Shown in pieces: positions 1-64,000 of a stretch of 64,000 nt of DNA. The DNA is from Ceratodon purpureus (taxonomy: Eukaryota; Streptophyta; Bryopsida; Pseudoditrichales; Ditrichaceae), in assembly GCA_014871385.1 (NCBI GenBank), contig CM026427.1:9678344-9742343 (forward strand). The letters are read 5' to 3'. Each line of letters opens with the position of its first letter. The first letter of the stretch is position 1. Both the position numbers and the translations under genes were made by a program. Under the pieces are notes generated by a model, which saw nothing but the letters and a program-made list of their open reading frames with translations, did not search any database and was not told where the DNA came from.

Positions 1-539
1 TTTTGTTTTGTTATGTGTCTTGTGGTTTTTTAGGGAGGTTTTTGATAATAATTTTTTGATATCGTGATTTTATGGTTAACTGGGGGTTTTTGGGTGGGGT
101 GGTAACTAGATGGTGTGGTTAGATTTTTAGGATTAGTTAGTTTTGTGTGATTTTGTGAATTGTAAGTTTTAATTAGGTTGTGAATGATGTTGATTATGAT
201 GTGTTGGTGTGTTTTGGAATGATGGTGATTAGACTTTTTGGAGTGAAGTAATGATGGGGGTGGGGAGAGTGTATTTGCATTTTTTGGGGTCTTTGTGTGT
301 ATGGGTGTATTTTGTTTTTGTTTTTGGAGTATTTTGTTTGTACTTTGTATTTTTGGTGGAATTTGAGGTTTTTAAAGATGGTTATGCCCATTTGCTCGCC
401 CTGGTCCCGGGGGACTATTTTTAGGACTATGGGTGGGAGAAGACGCGATTTGGGATGTAAGGTTGGGGTTTGGAACACGGTCGTGGTTTTGGATGGGGAT
501 GCAAATATAGATGAGAAAGGAGTTTAAAATGGGGTTTAA
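1..539. other. G/T-rich intergenic sequence
   Basis: No convincing gene. The plus strand is strongly T- and G-rich for the first 300 bases. Short open frames here have no recognisable domain. The stretch ends at the TTAA (536-539) that borders the first piggyBac-type element. Confidence 0.5.
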
Positions 540-1720
540 CCCCTAAAGGCCCATGAGACCCGTTTGGGGTCGCAGCACTTTTGGTCAGGCTATTCTAAGG
601 TTTCAAAATTTTATTATTTTCTGAAATTCTTACATTATGTAGCTCTCAACGATAGCTTTCCAATGCCGCAAATTTCATAGCATTTGGAGTTACGATGCAA
701 AAGTTATGAATTTTAGAAGAATCTGCTCGAAATCCGGGCAGCCAATAACCAATGGAAATCTCCCATTTTTTGCCCAAGTTGCCCGTCATTCAATGGGGCA
801 GAAAGTGACAAGACAAATTTTCAAAGGGCTCACACTTGCAAAATAATGGGTCCAATATTTTTTCATCCATTTCCATTTATGACGGTTTTCATTCGATTGA
901 AAATTTTCATCTAACTAACCATTTCCATCAAAGAAGGGTGCTGATTTTTTTCATCCAAATGACGATTATCATCTAGAACTTAATTTTCATCCAAAATCTA
1001 GTTTTCATCCATAAGTAAAAATTTCATTCTGTCTTCTATTTTCATCCAAACTTCATAAATTTCATCCAATATCTATGACGTGGCAGGGGGTCCATCCACA
1101 AGACCTCCTTTTACCAAAACTGCCCTTTGAAATAAAAGAGAAATATACAATTTACACTTCAAAAAATTCTAGAAATTTTAGATCTACTCCGATTGCATTG
1201 AAATTTTTTGTGTTTCTTTTCCTCATTGACCTCAACATATCTACTGTTTCGATTTCCAATGGGACATTTTTAGACTACCCTTTGAGTAGTTTTAATTTTG
1301 GAGAATGTAAGGCAATTTCAGCACACCCCCTTTTACAAAATCAAGGATATTTTCGCCTTCCAAAGCCCGTATGAGGCTCAAACTTTGTGAGCTTATACCT
1401 TACTTTCATACCTAAAGAAAATGATGATCCTCCATCGATCAAATGTGTTTGCAAAGTATAGTTTTTGGTCATCAAAACATTAGTACACGCACGGGGCAAT
1501 GTCAAAAAAAACTTTTGCAGTGATTTCAAATGTTATAATCTCGCAATTTGTACGGTGGATTGTCTTTAAAATTTGTACACAGCAATTTGAACAAGCTAGC
1601 TACAAGATCCTACGGTTAAATATTCAATCTAATGTGTAAATGTAGAAATCAGTAGATTTTTATCAGTAGGGGTATGTTTTTGGCAGTTTTGGCTTCAAAA
1701 ACACCAAGGGCCTTTAGGGA
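540..1720. mobile_element. Non-autonomous piggyBac-type element (MITE)
   Basis: The left end reads TTAA (536-539) then CCCCTAAAGGCCCATGAG. The right end reads GGGCCTTTAGGGA then TTAA (1721-1724), so the ends are inverted repeats flanked by the TTAA duplication typical of piggyBac. The inner right end shares motifs with the autonomous element at 7559-13074 and the copies at 19166-20029 and 23160, for example 'ataatct..caatttgtacggt' near 1535 and 'ggcagttttgg' near 1682. Inside are repeated 'ttttcatcca' motifs (850-1070). No transposase is encoded, so it would depend on one supplied in trans. The terminal GGGG has decayed to GGGA. Confidence 0.75.
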
Positions 1721-1724
1721 TTAA

Positions 1725-2374
1725 GACAATGACAAGGACACAGACAAAGATAGGGACACCAATGGGATTTTGGCGAGGGACAGAACTATGAATTTCCAAC
1801 TATTTTTTTTGGATACGACAACACTCTAGAAGGCATACTAGTAGACCATTGTATGTAATTCTTTCATTTTATTAACATGTTCAATCAATGCCTTTGTTTC
1901 AATATATATAGGATAGAAGTGTAAAAGAGAAGAATACCAGATAAAATGATTGAGAGATATCATGAAATGATAATTTAGATAATGGAAGAAGAGTGAATTA
2001 AGGTGAAATTGTAATTCCAATTCTTTCTTAAACCCTTAAATGTTAAGCCCTTTTGCCCACACGTTTATTTTTTGGACAATGTATGATTTAAACCGTCTTT
2101 TCTCTCTCCTCCAACCATCTCTTATTTGCCAAAAAATATATGTGGTGTAGGTCTTCAATGTGAAAATGATGTTGCCTTTACTAATATGCATGCCAATAAC
2201 TAATATGTTTTACTATTGCAAGCAAATTATGTCAAACAATGCAGTTTTTACTTCTGAGTGCAATATGTTTCATATAGTTATAATTCTAAGTACAAAACCC
2301 ACATGTCAACTCAGATTCACTATAAAATGTCAAAAGCCATGACACCACTCTTTCTTATAGAATGTGAAAAGCTA
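1725..2374. other. Intergenic / 3' flank of aldo-keto reductase copy 1
   Basis: AT-rich sequence downstream of the minus-strand reductase gene. Part of 2240-2374 resembles the flank after the stop of reductase copy 2 (near 28620-28720: 'agctatcatgttgagg', 'attctat..aaagagtggtg'), so it belongs to the duplicated unit and probably holds the 3' UTR. No other gene seen. Confidence 0.5.
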
Positions 2375-5191
2375 TCATGTTGAGGTGTATGAGCTCAAGG
2401 GCGGAGTCGTCACATTATTCCATGATAACTTGGTAACCGCTTCATTATATCGTTCACCAGCAACATCATGTAGTGGCACAGCCGCAGCAACCTCTTCCAC
2501 CTCCATTTCTGTCAGCTTCACAAACGCAGCACCTATGTTCTCATCCAAATTGGGAATCTTGGTGGTACCTGCAATGCCAAAACAACAACTCACACATAAA
2601 CAATTCTACTCATATTTCATGCAAAATGGCAACTAACATATCAGTAAGATGGAACATGAGGGTACTTCGAAGCCAACCTGGAATAGGAACAACATCATTC
2701 CCTTGGTGCAGAACCCAAGCAAGAGCTAGTTGTCCTGGTGTACAATTATATTTTTTGGCCAGCGCCGCAACTCGCTCATACAGAACCTTGTTCTTCTCTA
2801 AATTCTCATATTGGAACCTTGGAAGGAGAACCTGAATGTGAACACCCCCAAAATTAATAGACTACATACAATAGTTACCCAGATTGCTTTTGATGGTGAG
2901 GATTATGTGGTTTAAGCAAACATTATTTACAAAGTAGAGGACTGGTTCTGTATCCTTCCCCTCAGACTCTGACCAAGTAACATGAATTCGAAAACTTACG
3001 GTCAAGTGGCTGGCGTCTGACTCCGATAGTTTCTCCACAACTGCTTTACCATTGAAAAAGCCTCGTCCAAGTGGGCTGTATGGGACAATCCCAATTCCCA
3101 ACTCTCTGCAACAATCAAATATTGATTATAAGGCTTCAGAAGACGGGTAGAATGTAGCAGAGGTGACCTCCGGCTATGGCCCCCGCGGAATGGGGGTCGG
3201 GGCCAGGAGGACCCGACATCTAGCAAGGGGCAGGCGGCCCTAACTTTCATTATTTTTTTAAAGTTTTTTTTTTTTCTTTTCTTAAAACTTCTTTTTTTGA
3301 GAAAAATGGTCTTAGAAATTTACATGAGTAATATAAGGTTTTTCAAACCCATCGAGCGGAGCGAGAAGGGTTTGAATAAGGGCGACGAGTCTGGTAGGAC
3401 ACGTTGCCCGTTAAGTAATTTTAGGGTTCACTTAAAACAACGATCTCGGGGTAGCTAGGGTTAATCTCATTGAATTTTGGTTTTTATAGCCTTTATTTTT
3501 TCCCATGTAAAATTTTTTATTTATTTTTATTTTTTTAAATTTTTTTAAATTTTCTTTTATAAATTAAAAAATAAAAAATAAAAAATTCTATGGGGCTGCC
3601 CGCCTAGTGAGCGCCGGGTCCCCTGCCCTCACCCTTCAATTCCCCGGATCCATAGCCGGAGGTCACCTCTGCTACATGTGTCCCTCAAAAGACTGACGGC
3701 TCAGAGATGTAGCATCCAAGCATAGGCTGCACTAACTTCAGCCTATGTGCAAATTTTGGGTTATATGGGGAGATATGAAAGAGATCAAGACCAGATGAGT
3801 GTACCTGCAAACAGGAATGACGGTCTCTTCGATATCACGACTCCAAAGAGACCACTCAATTTGGAGTGCAGTGATGGGGTGCACGGCATGTGCTCGTCTG
3901 ATGGTGTCAGGCCCCGCTTCCGACAAGCCGATGTATTTAACCTTGCCTTCTTCCACCAGCTTCTTCATCGCTCCAACCTGTTGATCTCACCGTGTTAGTG
4001 TGCATGGGAGCTAATTCGCCATAATGCTTTAGCAGTACTCAAGTCTCAATTTTCAACTTGAACGTGATGAGGATGTGTGAATTTGGTACCGTGAGTTCGA
4101 TAGGTACTCTTGCATCAACCCTGTGCTGGTAGTACAGATCAATGTAGTCCACTCCAAGACGCTTCAGGCTGTCTTCACAAGCTTGCCGCACATACTCGGG
4201 GTCGCCCCGAATCTCCGCGCTTCCGTCTGCATGAAGACACGTTCCGAACTTGGTTGCTACCTGGACTTGCTCCCGTGGTAACCCCTTCAAGGCCTGACAA
4301 ATAAAAATTGCATTAGAAAGTTGTAACAATTCACTTCGCGTCGTTTATTCATCATCTCAACGGAGTACTCACAGTTCATGAGTTGTTTTCTACAGCAGCT
4401 CAGTAGACATCATGCCGGGTTCTTCTATCAATTCATCAACGTCCGCTTCAAGTGCTTGTGGTTAATCAAGGGATGTTCATTAGCAATACGGCTATGAGAT
4501 GGAAGCTAATTAAACCGACACACCAACCACTACACTGCTAACTAAGCTGGCTTGTAATCAATTTACGGCATAACACAACATGGCAGAATCAAAATTAATA
4601 AATGTGAGAAGACTATACCAGGCCGAGCAATTTCTCATTAGTGTGTGGCCCGTAAACATCTGATGTGTCGAAAAATGTCACCCCGTTGTTGAAGGCTTGT
4701 TGAATGACAGCGATGCCGTGTTCTTCCTCCACAGGCTTCCCGTAAAATGCCGACATGCCCATACATCCCAGCCCCAACGCCGAAACCTGAACCCCTCCCA
4801 AACAAAACCCCAAAGCTAATTCATGACACTACCAAGACAGTGAAGAACTCCTAGACAGTGTATCCTAAATTCTACACCAAAACCCATAATAAGGTTGACG
4901 ATCAACACTCCATACGCAAAACCTGACATTAAGAAGACGAAGAATTGAAAGTACCTATGGGACCCAACTCCTAATCTGTGCACTTTGAGACACGCCATTA
5001 GAAAGATTAGGACCATCATCATGCCTGACTTGACACTCTCAGGACATGCTTGAAGTCAAACTCATATCCACAAATTCGGCTAACATTCTTTTTCGTGATC
5101 CGCAAGTTGAGTATCGATCAGGAATTTAGGTAAAATCTCACTCTACCTCCAAACCTTGGGAGCCCAGCTTCCGTCTCGGCACTTGATGCAT
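2375..5191 (-). CDS. Aldo-keto reductase, copy 1 (IN2-2/PCNT115-like), 7 exons
   Basis: NADPH-dependent carbonyl reductase of the plant 'auxin-induced protein PCNT115/IN2-2' type (AKR13-like), probably cytosolic. Exons on the complement: 5191-5147, 4786-4619, 4293-4090, 3977-3805, 3105-3000, 2831-2678, 2568-2375. Every junction is GT-AG and in frame, giving 347 aa, the usual family length. The start [15 protein letters not shown] comes from a 45-base first exon, followed by [12 protein letters not shown]. The AKR catalytic tetrad is present: D55 and Y60 in [10 protein letters not shown]86 in VATKF, H128 in [22 protein letters not shown] near the C-terminus matches the cofactor-phosphate-binding loop. 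Intron 4 (3106-3804) is enlarged by a MITE. Copy 2 lies at 25747-28568 in the opposite orientation. In vivo substrate unknown. Confidence 0.9.
3152..3677. mobile_element. MITE inside AKR copy 1 intron 4
   Basis: Perfect terminal inverted repeats of about 28 bp, starting ATGTAGCAGAGGTGACCTCC at 3152 and mirrored at 3650-3677. The interior is GC-rich at both ends and A/T-homopolymer-rich between (3246-3590). The same intron of AKR copy 2 lacks it (27446-27604), so it inserted after the gene duplication. No coding capacity. Outer imperfect matches suggest the true ends may extend 10-20 bp further. Confidence 0.85.
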
Positions 5192-5790
5192 GGCTTCCTC
5201 CTTCCTGTACTAGAGCGCACCTCCTGACAAATAATCGCCAGCTGAGAATTAGTTCCTGCTCACAAAATTATCCCATATCTCGACTGATCACAAACATGCA
5301 AGTAGCGAGATGACCCATGCAATATCACCTACTGCAACTTATCAGAAGTTTTCAAGACCTGGAATGGCTGAGGCTGGAACGATCCAGTCGATGTGCAGTA
5401 ATTTCAACCTCTCTCTTGAAATCGCAAAATATCAACAATGTCTACGAACAGAATGCTAGCTAAGAGTAAACATATCGGAGTATATATGTGCAGCAAGCTC
5501 GTAAAAGATCGATATACATGCAGTAATCATTCGACTGAGGGCTTCCGAGGTGGGTGGGTCCATGGAGCATGTGTCGAAGAATTCGATGAAGCACGAAAGA
5601 GCAGAGGAAGGCACGAGTGTCGGAAACCTGCAGGAATTCCATAAGCTAGGTGGAGTACTTCACAAGCGACTGATGGAAGGTACAATGCTCAAAAATCGCA
5701 TGAACTTCAGATTGGCAAGCTCGTTCTGGGATGGGCAATGGAATTGGTTATGAAAGATCTGCCAAGTACACCCTACTCCTCTTATTAATT
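5192..5790 (-). promoter_or_regulatory. Conserved 5' flank of AKR copy 1
   Basis: Upstream of the first exon, this stretch is the reverse complement of 25210-25746, the flank of AKR copy 2. Shared blocks include 'gtctacgaacagaatgctagc' (5438-5458) and the segment containing 'catggagcatgtgtcgaaga' (5561-5580). The duplication therefore included about 0.5 kb of upstream DNA, probably promoter and 5' UTR. I cannot point to a convincing TATA box. Confidence 0.55.
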
Positions 5791-7150
5791 ATCACACGTG
5801 GGGTAACTTCAAAAGTTGGAGTACTTCAAAATTTTAAAAGCGAATCGCGATTGAGGGAAGGTTTGCAAAAAAGGACCGGTTTTGTTTAAGTTATGATATT
5901 CTAAAATCGCATGAACTTCAGATTGGCAAGCTCATTGTGGGATGGGCAATTGAATCCATTATGGTAGCTGTGCAAAGTACACTCGACTCCTCTTAACTGT
6001 ATTACCACACATGGGTGACACTCCTTTATAACATCACCATGTGTACTAGGCTGCACCAGCCGAGACGGAAGCTGGGCTCCCAAGGTTTGGAGGTAGAGTG
6101 AGATTCCTGATCGATACTCAACTTGCGGATCACGAAAAAGAATGTTAGCCGAACTTATGGATATGAGTTTGACTTCAAGCATGTCCTGAGAGTGCCAAGT
6201 CAAGTATGATGATGGTCCTAATCTTTCTAATGGCGTGTCTCAAAGTGCACAGATTAGGAGTGGGTTTCCATAGGTACTTTTAATCACCAGGTCTCATATG
6301 GGATTCCCTGTGTGATTCCCGTACGAGTCTCACTTTTCACAAGAATACGCCAGTTGCACACCGTCGCTCAGAGTATCCATGATCCTAAAGGGGTTAAAGC
6401 TGCATATTCACCAGTTTATTGTTGACTCACCTGTTGTAAAAGAAAGTTTAACATGTGTCAATTCTTGAGGCTCGGTGGGAAAAGTGAGACTCACCCGGAA
6501 ACGCACACCGGGAATCGCATATGAGATCTAAAAGTACCTGCTCACAAAATTATCCCATATAATCTCAACTGATCACAAACATGCAAGTAGCGAGATGACC
6601 CATCACCTACTGCAACTTATCTGAATCAAGACCTGGAATGGCTGAGGCACACAATGCACACATGCAGTGATCGACTGAGGGCTTTCCATGGATCATGTGT
6701 CGAAGAATTCGATGAATTACGGAAGGGCAGTGGAAAGCACGAGTGTCGGAAACCTGAGGGAATTTTATAAGCTAGGTGGAGTACTTCTCAATCGACTGAT
6801 GGAAGGGTTGCAGAAACTGACCGAATTTTGTTTTAGTAACTTAGATACGATGCTCAAAAATTGCATGAATTTCAGATTGGCAGGCTTGTTGTGGGATGGG
6901 CAATGGAATTAGTTATGAAAGATGTGCAAAGTACACCCTACTCCTCTTTCTATCACACCTGGGGTGACTTTAAAAGCCACTTCAAAAGTTGGAGTACTTC
7001 AAAAGCGATTGATGGAAGGTTTGCAAAAACGGACCGAATTTTGTTAAAGTTATGATCAAAAATCGCATGAACTTCATATTGGCAAGCTCATTGTGGGATG
7101 GGCATTTGAAACAATTATGGAAGATGTGCAAAGTACACTCGACTCCTCGG
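5690..7150. repeat. Cluster of locally duplicated segments
   Basis: A block of about 90 bp (core 'attggcaagctcattgtggg' ... 'gatgtgcaaagtacac') recurs near 5705-5790, 5915-5997, 6870-6950 and 7075-7150, and again near 18130-18225. A second copy of the AKR upstream segment ('gtcgaagaattcgatgaa') sits at 6690-6790. The segments are rearranged relative to each other, consistent with repeated local duplication around AKR copy 1. No intact gene is present. Confidence 0.7.
6058..6287 (+). pseudogene. Truncated AKR exon 1 plus intron 1 fragment
   Basis: Plus-strand copy of the AKR first exon ('cgagacggaagctgggctcc', 6061-6080) and following intron ('gtagagtgag', 'cttgcggatcacgaaaaag', 'gtgtctcaaagtgcacag'). 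It is inverted relative to the functional exon 1 at 5147-5191, making an imperfect inverted repeat with it. It lacks the start codon region and all later exons, so it is a dead fragment. Confidence 0.75.
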
Positions 7151-8602
7151 GGGGAGAGCACAATAAAGTGGACCACAAAGTGCAGCTGTGCAACATGTGA
7201 TCACTAGGAAGTGAATATGAAGTGTGCTGTTTTTCAAAGCTCAAAGCTGATTTTGAACATTTTGGTGTAGTTTTTCAGTATTTTAGTCACTTTTTAGGGT
7301 GTCATGAGTTATCTCAGACACATCTACATCTAAAGAATTTCTTCAATTGAAACTTAATTTGACCAATAGTTCTAAATCATGAAAATGAACTTTTCCAAAG
7401 TCTTCATTTCTTCATTTGGTGCCCTCTTCTGTCTTTAGAGGATGTTTTTTAAAATATAAAAAGCAAAATTTGGTGAGAAAAAACTCACAAAAAGTATTGC
7501 AGAAGTGACCCTCTTAAAGAACATTCTTACGATACTATTGGAACCCTAAACCAATTAACCCCTAAAGGACAAACTGCCACATTTGGGCTTTTTTAGAGTT
7601 TGGGCATGTACCTATGGATTCAATTTATATCTAGATTTTCTGAAATTTTTATTGGGACTTTGCCGTTTTGAGAGCTACGTGTGCCTTCTTTTTTTTTTGG
7701 ATTCCGATGTCGTGGTAAAAAGATATGAGGGTCTGAATCTCAAATGCTGCTCCAGGGGCAGCTTTGGCAAAATAATTAGCCAATGAGGAGGAGGATCAAA
7801 GTTTGACTTTATTGAGGGGCACCTGCCCCACAATGACTACTTCCACTGTGGGGCAGCCAAGGGGTGCAGAATATACAGTCCCTAGAAAAAGAATTTGCTC
7901 TACAGGAAAAGAGGGGTCGGATAACCAGTGGGAGAGGGCGGTGATAGCCTGACGGGTGCCAACAGGGCCGGTTCAAAATTGGAATGGCGAGGGCGAGGGT
8001 CCCGGGGAAAGGGAGGGCTGAGTGGGCCGGGAATAGGATGGGGAGGGAATGCCAGCAGGGATGGGGTATGCATGGCCATGGCCATGGGGATGGGCATGGG
8101 TGGATGGATTGGGCCAAATCACTGCGGGCTGTGTGCTCCTCGCAGGACCGAGCTCCCTTGACTCAGTTGCTTGCTGACTGCAGCAACTCTGTCTGTGTAG
8201 ACAGTAGAAAAAAAATAAAAATTGGTTCGGCTCTTTGACTGAGATGTTTAGTAAGGCTGATTGAATTGTGCACACCTATGGTAATCCCCTACGTTCCACA
8301 ATTTCCTACTGCACAGCAAAAGTGTGCAAAAAAAAATGACTTCTTCAAAGGTGTCAACACTTGAAAATTCAATGAAGATGCTACTTTCTCAATTGCACAA
8401 TGCAAGTGCATACTACTAACATCAATTCAGATTCTTTCAACAATGTGCATGCTCTAATCACAAGCTTATAAGTAATCCACAAGGCATCAACTCTTCACAT
8501 CTACAAGAGCTTCATGTCCTTCAACTCCATTTTATGCAATTCTTCTCTCCATTTCCACACAAGTGTTTGTCTATTTTTCTCTAACTCTTAGCATTAGTAG
8601 AG

Positions 8603-11600
8603 ATGCCAAGGAAGGCTATTCCAGCATGGAAGAGGAAAGAGGTAAGACACTACAAACATAGGTGAATTCTTTGAATTGAGTAGAGCTCATAGGAGATAGA
8701 ATTCTAACTTACTCACACATTGTAATGTTTATATTTGTAGGAATGTTACCTAGAGGCACCTAGGAGGAGCTCTAGGTTACAATCCAAGGATGTAGCAAGC
8801 TCCTCCAACCCCCCTCCACCACCTTCACCTTCACCCCTCTCACCACCTCCACTCTCACCTCCACTTCCAACAATTCCTTCACCTTCATCTCCACAACCTA
8901 CAGATTTTGAAGGTGACATCTACACACTACTTCAAGATGCAATAGGAGAATACAATCCCGATTTTGTTGATAGTCAAGAGAATTTTCAAAATAGGGGAAG
9001 AGAGAGTAGTTGTGAAGAACCTAGTGAGGATAGTTTTGATGAGGGGGAGTATGGATTTGAAGAAGATAGGACATTGGAAGAATTGTGGTGGCCTCAAGAA
9101 TTAAACCACAGTGTCCACACATACAATGCACGATCTGCAAGGAGATTCAAAAATTTCAGACATGGAAGGGAGGGGCAGATGGAAGAAGGGAGTAGACACT
9201 GGGAGGAAAGGCTCACTGTCCAAGAGCCTCCCAACGGCTTGAACAGGGAGAGCGATGGCGAGGATGGGAGAGGGGACGGCTTGGGCGGGAGAGTGAGAAC
9301 AGATGGGAGCGGGGGTTCGAGATGGGGCAGTGGGGTTGGGAGCTGGGAACAGGGGGTTCGTGGCGGGGTGGAGAGCTGCGGTGTTCAGGGCGGGGTCGGG
9401 AGGGAAGGCGGGGACGGGAGGGAGGGCGGGGACGGGAGGGAAGGCGGGGTCGGGAGGGAAGGCGGGGATGGGAGGGAGGGCGGGGTCGGGAGGGAAGGCG
9501 GGGACAGGAGGGAAGGCGGGGACGGGAGGGAAGGCGGGGTCGGGAGGGAAGGCGGGGACGGGAGGGAAGGCGGGGTCGGGAGGGAGGTCGGGCCGGGAGG
9601 GGATGGGTTAGGTTCAATGGGTGGGGTTCAGTGGGTGGGGAGCGGGGAACAGAGTGGGGAGAAGGGGGAAGGGGGCCGAGAACATGGTGGGGAGAGGGGA
9701 ATTTTGTGGGGCCGTGGGCAAGGGTATTGGGGAATAGGGAGAGGGGACCCGGTTCGTGAGGGCGGGGTTGGGAGGGAGAGTGGGCAGAGAGATGACCCAT
9801 TGGGGATGTCCGGGTTGGGTCCACATATGGGGCCAATGTTTGGTCCAGCCAATGCAGATCATTTTGAAGAGGGGGGAGGCATGGATAATGCATATCAATT
9901 TCGGGAAGAGGAGTTCTGTGATGTGGAGGGGGGTCCTCTAGAAATTGACGATGATTTAGTAACCGCAAATGTGCATTCTCGTAGAAGGACACATATTCAT
10001 GGTGAAGATAACTTTATGAGTGAGGGGCGAAGGGAAAGAGTGCATGGTTATGATGTTCCAACACTTGACGATGAACATGATTCTAGCGAGGATGTGGAGG
10101 AAAATGATGGAATGGAAGATTACGAGAGTGTCAAATATTTGTACCGGGATGAAACATGGAACAAAACGCATTACTCTTACGATCCATTGCCTCAAGAATT
10201 TCAAGGTGTATCTAGTTCAAATGTTTTTTGGAGGTCATTTCCTACAATGCTCCAACTATTCGAAATGTTTTGGACGCATCTTATTCTACGGGACATTATG
10301 AGGGAAACAAATAGGTATGCCAATGAGATAGATGGAACGGGGAATACTATGGGGGGTCATGGGTGGAAGGATGTTTCAGTGCCGGAATTGAAGGCATTTA
10401 TGGCAATTTGGTTGTACATGGGGATGAAGCGACAACCGAACATCAAGTCTTATTGGCATAAGAAGGGCTCCATATTTCATTGTCATATTATTTCTAGAAT
10501 TATGACCCACTCCCGATTCGAGAATTTGACTAGATGTTTGCATATCACGAACCCGGCAACTTATGTACGAGACAAAGATTTGCCGGGATATGATAAGTTG
10601 GGCCAAGTTAGATGGTTGATGGAAATCATTAGGGATAATTGTAGAAATTCGTGGAAATTGGGTAAATTTTGCACCATTGATGAGATGATGATTCGGTACA
10701 AGGGATCTTATTGCCCTTTGCGGCAATATATGCCTCAAAAACCGCAAAAATGGGGCATAAAGGTTTGGTGCCTAGCATGTTCTACAACGAAGTATGTTTG
10801 GAACTTTTCTATTTACTGTGGCAAAGCCCAAGTTCTAGAAGATAGACCCCGCCTTGTTAGAGGAGAGCCCAAATTGGCGGAGAAGGTGGTACTAGACCTA
10901 ACGAGCGAAATATGTGGAAAAGGACATGTAATTGCCATGGATAACTTTTTCACTAGTGTAGGACTTTTCAAGGAATTACGGGCGAGAGGCATTTATGCTA
11001 CGGGGACTATGCGATCCAACCGCATTGGTTTGCCTAATGTGTTTCGAAACACAAAGATTTATATGAAGAAGGAGCAAGGGTGGATGGATTGGAGAATGCA
11101 CGCATCTAGGTCAATTTCTACGGTGGTATGGAAAGATAAGAAACCGGTACTTCTTCTTTCTACCCATGCTCAACCAACTATTACACCATGTTTGCCTATC
11201 CAAACCGTACCACGTCGGAATGGTGCAAGTCGTGAGAACATTCCAACATCACCTATGCACTTAGAATACACCACTCATATGCGCGGAGTTGATGTAGCGG
11301 ACCAACTCCGGGCTTCTTATTGTACACAAAATCGGTCCCACAAATGGTGGCACCGTATTTTCTTTTTCTTGCTAGACATGTCCGTTGTGAACATGTTTTT
11401 GGTGTATGTTGACAAATGTAAGGGTGCTACTCCGGTTCGTAGACCTATGACGCATTTGCAATTTAGAACCGAATTGTGTGAGGCTTTATTGCGAAATTGG
11501 ATTGGGCGGGAGTGCGAGGATTTTATGGGGACTCCTACAAATCGAGGTTTATGTTTCCCGGTGTACTCCAAGAAGAGAAGTCCTTGTGTTGTATGCAATA

Positions 11601-11779
11601 AGGCAAAATCTAGTTCGGGTAAGAGGCCTCATTATTATTGCCCCTCATGTGGAGACAAGTACATGTGTGTTGTGGGGGGTACATGTTTCCAAACATTTCA
11701 TGAAGAACTTCGACGCCGGAGACTTGAGAATGTAAGTATGACAAATTTTTGTTTTTATTTTTCCCAATGTAATGTGTAA
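8603..11779 (+). CDS. piggyBac transposase (DDE_Tnp_1_7 family)
   Basis: Cut-and-paste transposase. Exon 1 is 8603-8641 (MPRKAIPAWKRKE), joined in phase 0 to exon 2 starting at 8741; the frame then runs open to 11779, about 1025 aa. After a Pro/Ser and acidic N-terminus comes a Gly-Arg-Glu repeat (9390-9600), then the RNase H-like core. Catalytic aspartates: about D660 (CTIDEMMIRYKG), D747 (AMDNFFTS) and the Asp of GVDVADQLR (864-867). The C-terminus holds a zinc-binding Cys/His cluster, CVVCNKAK...YYCPSCGDKYMC...C...H. A donor at 11734 (AAT/GTAAGT) may splice to an acceptor near 11848, replacing the last dozen residues; I cannot decide between the two ends. The N-terminal repeat is unusual for the family. 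Confidence 0.9.
9390..9600 (+). repeat. 18-bp coding minisatellite (GGDGRE/GGVGRE)
   Basis: About ten tandem units of 18 bp, core 'ggcgggg(a/t)cgggaggga', translated as Gly-Gly-Asp/Val-Gly-Arg-Glu within the transposase N-terminal region. It is extremely G-rich on the plus strand with runs of 3-4 G, so G-quadruplex formation is possible. Neighbouring sequence to about 9800 is similarly G-rich but irregular. Confidence 0.85.
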
Positions 11780-13599
11780 AATTCTTTACGCAAGTATTGC
11801 CAAGTAGAAATGTTCCTATTTTTCTAAGTATGTTTTTTTACATTTAGTGTGTTCCTCAACAAGTATGGTTTCATAAATCTGAAGTAAGAAGAATAAAAAT
11901 CAAAAATCAAAAATCAAAAATCAAATCCCCATTGTCTTTGAGGGAGAAGGGAGTAGAGAAGGTCTTGGGGTACGAAATTGGGTAACCAAAGGGTGCTCAC
12001 AGTCATCTTGTATGAAACAGAGACGGAATTAGGCTCATTGGGGAAATTAAAGCCGTGACGGAATAAGGTCATGTGGGGGACAACATCACCAAAAGGGAGA
12101 AACTGCGAGGGAGAGGACGGGGCCACGTGGGCCTTCTACAGTGGACTGTGGAGCCCGGAGAGGGAGGGAAAGCTATGGGGAGCGGGACATGGGCATGGGC
12201 ATTAGGGAGCATGGGCATGGGCATGGGCGGGGCCCGGACAGGGAGAGCAAACGGGCAGGGTGGGGCGGGATGCGAGGGGGTGGGCACAGCAGGGGGGGCA
12301 CAGCAAGAGGGTTGAACAGGGAATTTGTTTAGTGGGGACGGGATGGGAGATGGCAGGGAACATGAGTTTGGAGTGGGTGGTGGTTAATTATGTAAAAGAC
12401 AAAGGGCAGTGCAGGGCAGGGTACAGGCTACGCTTGCAGGGCAGGTTGGGGTGACCATACACCTTCATCAGAATCCCCAATTCCCTGCCCCAAATTAATT
12501 TTCCTAGGCATAATCAGTGATTTCTAATTACTGAGTGTATTTTTCATATTTTTTTAAAAAAAAAATTATGTGTGTCAAGTACATACATTAGAGTGTGTTT
12601 TCACCGTTTGGATTTTCTTTATTGTTGAAGTAGATTTTTTTAAAATTTGGAAAGCGATATTTAGTGAATGTGTTGTAGAATCCTACCTTGGAGCTATTTT
12701 ATTTTTTTATTGAGTCTTATAAACCTTTTTTCAAAATTTTTTTTTTGAACATGTTCTTTACATTGCCTACTTCTTGAATATGGAGAACCACCAAATTGTG
12801 TAGTGTCAAAATTGAATACCACAAGAGGTCAAACATTGCTGTGGGGGTCGGGCACTTCCCAAAAAAAGTTTATAATCTTCATCAAACGCTATAATCTTCT
12901 AATCCGTACGGTAAAAAATTATGAAAAAAATTCAGCATGTTCTAAATACCATTTCCTTAAGGATCCAACGGTCAAATCTTCAAATAAAACTTTAAAAAAA
13001 AAAAACTACCATTCTCTTTGAAAATGGCAGTTTTGGAGACAATTTGGTCAGAAAATGTCAAAGAATTTTAGGGGTTAATGAGTATATGAAATGACCGTTT
13101 TATAATGCCTCTCAAACATATAGAGGGCACCACTTCATCAAAAGTGATTTTTAGATAGTTTTTGATTCTTTTCTAGCCACTTTTTCAAATGACTGCATTT
13201 ACCTTGCTTGGATTTAGAGCCCTCATACAACAACTTTAAAGTGTCTTCTTTGCAGGAAACTTTTCTAAATTGAAGAAAAACAAGATGAGAATCTATATCA
13301 GCAAAAACAAATGACTTTAATTACATCTTTCCATCACTTTTGTGCAATTTTTAAAAAGGGCTGAAACTCATAAATTCCAGTGGCGACCTAAGTCGGAGCT
13401 GGTTTAGCATGCCTGGGATGGTGGGATGGTCGTTCGTCGTCAGGACAGTTCCATTTTGTCACCAAAACTAATCCATTTCGTTTTGTCACCACGACAATTC
13501 CAAGCCCCATTCCAGCGTTCTCGGTAATCATGTTCCGGTTGTCGTTCCCGCATTCCCGTCGCACATAATCGCATTCCAGTTGAAGTAATAGGTAAATTG

Positions 13600-13927
13600 G
13601 TGAGTGGGAGTTTTACATGCGGGAGCGACGCTTGGTGTAGAATCGTTGTGGAATATGTGCAATCTTGGCTGAGAGGGAGTGATGGACTGGTTTGTCATGG
13701 GAGATGAGAACACCATCTTCTTCACGGACAATCTTGTGCGTATGCTGTCGAAGTACAACCTCAGCAAGATGTACTACATTGGCAGTCAATCTGAGAGCCA
13801 TTGGCAGGACACAGAGTTTTCATATGGCATGGCCTATGGCGGGGGCAGGTTCGCGATCAGCTTCCCGCTAGCGAAAGCGTTGTTGGAGATGCAGGATGAT
13901 TGCTTATACAAGTATAGCCTCACCTAA
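13600..13927 (+). pseudogene. DUF604 glycosyltransferase fragment
   Basis: The frame 13679-13927 encodes WFVMGDENTIFFTDNL..., SKMYYIGSQSESH and YGMAYGGGRFAIS, the core of plant DUF604 (GT31-like beta-1,3-glycosyltransferase-like) proteins. The family's acidic metal-binding motif reads GDEN here instead of the usual GDDD. A stop codon lies a few codons upstream in the same frame (near 13664) and the frame ends after 83 codons, before the C-terminal part of the domain. I find neither the membrane-anchored N-terminus nor the rest of the domain nearby. This is a broken or captured fragment. Confidence 0.75.
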
Positions 13928-14316
13928 GATCTACTAAACTAGTTGAACAAGATACGACGTTGGATTTTCTCGCGCTGCATAATCACTCTGTGATTTTGTA
14001 CCCAATGGAACTTCACGCTCAAGCAATGATGGGGCAAAACGGTGATTTGGGTCATTGATCTCAACTTAAACCTAGTTTTTTTAGTTGTGGGGATATGGAC
14101 TGATGATGGTGAACTTGGAGAATGCTTCGTTTTGTTCTGTGTTTGAAGGTTTGTGATGTTGATCTGGGTTGTGGGGATCGACCTCCTCAGGTATTCTGTC
14201 TCAGTGATGTATTCATGGTTATCTGGTTTTGGTTTTGACGTATTCAATCTTACTTGAGTGATACTATACACTGAAATGTGCCTGCCACGCGGCAATTATT
14301 AATTAATGAGGTGAAG

Positions 14317-14400
14317 GGGTTGGGGGTATGGTATGGTATGACATGGTGATGGTATGGTGATGGTATGGTGATGGTGATGGTATGGTAATGGTATGGAATT
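14317..14400 (+). repeat. ggtat / ggtgat microsatellite
   Basis: Alternating 'ggtat' and 'ggtgat' units on the plus strand, part of an AT/G-rich stretch with no gene. Confidence 0.8.
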
Positions 14401-14880
14401 GGGGATTTGTCCCATATTGTTTGAGAATGCAGAGGAGATGAGGTAGTATATAGAATAGGAGTTGTGGCCTGAGTAATTTACACTAATCCCATTAACTCAC
14501 CAACTCATACTCGTTCATAAGTGCCACATATATGGCACCCCTACAGGGGGTCCATGCGGCATGCTTCACAAAGGTCATCAATTAATTAATGCTTAAGGTC
14601 ATTAATTACACTATACACCATTATACACTATACTGTGAAGTAGTATTGAGATGGCTTTGGGTTCGATATGATTTTGTTCCAGGAGGATGTTATTGATTCA
14701 TCTCCTGAAACTGTTAATATCACGGAACCCCTTCCTGTTTTTAGGTAGTAATATAATTTACGTTTTTGGCATACGCTCAGCTGGATAAACACAGGGAAGG
14801 GGAGTGTGTGTAACTCTGAATGATGTCGATTCCAAGGATGGTGGTTGGATACCTGCGATGAAGAATTTCATGTATAGCAC

Positions 14881-15209
14881 TTGTCTCTTGTAATGTTGGC
14901 TGCAACTGTAGAAGCATTTAGGGGATCGCCCAATGCAGAGCCACGGAGTTCTGTCGGAACTCAACTCCGTGTCATGTGTTGTTGTCCCTGGGCTATGCTT
15001 GGGCGAGTTTACACAGTGCAAATGCTCCGCTGCTCCTGTACTGTCGAGGTCCAACTCTCGGTGCCTGAAGGGCGGTCTTCAAAGTAGCTTTATATCACGG
15101 ACATCCAATTTCTTGGTTCCCAATTCTAGCAAGGGCGGCATCAGAAGAGTTAAGCGAAGTGCTGGAATCTCGCCAAGGGCCATGGTTGTAACGGCGGTTG
15201 AAGTGGCAG
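14881..15209 (+). other. Possible exon with transit-peptide-like composition
   Basis: The frame 14933-15209 reads Ser/Arg/Lys-rich sequence (SSFISRTSNFLVPNSSKGG, VKRSAGISPRAMVVT) and ends at a good donor, GCAGAG/GTAGGT. The composition would suit a plastid or mitochondrial targeting region. I do not recognise the protein, no following exon of the same gene is evident, and the next coding pieces belong to PAN2. It may be another captured gene fragment. Confidence 0.3.
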
Positions 15210-15555
15210 AGGTAGGTCATATTTTTATTCTGTTTTGTGAATTGCTTCTTGGGCCTCGTATTCATATCAAGGAAATCAATATTCGAGAATAACAAAGCAG
15301 GTGCTAAACCCATCTGGTGTAAGTAGGCGAAGGGTGGGGATCGGAGAAGATTTAAAATATGTGGAAAAATGATACCAGAAACCATTGCGGGAAGAAATTT
15401 TCTAATAGAAGTTTTTGTGTTTTACCACAAAGTTAGAAAAATAATTTAAAATTAAATGCTCATCACAAAATATAGATCTTCTTATCCATGTACTCTAGGG
15501 AGATTAAGTCGCTCACAGAACGCGATTATTGTGTTTGCGGATTGAGTGTTTCCAG

Positions 15556-16637
15556 ATTATTGACACTGTGGAGCTCTTCCATCTGAAACGCCAAAGAATG
15601 TTGTCTTTACGTTTCTTGGCTTCTTACCTCCTAAATGTAAGTGCTCTCATTCAGTTTACTATAAATTGACTCGTACAGTGTTAGTCTAGTTATTTCCTTA
15701 ACTATAAGTGACACAGTAGCTTATCGTGTATTACAGCTTTTATTCAGGAAACTGCTGTGCCTTCCGTAGTTGCATCATCTTAGTTTTTTCCAGTTCTTTT
15801 GTTATCCTCTCTGGGCATTCAGGCATTTTGGTTGCCTTGCAGACGAATATACAAAATGAAACGCATGACAGCATTGAGGATGCCTGCACGGTTTGTTTCA
15901 CACTCTGTTCCTGCATCAATTTAATTTTGTTGTCTTGAGTGTAACAAAGCATTCAGTACCTGTTTCCCTGTTACGATTGATTTTTTTAAAAACCTCTAAA
16001 AAATGCTCGGCTGGCCATGGGTACTTTTATTTGTTCTTTTTGTTTGTCAAAGGATTTTTCAAGCCTCTCTTAAGTAGAAATAGTATTCAATTATTTATAT
16101 GTTAAATGCATAGATCTACTCGAGTACATTTTGTTCACGTGACTTCTGTTTTATCCATTCTTGCTGATTTACCGGGTTTTACTTTTATTATGGTGAGTTT
16201 CCTACGATGGCATTGTCTTCGTGAGCTTTGGAGAAGTGGAAATTGAGTAAAATGAATCTGATGGATTGAACTTGGCATTGATACAGGCACTTCGGTTGTA
16301 TGAGAAGTACAAGGTGTCTGTTGCTCACAACTTGTCTCGTCAAATGTCATACTCTTTTGGATTTTGAGTAGAAGCCTTTTTTTTCTTTTCGTCTATTGCT
16401 TGACTGCTGACCAAGTTCAATAATTAACTTTGGCAGTGGCTTCCTGTTGAAAGTGTTGCATGCTATCGACCTTAAAGTTGAAGTCATCTCCGTAGAACTA
16501 AAGAATCTATGTATTGACTTGTGTGAACGTGGTCGCAGCTACTGGAAATCTATCGATATGGTCGGAAGTACAACTGGGAGATTGTCAAGGATGTTTGTGA
16601 AACTGAATTTACTCAAGTCGATTCCATCCAGTCATAA
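15556..16637 (+). pseudogene. PAN2: PAN2 deadenylase C-terminal exons (fragment)
   Basis: Four short exons encode the end of the PAN2 DEDD-type poly(A) exonuclease: 15556-15636 (IIDTVELFHLKRQRMLSLRF...), 15843-15890 (TNIQNETHDSIEDACT), 16287-16313 (ALRLYEKYK) and 16539-16637 (LLEIYRYGRKYNWEIV..., stop TAA). All splice sites are GT-AG with phase-0 joins. HDSIEDA carries the last His/Asp of the active site. The WD40, UCH-like and N-terminal exonuclease parts of PAN2 are absent: upstream DNA to 13 kb holds unrelated pieces. The stretch between exons three and four is shorter than expected. Most likely a captured or duplicated 3' end. If the upstream exons were lost recently it could still be transcribed. 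Confidence 0.7.
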
Positions 16638-17484
16638 TAGAAACTTCTGAAGAATCTGGAGTTTCGTTATACAAATCTAGCTTTTTGCTACTGCTAGCTT
16701 TGGTCCTGAAATTCACCAAGTGCATGCGTCCACCTCTTGTGGAATGGATTGGCTGACTTCTAGATCGAAGGTCATTCAAGCGAATGGTTTTACACGAGGT
16801 TGGATTCTTGCACCTAAAGACAGGCTGTTTGATACAAGTACAACATTGGTACGGAAGTCAGGATGTCGATAGATTTGTCCTATGCATGGGAGAAAATATG
16901 GTTACGGAGTGTAAGATCTGGATGCAGGAGTTGTGATTTCGGTCTGCCTTGTGCTAGTGGGGAAGGTCTTTCTCTTGAAACCGAGATGCGTGGATGGTGT
17001 ATTTCAGGTTTCAGATGCCTGAGCTAGACATTAATTTGTACACAGTTGACAGTGGATAGCAGCCTAATGATCTTTGTACAGAAGCACTACCTTTGACAGG
17101 AAAACTGAGTTGAAAATTTACGTTTTACTTTCTAGTGGTTATTAGTAGCGTGATATTGAACCACCCCAGGAATTAAGTCCCCTCCTGTATTCTGCACTAT
17201 CAGTATCAGAGTGTGTTTCGATTTAATTTTGAATTATATGACATGTCAAGATTGTTATCAATCCGAATATGTGCAGCGAGTCTATTGAAGGACACTACAT
17301 TGTTTACATCGCGTGTTTGTGTTCAACATTCTGTTAAGGTAGACATGGTTGGCTGCTCAAAGACCACAGATTTTGGAATCCTTTTGAGAAAGAGACTAAG
17401 AAAGGGAGGACACAAGAGACAAATAAAAATAGTATAAGGTAGAGGGGGCAAAAACCGCCGAGGTCCAATATCAGTAGGCTGTAG
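16638..17484. other. Intergenic sequence after PAN2 fragment
   Basis: Possibly carried-along 3' UTR or downstream DNA of the PAN2 fragment. No further exon or RNA gene recognised. Confidence 0.4.
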
Positions 17485-17660
17485 CTATATACTACATATA
17501 ATATTATACCATACTATACTACACCACACATACTATATCATACTATACTACATTATACTACAGATATATATACCAAATTATATTATATTATATTATACTA
17601 TACTATATACTATACTATACTATACTATACATATACTACACTATATACTGTATTATGAAT
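17485..17660. repeat. AT-rich tatac microsatellite
   Basis: Irregular tandem 'atact'/'tatac' units (for example 'actatactatactatactat' from about 17610), with no coding capacity. AT-rich unassigned sequence follows to about 17940. Confidence 0.85.
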
Positions 17661-17949
17661 GCCAACAAATATTGTGAAAATGACATATCCATCCAAAATC
17701 ACAATTTTACAAAGACGACATACAAGCACGAAATAAAAATTTTAAGAGAAAAATATGCCTAGGAAAGAATCACCAAAATATTACCTCCATCAATTGTAAA
17801 TACAAAATCATTCATAATGTTAACATATACATACTACTACTGTAACTACTATATGATATCATATGTACCAACTATCTTCTTCAATTGTGCACAAATCTAT
17901 CATAAGATATTAATTGTCACTGTTAATGCGAAGAGTAGCGAAGCCCTAG

Positions 17950-18260
17950 TAGTTAAGCACTTTTTTGGTCCACTTTATTGAGCTCCTCCTCTCCTCTTAT
18001 TATCACACTTGGGTGACTTCAAAAGCAACTTCAAAAGGTAGAGTATTTCAAAAGCGACTGATGGAAGGTTTGTAGAAAGTGACCAAATTTTATTTAAATT
18101 TAGTAAGTTATGATGTACAAAAATTGCATGAATTTCAGATTGGCAAGCTCATTGTGGGATGGCCAATGGAATCAATCATGGAAGATGTGCAAAGTACACT
18201 CTACTGCTCTTATTATCACACTTTGATGAAACTCCTTTATAATATCACCATTTGTAAAGT
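17950..18260. repeat. MITE end plus dispersed 90-bp repeat copy
   Basis: 17955-17990 holds the right terminal repeat of the MITE family seen whole at 34863-35604 ('ggtccactttattg'). It is followed by a copy of the repeat block clustered at 5690-7150 ('attggcaagctcattgtggg' at about 18140). Confidence 0.65.
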
Positions 18261-19161
18261 GTGACACTCGATTGTGAGTGCCTCAATGGTCAACCAAAGA
18301 TGCCTATTCTAGCACTAATTTATGGAATAAACCCTAATTGTGGGATTATGGAATGTGACATAAAAGAGGTTGGAGTGTAGGTAGGAGATTGGATCAACTG
18401 GAATCATAGATTTTGGTTTTACCTTGAATTAGTTATAAATTTTGGAAGTGAGAGTAGTAGGTGTATCAAAAACTACTCATTCTAAAATTTTCACAATGAA
18501 TATATTATTAAAATTTGAAGTTGAAAGCTATTACATACCTACTATTTAGATGCCCCGGCCCCCTAGTGTGCAGTTTTTGGTTCCAATGTGGTTTTCAAGC
18601 ATCCAACTATAACACCTGAATATCCCAACCTATTTGTAGCCAAAAATACATTATTTTAAAGTGTCATAGATGAAAATGAAAGTGAGCTATTAAAATCTCA
18701 ACCTTACAAACTTGTAATAGAATCATTATAGGTCATGTAAATTAAATTTTGGGTCACAAGGCCATATAGATTGCGAGATCATAACATATTAATACGCAAA
18801 ACAAACTACAAAATTTCCTCATTTTCACTTTGAAGTGGAATTGCTACCAACATACCAATTGCAATAAAAATATTACATACTAGAAAGTTGTTCACCTTTA
18901 TCTCAAAAACTTCCATGTACCAAAAAATGCTTCAAATAGATTTTTAGGCTCAAATGATAGCCCTCCAATAGTGAAAACTCCAAAAACATTTACAAAAGAA
19001 AAATAGTCCAATACTAAACCCCTAGCACTCAAATTCATGCCATGTTTTCGAAAAAGATTGAATTGGACTAAGCTTTCTACCACAAATGCTAGACTTGAAG
19101 TAGAATCCAACGGTGGATGAAGAGGATATAGCTCTTCAAAAACCAAATATCTTCTTTGTGT
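18261..19161. other. AT-rich intergenic sequence
   Basis: No gene or element recognised. It ends at the TTAA of the next piggyBac-type element. Confidence 0.4.
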
Positions 19162-19165
19162 TTTA

Positions 19166-20029
19166 ACCCCTAAAGAACAATTTGGCAAAGTGGGGCTTTT
19201 TTGGAGTTTGGGCATGTACCTGCAAATGCAATTTGAACTCAGATTTTATGAAAATTTTAATGAAAGCAGGCCTTGGTGAGAACTTTGTGTCGGTATTTTT
19301 TATTCTCAATTCTGATGTTGGAGTGAAAAGTTATTCACCTCTGAACCGCAAAAGCTCTTCCAAGGACAGTAAGTTAGCCAATGAGAAAGACATTGAATGC
19401 AGCAAATTCTGCCCAAAACTGCCCAAAACTGCCCAAAATTACCAAAATCTGCCCAAAGACAAAATTTTGAAATTCCACCAAAAACTGAGATTCCGATATT
19501 TTTCAAAAATAAAAATTTCGATGTATAGAGAAGGCAGTAGAGCATGTTCCCACCTTTTGGATTTTTAACCCAATTTTTTTTTTCATATGCTATTTTCATT
19601 GTCAAAAAACGGCTTTTGTTTGTGAATTTTAGTATATCCCCTAGCAGAAAATGATTTTTTTGGCAACCTTCCACAACTTTTTTGAATATAATTTTTTATT
19701 ACAATTAGATAACTCAGTCTTCTTTGACGTGCATCAAAACCCCTAAAATCCATAATGCAAAAAAATGGTTTTTTGGGTCTTCAAAACTCTGTTGTTTCCT
19801 TTTTGCGCAAGGAAAAAAAACTTATTTTTCAACTTTGAACGTTTCGATCTTGCAATTGGTGAGGAATGAGTGTGTAAGATTTAATGGACATGTAGACATA
19901 GAAGTTAGCTACAAGATCTTACGGTTAGATGTACTAATTAAGACCCCAACTTTGCAAAATCTACCTTGCTTTGAAGAGGGGCTCTTTTCAGGCAGTTTTG
20001 ATGAAAAATACCCTCAGAACTTTTAGGGG
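19166..20029. mobile_element. Non-autonomous piggyBac-type element, 864 bp
   Basis: TTAA (19162-19165) then CCCCTAAAGAACAATTTGGC; the right end GAACTTTTAGGGG is followed by TTAA (20030-20033). It is the intact relative of the split copy at 39639-58061: the right half matches the reverse complement of 39639-40330 closely, including 'tttgacgtgcatcaaaaccc'. Its open frames are mirrored in the other copy but resemble no protein, so I regard them as non-coding. Confidence 0.85.
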
Positions 20030-20169
20030 TTAAACAAAAATTTTAGAAAATATATTTTTTTTAAAAAAAATTGTTTTTTTAATCTTTTTCTCTAATTAAA
20101 AATAAATAAAACACATGATGCAGGTGTCCAATTCTTTATACAGAAAGTAAAGTGGTTATCTATTTATCA

Positions 20170-20894
20170 TAATGACTACCATCGTGTATAGCCACCTTTT
20201 GCTTGATAAACATACGGTAGCTTTTTTAGGCATAGACATGATCAATCTTCTCACGATATCGATTTCACAGCTATACCAAATTTCTTGCAATTTCTCTCAC
20301 AAATCCTTCTTGTTAGTGGGTTTCTTCTCCAACATTCTCATTCGACCAGTTACTTAATTTCAAAGGTATTCTATAAGATTCAAGTCACAAGATTGAGCTG
20401 AATGCCAAATTAGTTGAAACTCTTGTGCTAACAATCATTCTGCAACTTACTTAGAAATATGTTTGGAATTGTTGTCGTGCTAAAAAATAACATTCTCCTC
20501 TTCTAAATCATGCATGTATATGGTATATATGAGCTCCATCTCCAAAATTTCACGATACACAAACTTATCCATGTTTCCTTCTGGGCTTCTATAAGGCAAA
20601 GGTTGCCAACTCCCTCTTAAGTCATATATCCTCAAACCATAATGTTTCCACTCCCAAATTTGATAGTAGGTTGCACATGAGCATCTAAAAGATGCTCTCC
20701 TCGAGCTTCCTCCAACAATAGTGCCTTCCATCTGAGCCAAATAAATTTAATTTTGACTTATTTGAAAAAAACATACAACTCCAATCCATCCATTTTGCAT
20801 GCCTACACTTCTTTGCCCATGCATATTGACGTGCTTTGTACTTCTTTGACAAGCATGGCTTCTTAGTTTTCACTCGTGCTGTCAATCCTTGCAA
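20170..20894 (-). pseudogene. Tc1/mariner transposase relic
   Basis: Minus-strand translations, broken by several stops, keep Tc1 signatures in order: AKKCRHAKWMDW and FFSNKSKLNLFGSDGRHYCW (near 20760-20860), GNMDKFVYREIL (near 20575), HDNNSKHISK and WHSAQSCDLNLIEYL (20380-20470), the last matching the Tc1 consensus around the third catalytic acidic residue. In-frame stops and missing segments show that it is dead. No terminal repeats were identified. Confidence 0.75.
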
Positions 20895-21720
20895 ACAGGT
20901 GATTTCACTAATTTAGAATGATTTCATTATCAGTTGATTTCACTAAGTAAAAGGCAATTAAACACTAGGTGGTTCATAGACCTAGTGTCTAAGAATGTTA
21001 TGTCTCAAATGCATTCGGATTTGCTGCCTAGTGGTTTGAAATTCAACCAGCCGAATTCTCAACCCAACCGGCTCATCTTGTATTGGCTGCGGGTTTTTCC
21101 CGGGGACGAGCCAGAAGTCCGACAGTCCGAGATGGTCAAGTTTGGTTGCAGGAATGTGAGTGAATCCTGGTGACTGCTTGGCGACTTTTTGCCCTGGATC
21201 CATCCGATGAGGGCTTGTAATCTACTTTTAGCAATGAAATTTGTTCTTGCTTCGAAAATAAAAAGAAAGAATAACGTGAGTGAGTGACGTCAGCCGTGAA
21301 GAGGCCATAGACATTGTGTCATGGATGATTACAGGCAACCCCAATGTATCGACACTTCCCCAATCAGGTGGAAGTTATCTACTTCATGTTTTGTCAGCAT
21401 AGCCATCCAAGCAAACAGTTATCTACTTCGTGTTTGGCGCCACTGCACACGATTGAACTTGCAAGCTACATCGGAACTGAACTTGCAAGCAACATCTGAA
21501 AAGTTGGGCCAGACTATTTTGGTGCCATTTTGACACCAAAGGCTGATACAGGTCATTTTAGTGTCATTTTATCCATACTAGGTTGGTATGTGGGCGCATC
21601 TGTTAAGTCCTTGGTGGATAAACAAAGACTTTCATGCCACAGTCAGAAATTTCAAATCCAAACGGCGCGTTTTACTAGCCAAGATGTAAGCTGGGAAGAG
21701 ACCATTGTCCCCGGATCGAA
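20895..21720. other. Intergenic; possible retroelement 3' end
   Basis: 21060-21260 contains a stretch ending 'gcaatgaaatttgttcttgc' before an A-rich run, which looks like a LINE-type 3' tail. No reverse transcriptase is present. The rest precedes the KP4-like gene. Confidence 0.3.
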
Positions 21721-21722
21721 AG

Positions 21723-21728
21723 TATAAA
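21723..21728 (+). promoter_or_regulatory. TATA box of KP4-like gene
   Basis: TATAAA lies 134 bases before the ATG at 21857, a plausible core promoter with a 5' UTR of about 100 bases. Inferred from position only. Confidence 0.55.
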
Positions 21729-21856
21729 TTGAAGCCTTCTGTCGCATATTTTCATCGTTGAAGGCGACCATCCAGCAATCTTTCGCTTCAATTCTAGCAT
21801 TGAGCATATCTTCTCATTCCTCAGTTGCTTCTGGTCTGCACGTACTTCGCTTCTAA

Positions 21857-22252
21857 ATGGCCAGTGCCATGGAACGTAAAGCAGTCGCCCTTCTGCTGAG
21901 CGTCTTGCTGCTGAGCGCGGCAGGAAACACGAGCGCCTTGGGGATAAATTGCAGGGGTAGTAGCAACTGCGGTTTCCAGAGCAGCCACACCCTGTCTGAG
22001 ATCAACACCAAAGTACAAGCCATTCCCGACGGCAACATCTTCAGCAACGGCGTGCACATTGCTTGCGTCGGCAATATCTGTGCCTTCTTGCAGAACATCG
22101 CTTCACCAGGCACCAAAACTGCAGCGCAGATCAAGGGCTTCGTTACCGATCTGCTGAACCACGGCTGCACCGTGTGTGGCAGCGACCCCACTGAACCCGG
22201 CAACGACGTAAACAATGGAGAGCTCACCGTCAACTTTGTCTCCAGCCCGTGA
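21857..22252 (+). CDS. Secreted KP4 killer-toxin-fold protein
   Basis: 131-aa single-exon protein. The first ~28 residues form a signal peptide (positive start, then a Leu/Val/Ala core). The mature part starts near INCRGSSNCGF and ends NNGELTVNFV, with cysteines in INC, SNC, IACVG, ICAF and HGCTVCGSDP, the pattern of the KP4 family. That family was named for a fungal-virus-encoded antifungal protein that blocks calcium channels; homologues occur in fungi and mosses. Here it is a host gene with its own TATA box and AATAAA (22602-22607). The frame is intact, so it is probably secreted to the apoplast. A role in defence or development is inference; activity on any target cannot be judged from sequence. 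Confidence 0.85.
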   Translation: MASAMERKAVALLLSVLLLSAAGNTSALGINCRGSSNCGFQSSHTLSEINTKVQAIPDGNIFSNGVHIACVGNICAFLQNIASPGTKTAAQIKGFVTDLLNHGCTVCGSDPTEPGNDVNNGELTVNFVSSP

Positions 22253-22815
22253 AGTGCTTCTCGGGATCGGAAGGTGGACTTTCTATGTCAGTATAAGTCA
22301 AGAAGACATTGAATTCCTTTTCCGCAGCTGTCCGTGAACATGAGGGGTAACTTGTTCGATCCAAAGAAATGTCCTTGTCGGCTTCAGTGGCTAGGTTTTT
22401 AGTACCAAGGCATGGCCCTTAAGCTATATAGCATATAATAATGTGTGGATCTATCGATCTTGTTCAGCGCCATTACATTTGCTCGATGTCATGGCTCCTG
22501 AGACAAAATCCAAGCTACCAAAGTCACGACCTACTGATCGCGGTCGTGATGAGGACGCAATATTGTAATTAACAGGACTTCATACGTTTTTCTATGTTGG
22601 CAATAAAGATATCCACATTATCATATTTTACCGGCAGTCTCTGTGTGTCAATGCCTGAGATGTCACATACTGAGGATGGAAATTTGGAATTCAACTTCCT
22701 GCAAGGTTTGAGACCCTCGTCATGGTGAGCGTAGGTAGTTGGGCCAGACTCAGTACTTAGTGGTGGCCGTGGGGCCTGTAGAGTCTATAGATAAATTTAC
22801 CAAATTGAAGCTATA
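22253..22815 (+). other. 3' UTR and flank of KP4-like gene
   Basis: Contains AATAAA at 22602-22607, a likely polyadenylation signal about 350 bases after the stop. Nothing else recognised. Confidence 0.5.
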
Positions 22816-22824
22816 AAGTGATTT

Positions 22825-23160
22825 TTTTAATACAATTAGCTACCTTAGTCTTCTTTGACATGCATCAAAACCCCCAAAATCTATAATGCAAAAAATCTAA
22901 GAAAAATAAATTAGAGTGTGTCAACCTAGTCAAAAATCTTGTCAAAAAAATTTGTTTTTAAATTTCAATTGCTATAATCTTCTAATCTCTACGATTGATT
23001 ATATTGAAAATTTGTGAGTTGTTTATTACAATAATTTAGTTGAAGATCTTACGATTAAAATTAGAAAATTATTCATTTTTTAGTCATTGACGCTTTTTTA
23101 CATTGGAAATGGCAATTTTGGAGCGTTTTTTGGTGAAACATAGTCAAGGAACTCTAGGGG
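22825..23160. mobile_element. Truncated piggyBac-type element (right end only)
   Basis: Ends 'aactctagggg' followed by TTAA (23161-23164). The interior matches other family members: 'cttctttgacatgcatcaaa' (22850-22870), 'ataatcttctaatc' (22974), 'ggcaattttgg' (23111). No left end is visible, so it is 5'-truncated. Confidence 0.7.
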
Positions 23161-23651
23161 TTAACTCCATTACATAATTCCCTAGACGTATTTCACATGT
23201 TGGAATTTGAGCCATCATTGAGCACTCTCCCTTACCTTGTTAAACCAAGCGTCTAGTCAAATAGTCTCTGCCTTAGTATTTGAGCAAAAATATCAATTAA
23301 CCTGTTCTCCAAGGCATTGTTGTTCTCCTTCACAACTTCAATCCCTAACTATGTTTTCCCTAACTTGTGCTCTTCATTTTACCCCTAATATACTTTTACA
23401 CCATAGTATCATTCTTCAGCACCAGTGATTTTTGAGCTATAAATAGCCAAACTGCTACAATGTTCAAATGCTGGCTAATTGCATCAAAGGAAAATAATAA
23501 ATAATAAATAATAAATCATTAGAAACCGTGCTTCGCAAGGCTGGCGTAGCCTACTAGCTGAGCTGATCAACGACCAGGTAGCCCAAACTGCACTTGGCGT
23601 GGATGGACTTGGCTGAATGAATGAGCAGGTTTATAGCCAGATTCATGCAAA

Positions 23652-24054
23652 ACATTACGTGCAAAATGGGGTCATGAAAAGGCCGTGTAAGCCTGCCCTT
23701 TTTAGGTGAACCCCCTGCTGCCGCCCGCACTGTCGCTGGCAGCGGGTGCCAGAGTTGCTGCCCGCACAGAACTGCGTGGCGCACTGTGAACAATCCTCCG
23801 AGGAATAATTCTTGAGACATGAATGACTTGTCTCGGGGTTTGGTTCCAAGTGGGCAGATGGTGTCAGCCCGGCACTGTAGATTGTGCCCTCTACACGCCT
23901 CACTCGGAGGTCATTGGTTCGAGCCCCCGTGGCGGTTGCCGGCACCACGGTGGCACATCACATGCCATGTCAAAAAGTATGCGGGCAGCGCCTGTTTTTT
24001 TCTCTCACGTGCCGTTTACACGGCCTTTTCTTGACCTCTTTTTGCAAGTAATGT
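23652..24054. mobile_element. 403-bp element with ~40-bp inverted ends
   Basis: The left end (ACATTACGTGCAAAATGGGG at 23652) and right end (ending at 24054; its reverse complement starts ACATTACTTGCAAAAAGAGG) match over about 40 bp with few differences and share GAAAAGGCCGTGTAA. The interior contains GGTTCGAGCCCC (23916-23927), resembling a tRNA B box, after a possible stem-loop, so a tRNA-derived portion is possible but unproven. No coding capacity. Confidence 0.75.
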
Positions 24055-24905
24055 GTTGGATGGTGGATAATAAGTTTGCCATGCACCATATGTCATTATT
24101 AGGAACTTAGCCTGGAGATGAAAGCTGGAGATGAGAGCCTGCAAAGCGGATCCAAAGGTGCGCGCCAAATTCCTACTCTTGCCGTTGGTGTCAAGCCACA
24201 CCCCCCCAATATTTAGCTTGCGTCCTCCTCATCATAACCTCAGCCTTGCTTCGTGCTAAGGCAGATCATTAGCTTGTTTATTGAACTCCTTCACATGGCA
24301 TGTTGGTGCATCTTGCATTTCATTGTGTGGCTACTAGATTTTTGCAATGTGTCACCTGCGTGTGTCTTGCTCGTGGGAAGTGGCTTCTTTCTCTGTAACC
24401 CCATTACAGTCTCCTCTTGCGACTTGCTTGTTGTAATGGCAATTTGTAAATGCGAGGTGGGGGAGAGAAACAAAATGAAGGCAGCTACTTTATGAGTCTG
24501 TTGCTTAGTTAATGAATTGCTTTTGGGGTTTTTGTCATTCAATTATGTAATTGCTTGTTTTGTATTGTGAATTTCTAGCCCAATGAATCTGTTTTGCGCT
24601 TCTCCTAGTGATGGCGTGTAAATTAGGTAAGGATTAAATTGTAATTGTTATAATTTGATATTGCGAGATTTGCTTTCGGATTTGCCTCATATTGTCAATC
24701 TAGTTCAATCTGGTTCAACAAATGTGGTTTTGAAACTCTCCCTTTGCTAGGAACTCTAGCCAGAATGTCTCCTTGCGGTGCATTGAAATAGCCAAAACTT
24801 AAATTTTTACATAAACTGTAGCCTGGCACAACTCCATTCGCGAACGACATTTAGCCTACACTTTCTCTATGTCATTTGATTGTATCGCCAGGGAATTGCA
24901 TTAAT

Positions 24906-25040
24906 TAGTAGAAATATGGTCCTGAAGGACTCGTCCGTAATGACTTAAATGGTCCAAAATGACTCATTTTCACTCAATTTGAGTCATTTTGGACCATTGA
25001 AGTCATTACGGACCAATCCTTAAGGACTATATTTCTACTA
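24906..25040. mobile_element. Near-palindromic MITE (135 bp)
   Basis: The two halves are nearly perfect inverted complements: TAGTAGAAATATGGTCCTGA at the left, and the reverse complement of the right end begins TAGTAGAAATATAGTCCTTA. The arms continue through 'tccgtaatgactt' and 'atggtccaaaatgactca' to a short central loop near 24970. Transcribed RNA would fold into one long hairpin. Confidence 0.85.
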
Positions 25041-25209
25041 GTGAATATATATTTCATTGCATTATGTAGCCACGTCAAATTTCGTGGGAAAATTTCAAAA
25101 TAGCCTGAATTACTACACTGTCGCTGGGACTGTAGTCTGGAGACCTAGCTTTTAAAAAACAATTAATCATCACTGTTCAGCACCATATAGTTTCACTGTT
25201 CACCAGTGT

Positions 25210-25746
25210 AAATCCTGCAAATGCAGCGTTTAGGGGCAGAGACAACAAAATTCGGTCAGTATCTGCAACCCTTCCATCTGTCGCTTTTGGAGCACACCAC
25301 CTAGCTTATAAAATTCCCTCAGGTTTCCGACACTCGTGCTTTCCTCTGCTCTTTCGGGCTTCATCGGATTCTTCGACACATGCTCCATGGACCCACCCAC
25401 CTCGGAAGCCCTCACTCGATCACTGCATGTGTGCCGGCCGATCTTTTACGAGCTTGCTGCACATATATTCTCCGATATGCTTACTCTTCGCTAGCATTCT
25501 GTTCGTAGACATTGTTGATATTTTGCGATCTCAAGAGAGATATTGAAATTACTGCAACTAGGTCGCTCCGGCCTCAGCCATCCCAGGTCTTGATTCTGAT
25601 AAGTTGCAGTAGGTGATGCATGGGTCATCTCGCTACTCGCATGTTTGTGATCAGTCGAGATATGGGATAATTTTGTGAGCAGGAACTAATTCTCAGCTGA
25701 CGATTATTTGTCAGGAGGTGCGCTCGAGTACTGGAAGGAGGAAGCC
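25210..25746 (+). promoter_or_regulatory. Conserved 5' flank of AKR copy 2
   Basis: Upstream segment shared, in reverse complement, with 5192-5790. It probably contains promoter and 5' UTR. The matching blocks run through 'gtcaggaggtgcgctcgag' (25710-25728) to the start codon. Confidence 0.55.
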
Positions 25747-28568
25747 ATGCATCAAGTGCCAAGACGGAAGCTGGGCTCCCAAGGTTTGGAGGTAGAGTGA
25801 AGTTATATCTGAATTCCTGATCGGCACTCAACTTGCGGATCACGAAACAGAATGTTAGCCGAATTTGACTTCAAGCATGTCCTGAGAGTGTCAAGTCAAG
25901 TATGATACTTTCTAGTGGCGTGTCTCAGAGTGCACAGATTAAGAGTGGGGCTCCATAGGTACTTTTATTTCTTCGTCTTCTTAGTGTCAGGTTTCAATGT
26001 GTATGGAGTGTTGATCTTCAACCCTAATTTGGGTTTTGGTGTAGAATTTAGGATACAATGTCTAGGAGTTCTCCACTGTCTTGGTAGTGGCATGAGTTAG
26101 CTTTGGGGTTTTGTTTGGGAGGGGTTCAGGTTTCGGCGCTGGGGCTGGGATGTATGGGCTTGTCCGCATTTTACGGGAAGCCTGTGGAGGAAGAACACGG
26201 CATCGCTGTCATTCAACAAGCCTTCAACAACGGGGTGACATTTTTCGACACATCAGACGTATACGGGCCACATACTAATGAGAAATTGCTCGGCCTGGTA
26301 ATTGGTTTTCACTTAATATGTTTTAAGACTGCTATGTTATGATTTGTCAAATATTGATTCCAACGCAGCTCGGCAGTGTAGTGGTTGGTGTGTCTGTTAA
26401 GATTCCGTCTCATAGCCGTGTTGCTGAATAAAAATCCTTCGACCAATCCCAAGGTCATGAAGCGGGCGTTGATGAATCTATATAAGTACCCGGCATCATG
26501 TCTACTGATCTGCTGTAGAACCTAGAAACTAGTTCATCAAGTTCCGAAATGAGTACGTAGTTGCTTGTTCCAATTTCAGCAGGCCTGCCTTGAATTTGGT
26601 GTACGTACGCATCTTACATTTGATGTCGACTTCCGGTGAACATTGAACCTGTCAGAATACATATTCCGGATGATGTAGAATCTACGTATGTTACATTGGA
26701 AGGGTTTTATTAGACATTTTATATTGTGGCCGTTTGAGAAGAGAAATTCTCCTACTTATTTCCATGCGAAGTGTAATATATGGACAAATTTCTAAACGTG
26801 AATTTGTATCGTCAGGCCTTGAAGGGGTTACCACGTGCGCAAGTCCAGGTAGCAACCAAGTTCGCAATGTCTTTTCATGCAGACGGAAGCACGGAGGTTC
26901 GGGGCGACCCCGAGTATGTGCGGCAAGCTTGTGAAGACAGCTTGAAGCGTCTTGGGGTGGACTACATTGATCTGTACTACCAGCACAGGGTTGATGCAAG
27001 AGTACCTATCGAACTCACGGTACCAAATTCACACATCCTCATCACGTTCAAGTTGAACATTGAACCTCATATTCATTAAAATGGCCAGTTTACGTTAAAA
27101 TGGCCGCTCAAATAGTGTGATTTCAGTTCATTTTTCCACTTTATTTGAATAGTGTGGCGGCCAATATAACGTAAACCGGTCAATTTATTGAATATGAGGT
27201 TATTGAGACTTGAGTACTGCTAAAGCATTTTGACGAAGCTCCCATGCACACTAACATGGTGAGATCAAACAGGTTGGAGCGATGAAGAAGCTGGTGGAAG
27301 AAGGCAAGGTTAAATACATCGGCTTGTCGGAAGCGGGGCCTGACACCATCAGACGAGCACATGCTGTGCACCCCATCACTGCACTCCAAATTGAGTGGTC
27401 CCTTTGGACTCGTGATATCGAAGAGACCGTCATTCCTGTTTGCAGGTATACTCACCTGGTCTTGATCTCTTTCATATTTCCCCATAACCCAAAATTTGCA
27501 CATATGCTGAAGTTAGTGCAGCCTATGCTTGGATGCTACATCTCTCCGTCAGTCTTGTGAAGCCTTATAATCAATATATATATATGAGAGTTTGATTGTT
27601 GCAGAGAGCTGGGAATTGGGATTGTCCCATACAGCCCACTTGGACGAGGCTTCTTCTCTGGTAAAGCAGTTGTGGAGAAACTATCGGAGACAGACGCCAG
27701 GACCGTGAGTTTTCGAACTCAAGTTACTTGGTTAGAGTTTGAGAAGAAGGATATAGCACCAGTCTGGCAGTCCTCTACTTAGTGAATAATGTTTGCTTAA
27801 AGTACACAATCCTCTTGATCAAAAGCAAGGGTAATCCGAGAATTCCGCTAAGTAGTGCACTGAGTTTAGTCTGCACTCAACTCAGAAATGCACCCATTGT
27901 GATGGTTTTCTGAGTTTGATCCCCACTTTGACTTAATGCCTCTTATAGAGTGATTTGGTGCATTTGGTGCCCAGTTTGTTCTACTTAGTGGATAACCAAA
28001 AATTGGGCATTTGAGGATGGACTGGGGACCAATTGAGGTCCAAATTGGGGACTACTTAGCGGATTTCTCTATTATATGTAGTCTAATATTGGGGGTGTTC
28101 ACATTCAGGTTCGCCTTCCGAGGTTTCAAGATGAGAATTTAGAGAAGAACAAGATTCTGTATGAGCGAGTTGCGGCGCTGGCCAAAAAATATAATTGTAC
28201 ACCAGGACAACTAGCTCTTGCTTGGGTTCTGCACCAAGGGAATGATGTTGTTCCTATTCCAGGTTGGCTTCGAAGTACCCTCATGTTCCATCTTACTGAT
28301 ATGTTAGTTGCCATTTTGCATGAAATATGAGTAGAATTGTTTATGTGTGAGTTGTTGTTTTGGCATTGCAGGTACCACCAAGATTCCCAATTTGGATGAG
28401 AACATAGGTGCTGCGTTTGTGAAGCTGACAGAAGTGGAGGTGCAAGAGGTTGCTGCGGCTGTGCCACTACATGATGTTGCTGGTGAACGATATAATGAAG
28501 GGGTTTCCAAGCATTCATGGAATAAAGTTACAACTCCGCCTTTGAGCTCATACACCTCACATATATAA
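25747..28568 (+). CDS. Aldo-keto reductase, copy 2, 7 exons
   Basis: Exons 25747-25791, 26130-26297, 26816-27019, 27273-27445, 27605-27704, 28109-28262, 28372-28568; all GT-AG with the same phases as copy 1. The product is 346 aa and keeps the tetrad D55, Y60, K86 and H128. Differences from copy 1 include a fifth exon two codons shorter (SETDART against SESDASHLT) and a C-terminus ending SYTSHI. Introns 3 and 5 carry MITEs absent from copy 1 (27065-27199, 27838-28070). Both genes are intact, so both may be expressed. Divergence looks modest and is concentrated at exon 5 and the C-terminus. Confidence 0.9.
27065..27199. mobile_element. MITE in AKR copy 2 intron 3
   Basis: 135-bp element with inverted arms of about 43 bp: the left starts CCTCATATTCATTAAAATGG, and the right (reverse complement) starts CCTCATATTCAATAAATTGA. 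The intron of copy 1 is continuous here ('aagttgaaaattgagactt' in gene orientation), so the insertion postdates the duplication. 'attga' on both sides may be the target duplication. Confidence 0.8.
27838..28070. mobile_element. MITE in AKR copy 2 intron 5
   Basis: The terminal inverted repeats are GAGAATTCCGCTAAGTAGT at the left and, reverse-complemented from the right, AGAGAAATCCGCTAAGTAGT. The matching intron of copy 1 (2832-2999) lacks about 230 bp. Non-coding. Confidence 0.75.
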
Positions 28569-28920
28569 GAAAACCAAGCCCCTCCTGGGGTCGGCATGAA
28601 TAAAATGCCCGTTCGACCTATCCTTGATGAAATGTCTAGAGGACATAACTCATTCTCCTCAACATGATAGCTATTCACATTCTATTACAAAGAGTGGTGG
28701 CTTTTCACATTCTGTAATTAAGTGTCGCGGGTTTCTGTACTTCCAAGTATAACCACGTGAAACATGATGCACTCAAATGTTAAAATTGCATTGTTATTCT
28801 TACAAATGATTATGGGTGTGATATTTATGTTGCCTAGAAAAAATAGTCATGCTTCTTACCAAAGAGCAGTGGTGGAGAATATTTTTATAGTGTGCACACA
28901 ACCAATTTCAGCTTCGTAAA
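28569..28920. other. 3' flank of AKR copy 2
   Basis: Partly shared with the 3' flank of copy 1 (28660-28720). No gene seen. Confidence 0.5.
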
Positions 28921-29192
28921 ATGGAGGGTGACGCATTCAAGAAAAAGAATCTCAGAAATGATGTATTTAAAGTATTCCTCTCCAAAAATAAGGTTTACAA
29001 TTGCGGATCGACTATAAATTCAAGCATTAATGCCAGCTTCAACACGAGCAGTGAAGTTGTCAGAAACTGCACTACAAACCACGCTCATAACTTTGCAAGT
29101 CTCCAAATATTTCTCTCTTTCTGTAACGTACTCAAGACACAGCTCGACGAAATCCACACAGTTGCAATACCTAGTGCTCAGAATGAATATTG
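28921..29192 (+). repeat. Segment duplicated at 30490-30760
   Basis: Begins 'atggagggtgacgcattcaa' and parallels 30496 onward ('atggaaggtgatgcattcaa'), through 'agcagtgaagt(t/c)gtca' to 'acacagctcgacgaa/acacagcttgacgaa'. The reading frames differ between copies after a few codons, so I treat this as duplicated non-coding or decayed sequence. Confidence 0.55.
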
Positions 29193-29363
29193 AACCTTTC
29201 GGATTCCGGCGTTGAGCAAGTGGATCAGGCGAAGCTTGTACGTCTATCTGTGAAGCTGCTCATGTTTTGTGTGACTCATGGAAAGGACGTGGCTCAATCT
29301 GTTCTTTCCGAAAACGCTGAGGCGCGAGCAACGCTAGAGAAGCTGTTGAATCATGAGGGGTAG
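29193..29363 (+). pseudogene. Orphan coding exon, unrecognised
   Basis: An open frame with protein-like composition (QAKLVRLSVKLLMFCVTHG, SENAEARATLEKLLNHEG, stop TAG at 29361-29363) suggests an amphipathic helical C-terminus. A second frame (29553-29763), SKFGSQPSTVVGIIAKLV followed by a Lys/Glu-rich segment, may belong to the same former gene. I recognise neither family and see no start, so this is probably a remnant. Confidence 0.3.
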
Positions 29364-29819
29364 ATTCGCTATCGGGGACCTGATCTTTAGCTGCACCTGA
29401 CCTATCACAGGGTAGATTAATATGGAATTCCTAGTTAACTTTGAGTGGGAATTATTGGATTGTTAGTTTAAATCACTAACGACTAACGAGATTGGATTAT
29501 GGTTGATAGAGTCAAGATTCGGAAATTTTGAATGAGTCTAGACTTGAGGTTATGGATGTTCATGATTAGATTTCCAAGTTTGGCAGTCAACCTTCAACTG
29601 TCGTTGGAATAATCGCAAAGCTGGTGAAGATGCTGAAATCTTCAGCTCCAGCATGTCGACCGCGACTAGCCAAGAGGAAAATGAAGTTTGTAAACGAGCA
29701 ACAGGAAGAAATAGACGCAATCAAGATGGAAAAGGCAGACGTTATGGACGCACTTATGGTTCGTGGATTCTCACATTTCTCACAACAGCATAGATGTCTC
29801 CTTCAGCAAAGGTTGTAAC

Positions 29820-31114
29820 TTGTACAGTTTGTTGTGTTTGGATAGATCTAAAATGAGGTGCTTAACTTGACTCTTTCGGTGTCTGCTTGCTTATCGTGAC
29901 GGTGTTGGAAGCTGATGTAATCATCCAATGCAGGGATTGTTGAAAGAGGAGAATGCGCAATGCCAACAAAATGCGCTGCCTCCCTTGCATGTTTTATCTC
30001 CAAATATCGCAACCCCGACTGAACAACTTCCACGTCATTAAACCATTCCACACACTATTAGATAGCGTGTGGTTTGTTAGATATTCCACACGCTAAGGGT
30101 GCTATCATATGATATAAGTTCACTACAAGGTACCTATACCCACCAAATCGAAGAATAAATTATAAAAGTCACTCCAAAAATCCGCCATCCAGACTCAATG
30201 CCATCGAAAATTGGACACAACTGATACACCCAGTAACAACCCTTCCGAAAATGAAATAAGAATAAGCTAGAGCGGCCATCAACTCACATCTTCTGATATG
30301 CTACTGTTCTGGATCACGCTCAAATGTAAAAAAAAATTCAAACCATGGGAAAGCGTAACTCAAATCTCGGAACCTGAAAATAAGTCGACCTACTTCACAA
30401 CTTCAAAGCAAAATGATCAGATCACACAACATCCACAAAATCGAAAACCTACATCAAGTCACCCTCGCACACAAAATCCGTTTGATCTTCGTGAAATGGA
30501 AGGTGATGCATTCAAAACAGAAGAATCTAAGCAATACTTTAATCCTCTTAGACCAAAACAGTTCGGTTCCACATCAAAGATTCAGGAAATCACAACATAT
30601 TCACAAAAGAGTCAAGGATCAATGCCAGCTCGAACTGAGCAGTGAAGTCGTCAATCAGAAGTTGCATTGCAAACCACGCTCGTTTGATTACACTCCTGGA
30701 AATATTCCTTTCTTTCTAGAACGTAGTTGTGACACAGCTTGACGAATCCCACACTGCGAAACCCACACTGCTATATAGTAACCTTCTCAGAATGAACTAT
30801 GGTATTCACAGAACCACCTGAACGATTGACATCTAAGTCACATGCACATGGTCTTTATTGAAAGCTCAACTGCAGCAATATTCTAAAACATATAGGGACG
30901 ACAAATTGTCGATGTAACAATGTAACCTAATTAAGAATGGCCTTGCAAATCCAGGTCCATTTCGTAGCTGCGATAAGAACCTGCAGCAAGCTGACATGAT
31001 GAAGCTGTAAATCTTGTATCCATGATCCTCGAGGCGCTGAATCTGAAGAGGTTTGATGTGGCTAACGGCATACACGATGAAATAGTACGAGACCAATTGT
31101 GAACCTGACTAGTG
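29820..31114. other. Intergenic; duplicated segment and gene 3' flank
   Basis: Contains the second copy (30490-30760) of the segment at 28921. From about 31010 it holds sequence related to the 3' part of the Cys-rich gene copies at 36950-37130 and 38230-38410. No separate gene. Confidence 0.4.
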
Positions 31115-31726
31115 TCATGTTTCGCTATTGATGTCATGCCTGGGCACGACACGAAAAACTGCATTCAACGCCGACGTGAACATGAAATCATGGGATCGAC
31201 AAAGCTTTGGTGCGTCACAATCCCTGTGACAGGGCGTCAAGCTCAGCTCCATCATTGTCCAGTAGCCACAGGTCGAATGGGTATCTTTCAACCTCACTCC
31301 CACTGAAGCCGGGATGCAAATTATTTTCTGAAAGAATTCCTCCGCGGGTGCTTTGTTACACATGAGGCACCTGTGACGATATCCTGGGATCACCTCGCCT
31401 TGCAGGAGAATCAACGCCCATACACACCGCTCTACCACATCAAGCTCCTCTAATTGATCGGGGTCGGGCTGCCCGGAAAACCCCGCATCCGTAAGATCGT
31501 GAATGTCATGGACTAATCGGTTCAGGAACGTCGTTGTTGTCTCGTGCATTTTCCACCTCTGCACCTGACCACCATACCGATCAGACGAAAAAAATACGGG
31601 CAAATTGGAGATCTCCTCCGTCAGCCGCACCAGAACCTGCGGCCCCAACTCAGACAGCCTGTGTCTGCTCCAGAACCAGCCATTGTACTGTGCGGCGCGC
31701 CCCTCACGAGGCGTACTCCCCTCCAT
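31115..31726 (-). CDS. Cys-rich family protein, copy A (unknown function)
   Basis: 203-aa open frame starting MEGSTPREGRAAQYNGWFW at 31726, just after a splice-like acceptor (TTGCAG, about 31756), so an upstream non-coding exon is likely. The C-terminal half has a regular Cys/His pattern: CLMCN, then STCGYW, then PCHRDCDAPKLCRSHD, suggestive of zinc binding. Two other copies (36906-37507, 38313-38957) keep CLMCN, HPASVGV and STCGYW, which supports past selection on the protein. Upstream DNA to 32250 resembles 39090-39440 upstream of copy C. I do not recognise the family. Confidence 0.55.
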   Translation of the reverse strand: MEGSTPREGRAAQYNGWFWSRHRLSELGPQVLVRLTEEISNLPVFFSSDRYGGQVQRWKMHETTTTFLNRLVHDIHDLTDAGFSGQPDPDQLEELDVVERCVWALILLQGEVIPGYRHRCLMCNKAPAEEFFQKIICIPASVGVRLKDTHSTCGYWTMMELSLTPCHRDCDAPKLCRSHDFMFTSALNAVFRVVPRHDINSET

Positions 31727-32260
31727 CGTCCCAATCGAGAACCTGCGACCACCACTGCAATACAAAGGAAATCATCTTCAGCTCTAACAGCTTGATGACG
31801 AGCTGAAGCTCTCCCAATAACTTCAAAACTAACAAATCAAAAATTCACACAATCCCAACTCAAGTGACGAAACAAGTGAATGACTCGAGATCCCTTACAT
31901 ACAGACTCAAGCACTAATCAATGGATTCAAATGACACGGTCCCTCAAGTTGCGTAAGCGAGTCCCGAGGAGGGCAGGAGATGAAGCGATGGGGAGAGCGC
32001 AGTGAGCTGGAGAATTCGGCGATGAATTCGAGTGAAGAGAGTCGGCGGTGAAGAGAGCTCCGAGTTGAGTCAAGTGGCATCTAATTTGTCGAAGTTTTAA
32101 GAATTTGTGCCAATTTCGATCGCCCTTTGAAACCCGTTCCACACCTGTTGCGCGTTCACACCTGGCGTGGGTTGAATGGGGTTCGACGGGAACGTGTGCA
32201 CATGAGCGCAGTTCCCATTCTGCTGAGGTATACATACCTATAACCGATAACACACCCATA
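31727..32260 (-). promoter_or_regulatory. Upstream region of Cys-rich copy A
   Basis: Shared in part with the upstream region of copy C: 'ccaatttcgatcgccctt' at 32110-32127 and 39348-39365, and 'ttccacacctgttgcgcgtt' matching 'ttccatacctgctgtgcgtt'. Probably 5' UTR, intron and promoter. No clear TATA box. Confidence 0.45.
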
Positions 32261-32683
32261 GCAGATAAGTAGACTACCAGGTTGCTGTGAATTGGAAAAC
32301 CAGAAACCGATAATTGATGAACACGAGATTCAGGATGCGTCCTCCAATAGGATGCCTCTATGAGTCTTATGTTTGTTCACTGAATCACTACTCTTGTTGT
32401 TGTCGGTTATAGGTGAGGCTATATGTTGGTTATGGACTGTGAACAACTTTTGCACAAAAAAATTGTAGTAATTTGAATTTTACTCAATTAATTCTAAGAA
32501 ATCCTCATTCTTCATGAATCTTATGTTTCTACGAACAGAAAATAACTTGTGCATCTTCATAACATAAGATAAGCTATGCAAAAATGCTTAAGTTATTGGT
32601 TATAGGTATGTATAACTTACTTTCACTGTGTTGATTTTAGCTTATTCGTATTTCACAACTCAGAGGTGTTTGTTTCCCAGACT
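32261..32683. other. Intergenic
   Basis: AT-rich. No feature recognised. Confidence 0.4.
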
Positions 32684-32979
32684 ATAAACCTTGACCTCGT
32701 CTTAATGGCGAGGCGGGCCCTCCCCCTCCTCGTCCCCTTTCTTCCTCCCTTCGTTTTTTTATATTTAGGGGGTTTGCAACTATTTTTTAGTAATTTTTTA
32801 TGAAATCTTGGACCCCAAATTTTTCTTAAGGGATGCACTAAATTATTTTTAGATTGATTATATATTATTTTTTTTCATTTTTTTTTCCCATTAAGATGCA
32901 AATTCTATGGGGCTTTTTGCCCCTCCAATAGAAGCCCTGGTTGAGGGGCCTTTGTCATTAAGACGAGGGCAAGGTTTAT
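32684..32979. mobile_element. 296-bp MITE
   Basis: The inverted ends are ATAAACCTTGACCTCGTCTT at the left and, reverse-complemented from the right, ATAAACCTTGCCCTCGTCTT, continuing AATG. GC-rich arms flank a T-rich middle. Non-coding. Confidence 0.8.
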
Positions 32980-34862
32980 CTCTAGGATATTTGGTTTTGG
33001 TTTCTGGAGTTTTGGGGGCGTTGTAATAAATTTGTTTTGTGTTTAATGTCTTTTCTAGTTTCGGGCGAAACTTAGGTCGAGGTACAAAGCCTTACAATCT
33101 GGAGTGGTTCCTAAAATTATGAAAACTCTTAAAACTTTTAAAATAATAACTTTCTATATGCATCTTAACTACTCCATGATGTAGCCCGTTCCACACATGT
33201 CATGCGTTCACACCTGTCTTGGTAGGATTGGGGATTTTAAAGGCATGTTCCTAGTTCCTGTCCTGCTTTGTCCTGTGTGTTGTTTGAAGGCCCTTGTTTC
33301 GGCTATTTGGGGGAGGGGGGGGGGGGGGGTCCTAATATTTTTTTTTCTTTTTAATGTCTTATATGGTTTCAGGTAAAACCGTAAATCCCACTTTATTTAG
33401 TTCTGGGTAAACCCCAACTTATCTAGTTCCTTTAAAAGTTATTTTAACGTGTTTAGGTTGTTGGTTTTGGACATACTACTTACTTCTTTAAGCACATTTG
33501 AGGATAAGCTGCTTTGAGTTCAGATTTTTCCGCAAATGTGTTTGTGAATTGAAGAATAGATATACAAGAAAAAGAATTTTTCAAATCAAAGTTCACGTTA
33601 AAAATTGGAAACATACGAGTGGTGCAAAAATGAGGTCGCTATATACAACTCAAAAATACATACCTTCTACCGTATGTTGCAAATCGTAAAAGCATGGATT
33701 CCACATATGAGATATATATGTGTTGACATCTTATATAGGGATGATGATGATGATGATGTTGACGTAAGGAGAAGAGTCACGGTTATGTGTTAACCTCGCA
33801 AATTAGTTGATGACATCATATTTCTTACGCAAGTGTGCCGGAAACCAATGACGTACTTTTTATTAGAAATGGTTGTTCACCTATAGAAAGTTGGAGGACT
33901 AGAGCATTTTGAACGATGTCTACCTTCTAGATCAACATCTTCAATGGCCAAGACTTCCATCTTATAATATATTAGATGGAAGCAATGTTGAATTTGTTTC
34001 TACTTTACCAGCGTTATAATTTTCTCAAAAATCAGGTTGCAATAAATGAACTTCTTGTTCCTCATTTAATTATAGTAATTTATACTATGTAGCTTTATGC
34101 AACTCTTAGCGATGCAAATACCAATCCAAGCACAGCTGCACATGTATTGATTCTGTACAATCGACGTTGTTGAATTCAAAGCAATTTATTATGGAAAATC
34201 ACGGAAAGTCTGCATGTTGCTAAAGGTGCCTTGAAGGCAAGATCACTTGTTTGATGTTCCTTCTTGATACTAGTATCTTTTAAAAATAGAAATTGTGCCA
34301 CTTATAATTTCTACATGTTGTTTAATTGTTGCTAATTTATTTCCATAAATTTTCATTTTAGATGACATCTTAACAAATGTTGACTTTTTTTAAATGCAAA
34401 GGCTCATCCTTTTAAGTAGATACCAAATGTTTCTTGTCATTAGTTGTCTCTTATATTGAAGATATCTTGTTTTTCATTCTAATATATACTAGCTTAATTT
34501 TGTATTTGAGATTCAAAACGCACTTCAAGCTTCTTCTCTTGCATTGATTTATTGAACCTTGATGCTTTGGTTTTAGCAATTGCGTGAAGACACTAGAATT
34601 TACTACATAGAAATCATTGGAGATAACAATCCAACTATTCTACCTTAATACATGTTGGATCAATTATCAATAGCAAAAGTCATATATTTAATGAGGGTTT
34701 GGAAATTTGAAAGAAATGTTGTTCTAATTAGTAATATAAATAAAATGTACAAAAATCTCTAATAACAATTAAAGAGTTAAGCAAGCATGTCGAGTCTAAA
34801 AAGGCCACATATACGGCACTAGTAGAATATTTGTATCAAAATCCAATTGCAAAGGGGGTGGG
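32980..34862. repeat. Intergenic with dispersed repeat shared with 58.6 kb
   Basis: 33435-33740 matches 58600-58810 ('ttggttttggacatactac', 'ggtgcaaaaatgagg'). Includes a poly-G run near 33313-33330. No gene found in the remaining AT-rich sequence. Confidence 0.6.
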
Positions 34863-35604
34863 GGGGAGAATACAATAAAGTGGACCTCAAAGTGCAAAAT
34901 GTGATCAGTAAGAAGTGAATATGAAGTGTGTTGTTTTTGAAAGCTCAAAGCTAATTTTGAGCATTTTGGTGTAGTTTTTGAGCATTTTAGTCACTTTCTA
35001 GGGTGTCATAAGGTATCTTAGAGGCATCTTCATAAAAAGAATATCTTCAATTGAAACTAAATTTGACCACTAGTTCTAAATCATGAAAATGAACTTTTCC
35101 AAAGTCTTGATTTCTTCATTTGGTGCCTTCTATTGTCTTTAGAAGATGTTTTTTTTTTCAATTTAGAAAACAATGTTTGGTGAAAAAAAACGCACAAAAA
35201 GTACTGCGGAAGTGACCCACTTAAAAAACATCCTTGCGGTACTTTTGGAACTCTTAACCAATCAATAAGTATATGAATTGACTATTTTAGAATACCTCTT
35301 AAACATACAGAGGGCACTACTTCATCAAAAGTGATTTTTAGATAGTTTTTGATTCTTTTATAGCCACTTTTTTAATTGAGTGCATTCACTTTGCTTGGAT
35401 GTAAAACCTTCATACAATAACTTTAAAGTGTCTACTTTGCACAAAACTTTTCCAAGTTGTAGAAAAACAAGTTGAGAATCCATATTAGCAAAAAAAATTG
35501 ACTTCAATTACATCTTTCCATCACTTTTGTGCAATTTTTGCAAAAGGGCTGAAACTGGCAAATAGCTAAGCACTTTTGTGGTCCACTTTATTGTGCTTCT
35601 CCCC
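34863..35604. mobile_element. Intact MITE (742 bp), piggyBac empty-site reference
   Basis: The left end is GGGGAGAATACAATAAAGTGG and the reverse complement of the right end is GGGGAGAAGCACAATAAAGT. It is the undisturbed relative of the copy split by piggyBac at 7559-13074; the equivalent of the insertion point is 'accaatcaataagtatatg' at about 35258-35276. Non-coding. Confidence 0.8.
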
Positions 35605-36905
35605 GTGGTTCTTTTAGAAGATTGTTTCCTACAATTTGATAAGGTGGGTGAACACGTTTAGAAAAAAATGCATCTTTAGCAAATACTAGTGTCACGTATT
35701 TACACGCATTCACCTTAACCACCATCTTTGGTACCTGGAACTTTAGCCACATTCAACCTTGGTCTAACATTGAGAAAATTTGAAACCATAATATGGTTGT
35801 GTGACTTTCTAGACAGAAGTTGTAAGTTTGAAAAGATAAAAAAGAAGTCTTCCATAATGATATTTTCCTTTCTCAAAATGAGCCTTTTGAATAAAGATTC
35901 TTCTAAGATTCCATGGTGATACAAATATTCCTTCTTTTTAGACCCAAAAAGAAAAAAAGTACAAAGAAAATGAAACCTTGTTTGGAATGCTTGCTCCTCC
36001 ATGGTTACAAGATTGCATTTTTACATTCTCGTTTAATGGCCTCGTCGCTTTCTTCTATCCAGCCTTCCAAAATTTCTGCAGAAGAATGCAGACTAGAGCT
36101 TCATCCATCTCAATTTTGGTGTTTTTTCAAAGAACTTGGTCCTTCTTTGCTAGCGGTTTGTGAACCATTGTCTTCTTTGGAGGTAGATCGACATTCTCAG
36201 ATCCCAGTTGAATGAACTGCATTTGCTCTTTGGTCCATGTAGTACAATAAGGTAGAGTTCATTTACGAATTCTTGCATTCACAGGGGAAAAAAAGCTTCA
36301 TTGCTGCCAACTTTGCCGCCCTTACAAGAGCTCAAAAATTCCAGGTATTTTACCATGAAATTTTACCACAACATCATCTTTAAGTAAATAACACGTGTAC
36401 CAACTTTCAAGGCCAGAAGATCTACACAAAAAAAGATATTCAACATCTACCAACATGTGTGGATAAGAAAAAACAACTCAATACTACCAACTTTAATACC
36501 GTCCCATAGATTGGAAAACCATAATTTGGCCATGAAAATTTTAGCACGAGATCATTTCTATGTTGATAATATGTGTGGAAAATTTCAAGTTCAAAAGATT
36601 TGACCACAAAGAGATATTTGAAATCTACCAATTGACAAGGTAGTGCTCGCACGCGGGCACGCCAGAGTTCTCACACGTTCACGCCGTGGCACATGGCTCG
36701 GAACGTATAGGACCTATGGCAACATGCTGTGCTTGCGTACTAGTTGCTTGGGTACGGGGTTTACACAATCGAGAAGACGTCTGGAAAAATCCCAATGGGC
36801 AGATATGCCGTGTAAGTCTCCCCCGGTCGCGGCTCACGCGATGTATGGCCTCCCTACAGCACAGGTCGGGCTACGCTCTACTGCACGCATCAGGCTACGC
36901 CCTAA
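35605..36905. other. Intergenic
   Basis: 35715-35790 ('catctttggtacctggaact') resembles 59278-59345, so a dispersed repeat surrounds the MITE. 36640-36900 is GC-rich and unassigned. No supported gene. Confidence 0.4.
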
Positions 36906-37507
36906 ACCTATACAAAACAACACTGTGATATCCAGCAAGTAGTACAAGTGTGTCCATTCTCGAGCGCTGCAAGAAAGGGCCAGCGTTGAATTTGAAGCGG
37001 TGAAATGAGGCTCACCACTTTTGCAATGCATTGAGAGATCAATTGTGTCAAAAAGCGCCATCCCCTACTGTTGTTGGCCCTACGTCGTCGCTGTTGTTGT
37101 CGTGCCGGAACCCAACAACAATTATTGCATTCAACGCCCTCGTGAATTGGTTGTCATGAAGTGCACAAAACTGTGGTGGGTCACAATCCCTACGATAAGG
37201 CATCAAGCTGACCTCATTCACTGTCCAATAGCCACAGGTCGAATGGGTGTCTATCACCCCCACTCCCACTGATGCCGGGTGGCGATGGACTGATCTCACT
37301 ACCTCCTCGCATTCGCGGTTGCACATTAAGCATAGGTGACGGAGTCCATGGAGGAGATCCGCTTGCAGGGTCATCATCGCGTTAACACACCGCTCTACGA
37401 TATGAAACTCCTCGCATTTGGCAGGGTGGGGGTCCCTATCAAATTCGTCTCTCTTAATATCTCCAATGTCCGAGACTAATTTCTTCAGTTCCCATTCGGT
37501 ATACTTT
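36906..37507 (-). pseudogene. Cys-rich family, copy B (5'-truncated)
   Basis: Nearly identical to 38182-38779 (copy C), covering the C-terminal half with CLMCN, HPASVGV and STCGYW. It ends abruptly at 37507, where a T-rich repeat begins, so the N-terminal half and start codon are missing. Very high identity implies a recent direct duplication. Confidence 0.75.
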
Positions 37508-38095
37508 TGTTTTTAAAAAAAATTCACCCTTCTTCTTTCTTCTTGTTCTTATTCCTCTTTTACTTTTTTTTTATTTTTCTTCACCCTTCTTCATTCTTCT
37601 TGTTCTTATTCCTCTTTTATTTTTATTTTCATTTGTTTTTACTCTTCTTCTTTCTTCTTGTTCTCAATCCTCCTTTATTTACTTTTTGTTTATTTTTTAT
37701 ACGCTTCTTCTTTCGTTTTGTTTTTGTTCCTCTTTTATTTTAATTTATTTTTCACCCGTCTTCTTGCTTCTTGTTTCTGTTTTATTCATTTTTTTTTTTT
37801 TTTTCACAATTCTTCTTTCGCCTTGTACTTATTCCTCATTTAATTCTTATTTCTATTGGTTTTCACTCTTCTTCTTTCTTCTTCTTCATAATCCTCTTTT
37901 ATTTATTTTTTGTTTATTTTTTATGCCCTTCTTCTTTCCTTTTTTTCTTGTTCCCTTTTTTTAATGTTTTTTTTAATCACCCGTCTTCTTTCTTCTTCTT
38001 TTTGTTTTATTCTTTTATTTTTTTTTCACACTTCTTCTTTCTTCTTCTCCCATTAATTTTTTTCGCCCTCCTTCTCTTTTTAGCCGTCCTTTGGA
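37508..38095 (+). repeat. Polypyrimidine repeat (ttcttctttcttcttg...)
   Basis: About 590 bp of almost pure C/T on the plus strand built from 'ttcttctttc', 'ttgttcttattcctctttta' and poly-T units, lying between the two near-identical Cys-rich copies. Phe/Leu-rich open frames here are artefacts of composition. Confidence 0.9.
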
Positions 38096-38312
38096 TTCTT
38101 TCATTTACTAGATTTCGTCCCAATCGAGGTAATTAATCCATGTAGGTCAGTGATTATGTAGGAATTAATTCTCTCCCTCCCTATACAAAACAACGCTGTG
38201 ATATCCAGCAAGTAGTACAAGTGTGTCCATTCACGAGGCGCCGCAAGAAAGGGCCAGCGCTGAATTTGAAGCGGTGAAATGAGGCTCACCACTTTTGCAA
38301 TGCATTGAGAGA

Positions 38313-38957
38313 TCAATTGTGACAAAAAGCGCCGTCCCCTACTGTTGTTGGCCCTACGTCGTCGCTGTTGTTGTCGTGCCGGAACCCAACAACAATTATT
38401 GCATTCAACGCCCTCGTGAATTGGTTGTCATGAAGTGCACAAAACTGTGGTGGGTCACAATCCCTACGATAAGGCATCAAGCTGACCTCATTCACTGTCC
38501 AATAGCCACAGGTCGAATGGGTGTCTATCACCCCCACTCCCACTGATGCCGGGTGGCGATGGACTGATCTCACTACCTCCTCGCATTCGCGGTTGCACAT
38601 TAAGCATAGGTGACGGAGTCCATGGAGGAGATCCGCTTGCAGGGTCATCATCGCGTTAACACACCGCTCTACGATATGAAACTCCTCGCATTTGGCAGGG
38701 TGGGGGTCCCTATCAAATTCGTCTCTCTTAATATCTCCAATGTCCGAGACTAATTTCTTCAGTTCCCATTCGGTATACTCTTTAACTTGCTATAAGTTCT
38801 CTAGACTAGGGACTTCATGAGGAAAGTTATCCATCGATGGAGATGTGTCTATCATCATAAGCCGCTGCAAAAGGTGCTGCCGGAATCGAGACAGCTCATT
38901 CCTGCTCCAGAATTTTTCAGGGTTTGAGCGCCCTTCACGAGGCAATATCCCGTCCAT
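38313..38957 (-). pseudogene. Cys-rich family, copy C (in-frame stop)
   Basis: Starts MDGILPREGRSNPEKFWSRN at 38957, parallel to copy A, and runs 215 codons in one frame, with one internal TAG at 38792-38790 after VPSLENL. Downstream of it the family motifs continue (EFHIVERCV, CLMCN, STCGYW). A short intron removing the stop cannot be excluded, but no good donor is visible. Otherwise it is a nonsense-mutated copy. Confidence 0.6.
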
Positions 38958-39634
38958 GGACCCTATCAAGAATCTGCGACGATTACCACTGCAAAAGAAA
39001 GAAAAACATCCACAACTCCAACAGCACAATGAGTTGCTCAAGCGAGTCTAATAACTACAAAACTAACATTACAAAATTTCACACAATCTCAAATTAAATG
39101 GTGACACAAGGAGGACCAGCTTGAATATTGAATTGAGAATATCCCTTTATACATACAGTGCACTAGCTGTTGGATCAAATCCGAATTGCCACTCAAGTTG
39201 CGCTGGACGATGCATGAGTATGCGGCGGCGAGAGGAGGAGAGTCGATAAGCGAAGGTGAGAGTGAGCTAGAGAAGTGAAGCTGCGAGTGAAGGGAATCGG
39301 CAATGGTCGAGTGGTATCTATTTCTTTGGAGTTTAGGCAATTTGAGCCAATTTCGATCGCCCTTCGAACGAGCCCGTTCCATACCTGCTGTGCGTTCACA
39401 CTTGTCATGATTTGATTCAGGATTATACGAGTACGTTTGCACATGGGCTTATTTATGCTACTTTCTCGTGTGCTGCTCGATTCTGAAATATTAAGGTAAG
39501 TGTTTTGAAAACCGAGCACCTCCAAAATCCCGAGCAGTAGGCCAAATAGTAGGGTTCCAGAAACTTGTGCAGTCTATTTCTAGAAATTGTCCAAGAGTTC
39601 TCTAATTGCGTCCATGCCTTGAAAAATTGCGTGC
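38958..39634 (-). promoter_or_regulatory. Upstream region of Cys-rich copy C
   Basis: Contains the acceptor-like TTTTGCAG just before the start codon region and upstream sequence shared with copy A. It ends at the TTAA of the split piggyBac-type element. Confidence 0.4.
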
Positions 39635-40445
39635 TTAACCCCTAAAGTTCTGAGGGTATTTTTCATCAAAATTGCCTCAAAACAGCCCCTCTTCAAAGCA
39701 AGGTGGATTTTGCAAACTTGGGGTCTTAATTAGTACATTTAATTGTAAGGTCTTGTAGCTAACTTCTATGTCTACATGTCTACCAAATCTTACACACTCA
39801 TTCTTCACCAATTGCAAGATCGTAACGTTCAAAGTTGAAAAACAAGTTTTTTTTCCCTGCGCAAAAAGGGAACAGCAGAGTTTTGAAGGCCCAAAAAACC
39901 ATTTTTTTGCATTATGGATTTTGGGGGTTTTGATGCACGTCAAAGAAGACTGAGTTAGATAATTTTAGTAAAAAAATTATATTAAAAAAAGTTGTACAAG
40001 GTTGCCAAAAAAATCATTTTCCGCTAGGGGGTATTCTGAAATTCACAAACAAAGGCTGATTTTTGACAATAAAAATAGCATATGAAAAAAATTTGGATTG
40101 AAAATTCGAATGGTGGGAACATGCTCTACTGCCTTCTCTATACATAGAGATTTTTATTTTTGAAAAATATCAAAATCTCAATTTTTGGTGGAATTTCAAA
40201 GTTTCATCTTTGGGCAGATTTTCGCAGATTTTCGCAATTTTGGGCAGTTTTGGGCAGTTTTGGGCAGAATTTGATGCATTCAGAGTGGCTTTGAAAATTT
40301 CAGTAGCTGTCCATCGAGCAGCGTTTGACACTTAAACCTTCATAACTTGTGATCCTGATGTCAGAATTGAAAAATAAAAACACCGACACTAAGATCTCTT
40401 AACGGCCCACCTTCAATAAAAGTTTCAAAAAATCCCAATGTAAAT

Positions 40446-40474
40446 AAGGGGTATTTAAGTAATTATGGACAAAA
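40446..40474 (+). repeat. Left terminal inverted repeat of giant element
   Basis: About 29 bp matching the reverse complement of 57965-57993 with three mismatches. 'aattatggac' is repeated directly at 40461-40470 and 40480-40489, a possible subterminal transposase site. Confidence 0.85.
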
Positions 40475-40683
40475 CGCTCAATTATGGACTACTTTGCATC
40501 ATCAATAGACGTCCAATTCATGTGTTATCCCTCAAATTTAAAGACAAAGATGTCAAATATTTATGAAAAAATGCATTCCGCTTACAAGGGATAAAATCAT
40601 TTGAGTGAATTTATTATAATGTTGAATAGAGGACATCCCAGTCCCACTGTCATGGCCGAATCTCTCGGCCAGTGGCTGACTGA

Positions 40684-40723
40684 GAACCCTAAACCCTAGA
40701 AACCCTAAACCCTAGAAACCCTA
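40684..40723 (+). promoter_or_regulatory. Telobox-like repeats
   Basis: Four AACCCTA units ('aaccctaaaccctagaaac' and a second similar block) resembling the plant telomere repeat or the telobox promoter element. They lie in the left subterminal region of the giant element. Confidence 0.7.
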
Positions 40724-41010
40724 TCCTTAGAAATCTATCTGTTCTAATAAAAGGAAATACTTGCTCTGCAAAATGTGGATCTGTGAAGTGAAGCGGGTGA
40801 AGGGAAGATCGTCGGCGACCCGCTGAGTGGACACGACTGCCAGGCATCTCACATTGGGGTGTCCGTCTGTGAGGACTCCAGAGTCGTCGTTTAGAATGAA
40901 CAGTATTCACGGTCACAACGAATGGAAGTCCTTTCTAGTCGGCTGGCCGCCGACTAGGAGAGCCAACCTCTTCCTCACTGAACCGACCTCTGGAATTTGA
41001 AATACATATA

Positions 41011-41310
41011 AAAATGATGAGGAAATAAGTCCTAGTCCTAGTGATAAAAATGATGAGTAAGCTAGTCCTAGTCGGCTACCAGCTGAGTAGGAGAGTAGGG
41101 GCTACTAGTCCTAATGATGAGTAAATAAGTCCTAGTCCTAATGATGCAAATGATGAGTAAGCTAGTCCTAGTCGGCTACCAGCCGAGTAGGAGAGTAGGG
41201 GCTACTAGTCCTAATGATGAGTAAATAAGTCCTAGTCCTAATGATGCAAATGATGAGTAAGCTAGTCCTAGTCGGCTACCAGCCGAGTAGGGGAGTAGGG
41301 GCTACTAGAC
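41011..41310 (+). repeat. 100-bp tandem repeat, three units
   Basis: 'gtcggctaccagc' recurs at 41071, 41171 and 41271, exactly 100 bp apart. Each unit contains a variant of the 17-bp palindrome and 'agtcctaatgatgagtaa'. A separate 20-bp repeat ('actgtagaagcaggtcgcat' type) follows at 41403-41465. Non-coding. Confidence 0.85.
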
Positions 41311-41485
41311 TAGGTCGACGTTGGCAATTAGTCGTCCAGAAAACCCTAGAGAAGTGGATTATTAGAACGTTTACCAGTTTACTAGACGAACTCGTCGGCT
41401 GTCTACTGTAGAAGAAGGTCGCATACTGTAGAAGCAGGTCGCATACTGTAGAAGTTAGTCGCATATTGTCCAATATTTTGTCGTT

Positions 41486-41674
41486 ATGGGGAGGCGGGGT
41501 AGCAATGTGGGGCGACCATTTGGTCGGGAGACACCGGCTAACCTCGAGGAGCTCCGGCCATGGTATAGGGCGGTGGTCGCCCGTTCTCGCAACACCGCCA
41601 TTCCAGAGTTCAAATACATCCCACGCCTTCTGCAGCCAGGTGCGGTGGTTTTGGAGTATTGCTCACAGCATTGA
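41486..41674 (+). other. Small open frame in giant element
   Basis: 62 codons (MGRRGSNVGRPFGRETPANL..., with FKYIPRLLQPGAVV). Overlapping frames continue to 42057, so a spliced or frameshifted gene may lie here. No family recognised and no supporting motifs. Confidence 0.25.
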
Positions 41675-42655
41675 GTTGTTGGAGATCTCTGACGCTTCCG
41701 GCATCGCCTTCCCATTGACATTCGAGGAGTCCGAGGAGTCTGAGGAGTCCGAGAGTGTTGGCAGCGTTCACTTCAGCCACACAGGGGAAGTGTCAACGCA
41801 AACCATGTCAACTACAGGGTGGCCCCGCCTTGTTGACGAAGCTTACGACATCTCGGAGGGTGCTGGAAGTCGGTGCTCTGGCCAAGATCAGTGGTGCGGA
41901 GGGAACGCAAGCCCGCAGTCCACGTATTCGTCGTTTGGATCCGTGCATCCATTCGTCGATACTGGGTGTAGTGCTGTCCGAGCCAAGTCTACTGCGAAGG
42001 ACTGATCGCTTCATGGCGTTGGCGACCATATGCAGCTTTTTGGTTTTTTGGCTTTAGGGTGAATTACTGTGTGTTAGAACTGTCCACCTCGTTTTCAATA
42101 GAGCTGCTTCACACACTCGGATAATTGTAGAATTCATGGTTAGTATTTGTTACTGAGGCTTTAGGAGTAGTGGCATCTCTGATGTATACAGAATACAAAG
42201 TAACATGTAAAGGGCGGAACACTACCGTTGTACTCCGATAAGAATATAATGAAATGGATAAATATTTTTTCCCAGTTTCTCAAAGCGCATAGTGGTTCTA
42301 CCAATGTTGTGGAAAGCGTCGGCGGGCAGCCGACTAGAGTAACAGTGTCCACCGTAAAAATCACAGGCCATACAATATAGACCAGCCTCACAAAGTCACC
42401 GTTCATGATGCTTATCTAACATGGTTAGAGGCATCGGCGGACAGCCGACGACCACCGAAGAAGGAAAAGTAAGGCATCAGAACAACAAATAGAAGACAAA
42501 GCGTAATACATGACTAGTATTGGGTCTACGGTAAAATACAATTCTTATTCGAAGGAATCACAGTGTTGACAATATTCAACTATAACGTTTACAGAGGAAA
42601 CCATCACTAGCTACATCTTCTACAGCTAAGATCACAATCGTCGGCGGGCAGCCGA

Positions 42656-45600
42656 CTAGTCTTCCTCCTCGTCATTCCAGTTCATCGAGATTCCATGCGA
42701 TTCGAAGTTTGCCATGGCAGCAATCACAACATCTTCGGGTATTAGATGGGACTTTGGGGGCCCCTCATGCGTAGTTTTCTTGGTCCTATGAGTGTATACA
42801 ACGGATTTACACTCCACCCACTCCGCAAGAGTCAACTCCCTTTCCCACCGTCTTGTCCAGCACTCTCTCGCAACTTTCTTCTTACCTTCCTTCTTGCCCT
42901 TCATCGGAGTCCACCATTCAACCTTGAACTTACCGTAATTAGGACCAGGCTCTGTTATAACAGGCTCTATCGCCCTACCCATCCAAATGGGTAGGTGGTC
43001 TTCCTTACACGGACGACAGAAAACCCAATCGCCACGTAAAACGTCACGATATGGGTTAAACACAGACTTCGGCCTAGAGTTTTTCGGACCACAGAAAGGA
43101 TAGGGCTCCACCTCATCCTCGTCACCGGGACGAATATCCGGATCCGGTATATATTCGTCCTCTACATCGAATGTGGTGACGTGGTCCCGCTTCCAGTCTG
43201 AGATAGGCCAGAATCCTTCCTGTAAGGTGGCGGAATTGGGGGGCAGTGGCTCGTTGACCTCCTTTAAAATTCGCTCCCAATACAGTACATATGGTAACAT
43301 GTCTTGTGCGTATTTCTTATCCCGAGCCATGCCAGTTCTCCAGTACTCAATGTACTTAGATAATCCACTTTTAATGAAATTTCTCTTCTCTGAACACTCC
43401 GCTGCCCTTGCCACCTCTTTATCCGCGTTCTTCTTGCCCTCATCGACTTCAACACTACCCCATAAGTGCTTATGAGGAACCGGTTTGGGATCACCGACGG
43501 GCAAACGTGGTTTACCCTCTTTGTCTGCCCTCCACATTTTCACGGGTTTGCCAGGTGGAAGCCATGACGGATCAGTTGTACGCTTCTTGTACCTCATCAC
43601 GGGCCACCCCGCATCCTCTCCATCCTCCACTACATAGAACTTAAAAAGATGCATTTCACTGTGACCTTCTATCGCATTACCTCCGTCGTGATGAAAATCA
43701 GCAACATAACTTTTGAAGTCTGCCACTTCCTGAACAACCTCTGGAATAAAGGCAACTGTCTTCTGAGAATCCATGAATGCCTTCATAAGGTCGGCAAGGC
43801 AGTATGTGTTCTTTCGCTTAATGAGTTTCGACAGGTGACTGAAGTGGGCGTCGATGTCCTCATGTGTGTGTCCCACAATCAGGAAACCAACTGTAACTTC
43901 CTTGAATATTCGCCTCGCCGTCAGCAACGAGCAGAATGCTAGAAGAAACCGGTTCTTGTTGTCCTTCGCAGAATTGTCAAGCTGGAGATACAACTTCTTC
44001 GGCAAAGGAACAGCAGGCCTACCAGGCAGAGGTGGAGTGAGTGGTTCATCTCTAGAAGGTGGAATTGAGGGAATGCAACGTGACGATCCATGCATAAGCG
44101 CTGCAAAGAATTCATTCTGTGGCGGTGCCTCGAAGAGTGCTTTTGACTCCCGGACAGGTAGTCTCTCCAAGGCACGGAATACCCTGCACAACGAGGAGAT
44201 TGTGAAATTTGGGTCTCCTGGCCACAGGGCAGTTGCATAGTGTGCGTAGGCGCCATCTCCGTGACCGTGAGTCAGCATTCCAGTACAGGAAATCGGAATT
44301 TGACCAAGCCCTGCCGTAGCCTTTGTGATACGTTGCATGCGGGGGATCGCTGTTTTCGATGTGTCCATCTTATCATGTATGATGCATAGGAACTCAGTAG
44401 GACTCTGTATAGATTGGGTTGTCCATCCGTAATAAATGTTGCGACAAGCTCGCTGATAGTTCAAATGCCTGGTCCTATCCTCTGTCAAGCTCTGCCACTC
44501 GTCCGACCCTCTAGGATACTTGGCAATGAGTTCAACGAGGAAGTCACACTCAGTGTACTTGGAGAAATTACTTCCTACTCCCTTGACCTCAACGTTGCGG
44601 AAGTACTCCTTCCTCATGCGACTAACGGAGGACTGCGAAATCAGCTTCGCGTTGCACTGCTCATTGACCTGAATAGCACAGAGTGAGGTCGATCAGTTGG
44701 GAAGTTCGTCATCCAGTCGGCGGGCAGCCGACGATAGTAATCACTACAATTCAGTAAACTATCCAAAGTGAAAGAAGATGAGGAGGAACTTACAGCGTTG
44801 GCCATTTCGCGCATGTGATTCCAGTTCATCGCAGACGGGAGTACTTTGAGCGCGGCCACTCTCTTCTTGCCAATCATTCGAAACTCATTGGGCATTTGGT
44901 CGGCATTCTCATTAACGATAGTGGTCAACGTCGCGCGGGCCTGGATTGTGTGAATCTAGGGACGATGTACACCGGAATTTCCGTGACTCCCATTGACACG
45001 GCCACTTCGGGCCGAAGCCTTGTAGCTGTAGTACGCGGATTTCGATACTCCGTGAATGATATACCACGCCACTTCACATACGTCAACGTTCGCAAGAGTA
45101 ACATAGAGCTTCCGCTTGCCGGGTACAGTATGTAAGTGCCCTTGCACAGCGAAGGACATCTCTCGCCTCGCCTCGAATGTTGTTGCGTAAAATTTACGAC
45201 GAATACTCACAGTATCTTCCCATCTAAAAGTCTGGCAACATCGGTCCTTGCAACAGCGTTTTGAGCTCACTAAGTGGCATTCAGCAGGGACAACCATTTG
45301 ACGAAGCTTAGTGGAAGAGACGTCATCTTTTTCGCGAACTTTCCTCCTCACCGATCGATAGGCATTCTTCGGGACACCATCCAGACCATCGTCCGCGTCG
45401 GCGTCTGCTAAATTCTCGGAGCAGTAAGTAATTATATCAGAGAGAAGGTGACCCCCTTCTAAGCGAGTGTGAGTCAGACGCCATCTGAGAGTTGTCATCT
45501 GCAGATGATCGTCTTCAGAGACGAAGAGTACCCCAACCTCTGTATCCCCTAGGACTTCATCATCACATGCCTCGTCCGGTAAACATACTTGAATCATTGC

Positions 45601-45792
45601 CCTACCACGGACTGATAGGTCATCATTAAGAAGTTCGACATACCTATTTCTCCAGAGGTGGCGGTCAGGATAAGAAGCATCTGGAGTGGAAGGAGTACCC
45701 GAGGTCCCGGAATCCGGACCCCAACAATGATCATCTGTTTCTACGTCGGATTCCCTTTGTTTAGACACATCGTCGTCACTGCTGATATTCAT
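42656..45792 (-). CDS. DUF7869-domain protein, putative transposase (one in-frame stop)
   Basis: Exons 45792-44794 and 44668-42656 on the complement, joined in phase 0 across a 125-bp intron (GTAAGT donor, TTCAG acceptor), 1003 codons. The N-terminal half has a Cys cluster (SSKRCCKDRCCQTF) and VDVCEVAWYIIHGVSK, typical of proteins preceding DUF7869. The RNase H-like core shows acidic residues in IIHDKMD (about D432), LYLQLDN (D564) and GHTHEDID (E603-D606), expected for a DDE-type nuclease. A single TAG at 44958-44956 interrupts an otherwise continuous frame (HRP-stop-IHTIQARA). The palindrome occurs in the intron (44716) and abuts the stop codon (42640-42656). Probably the mobility gene. Catalysis is inferred, and this copy may be inactive. 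Confidence 0.75.
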
Positions 45793-45813
45793 TGGAGACC
45801 TAGTCCCCAGATC

Positions 45814-46566
45814 CTACTCAGACGGAGCGGAGTTGCTTTCATCAATTTCTTCATTGTCGTTCCCCAAGTGAGGTTCCGTCGGCGGGCAGCCGACGGGACA
45901 TGTGCCAGCCAACGCGCCATTCACAAGTGGACATACCTTGTATCCACTCCAAAGTACCAATCGCCCCACAGCACACCCGATCTTTAACACATCCGGTAAC
46001 TCACAGAAAGCAGGTGTTTCAAAGAATTCTGGATTGACGGACGACACTCTCACTATTAGAAAGAAGCTGTGAGGAATCAAGAACCCCTCCCACGTTCCTT
46101 TAGGAGAGCACTCCATAATGACTCCAGCGGCTACACAACGCTTTGAGCCTCCGGATTCCTCGAGGAGCGCAACTTCCATCTGCTCTGCGAGGTCCAGGAA
46201 TTCTTGAACGGGCTTGACATCTTCTTCAACATCCGTCGGCTGGCAGCCGACGGCGTTGATGTCATTGTCTTCCACCTCTCCGAAAGGCCTGAGGTCAGCC
46301 GCCTCCCACAATATCATTTGTCCTAAGCAGTTGCTCAAGGACTTCACACCCTCATCCGGAAATGGTATATTCATTTCCATGCTATCTGAAACCTCAATCA
46401 CTTTTACCACCACCACTATAGGATCAAATTCTACAACACGTTGGATCACTGCCGTGCCTGCATAATAGAGCCCAGAATGAGTAAGGGCCACGACAACGCC
46501 CTTTTTAACCTTCCAACGCCCTGATCGGCCATTCCTTAGAAACGTCTGGATCGGCTCTACTTCCAT
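45814..46566 (-). CDS. DUF8039-like accessory protein
   Basis: The first in-frame ATG is at 46566 (MEVEPIQTFLRNGRSG) and the stop is at 45814, 21 bp before the start of the DUF7869 gene, giving 250 aa. Two similar halves each end in a motif like 'LGQMILWEAADLRP' and 'VGRLVLWSGYKVCPL', resembling the DUF8039 domain found in plant transposon proteins. The sequence between them is acidic. Two palindromes are read as protein (VGCQPTD, VGCPPTE). It could instead be an upstream exon of the DUF7869 protein through unrecognised splicing. Confidence in the frame is good; in the family, moderate. Confidence 0.55.
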   Translation of the reverse strand: MEVEPIQTFLRNGRSGRWKVKKGVVVALTHSGLYYAGTAVIQRVVEFDPIVVVVKVIEVSDSMEMNIPFPDEGVKSLSNCLGQMILWEAADLRPFGEVEDNDINAVGCQPTDVEEDVKPVQEFLDLAEQMEVALLEESGGSKRCVAAGVIMECSPKGTWEGFLIPHSFFLIVRVSSVNPEFFETPAFCELPDVLKIGCAVGRLVLWSGYKVCPLVNGALAGTCPVGCPPTEPHLGNDNEEIDESNSAPSE

Positions 46567-48010
46567 TGGATAAAAGATGAAGACCTCGTCGGCGGATAGC
46601 CGACAGGGTCGACGGGAAGTGTCCCCGCCGACGGAGTAAAATGTATCCACCGACAACGAAGACGACTCGGCGGGCAGCCGACGCGGATCGTACGACTCGG
46701 AGTGTGCACAGAAATAGCATCCGCCGACGATGACGGACACGTCCGCCGACAAAAATTGCAGGGGACCTTAGTTGAGAAGCAGTATGATGTCCCTAACCTG
46801 TCCAATCAGAGACTCCTCTCAACCGTCCAATCAGAAACGATAAACGAAGACAACAGAAACGGCAACAGAAGGTGCGGGACAGTTAAGCACATGCGGGAAT
46901 AATAACGGTCCTCTCAGGAAACGTGTGCGTCAGGAGCACTCTCAGAGGGAATTGAAAGTGCAATGACAGAAATAGAATGAAGTATGCGCATCTAACGGGG
47001 GGTTAGTTATGAATTCCCAGGAGTACAAATTGGCGCCAGAATCGAATTCAATTTTGCGCGCCTTGGACAGATCAAGATCCCATCATGGCGGCGAGATACC
47101 CCCGCCGTCACAGAACAATGTTAGTTCATTATTACGAATTTGAACGTGGCGATTGGAGCAGCTGTCACATCACATGCCCACGCCATCATGACTTGGTGAC
47201 GGATTGAAAAAAAGTCAAAAGACGTCCCATCATCATCCTACGTGGCGTGATGGGACGGATGTTAGGGATGACCATCCATGCATGGATGGTATGTACATAG
47301 CCATACGTCATGACCCATCGGGCGTGACGATTCAGTCTCGGGAGGTGGGGGTCTGCAGGGTATACACCCGCCACTCCCGACATTTCCTCCTCATTTCCAG
47401 CCTTCTCTTTTTCAGCTCTCTTTTGTCCTCTTCTCAGCGCTCCGCAGAGGTCGCGTCGGCTGCTAGGTTTTTCTGCGTCGGCTGCTAGGGTTGAGGGCGT
47501 CGGCTCCTTCACCTGCGCGCGTCGGCTGCTGTTCGAAGGTCATCCGCCGACGGTGAAAGGCCATCCGCCGACGCCATGGCAGCCTCCGAGAGTGGGTAAG
47601 TTGTCCAGTCGGCTGTCCGCCGACGCTCCCCTTCTTGAGACCTTCATGTTTCCGTTTTCTCGCATGGGTTTGTCCCTCCCGTCGGCTGTCCGCCGACGCC
47701 ACCCCTTCTTTTGTCCTTCATGTTTCCGTTTTCTCGCATGGGATTGTCCCCCCCGTCGGCTGTCCGCCGACGCCACCCCTTCTTTTGCCCTTCATGTTTT
47801 GTGTTCTCTCACATGGGGTTGTTCCTCCCGTCGGCTGACCGCCGACGCCACCCCTTTCTGAGTCCTTCATTTTTTCTATTTTCTCACATGGGTTATTCCC
47901 CCCGTCGGCTGTCCGCCGATGGGGAGGGCGTGTCCATCCGCCCCGTCGGCTGTCCGCCGATGGAGTGAGAATCTGATGGTCTAATCTTGTGATTCTAATT
48001 TTGCAGGGCG
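46567..48010. promoter_or_regulatory. Divergent promoter region of the giant element
   Basis: 1.4 kb between the leftward and rightward genes, with palindrome copies at both edges (46588, 46666 and the array at 47608-47961). A splice acceptor, TTTTGCAG, ends at 48006 just before the rightward ATG, so the 5' leader is probably spliced. No TATA box stands out. Confidence 0.55.
47608..47961 (+). repeat. 74-bp tandem array carrying the palindrome
   Basis: GTCGGCTGTCCGCCGAC or a close variant at 47608, 47681, 47755, 47830, 47904 and 47945, with spacings of 73, 74, 75, 74 and 41 bp. Each unit also contains 'ccttcatgtttccgttttct' or a variant. It lies directly upstream of the ParB/methylase-like gene, possibly in its first intron. 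Confidence 0.9.
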
Positions 48011-51000
48011 ATGGTCGACTCCACCGCAAAACCAAATGGGTTACGGTGGCTCTGTGACAAGGTTGTTGATCCTGAAGTACAAATACTCGCACGGGGCTTG
48101 AAACCGAGGGTGACATTCCTCGCTGATTCGAAGATAACGGAGTGGGGCATCACCTGGCGTGACACTCCCACGTCGCTGGGCTTCGTGACCAAAATAGGTC
48201 AGAAGCAAATGGCGGGTGGACCAAGATTTGAGATTATTGGAGCCACGGAATGCGAGGATAACGACAACGTGTGCTTGGTGTTTGCATCGGTTCCTGTCGC
48301 GGAGGGCACACCAGTGGACTGCTTCGCGGTTGTAATTCCGGTTGAGAAGTGCATGGACGGCTTGTGCTCTAAAGAAGTACAGGAAGCGGCTACTTGGGGC
48401 AGGGGCGAGAACATAGTTGTTGAACAGATACTCGACGTGATTGATACGCTCGGAGACAAAGTGATGGAAGAGAAGACGAAGAACTCGGTTAAGCCTTCAC
48501 CAAAGAAAAGAGGCGGCCGCAAGTCTGCTGTAGAAGCGGGCACTGGTACAGTCACCCCCGAGACCGGAGAGACACAGGCGACAGGGGAGTCATCGAGAAG
48601 GAAGAAGGGAAAGGCAGCGGCTAATGAGGGCAAGGGTGGGAGACAGAAGAAAGGTGGGAAGAAGGAAGAGAAAAAGCAGACCGTGGCGGAAGCTCTCATG
48701 CTCGCAAACAATCTCACTTCCAAAACAAAGGACACCGACGTCCTTGCTATGTACCAGACGTTGGAGGAGGGACTTGGGCACTGCTTCCCCAACGGGCAAC
48801 GTGCCCTTCCTTGTCAGATTCCATATAACAGGATACACATAGCTCCCGACGAATTTAAGTACAGAGCGATATTCAGGAAGAGGCAGGATCAGATAAGTCT
48901 TTTCTACAAAGGACTTGGAGCAATCCGGAAGAAGCCCGAGCTGTACTGCCTTCCTATGAGTGGTGACCCCAGAGTAAAGGATCTAGTGACGGGCGAGATT
49001 AAGCTTAAAGGCTTGGAAGGACTTCTTAGACCTATGCCAACCCTAAATATCAGGTATTCACGTACATTGGATGACGGCACAACGACGCTGGTACCTTGGT
49101 ATGAAGATGAGCTCATCCATTGGTACATAATTGGGGGCCAGCACACGTTTGAGGCTTGTCGAGAACTGGGAGAGAAGGAACCACTGGACTCTCCTATGCG
49201 GCAGTATTACCTTAACCACGATATCATTCCTGTATATGCTGATAACAAGGATACCCTCATTAAGGTCTCTAACGCATTAAACATCGAGGTGAAGGATAAA
49301 GTCGCCGAAGTAAGTTTCAGGTCCCAGCTGGCGAAGATGCGCGCCAAATGGATCGAGCGGGGGAGGATCGAGAAGAAAGATGACTTCAGCGCATGGAAGG
49401 TAATTTACATCTTTCTCTTTTCGTGTTGTTTCCATGTTGTTGAAAGTCGTCGGCGGCCCGCCGACGCTCAGGTGGTTTTCCGTATTGTAATTGTGGGATT
49501 TATTTATCGATTTCATTTTCTTCTTCCTTGCAGGAGTTCTGCAAGGAGTACCTCAGTCCGATTCTCGGAAAGACCCCTACGTCCCAAACCTTGAAGCTGC
49601 CCTTAGTCTTCGTTTCTGATGAAACATACAACGAGTGGCAACTGGTGTTCAACGCCTGGGAGGAGGGGAGGATCATCGGGGAGGACGGTTTGAAACCAGG
49701 CTTTCCCCCAAAGCCAGCCCGCCGGGACATAACACTCAACGACATGCAGTACGTGATCGGTCTTCGGGACCACGAATGCAAGAGGCTGGCCAAGGAAGTT
49801 CTGGACCTTAAAGTGTACCTCAAGGTTACTGGGAAAGAGGTGGTTCAACGGGACGGAATATCCTTGGAGAATTGGTGTTTTCGTGTGAAGTACGAGTATG
49901 TTGTCCGAAACGAGCTCATGTGTATTTACAGGGGCTTTGCACTGAAGAAACCAGGGACTGGGAAGCATATTGAGTGGAGCATGGATGATTGGAATTCCCT
50001 TGAAGTCAAGAAGGGGTTCAATGATACAATGATTAGTAATATTCGGGCTGACTTGGAAGATAGTCCTGAGGGGAAGGAGTGGCTTAAGGGACGGAATCAT
50101 CCGCTCACGCCGTCGCACGGGCCAACACCAGAATTCTTCAAAGACATTGTGCAGAAGTACTGGAAGTCGGATGTGGACCAGTCTTCGCAATCGTCTGTAC
50201 AATTCGATGCCCGGATTGCACAGGACCTAGGTGAAGTGTGCACAGCTCTTGACGTTCGCGGAGCATTCTCCTTGGACAAGGCTCAGTATGAGATGTTCGT
50301 AGTCTTTGGCTACGATCGAGCGGGAAAGGAGATGCCTAACATGCGACAACAACACGTTATAACTGTCGCTGAGAGGATTCACTGTGAGGTGGAGGAGGAG
50401 GTCATTCAGGTGGATGGGGAGGTAGATACAATTAAGGTGAATAAGCTTGTCACCCCATCCTTGTGGCTACTCGATGCTGAGTGTAATTACACTCTTCAAG
50501 GCGTGTCAAGGCTGACGAGTAATTCGTGGACGGTTCATACTATGCAGTACTTCCCTGATAGTTCCGCCGGGTTTCAAAGGAGTTCTCTCATTGACTCTAG
50601 ACCCAAGGTTCATGTGTCCGTTATGTATCCAAAAACAACGCCCGGGGATGCATGGAATACCTTCTCGGACTTCACTGGTTTGAAACGTCCGCTTCCTCCC
50701 TATGTGGACGAAGGAGAAGATCATCTTGGGGAGGATTGGTCAAATGGACACTGCCACGCTAGTTACTCTTTCCTCCAATCTCTTCTGGAGAAAGCGATGC
50801 AGTTTGAGGACGTTTGGGTGATCAATTGCTGGGGAGGGGGGAACGTCACGGCCCTCGCTCTGGTAAGTTACTGCAGTCTCTTCTGGTGCCTTCGCTGTTT
50901 GCTCACCGATCGTCGGCGGGCAGCCGACGCTGATTGAATCCTTCGTGTTTCTTGGGTAAGAGATTTCCTTAACCGTTTCGTCTTGTTCTGCTGCAGAAAA

Positions 51001-52187
51001 ACCATTTGACTGTAATTGAGATCGTGCGTACCGAGGAAGAGAGATACGAAGCGCACTGTCGGGTTCGGAATATGACGTTCATTCCGGGCGTTTATAACGT
51101 GCCCGTCGAAGCTCCAGTTCAGACCACGCAGTCTGGGGCCGGGCCGTCTGTCCCCGCCTCTACTAGAGGCAGGACTGGCTCTCTCACGGCTGCCGACTTG
51201 GGTGTGAATGCGGAGGAGGCCCATTTGGTCGGGAAGGGTGGATGTATGGGTTCGGGGAAGACTGCGGGGGTTCCCTCACAGAGTTATCTGGACTCCGACG
51301 ACGATGTCGACGAGGAGCCACCAGATGTACCCGACCCAGACGTTGTAGATGAAGCTGGAGATGCCGAGGAACAGCCAAAAAACGAGGACGACCAAGCTGA
51401 GGCTCGCATTCCAACTGGAGATGCAGAGGTAGAGGAGCGAGACACGGAGGACTTAGACTATGAACCAGAACCCGACGTATTACCACTGGAAGAATCAAAT
51501 CCTCGTTACGTGAACCCACCGCTGTCGCAAGTTCTAGGGGAGACCGGAACTGACTCCCTCAGCTTCGGTATTATTTCTCCTACAATTCAAGAGCAGGAGA
51601 CTCCTCTCGCCGAGCCAGAACGTGATTTAGACCAGGCGGGGCGTCCAAAGAAGATGCAGGTTCCTCTAGCATCGAGGCCTGACGATGAAGTGGTTCTCCG
51701 TGTCCAGAAGCCTACCCAGGAGCCTGCAGTGAGCATTGAAGGGCATGTTCCTCCTGCTGCGGTCGGCGGGCAGCCGACGGCAGACGAGCAAACCTCATCT
51801 AACCCCTCTGCCAAGACCAAGTTGACAGGGAAGTCAATCGCATTCGTCACTCAAGGTGTGAAGGGCGCAACTCGGATGATTGGCCCAGATGAGAACCCTC
51901 TGGTCAAGACACGATCATTGAAGAGAAGTAAGACCGATGGTACTGCGCAGGATTCCTCTCTTGTTGGTAACTTATCCCGTGATTCCTCAGGGGTTCAGGA
52001 AGGGGAGGAGTCCTCTGGGAAGGGCAAACGGAAGGCTGCTTCGAAGAAGACTTCCTCCAAGAAGGGCACATCTGGGGATCTGCTCATGAGTCCCAGGAAT
52101 GTGGACGCTCCAGAGGACGTTCTGTCACCTCCGCGGGCATCCAAACGGGAGCCTAGGCCGAAGAAGCACAAAGGTGGAGGTCAGTGA
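48011..52187 (+). CDS. ParB-like plus degenerate DNA-methylase-like protein
   Basis: Exons 48011-49399, 49534-50862 and 50997-52187, all phase 0, 1302 aa. After a globular N-terminus and a Lys-rich linker (residues ~155-235, likely nuclear-localising), residues ~265-400 resemble a ParB/sulfiredoxin domain: PYNRIHIAPDEFKYR, then HWYIIGGQHTFEACRELG, then IIPVYADNKD. Residues ~815-930 follow the layout of class-beta N4/N6-adenine/cytosine methylases: VHVSVMYPK where DPPY is expected, CHASYSF before motif I, INCWGGGNVTALAL as motif I, LTVIEIV as motif III. Loss of DPPY suggests it does not methylate. The C-terminal ~350 residues are acidic and disordered with basic patches. Both introns contain the palindrome. 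A donor at 52179 offers splicing into the HAD exon at 52420. AATAAA at 52289. Assignments are from motif reading only. Confidence 0.65.
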
Positions 52188-52419
52188 ATCAGGCGGTGGC
52201 CCAGTCCATCTTTTAAATGCCTGCATTGATAATTTAGTCTAGTGATCGGGCGCTAGGATTGTGTTAGATGTTTGTACTGCCAAATATGAATAAATTTTCG
52301 GTAAATGCCAAGTTGTACGCTTTCCCTTTTTCCAAATAATGTTGCTTGCAAGTCAGCTGTCCGCCGACCGTCATCCTAACCGTCACGTTTGTCCTCTGCT
52401 TCGTTTTCTGTCACTCCAG

Positions 52420-53189
52420 AGTCCGCGGACAAGGAAGTCCATGGAAAACTTCACGAAGATAGACCCAGTGCAGTTCTGGAGCAGGGACCTCCACCTCTGA
52501 ATTCACTTCACATAGCCCCGGAACACGCTGGTACTCAGGTACACGATCCAGTGCTGAAGTACTTTCTGGTTCTGGATATTAACGGCCTGCTATTAGTCCA
52601 GACGAAGCAGGGTACTAGGTGGAATACTAAACTTAGACCGGGTTTAGAGAAGTTCCTAGAGTTCTGCCTGGACAATTTCGAGGTGGTCTTCTGGAGCTGC
52701 GTTCAGGAAAAGAGGTTCGAGATTCTGTGGACAGTGTTGCAGCAGCGCTGTCCTCGTCTAGATGCCGAAGTGCGCTACAAGTTCGACCAGAGTTTCTGCG
52801 AGACTTGCGTACATAAGGCTAGTAGGGAGTTTTATTTGAAGAGACTCCAGACCCTCTTTGACCTCGATGACGGGCTGAAGGGGACGGGGGCGTCTTCAAT
52901 TAACACTCTCTTGGTTGATGATTCCCCTTATAAGAATGTCGCAAACACTCCTTGGAACGCTGTGCACCCTACACCATATACCTTCGAGTCGAAGGAGTCG
53001 GAAAATAAGAGGAATTATCTGCTTGGAGAATTGATTCCTTGGCTTACCAGTTTGAAAGAATCTAAACTCCCCGTGCCCGAGTACTGCCAGAAACACTCCG
53101 AATTCGGTCAGCGTCGTCTGTTTCCGGGGGATGAAGCTTATAGTCTCTTCTCTCCACACATTGATTGCCCTAAACGAAAGAGAACATAG
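52420..53189 (+). CDS. FCP1/HAD-like module 1 (probable alternative 3' exon)
   Basis: The frame opens at the acceptor CACTCCAG/AG (52419) with no suitable upstream ATG. Donor 52179 (GGAG/GTCAGT) and this acceptor have matching phase 1, so it can be spliced onto the ParB/methylase-like gene. The domain resembles FCP1/NLI-interacting phosphatases: LVLDINGLLL (motif I, usual DxD now DIN), VVFWSCVQEK (motif II), NTLLVDDSPYKN (motif III), and ends FGQRRLFPGDEAY. Loss of the second Asp of motif I predicts weak or absent phosphatase activity. AATAAA at 53278-53283. Confidence 0.65.
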
Positions 53190-53456
53190 TAGATGTAGAA
53201 ACTGTTTTAGAGAGCATGCACATGATTCAGTCGGCTGCCCGCCGATGGGATCTTCATGTATTTAGACTTTTACAGTAAATAAAGTTTTCCTCCTTTTAAA
53301 TATATGAGAACGGAACTCAGTGTCGAGACTGTGTATTCTGTCGTGGGTGTCTTATTGTGTCTCCATTTGTACACTAGAGCAAGTATGAATTGTGAGCACG
53401 CGATTGATCACCCATGTTTTCTTGGAATTTGTCCTTCATTGTTCAGGAGTCACTAG

Positions 53457-56415
53457 AGGATGACGCTGAAATTGAAGTGCACCAGGGACCTTCCCTTCTT
53501 AGTATGCTCTTGGAAAGGTACCCTACATCTCCTGATGGTGATGCTCACAGAGAAGAGTCTCCGGGAGCGGAAGCCGAGAATGAAAGTGATGGGGAGGACG
53601 AGTACGACTATCCAGTCGGCGGGCCGCCGACGCTGTCTGCTGCACATAGCTCTGGCCGGTGTGCGATGGCTTCCACCTCGTTCGTCGAGACCAACGTCGC
53701 GATCCCGCGCACCGGTTCCCGGCTCGATGATTCCGTCAGTGTCAGCACTGATATTATTGCGCGTAATATTGAGGTACCTCTCCAACGATACTACCTTGTC
53801 CTTGACATTAAGGGATTGCTCATCGCGGAGCACCACGGGTCACTATAAGAAACCTGTGTTTTTGGAGATGTTTTCCAAAAACATGGTCGTGTTTTTGTCA
53901 TGTCTTTGTGTCGGTCAATCATGTCTTGAGGATCGTGAGGACGTTAACGCGTTTTTTGAGATAAACTGGGCTTATTGTGCTCAGACATGGACATGCTACC
54001 CTAAAAACGCAAAGACGTCTGGAAAAACGTCCGCATCTATGGGGACGTGGCAGAGGACATCCCTTTTAACACAAAATTGCCCGATTGACAACGGCCTCGT
54101 TTTGACGGACGGTAAAATGGGCCCGAACTTACTGGGCTGCGAGGTAACTTCCTGCCCGAAGTGAAAAAAACCAGAAGAAGGGCAGGGTCAGCCAAGGGAG
54201 CAAAAGAGGCCGAGAGGGATTGAAGGACCTTTTTTTATTTTTTCTTTGTAAATGAAATTTACAATATCAAATTTCTTCTCTATTTTTTTTTCAAAGACGT
54301 TCGCATGTCTCGGAAGATGTCGACACAGACATCTGTCGAGACATGGTGACGTTCATTCATCCATTTTTTGTTCATTGGCGGCAACATTCATCCTTAGATT
54401 AGGGCTTTGAGCCTTGGTAGGGTTAGGGTGAGCCGCCACTTTGGCGGCTTCTAATCTTGTATTTGAGAGCTTTGTTTCAAGCTTTTTGTGTCTCCATGGA
54501 GTCTCTCCCGTTTGTTTCCCTATCAGTCCGTCATTTCTTGTCCAAGTAGAGTGAGAATTAGCATGGTTGTAGTTCTCTTGTAGGGCTTTCCAATGGTAGT
54601 AAGCACGTCCAATTCCGAGTTATAGGGAGTGAGATATGGCCTCCCGAAGTTGGGGTTGTCAAAGGAGTGCGGCTGGAGGAAGGGTGTCGGATTTTTAGCA
54701 ATCAGTCCTAGGGTTTTGTTTCTATGCTTCTGAAATTTTTAGGGTAGATTAAAAATTAACTCAGCTTTCCAATAAGCTAAGGCACGCCCCAATCCAAGCT
54801 AGGATGGAGGAATGGCAACCTAAAAACTGAAAGGTACTTCAAAAAACTCTGAGGGGGGTGTATTTTCCCAACTTTATTCTTGCTCTCCATCTTCTTCTTT
54901 TCTCCTTTCCTCCCTTGTTCCTTTCTTCATGTGATCTTCTTTCCTTCACTTCATTGTGATTAAATGCCACCTTCATAGCTGCAGAAACACCTCTGTGGTT
55001 GCAAAGACACCTTCATGTCTGCAAAAACACTCGCATGTCTACAAAAAACACCCTCATGTCTGCAAAAAACACCCTCATGTCTGCATAAACACATTCATCT
55101 CAGCAAAAACACCCTTCCACACATCCTGTACACGTTGACATGGCCATGTCAGCCATGTTAAAGTTTACAGCATGGAGATGTTCACTATAACAAATGCCAG
55201 ACATAGTTCATGTCCGCACAGACATCGGCGTGGCCATCACGTTGTTACCAACAGACGTCTTGAATACCACGGTGATGTCCCCGGTGATGTCTTCAGTAAC
55301 GCATTTCGAAGTCAATAATCTCCGAAAACTATGCTTACGTGGCAGGCCACGCTGGACTTTCGCGGCTGACACGTCAGATTTTCCCGCGGCCACCTCAGAA
55401 AATGGCGGGTCCACGTTGTCCGCCACGTCACCATGGCAGCGGTGACATCCTCCGCCCATGTGGCATTGCCCGGAAAATTTCACTGCTGATGTGTCATGAC
55501 GTGGCGTCCACGTTGCAGACTTTGCCGGCCCTCGAAATCACCCGGAGACGCGCGTGCTATGGCGATGTCTACATGTTTTTTCGGATGTCCGCATTTGTTT
55601 TCCCTGCGTCTTAGATGTTTCCATGTCTGCACGACATCCTTTCTAGCGTCCACTTGTTTTTTTCAACATGATTCGGGATGTCTTCAAAAACACGGGTTTC
55701 TTATAGTGGGTAAATCGGTGATGACCAGAAGACAAAAATTCATATCCGGGCTAGACCAGGACTTCTTTCATTTCTAGAGTTCTGCACGGCGAATTTCGAG
55801 GTAGTCTTTTGGTCCACGGTTTCTGAAAAGAATCTCGATCGTCACTTCCAGAAGCTGTTAGCCATTCATCCTTTGCTCAGGAGCAATTACAGACGCCTTC
55901 CAGGATTCTGGTGTGATATCTCAACAAGGACTAATCCGAATGGGAAACGGGAGTACTTGTTGAAGCGTCTGGATAGACTTTTCTGCGACACTAGGCTACT
56001 GGCTCGATCAGGTGCCACTGTCCAGAATACCCTACTGGTAGACGACCGCCCTTATAGGAATGTACTTAATCATCCATTTAGCGCTGTCCATCCTAATTCT
56101 TTTTTCTGGGACTCTGCAGAGTGCAAAGAACCTCAACCCACCCCCAATCCCTATTTAACTAGGGTAGTTACACCATTCCTTGCAGGACTTAAGCAGTCTG
56201 GATTGGATGTCCAGGAGTATTGTAGGAAGAATTCTAGCGTGGGGAAGCCACGTCTTTTTCCAGGATCTCGCGAATACCAGAAGTATAGGGAGGTTATTCC
56301 TTCTCATGCATGCGGGTTTGACGTCCCGGGTGATCCTGAATCTTGGTTTGTGAATTTACCTTGTCCTCCGGAAGCCCCTGGTAGTTCCATCATCGGCGGG
56401 CAGCCGACTGATTAG
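53457..56415 (+). pseudogene. FCP1/HAD-like module 2, interrupted by CACTA
   Basis: The coding pieces 53457-53840 and 55709-56415 flank a CACTA insertion. Motif I is LVLDIKGLLI; after the insertion come FLEFCTANFEVVFWS, NTLLVDDRPYRN and GKPRLFPGS, parallel to module 1. Even without the insertion, the rejoined frame meets TAA just after EHHG, so the module was or has become defective. The acceptor choice CTAG/AG at 53456 gives phase 1, as in module 1. The end codes IIGGQPTD from a palindrome. Confidence 0.7.
53841..55708. mobile_element. Non-autonomous CACTA element
   Basis: Ends CACTATAAGAAACC...GGTTTCTTATAGTG, the terminal signature of the CACTA (En/Spm) superfamily, with the 3-bp duplication GGT (53838-53840, 55709-55711). 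Repeated 'catgtctgcaaaaacac' motifs (55005-55100) and 'gacatgtc/gatgtc' words near the ends look like subterminal binding repeats. No transposase frame in 1868 bp. Confidence 0.9.
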
Positions 56416-56724
56416 AGCCTATATCAGCGGCGCCACTTGTTTTAAAAATCACATATGATACTCTACACTCTTTAGTTTAATACGCTAAGACTGTTCCCTT
56501 TCTGAACTTCCCTGCACCACACATTTGTTTCCAGTGCTGCAATTCGGTACTTCTTTTTGTAGATGCATGCATGACATTTCACTTGCTGCACATTTACCTT
56601 TGAGGTTTCTTCAATGCATCGTTTTGTCGGCGGGTCGCCGACGACTTTGAATGTAGTCCATTTCTTTCATATACTTCGTCCTGTTCTTTGATTTCCTTCA
56701 CTGATTGCATTTCATATTCTTCAG

Positions 56725-57402
56725 GGTTCCTCGTTTTATTTCAAATGCCTTCACGGTCCACCTCATCATGTCAAGAAATGTATTGTCCTATGCGTCAATG
56801 GCCTTCTCTGCTATGTGGATCCCAGGATAGAGGCTTTGCCATGGGATACGCATCGGAATGTAGTGAAGCGCCCAGGTTTGAAGAAGCTTTTTGACATGCT
56901 TTTCTTGCATTTCCATGTTAGTCTGTGGTCGAAGATGCCCTTGGGAGAACTGAAGCCTTTACTCACACATATTCTGCCGGCCAGTGTAATGGAGAGGCTG
57001 TCCTTCGTGTATAGCAGAAGTGACCTTATCGACCGGGAGAATTTCCCCTGGAGTTATAAGACGTTAGGTCAAGTTTGCTCCAAGGTACAGTCTAGAAACG
57101 TCTGCAAACTAGATCAGGTGCTATTTGTGGATGTTGACCCGAGGTCATTGAGGAGGACACCAAATTGTATGTGCTACATTCCTTGGCCTTTTCAGGGTCA
57201 TCTAAACTTTCCGAACGATGACGGTGTTATACCTAACATTGCTACAGATATCCTTCCTCTGGTTTATCCCTTGCACAAGTTCGGATCTGTACCGGAGTAT
57301 ATGGCGCAGGCGTGTAGGCCGGGGCAAGTGCACTGGGCAATTGAAGCTGCGAGAAAGTTTGGACGTGCACGAGTGGACTGGACTGAAGTTTGCTGGGACT
57401 GA
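56725..57402 (+). CDS. FCP1/HAD-like module 3 (degenerate)
   Basis: Opens after the acceptor CTTCAG/GGT (56724) and runs to TGA at 57402, 225 codons. Motif I is CIVLCVNGLL (both catalytic Asp positions lost), motif II HVSLWSKMP, motif III VLFVDVDPRSL; the end EYMAQACRPG aligns with EYCQKH/EYCRKN of modules 1 and 2. The acceptor phase is 0, unlike modules 1 and 2, so its donor is unclear. There is no promoter-proximal ATG for the full domain. Probably a pseudophosphatase exon or remnant. Confidence 0.5.
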   Translation, partial: GSSFYFKCLHGPPHHVKKCIVLCVNGLLCYVDPRIEALPWDTHRNVVKRPGLKKLFDMLFLHFHVSLWSKMPLGELKPLLTHILPASVMERLSFVYSRSDLIDRENFPWSYKTLGQVCSKVQSRNVCKLDQVLFVDVDPRSLRRTPNCMCYIPWPFQGHLNFPNDDGVIPNIATDILPLVYPLHKFGSVPEYMAQACRPGQVHWAIEAARKFGRARVDWTEVCWD

Positions 57403-57993
57403 GTTAGGCGGACTTTTTCGCCTCCAACTTGCAGTTCTTCCCTCCTCCTGACCAACAGAACACCTTCCATCGGCTGCCCGCCGACTTGGTCGACCCGTTT
57501 GTGCGGCCTTCAAATATATGATTTACTCATTGACCTTACGGCTATGCTTTCAGGGAAATAGTTTTCCGAGTAGGTTATAATGTGATAGGATTTACGTCAA
57601 CTTGGTACATAGTGCTGGGTGTAGACTTAATGTTGTAGGACTTCATGACTCAAAGTGCTACGGGACTAGTTAGTTTAGCGTGTTCTATTATCGGCGGGTC
57701 GCCGACTCTGTATTGTACATTTCATTACTTGAATCAACATGATATTCTTTAAAGTATTCATTGTAACTCTTATTCTGCATCATATGTCGCAATCTTCGGG
57801 TTCATATATCCATCACTGGCAAATTCCGCCCATGCACATCTCGATGTCCAGTTTTGCATTCCATATTCTGTGGTATTCATGTACAATGACACTGTTCATC
57901 TGTGGTCTCCATCCATCGGCGGTCCGCTGAGTTCGCATTGGTCATTTTTGAATTCTGGACTTTTTTTTGTCCAGAATTACCTAAATATCCCTT
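57403..57993. other. Right non-coding end of giant element
   Basis: Contains palindromes at 57469, 57690 and 57915 and ends in the right terminal inverted repeat (57965-57993). 'aattctggac' and its complement 'gtccagaatt' form a small palindrome at 57951-57978 mirroring the 'aattatggac' pair at the left end. Confidence 0.7.
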
Positions 57994-58065
57994 AAATTGC
58001 ATTCATAGGTACATGCCCAAATTCCAAAAAAGCCCAAATGTGGATGATTGTCCTTTAGGGGTTAA

Positions 58066-61000
58066 TTATGATTGGTGCAGAAGCGCTTTATTATTAATAT
58101 CCAACCTCTCATGACTGTCAGAACTCTATGCTCGGTTAATGGCCATTCTATGACTTCACATTTAGAAATTCACAGGAAATTCTAGACTTACTCAAAAATT
58201 GTGTTTATTTTTGGGATGGATTTACACTTACTTTGCAGACAATGCAAAAATTCTAATTTTTTTCCAGCATTGTTCTAAGTAATTACACCTGAAATTCGAA
58301 CTATTTTCAACACCATCACCTTAGCATACACTTTTGGAGTTTTGGAGTATGTTTGTTTTTTGCTTAGAGGGGAAGTCTGATGTGAAGACAGTAAGTTACT
58401 TCATTCATAGGTCAAAAGTAGTTTTTCTTGATAATCAAATTAGAAGAGAGCTATGAGAGTGGTGATAAGAACGGTACAAAATTAGGGTTACAAATGGGCA
58501 GAGCCTATCCCTGCTTTATAGACGGGGACTCCCGTTTGAATGTCTTTTGTACTTTTGGACAAATATGAGCTGAGGTCATTAAATGTTTTTTTGAAGTTAT
58601 TTTAATTTGTTTAGGATGTTGGTTTTGGACATACTACCTATTTCTTTCAGCGCATTTAGAGGACAAGTTGTTCAAAGCAATGTTCACATTAAAAATTAGA
58701 AACATAGGAGGGGTGCAAAAATGAGGTTGTTGTATACAACCAAAGTTACGAACCTTTCACCGTATGCTGCGGATCTTAGAAGTACGGAGTCTACATAGGA
58801 GATATTAAAAAAACAATTTATAGTTATGAGTTTCAAATAGAAATCAAGAAACACCAGTCCTTCTAAAAAACTCTATAGTGACTCATGGTCACTCATTTCC
58901 ATGGTCTGATCTTACAATAAAGATGTCCATACCCTAGTCACTACAGTAAGTGCAAATACTTTATACTAAGCTATATAGTAGTACATCCACCGTCATGGTT
59001 ATTGCAAATCAAGTTTGTTGCATAAACATCTACCTCCATTAATGTACTTATTGTCTAAGGTTGATGATGACAAGGTCTCCACTAAAAGAGGGATTTTCCT
59101 CCATATTTTCTTCAATGCCTATAAAAGAGACGTCCATGACAAGCTTGTCTCTAAGACCTTGTATGCTAGTCAGATAATAAAATATCAATAAAACTTTATA
59201 GACAAAAAAATTATAAATGTTTTAGTCATTATGTTTTTATTCATCATGTATATTATTGTTTAAGGATGATTGACCACTGTCTTTGGTACTTGGAATTTTA
59301 GCGACATTGACCGTTGGTCTAACAATGTAGAAAATCAACATTCTTGGATCCAATTTGGATGAGCTCCATTCACTCTTGAAGGCTAGCTATTGGTCCATAA
59401 AAGACCTGCATTATCCAATACATCAAAATTTAGTTCTACAAGTAGGGGAAAACGACATTGTTTAACAAAGAAGGATCAAACTACGTTTTTCATCTTTGAT
59501 ATCTAGACTTGAATAAATATCTCATCGGAAGATGTTTTTCACAAGTTTCAAGGATTGTTTTTGTTTACACCAATTGACTACAAATATCAACGTCAACTAT
59601 GTACACCAAATTTCTCTTCAAGGTATGCTCTATTGCAAAATTATAAAAAGTTCTTGATTCCTCCCTCCACTAGTCTGTAGGTTTCAAATAAACATTGTTA
59701 GGTCTTCCCAAACCTCAACTTCTTTCCCAAATCCTCCCTTTTTTGCCACATTTCTTCTACCGTGAACAAAGAGTGTTGACACGAAGGTGTGCTTTTTGGA
59801 CGCAAATTTTGCCCTCACTTTGAACTGTGAAGTAGAAAAAGATCTACATCATCTCTTTCATCATGCATCACTTTTAGAAGATGCATTTCTTCTTTCTCCT
59901 CTTAAAATAAAAATTATAAAATGTTAGGGTTCAATTTCTATATCGAGTTATAATATCACACACCATTTCAAACTTACAGTATATGATGTTTCCAAAAATT
60001 TGGTATTTATGAGCTTTTAAAAATTACATATTCATTTATGATAAAAATACAACAATAAAAAAACATTTAGATACTTCTAATGAATTTGAAGGCATTTAGG
60101 ATCTTATTGGCCAATGCAAGTAATGCAGTTAAAGAAAAAAGATCATCATTCTAGTTAGATTATATTACTCTTGATGCATAAAACACATAAAATGATTAAA
60201 AATAATTCGTCATAATATTTGGAATTTTATATTTTACATTTAAATTGAAAATTCATAATTTCAAATTGATGATAATATAATCTAAAGTAACATCTTTAAT
60301 TTCAATGCAAAATTTAAATAGAACTATGTGCGATTTTGCACATATGTTATAGTCAACTATAGCTATATCAAAATTCCAACTTTCTTCATTTCTACAACGT
60401 TTGACATAGTGTTGTTTAAAACAATTTCAAAGCATGACTTACCATTTCACCTAACATGACATTTCAGCACCATCATCCTTAAAACTGTAAAAAAAATCTC
60501 AATTATACAACCAAAACAAAAACTCACAGGAGGAAAAAGTCTACTCTAACAACTCACATTGGAGCAACGAGAAAAACAAACAAAGTAGCTCATGTACATA
60601 AAATTTAACCCCTTTTCTAATCTATTATACAACACAACTCAGTTTGTCTCACTCAACCGTTCCACACTCAAATTTGTCGAGGAGACAAACCAAGCTTGTG
60701 GTCAATGTGCTCAACGGCATATGTCCTTCCATTACCTACAAAAAAACTCCAAAATTACCTCTCAAAGAATGAAATCATGAAAGTGAAAATAGGGTAACAA
60801 GCATGAGACAAATCCTCTGATGATGAAGCCAATCTGCCAAGCCCACAGACTCCAACCAAACCAAAGCTGGTGTATAAGGTAGCATAACACATGGGCACCG
60901 GGTCATTGTCATTACAAATGAACACTTTATTCACGCCGGCTTCCGTCTTCCCAAGAGCACGGAAGCGCTTCCGGGAGAATGGACATTGAGGTTGGAGGAG

Positions 61001-61784
61001 AGAATGACACCTCATCATACATTCCATGAAGTGGGAGAATGGTAACTCAAGGTAACTTCTATTTGGATGAAGTAACATTCCAGGAGAATGGACATTCCCT
61101 GAGGTTTCTCTACTGTGACTCCCACTAATGGCCTGCGGAATGAAATATTCCTGCCTAGGGAAGTGACAGTCCGAGAGAATCATCTTGTGACAAGCTCATT
61201 CGTTGCTAAAAAAGATCCACGTTTTGATAATCTGCCAACAAACGAGTCCCTGTTCTCGTCAGAATTGGACAGCTTGATTTCAGAGGTAACAAAGAACTGG
61301 TATTTTCTTCCTCTACATCTGTTTTCAGTTCATGTTTCTGTGGACTCTGACACAGCAGAATGATGAAAACATGTCTCGAGTTCTGGCTACTGTTTCGTGT
61401 ATTAGTAGTATCTTATAAATTGTCAATGATTATATACCGTTTTTAAATGCCACTGACATGGTTATGATCCCATCTTCATAGGTTGTACATGAATGGGTCG
61501 AAGTCTGCTCAACCTCTTCCCCTAATGCATCCGCTACTTCAGGAACTCCGATACACGGATTTTATTTTTACATTCTACTTTTACTTTTTACTTTTACATT
61601 TTCCCAATAGTATATATGTGACCTCTGACCCTATTTTAGTTCCTATTGTCACACTTCTCATGCTATGAACCAGCTCTCTTCCATTCCTCACTTCTTATGT
61701 TCCGCACTCTAACTTCAACAAACTTCTCAACTTCCTAACTTCTTAAATTTCTTAATACACGAATTGCAGTCCCCCCTTGGGTCC
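58066..61784. repeat. AT-rich intergenic with dispersed repeats
   Basis: 58600-58810 matches 33435-33740, and 59278-59345 matches 35715-35790, so one larger repeat family occurs on both sides of the giant element. At 61140-61290 a frame (PREVTVRENHLVTSSF..., SSELDSLISE) ends at GAG/GTAACA and could be an exon fragment of unknown identity. No other gene is supported. Confidence 0.45.
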
Positions 61785-63938
61785 ATGGAGTTCACGCAGT
61801 ACCATGAGCCTTCCAACAACAAAGAGGGTGACCCCGCCTTAGGGTTCCTCACGCGCAAGAAGACCCAAGTGAAGCTCCTTCGCCCCACGCGTGTCAAGAA
61901 CAAAACCCCTGCGCCCGTGCAGATTAGTGCGGAGCAAATCGTGCGCGAGGCTCAAGAGCGTCAGGAGGCTGAATTCCGCCCAGCAAAGCAGAAGCTCACT
62001 GACTCTGAAGAGCTCGCGGAGTATAGATTGCGCAAGCGCAAGGAGTACGAAGATCTAGTTCGCCGAGTGCCACGGAACACCAGCGTCTGGGTCAAGTATG
62101 CGCAATGGGAGGAGAGTCAGCGCGATTTTGCAAGATCGAGATCCATTTGGGAACGCGCTATCGAGGTGGATTCTACCAACTCTACCCTCTGGCTGAAGTA
62201 CAGCGAGATGGAAATGAAGAACAAGTTTATCAACCATGCCCGCAACGTTTGGGACCGAGCTGTGTCATTGCTTCCTCGAATGGACCAGCTTTGGTACAAG
62301 TATATTCACATGGAGGAACTATTAGGGAACTTACCCGGAGCTCGGCAACTCTTCGAGCGGTGGATGACTTGGGAGCCTGATCATCGTGGTTGGGCTGCCT
62401 ATATTCAGTTTGAACTCCGATACAATGAAATTGATAGAGCGAGGTCCATTTACGACAGGTATGTAGAATGTCACCCTGGTGATAAAGCCTGGATTCGCTA
62501 TGCGAAGTTTGAAGTCAAGAATGGTGAAATTGCCCGAGCTAGGCAGTGCTATGAGTGTGCCATGGAGCAGTTGGGCGAAGATGGTCAGACGGAGGGGCTC
62601 TTTGTTGCTTTCGCTCAGTTTGAAGAGAGATGTAAGGAGGTAGAGCGTGCTAGAGTAATCTACAAGTATGCTTTAGATCATATCCCAAAGGAAAAAGCTA
62701 AGACCATATATCAGAAATTTGTTCTATTTGAGAAGCAGTATGGTGACAGAGAAGGTATCGAGAATGTGATCATGGGGAAAAGGCGTTTTCAGTATGAAGA
62801 CGAGGTGAAGAAAAATCCATTGAACTATGATTCGTGGTTCGACTATGCTCAGTTGGAAGAAAGTATGGGTGATAAAGGAAAAGTTCGAGAGGTTTATGAA
62901 AGGGCAATTGCAAACGTGCCTCCTTTTGAGCAGAAGCAATACTGGCAACGTTACCTTTATCTATGGATCAACTATGCCCTCTATGAGGAACTGGAGGCTG
63001 AAGACTATGACAGAACTAGGGATGTTTATAAGGCGTGTTTGGGCATTATACCGCACGCAAAATTTACGTTTGCGAAGATATGGATCATGGCATCGCACTT
63101 CGAGATTCGGCAGAAAAATCTCAAAGCTGCTCGAACCATTCTGGGAAATGCTATTGGAAGGGCCCCAAAAGACAAGATTTTCAAGACATACATTGAGATA
63201 GAGCTGCAGCTTGGAAACATAAATCGATGTCGAACTCTTTATGAGAAGTACTTGGAGTGGTCACCAGCCAATTGCTATGCATGGAGCAAATATGCACAAC
63301 TGGAGAGGTCCTTAGGAGAGACTGAAAGGGTTCGCTCAATCTTCAAAGTTGCTATTGCTCAACCACTCCTTGATATGCCTGAGTTGCTGTGGAAGGGCTA
63401 TATTGAATTCGAAATATCCGAGGGAGAGCATGACCGGACGCGACAACTTTATGAGAGACTCCTGGACCGGACCAAGCATCTGAAGGTTTGGGTAAGTTAC
63501 GCTAAGTTTGAGGCAACAGTGGCCCTTGAGGAGGAGGTCGTTGCCAAAAAAGAAGGCCGAGAGCCGGATACGGCCAAGGTAGCTGGACAGGCTCGAGAGC
63601 GTGCTCGGAGAACAAAAGGAGTGTTTGAAAGGGCTTATGAGAGCCTGCAAATATCAGCACCTGAGAAGAAAGAGGAGAGAGCCATGTTGCTTGAGGAATG
63701 GAATGAAACCGAGCGCACTTTTGGAGAACATGGAGACCTCGCAGCTGTCCAAAGAAAATTGCCGAGGAAAGTGAAACGAAAGCGGCCAATTACCGCTGAG
63801 GACGGAACACCTGCTGGTTTTGAGGAGTACACTGACTACATATTTCCTGACGAGACTGGCATGGCCCCTAATCTCAAGATATTGGAAGCTGCTTACAAGT
63901 GGAAAAGGCACAAGACAGGTTCTGACAATGAATCCTGA
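61785..63938 (+). CDS. CRNKL1: Crooked-neck-like pre-mRNA splicing factor (CRNKL1/CLF1)
   Basis: 717-aa protein of the spliceosome NineTeen (Prp19) complex, nuclear, acting as a scaffold in catalytic activation and needed for splicing generally. The ATG at 61785 is the first in frame and follows a splice-like acceptor (AATTGCAG ending 61769), so a 5' UTR intron is likely. The N-terminus (ALGFLTRKKTQVKLLRPTRV, APVQISAEQIVREAQERQEA) is the conserved family start. From residue ~75 to ~590 it is built of half-a-TPR (HAT) repeats with the W..YA..E pattern, for example VWVKYAQWEESQ, LWLKYSEMEM and AWIRYAKFEVKNGEIARAR. The C-terminus is charged (KLPRKVKRKRP). The length matches plant homologues and the coding sequence is intronless. 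It looks fully functional. 63939-64000 is 3' UTR. Confidence 0.95.
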   Translation: MEFTQYHEPSNNKEGDPALGFLTRKKTQVKLLRPTRVKNKTPAPVQISAEQIVREAQERQEAEFRPAKQKLTDSEELAEYRLRKRKEYEDLVRRVPRNTSVWVKYAQWEESQRDFARSRSIWERAIEVDSTNSTLWLKYSEMEMKNKFINHARNVWDRAVSLLPRMDQLWYKYIHMEELLGNLPGARQLFERWMTWEPDHRGWAAYIQFELRYNEIDRARSIYDRYVECHPGDKAWIRYAKFEVKNGEIARARQCYECAMEQLGEDGQTEGLFVAFAQFEERCKEVERARVIYKYALDHIPKEKAKTIYQKFVLFEKQYGDREGIENVIMGKRRFQYEDEVKKNPLNYDSWFDYAQLEESMGDKGKVREVYERAIANVPPFEQKQYWQRYLYLWINYALYEELEAEDYDRTRDVYKACLGIIPHAKFTFAKIWIMASHFEIRQKNLKAARTILGNAIGRAPKDKIFKTYIEIELQLGNINRCRTLYEKYLEWSPANCYAWSKYAQLERSLGETERVRSIFKVAIAQPLLDMPELLWKGYIEFEISEGEHDRTRQLYERLLDRTKHLKVWVSYAKFEATVALEEEVVAKKEGREPDTAKVAGQARERARRTKGVFERAYESLQISAPEKKEERAMLLEEWNETERTFGEHGDLAAVQRKLPRKVKRKRPITAEDGTPAGFEEYTDYIFPDETGMAPNLKILEAAYKWKRHKTGSDNES

Positions 63939-64000
63939 TAAGTTACTCAAGGTTTACCTGCAGTCCAAATGGAATTGTTGGTAATTAAGCATCTCATGCA

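Follow-up and report, generated by a model that had tools for sequence, protein, structure and literature searches.

A likely Sola1-type giant transposon of the moss Ceratodon purpureus carries a palindrome array along its length

The element, its ends and its genes

The window – the whole stretch of DNA analysed, 64,000 nucleotides from Ceratodon purpureus – contains a DNA transposon lying within a piggyBac-type MITE and carrying a transposase gene on one strand, a cargo gene and three HAD modules on the other, and an array of a short palindrome (Table 1). The two inverted ends (AAGGG...CCCTT) agree at 26 of 29 bases, the agreement breaking off just inside the 29 bp, and AAAT stands on either side. 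When the insert is removed and a single AAAT retained, the rebuilt empty site can be aligned to an uninterrupted relative of the MITE with no gap at the junction. The left part of the interrupted MITE shares 705 of 801 aligned bases with this relative; the total for the flank–relative alignment (767 of 898) extends beyond the MITE end and is therefore not a measure of MITE identity. The initial annotation had described a DNA transposon with exact ends and AAAT duplications, removal of which rejoins a MITE: ends, duplication and empty site all support that description. The intact MITE relative that it named is also present, with a span of 19163–20033 and not 19166–20029.

The label "piggyBac-type", taken from the same annotation, is well founded. 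The target of piggyBac elements is TTAA, which is found at both MITE ends, and the same window contains an open frame (8741–11779; 1,012 codons) that matches PF13843 in a profile search (E 2.4e-79) and is bracketed by TTAACCCCTAAA strings (7555 and 13078), which coincide with the MITE ends for 12 bases. A search for a longer inverted repeat at the ends of the 7555–13078 stretch found none. This piggyBac-type frame may have supplied the activity by which the MITEs were moved. Within the frame, a G-rich tandem repeat of 18 bp is present in approximately 12 copies (9389–9601), with a GC content of 0.60 and strong GC skew. Elsewhere in the window there is a T-rich tandem array (37523–38048; periods close to 119 and 224 bp) and a frame with HAT/TPR repeats (61713–63938), similar to the CRNKL1/Syf1- and Prp39-like splicing factors (best model E 2e-44), which is probably a host gene; the 64-kb window gave no Rfam family at the gathering threshold and no tRNA.

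Table 1. Positions of the element, its parts and the surrounding MITE (window coordinates)
Feature	Position	Strand	Details
Transposon	40446–57993		17,548 bp including nested insertion, 15,680 bp excluding it
Left terminal inverted repeat	40446–40474	+	29 bp, 26/29 identical to right one
Right terminal inverted repeat	57965–57993	-	pairs with left 29-bp end
Target-site duplication AAAT, left copy	40442–40445		end inspection
Target-site duplication AAAT, right copy	57994–57997		end inspection
piggyBac-type MITE holding the element	39635–58065		TTAA CCCCTA ... TAGGGG TTAA; terminal strings, empty-site alignment
Uninterrupted MITE relative	19163–20033		TTAA to TTAA
Two AATTATGGAC copies, candidate transposase sites, left end	40461–40489 (starts 40461, 40480)	+	motif scan
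Two AATTCTGGAC copies facing each other, candidate transposase sites, right end	57951–57978	+57951, -57978	
DUF7869 transposase gene	42656–46566	-	exons 46566–44794, 44668–42656; intron 44793–44669
Cargo gene, ParB-like and methylase-like by eye	47576–52187	+	1,310 residues, no internal stop
Cargo gene exons	47576–47595, 48007–49399, 49534–50862, 50997–52187	+	GT–AG and open-frame splice model
HAD module 1 (NIF, PF03031)	52420–53189	+	E 2.3e-13
HAD module 2, CACTA-split	53448–56415	+	PF03031 E 2.6e-8, right part; left boundary guessed, splice acceptor
HAD module 3	56724–57402	+	PF03031 E 5.2e-5; left boundary guessed from splice acceptor
Nested CACTA-type element	53841–55708		1,868 bp; 28-bp ends 26/28 identical; GGT duplication (3 bp)
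Palindrome array TCGGCKGNCMGCCGA	40812–57930		30 copies of 15 bp, ≤2 mismatches, 21 exact
Palindrome starts 1–10	40812 40939 41072 41172 41272 42319 42434 42641 44717 45879		
Palindrome starts 11–20	46236 46589 46667 47609 47682 47756 47831 47905 47946 49450		
Palindrome starts 21–30	50913 51763 52353 53231 53616 56393 56627 57470 57691 57916		
Three tandem 100-bp units	41013–41312		one palindrome each
Tandem 74-bp units	47604–47919		4.3 copies (TRF), five palindromes, modelled intron 1 of + strand gene

The outer ends of the 17.5-kb element originally proposed are real, but they do not enclose a single element: a later CACTA-type insertion contributes 1,868 bp, and the transposon proper is thus 15,680 bp. 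Elements of the CACTA/EnSpm type have CACTA-type ends and a 3-bp duplication, and both are found in the nested insert, which looks non-autonomous and splits HAD module 2. Internal 20-bp tandem repeats (CACCTTCATGTCTGCAAAAA) occur within it at 54968–55113. The initial annotation recorded neither this insertion nor the palindromes, nor the two stop codons of the transposase frame.

A second short motif marks the ends of the outer element. AATTNTGGAC occurs four times in the 64 kb when both strands are considered, twice at each end and nowhere else, and these copies are natural candidates for transposase-binding sites. Approximately 240 bp inside the left end (40685–40723) is a short AAACCCTAG stretch, which we take to be plant-telomere-like.

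The gene on the minus strand contains the DUF7869 domain, as previously noted (Pfam profile search, E 5.7e-44). This Pfam family is nameless, and no mention of it was found in the literature searched; the function suggested here is that of a DDD transposase core, a model supporting the reading of DUF7869 as a catalytic core on an RNase-H fold with three invariant aspartates. Among the best 120 of 201 matches to the frame, the closest named proteins are two from C. purpureus – P0003 (92% identical, 56% of the query) and P0004 (85%, 57%) – which show that additional transposase copies are present in Ceratodon. The same 120 matches include P0010 from Physcomitrium patens (63% identical, 66% of the query), after which Riccia proteins rank among the named relatives, and a further relative that is 99% identical over 96%. 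Two in-frame stops interrupt the transposase (45814–45816 and 44956–44958), and P0004 has a stop at neither place. Given these stops and the split HAD module, the present copy is probably not autonomous now. PF26133, presumably DUF8039, was absent from the N-terminal pieces of the window in a Pfam scan that also misses P0036 and P0040, both precomputed as carrying it.

The ParB-like and methylase-like labels of the cargo protein were given by eye, the former on a GGQHT stretch and the latter on a motif-I-like stretch and the acidic strand that comes after it across intron 3; searches of Pfam, NCBIfam, PHROGs and PDB sequences supported neither. The ParB region gave a sub-threshold match to FlbD (E 0.025, profile search) and a structure model with a pLDDT of 36.6. 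A DPPY-type motif is a signature of methyltransferases: no clear example was seen on inspection of the cargo protein by eye. One relative turned up in the search, with 94% identity across 34% of the query. The three HAD-like modules of the initial annotation were recovered as NIF matches, each with an E-value better than Pfam's cut-off. The frame of the first module has no methionine upstream of the domain and does have an in-phase acceptor, and so may be spliced onto the cargo gene (donor 52180, acceptor 52420). The NIF/HAD family is recognised by DxDx[TV]; because the first motifs of the modules, read by eye as LDINGLL, LDIKGLL and LCVNGLL, deviate from this signature, the modules may be inactive as phosphatases.

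The palindrome array

Copies of TCGGCKGNCMGCCGA are distributed over the whole length of the element. With up to two mismatches allowed, neither the remaining 46 kb of the window nor the CACTA-type insert contains any. With up to three, 32 sites are found inside the element (the count of 30 leaves out two of these, at 47434 and 52130) and one outside, the CACTA-type insert again having none, compared to a mean of 1.58 and a maximum of 5 in 100 shuffled versions of the element (first-order shuffling). With up to four there are 42 inside, one of them in the CACTA-type insert, and 10 outside. A scan of every 5-bp dyad (spacer 0–8, arms with at least three different letters) places the TCGGCKGNCMGCCGA dyad first, with 26 occurrences in the element; the runner-up that is not part of this dyad occurs three times, and the controls reach 2, both in 30 shuffles and in three further tiles of the same length (two of which overlap).

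Copies mostly avoid coding sequence: 25 of the 30 fall outside the modelled coding exons, which occupy 10,271 of 15,680 bp (P 5.3e-8; the coding total includes exon 4 three bases over, with no effect on any site count). When two clusters, of six and three copies, are each collapsed to one, five of 23 are in coding sequence (P 2.2e-5). All five modelled introns, one of which is tentative, contain at least one copy, and 8/30 lie in the two tandem arrays, whose units measure 100 bp and 74 bp. At the half-site positions the 30 copies read GA (10), TC (10), GC (6) and TA (4). Our impression is that the array is unreported, the literature search having touched on motif arrays for the VANC comparison only.

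Traces of the palindrome are evident in related proteins. The two copies that lie in transposase-coding sequence, at 46236 and 45879, read VGCQPT and VGCPPT, and at the homologous alignment positions P0010 has VGGPPI and IGGPPT. A scan of 131 proteins for the peptide form returned 14 matches (shuffle mean 3.14, maximum 7) in ten proteins, of which five are convincing: P0002, P0003, P0004, P0010 and P0121. Matches in P0028 and P0030 were discounted as normal transposase sequence, and those in P0012, P0014 and P0021 on account of unclear context. In P0004 an apparent copy stands where the transposase has its intron, in P0121 a copy occupies the cargo gene's intron 2, and in P0002 the match is upstream of the protein's own transposase exon. 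Among the 131 proteins the peptide form was not found in distant relatives, for example P0036: with five convincing cases and distant relatives lacking it, the peptide is not a requirement of the transposase as such.

What the array may do

Copies that span the element and mostly shun coding sequence suit a role other than transposase binding. We rate at about an even chance the reading that this is a giant moss Sola-type cut-and-paste transposon in which the palindromes are an address for a marking or anti-silencing protein encoded by the element. The array is observed; the reader protein, and its effect on silencing, we infer. Transposase supplied in trans by other copies would bind the pair of AATTNTGGAC sites present at either end, excise the element and insert it with a 4-bp stagger; the palindromes would be an address and not sites of cutting. 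A dimeric protein, most likely encoded by the opposite-strand gene, would bind the two GTCGGCKG half-sites of each palindrome and coat the element from end to end, and the coated element would stay transcribable, either through marking or through the exclusion of host silencing. Half-site positions are pairable in only 10 of 30 copies, which fits a protein dimer on DNA better than an RNA hairpin, and a hairpin function was set aside. The CpG observed/expected ratio is 0.86 for the element, 0.64 for the part of the window on its left and 0.62 for that on its right; it says little, because the CACTA-type insert, which has no array, reaches 0.82 and one 2-kb tile elsewhere up to 0.86. A more specific form of this proposal – that the palindromes are parS-like and read by an element-encoded ParB-methylase that coats and modifies the element against host silencing, a prokaryote-like partition and modification module thus being reused for anti-silencing in land plants and conserved between Ceratodon-type mosses and Physcomitrium – is put forward as a tentative possibility.

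The subterminal repeats of En/Spm and Ac bind transposase for end pairing, and the palindromes could likewise be transposase-binding sites that have spread further inward. Copies do come near both ends (40812, 57916) and some transposons require many binding sites; nevertheless, the copies cross the middle of the element and every modelled intron instead of gathering mainly at the ends, which are held by a distinct motif, AATTNTGGAC, and we consider this explanation unlikely. A comparably low probability attaches to the idea that the palindromes are short selfish or recombinogenic repeats which spread within the element and have no function in trans, or else sites through which host factors regulate: the copies within the two tandem arrays speak for it, but at up to two mismatches the palindrome is confined within the window to the element, with flanks and insert free of it, most copies lie outside coding exons, and the two in transposase-coding sequence are kept at homologous positions in Physcomitrium. 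That the locus is a chance or misassembled patchwork and not a single element is scarcely credible: the CACTA-type insertion and the pair of stops in the transposase frame might suggest it, but the ends match, the 4-bp duplication is identical on both sides, the empty site is free of gaps and a single motif array covers both halves.

Superfamily and comparison with known systems

The element is likely of Sola1 type, an assignment made from published descriptions. The available text on Sola transposons describes a DDD transposase, 4-bp duplications, terminal inverted repeats of 11–1124 bp and lengths mostly of 2–9 kb with some above 15 kb (PMC10741241), and records them from the moss Physcomitrella (PMC10741241, PMC9033089). 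Here AAAT is present on both sides and once in the empty site, the transposase is predicted by the model to be a DDD enzyme on an RNase-H fold, and both the length without the insert and the 29-bp repeats are within range. The initial annotation knew of no named plant superfamily with this combination of cargo and thought the element might be undescribed. That claim is not supported: Sola is recorded from Physcomitrella, and from Ectocarpus a giant Sola1 in which a ParB-methyltransferase gene lies opposite the transposase. Other families were ruled out for the outer element: CACTA/EnSpm by the AAGGG ends and 4-bp duplication, and piggyBac by a target of AAAT, not TTAA. It is also improbable that DUF7869 represents an unrelated DDE lineage which likewise makes 4-bp duplications, and hence a new superfamily. 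In favour of this are the descriptive basis of the Sola1 likeness and the namelessness of DUF7869 in Pfam and in the literature searched; against it, the DDD transposase, duplication length, size, moss host and opposite-strand cargo all fit the published Sola and Sola1 descriptions.

Comparison by description with Sola of Physcomitrella shows likeness in the moss host, 4-bp duplications, DDD transposase and sizes that allow more than 15 kb; the available descriptions mention neither cargo nor array. The Kyakuja-Dileera-Zisupton (KDZ) giants resemble the element in size and in possession of accessory genes. They were ruled out because the Zisupton duplication, according to the text available, is 8 bp (PMC12730594), versus 4 bp here, and because DUF7869 is present in place of the KDZ transposase.

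For the array the nearest parallel is the anti-silencing system of VANDAL transposons, in which, from the portions of the reports available, VANC motifs are located in introns and upstream regions and have multiplied in tandem repeats (PMC5735166). Like VANDAL21, the moss element has a short, element-specific motif (within the 64-kb window) that is mainly non-coding, occurs in introns and upstream regions and is multiplied in tandem; VANDAL21, however, is Mutator-type and its motif is a 9-bp non-palindromic sequence in one orientation (PMC5735166, PMC10398659). A VANC-type system would also have a protein, made by the element itself, that binds the motif and strips methylation.

In gene layout the closest match is Sola1-1_Ec32 of Ectocarpus, described in the text available as a 21.5-kb element with a gene for a 1,104-aa protein, ParB-like with an N4C/N6A methyltransferase, opposite the transposase; its authors suggest that ParB-methyltransferase proteins might attach to the transposon encoding them and modify it epigenetically (PMC12477816), and the text available names no target for this binding. 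Both elements are giant, and in both a large second gene runs opposite to the transposase (transposase minus, cargo gene plus in the moss). They differ in that the moss element is from a land plant, has three HAD modules and contains a dense palindrome array, on which the available Ectocarpus description is silent, and in that its ParB and methylase domains are read by eye only. An array in an element of this layout provides a concrete, testable target for the idea of self-marking by a ParB-methylase: if true, such self-marking would extend from algal giants into land plants, alongside the VANC system, which is unrelated.
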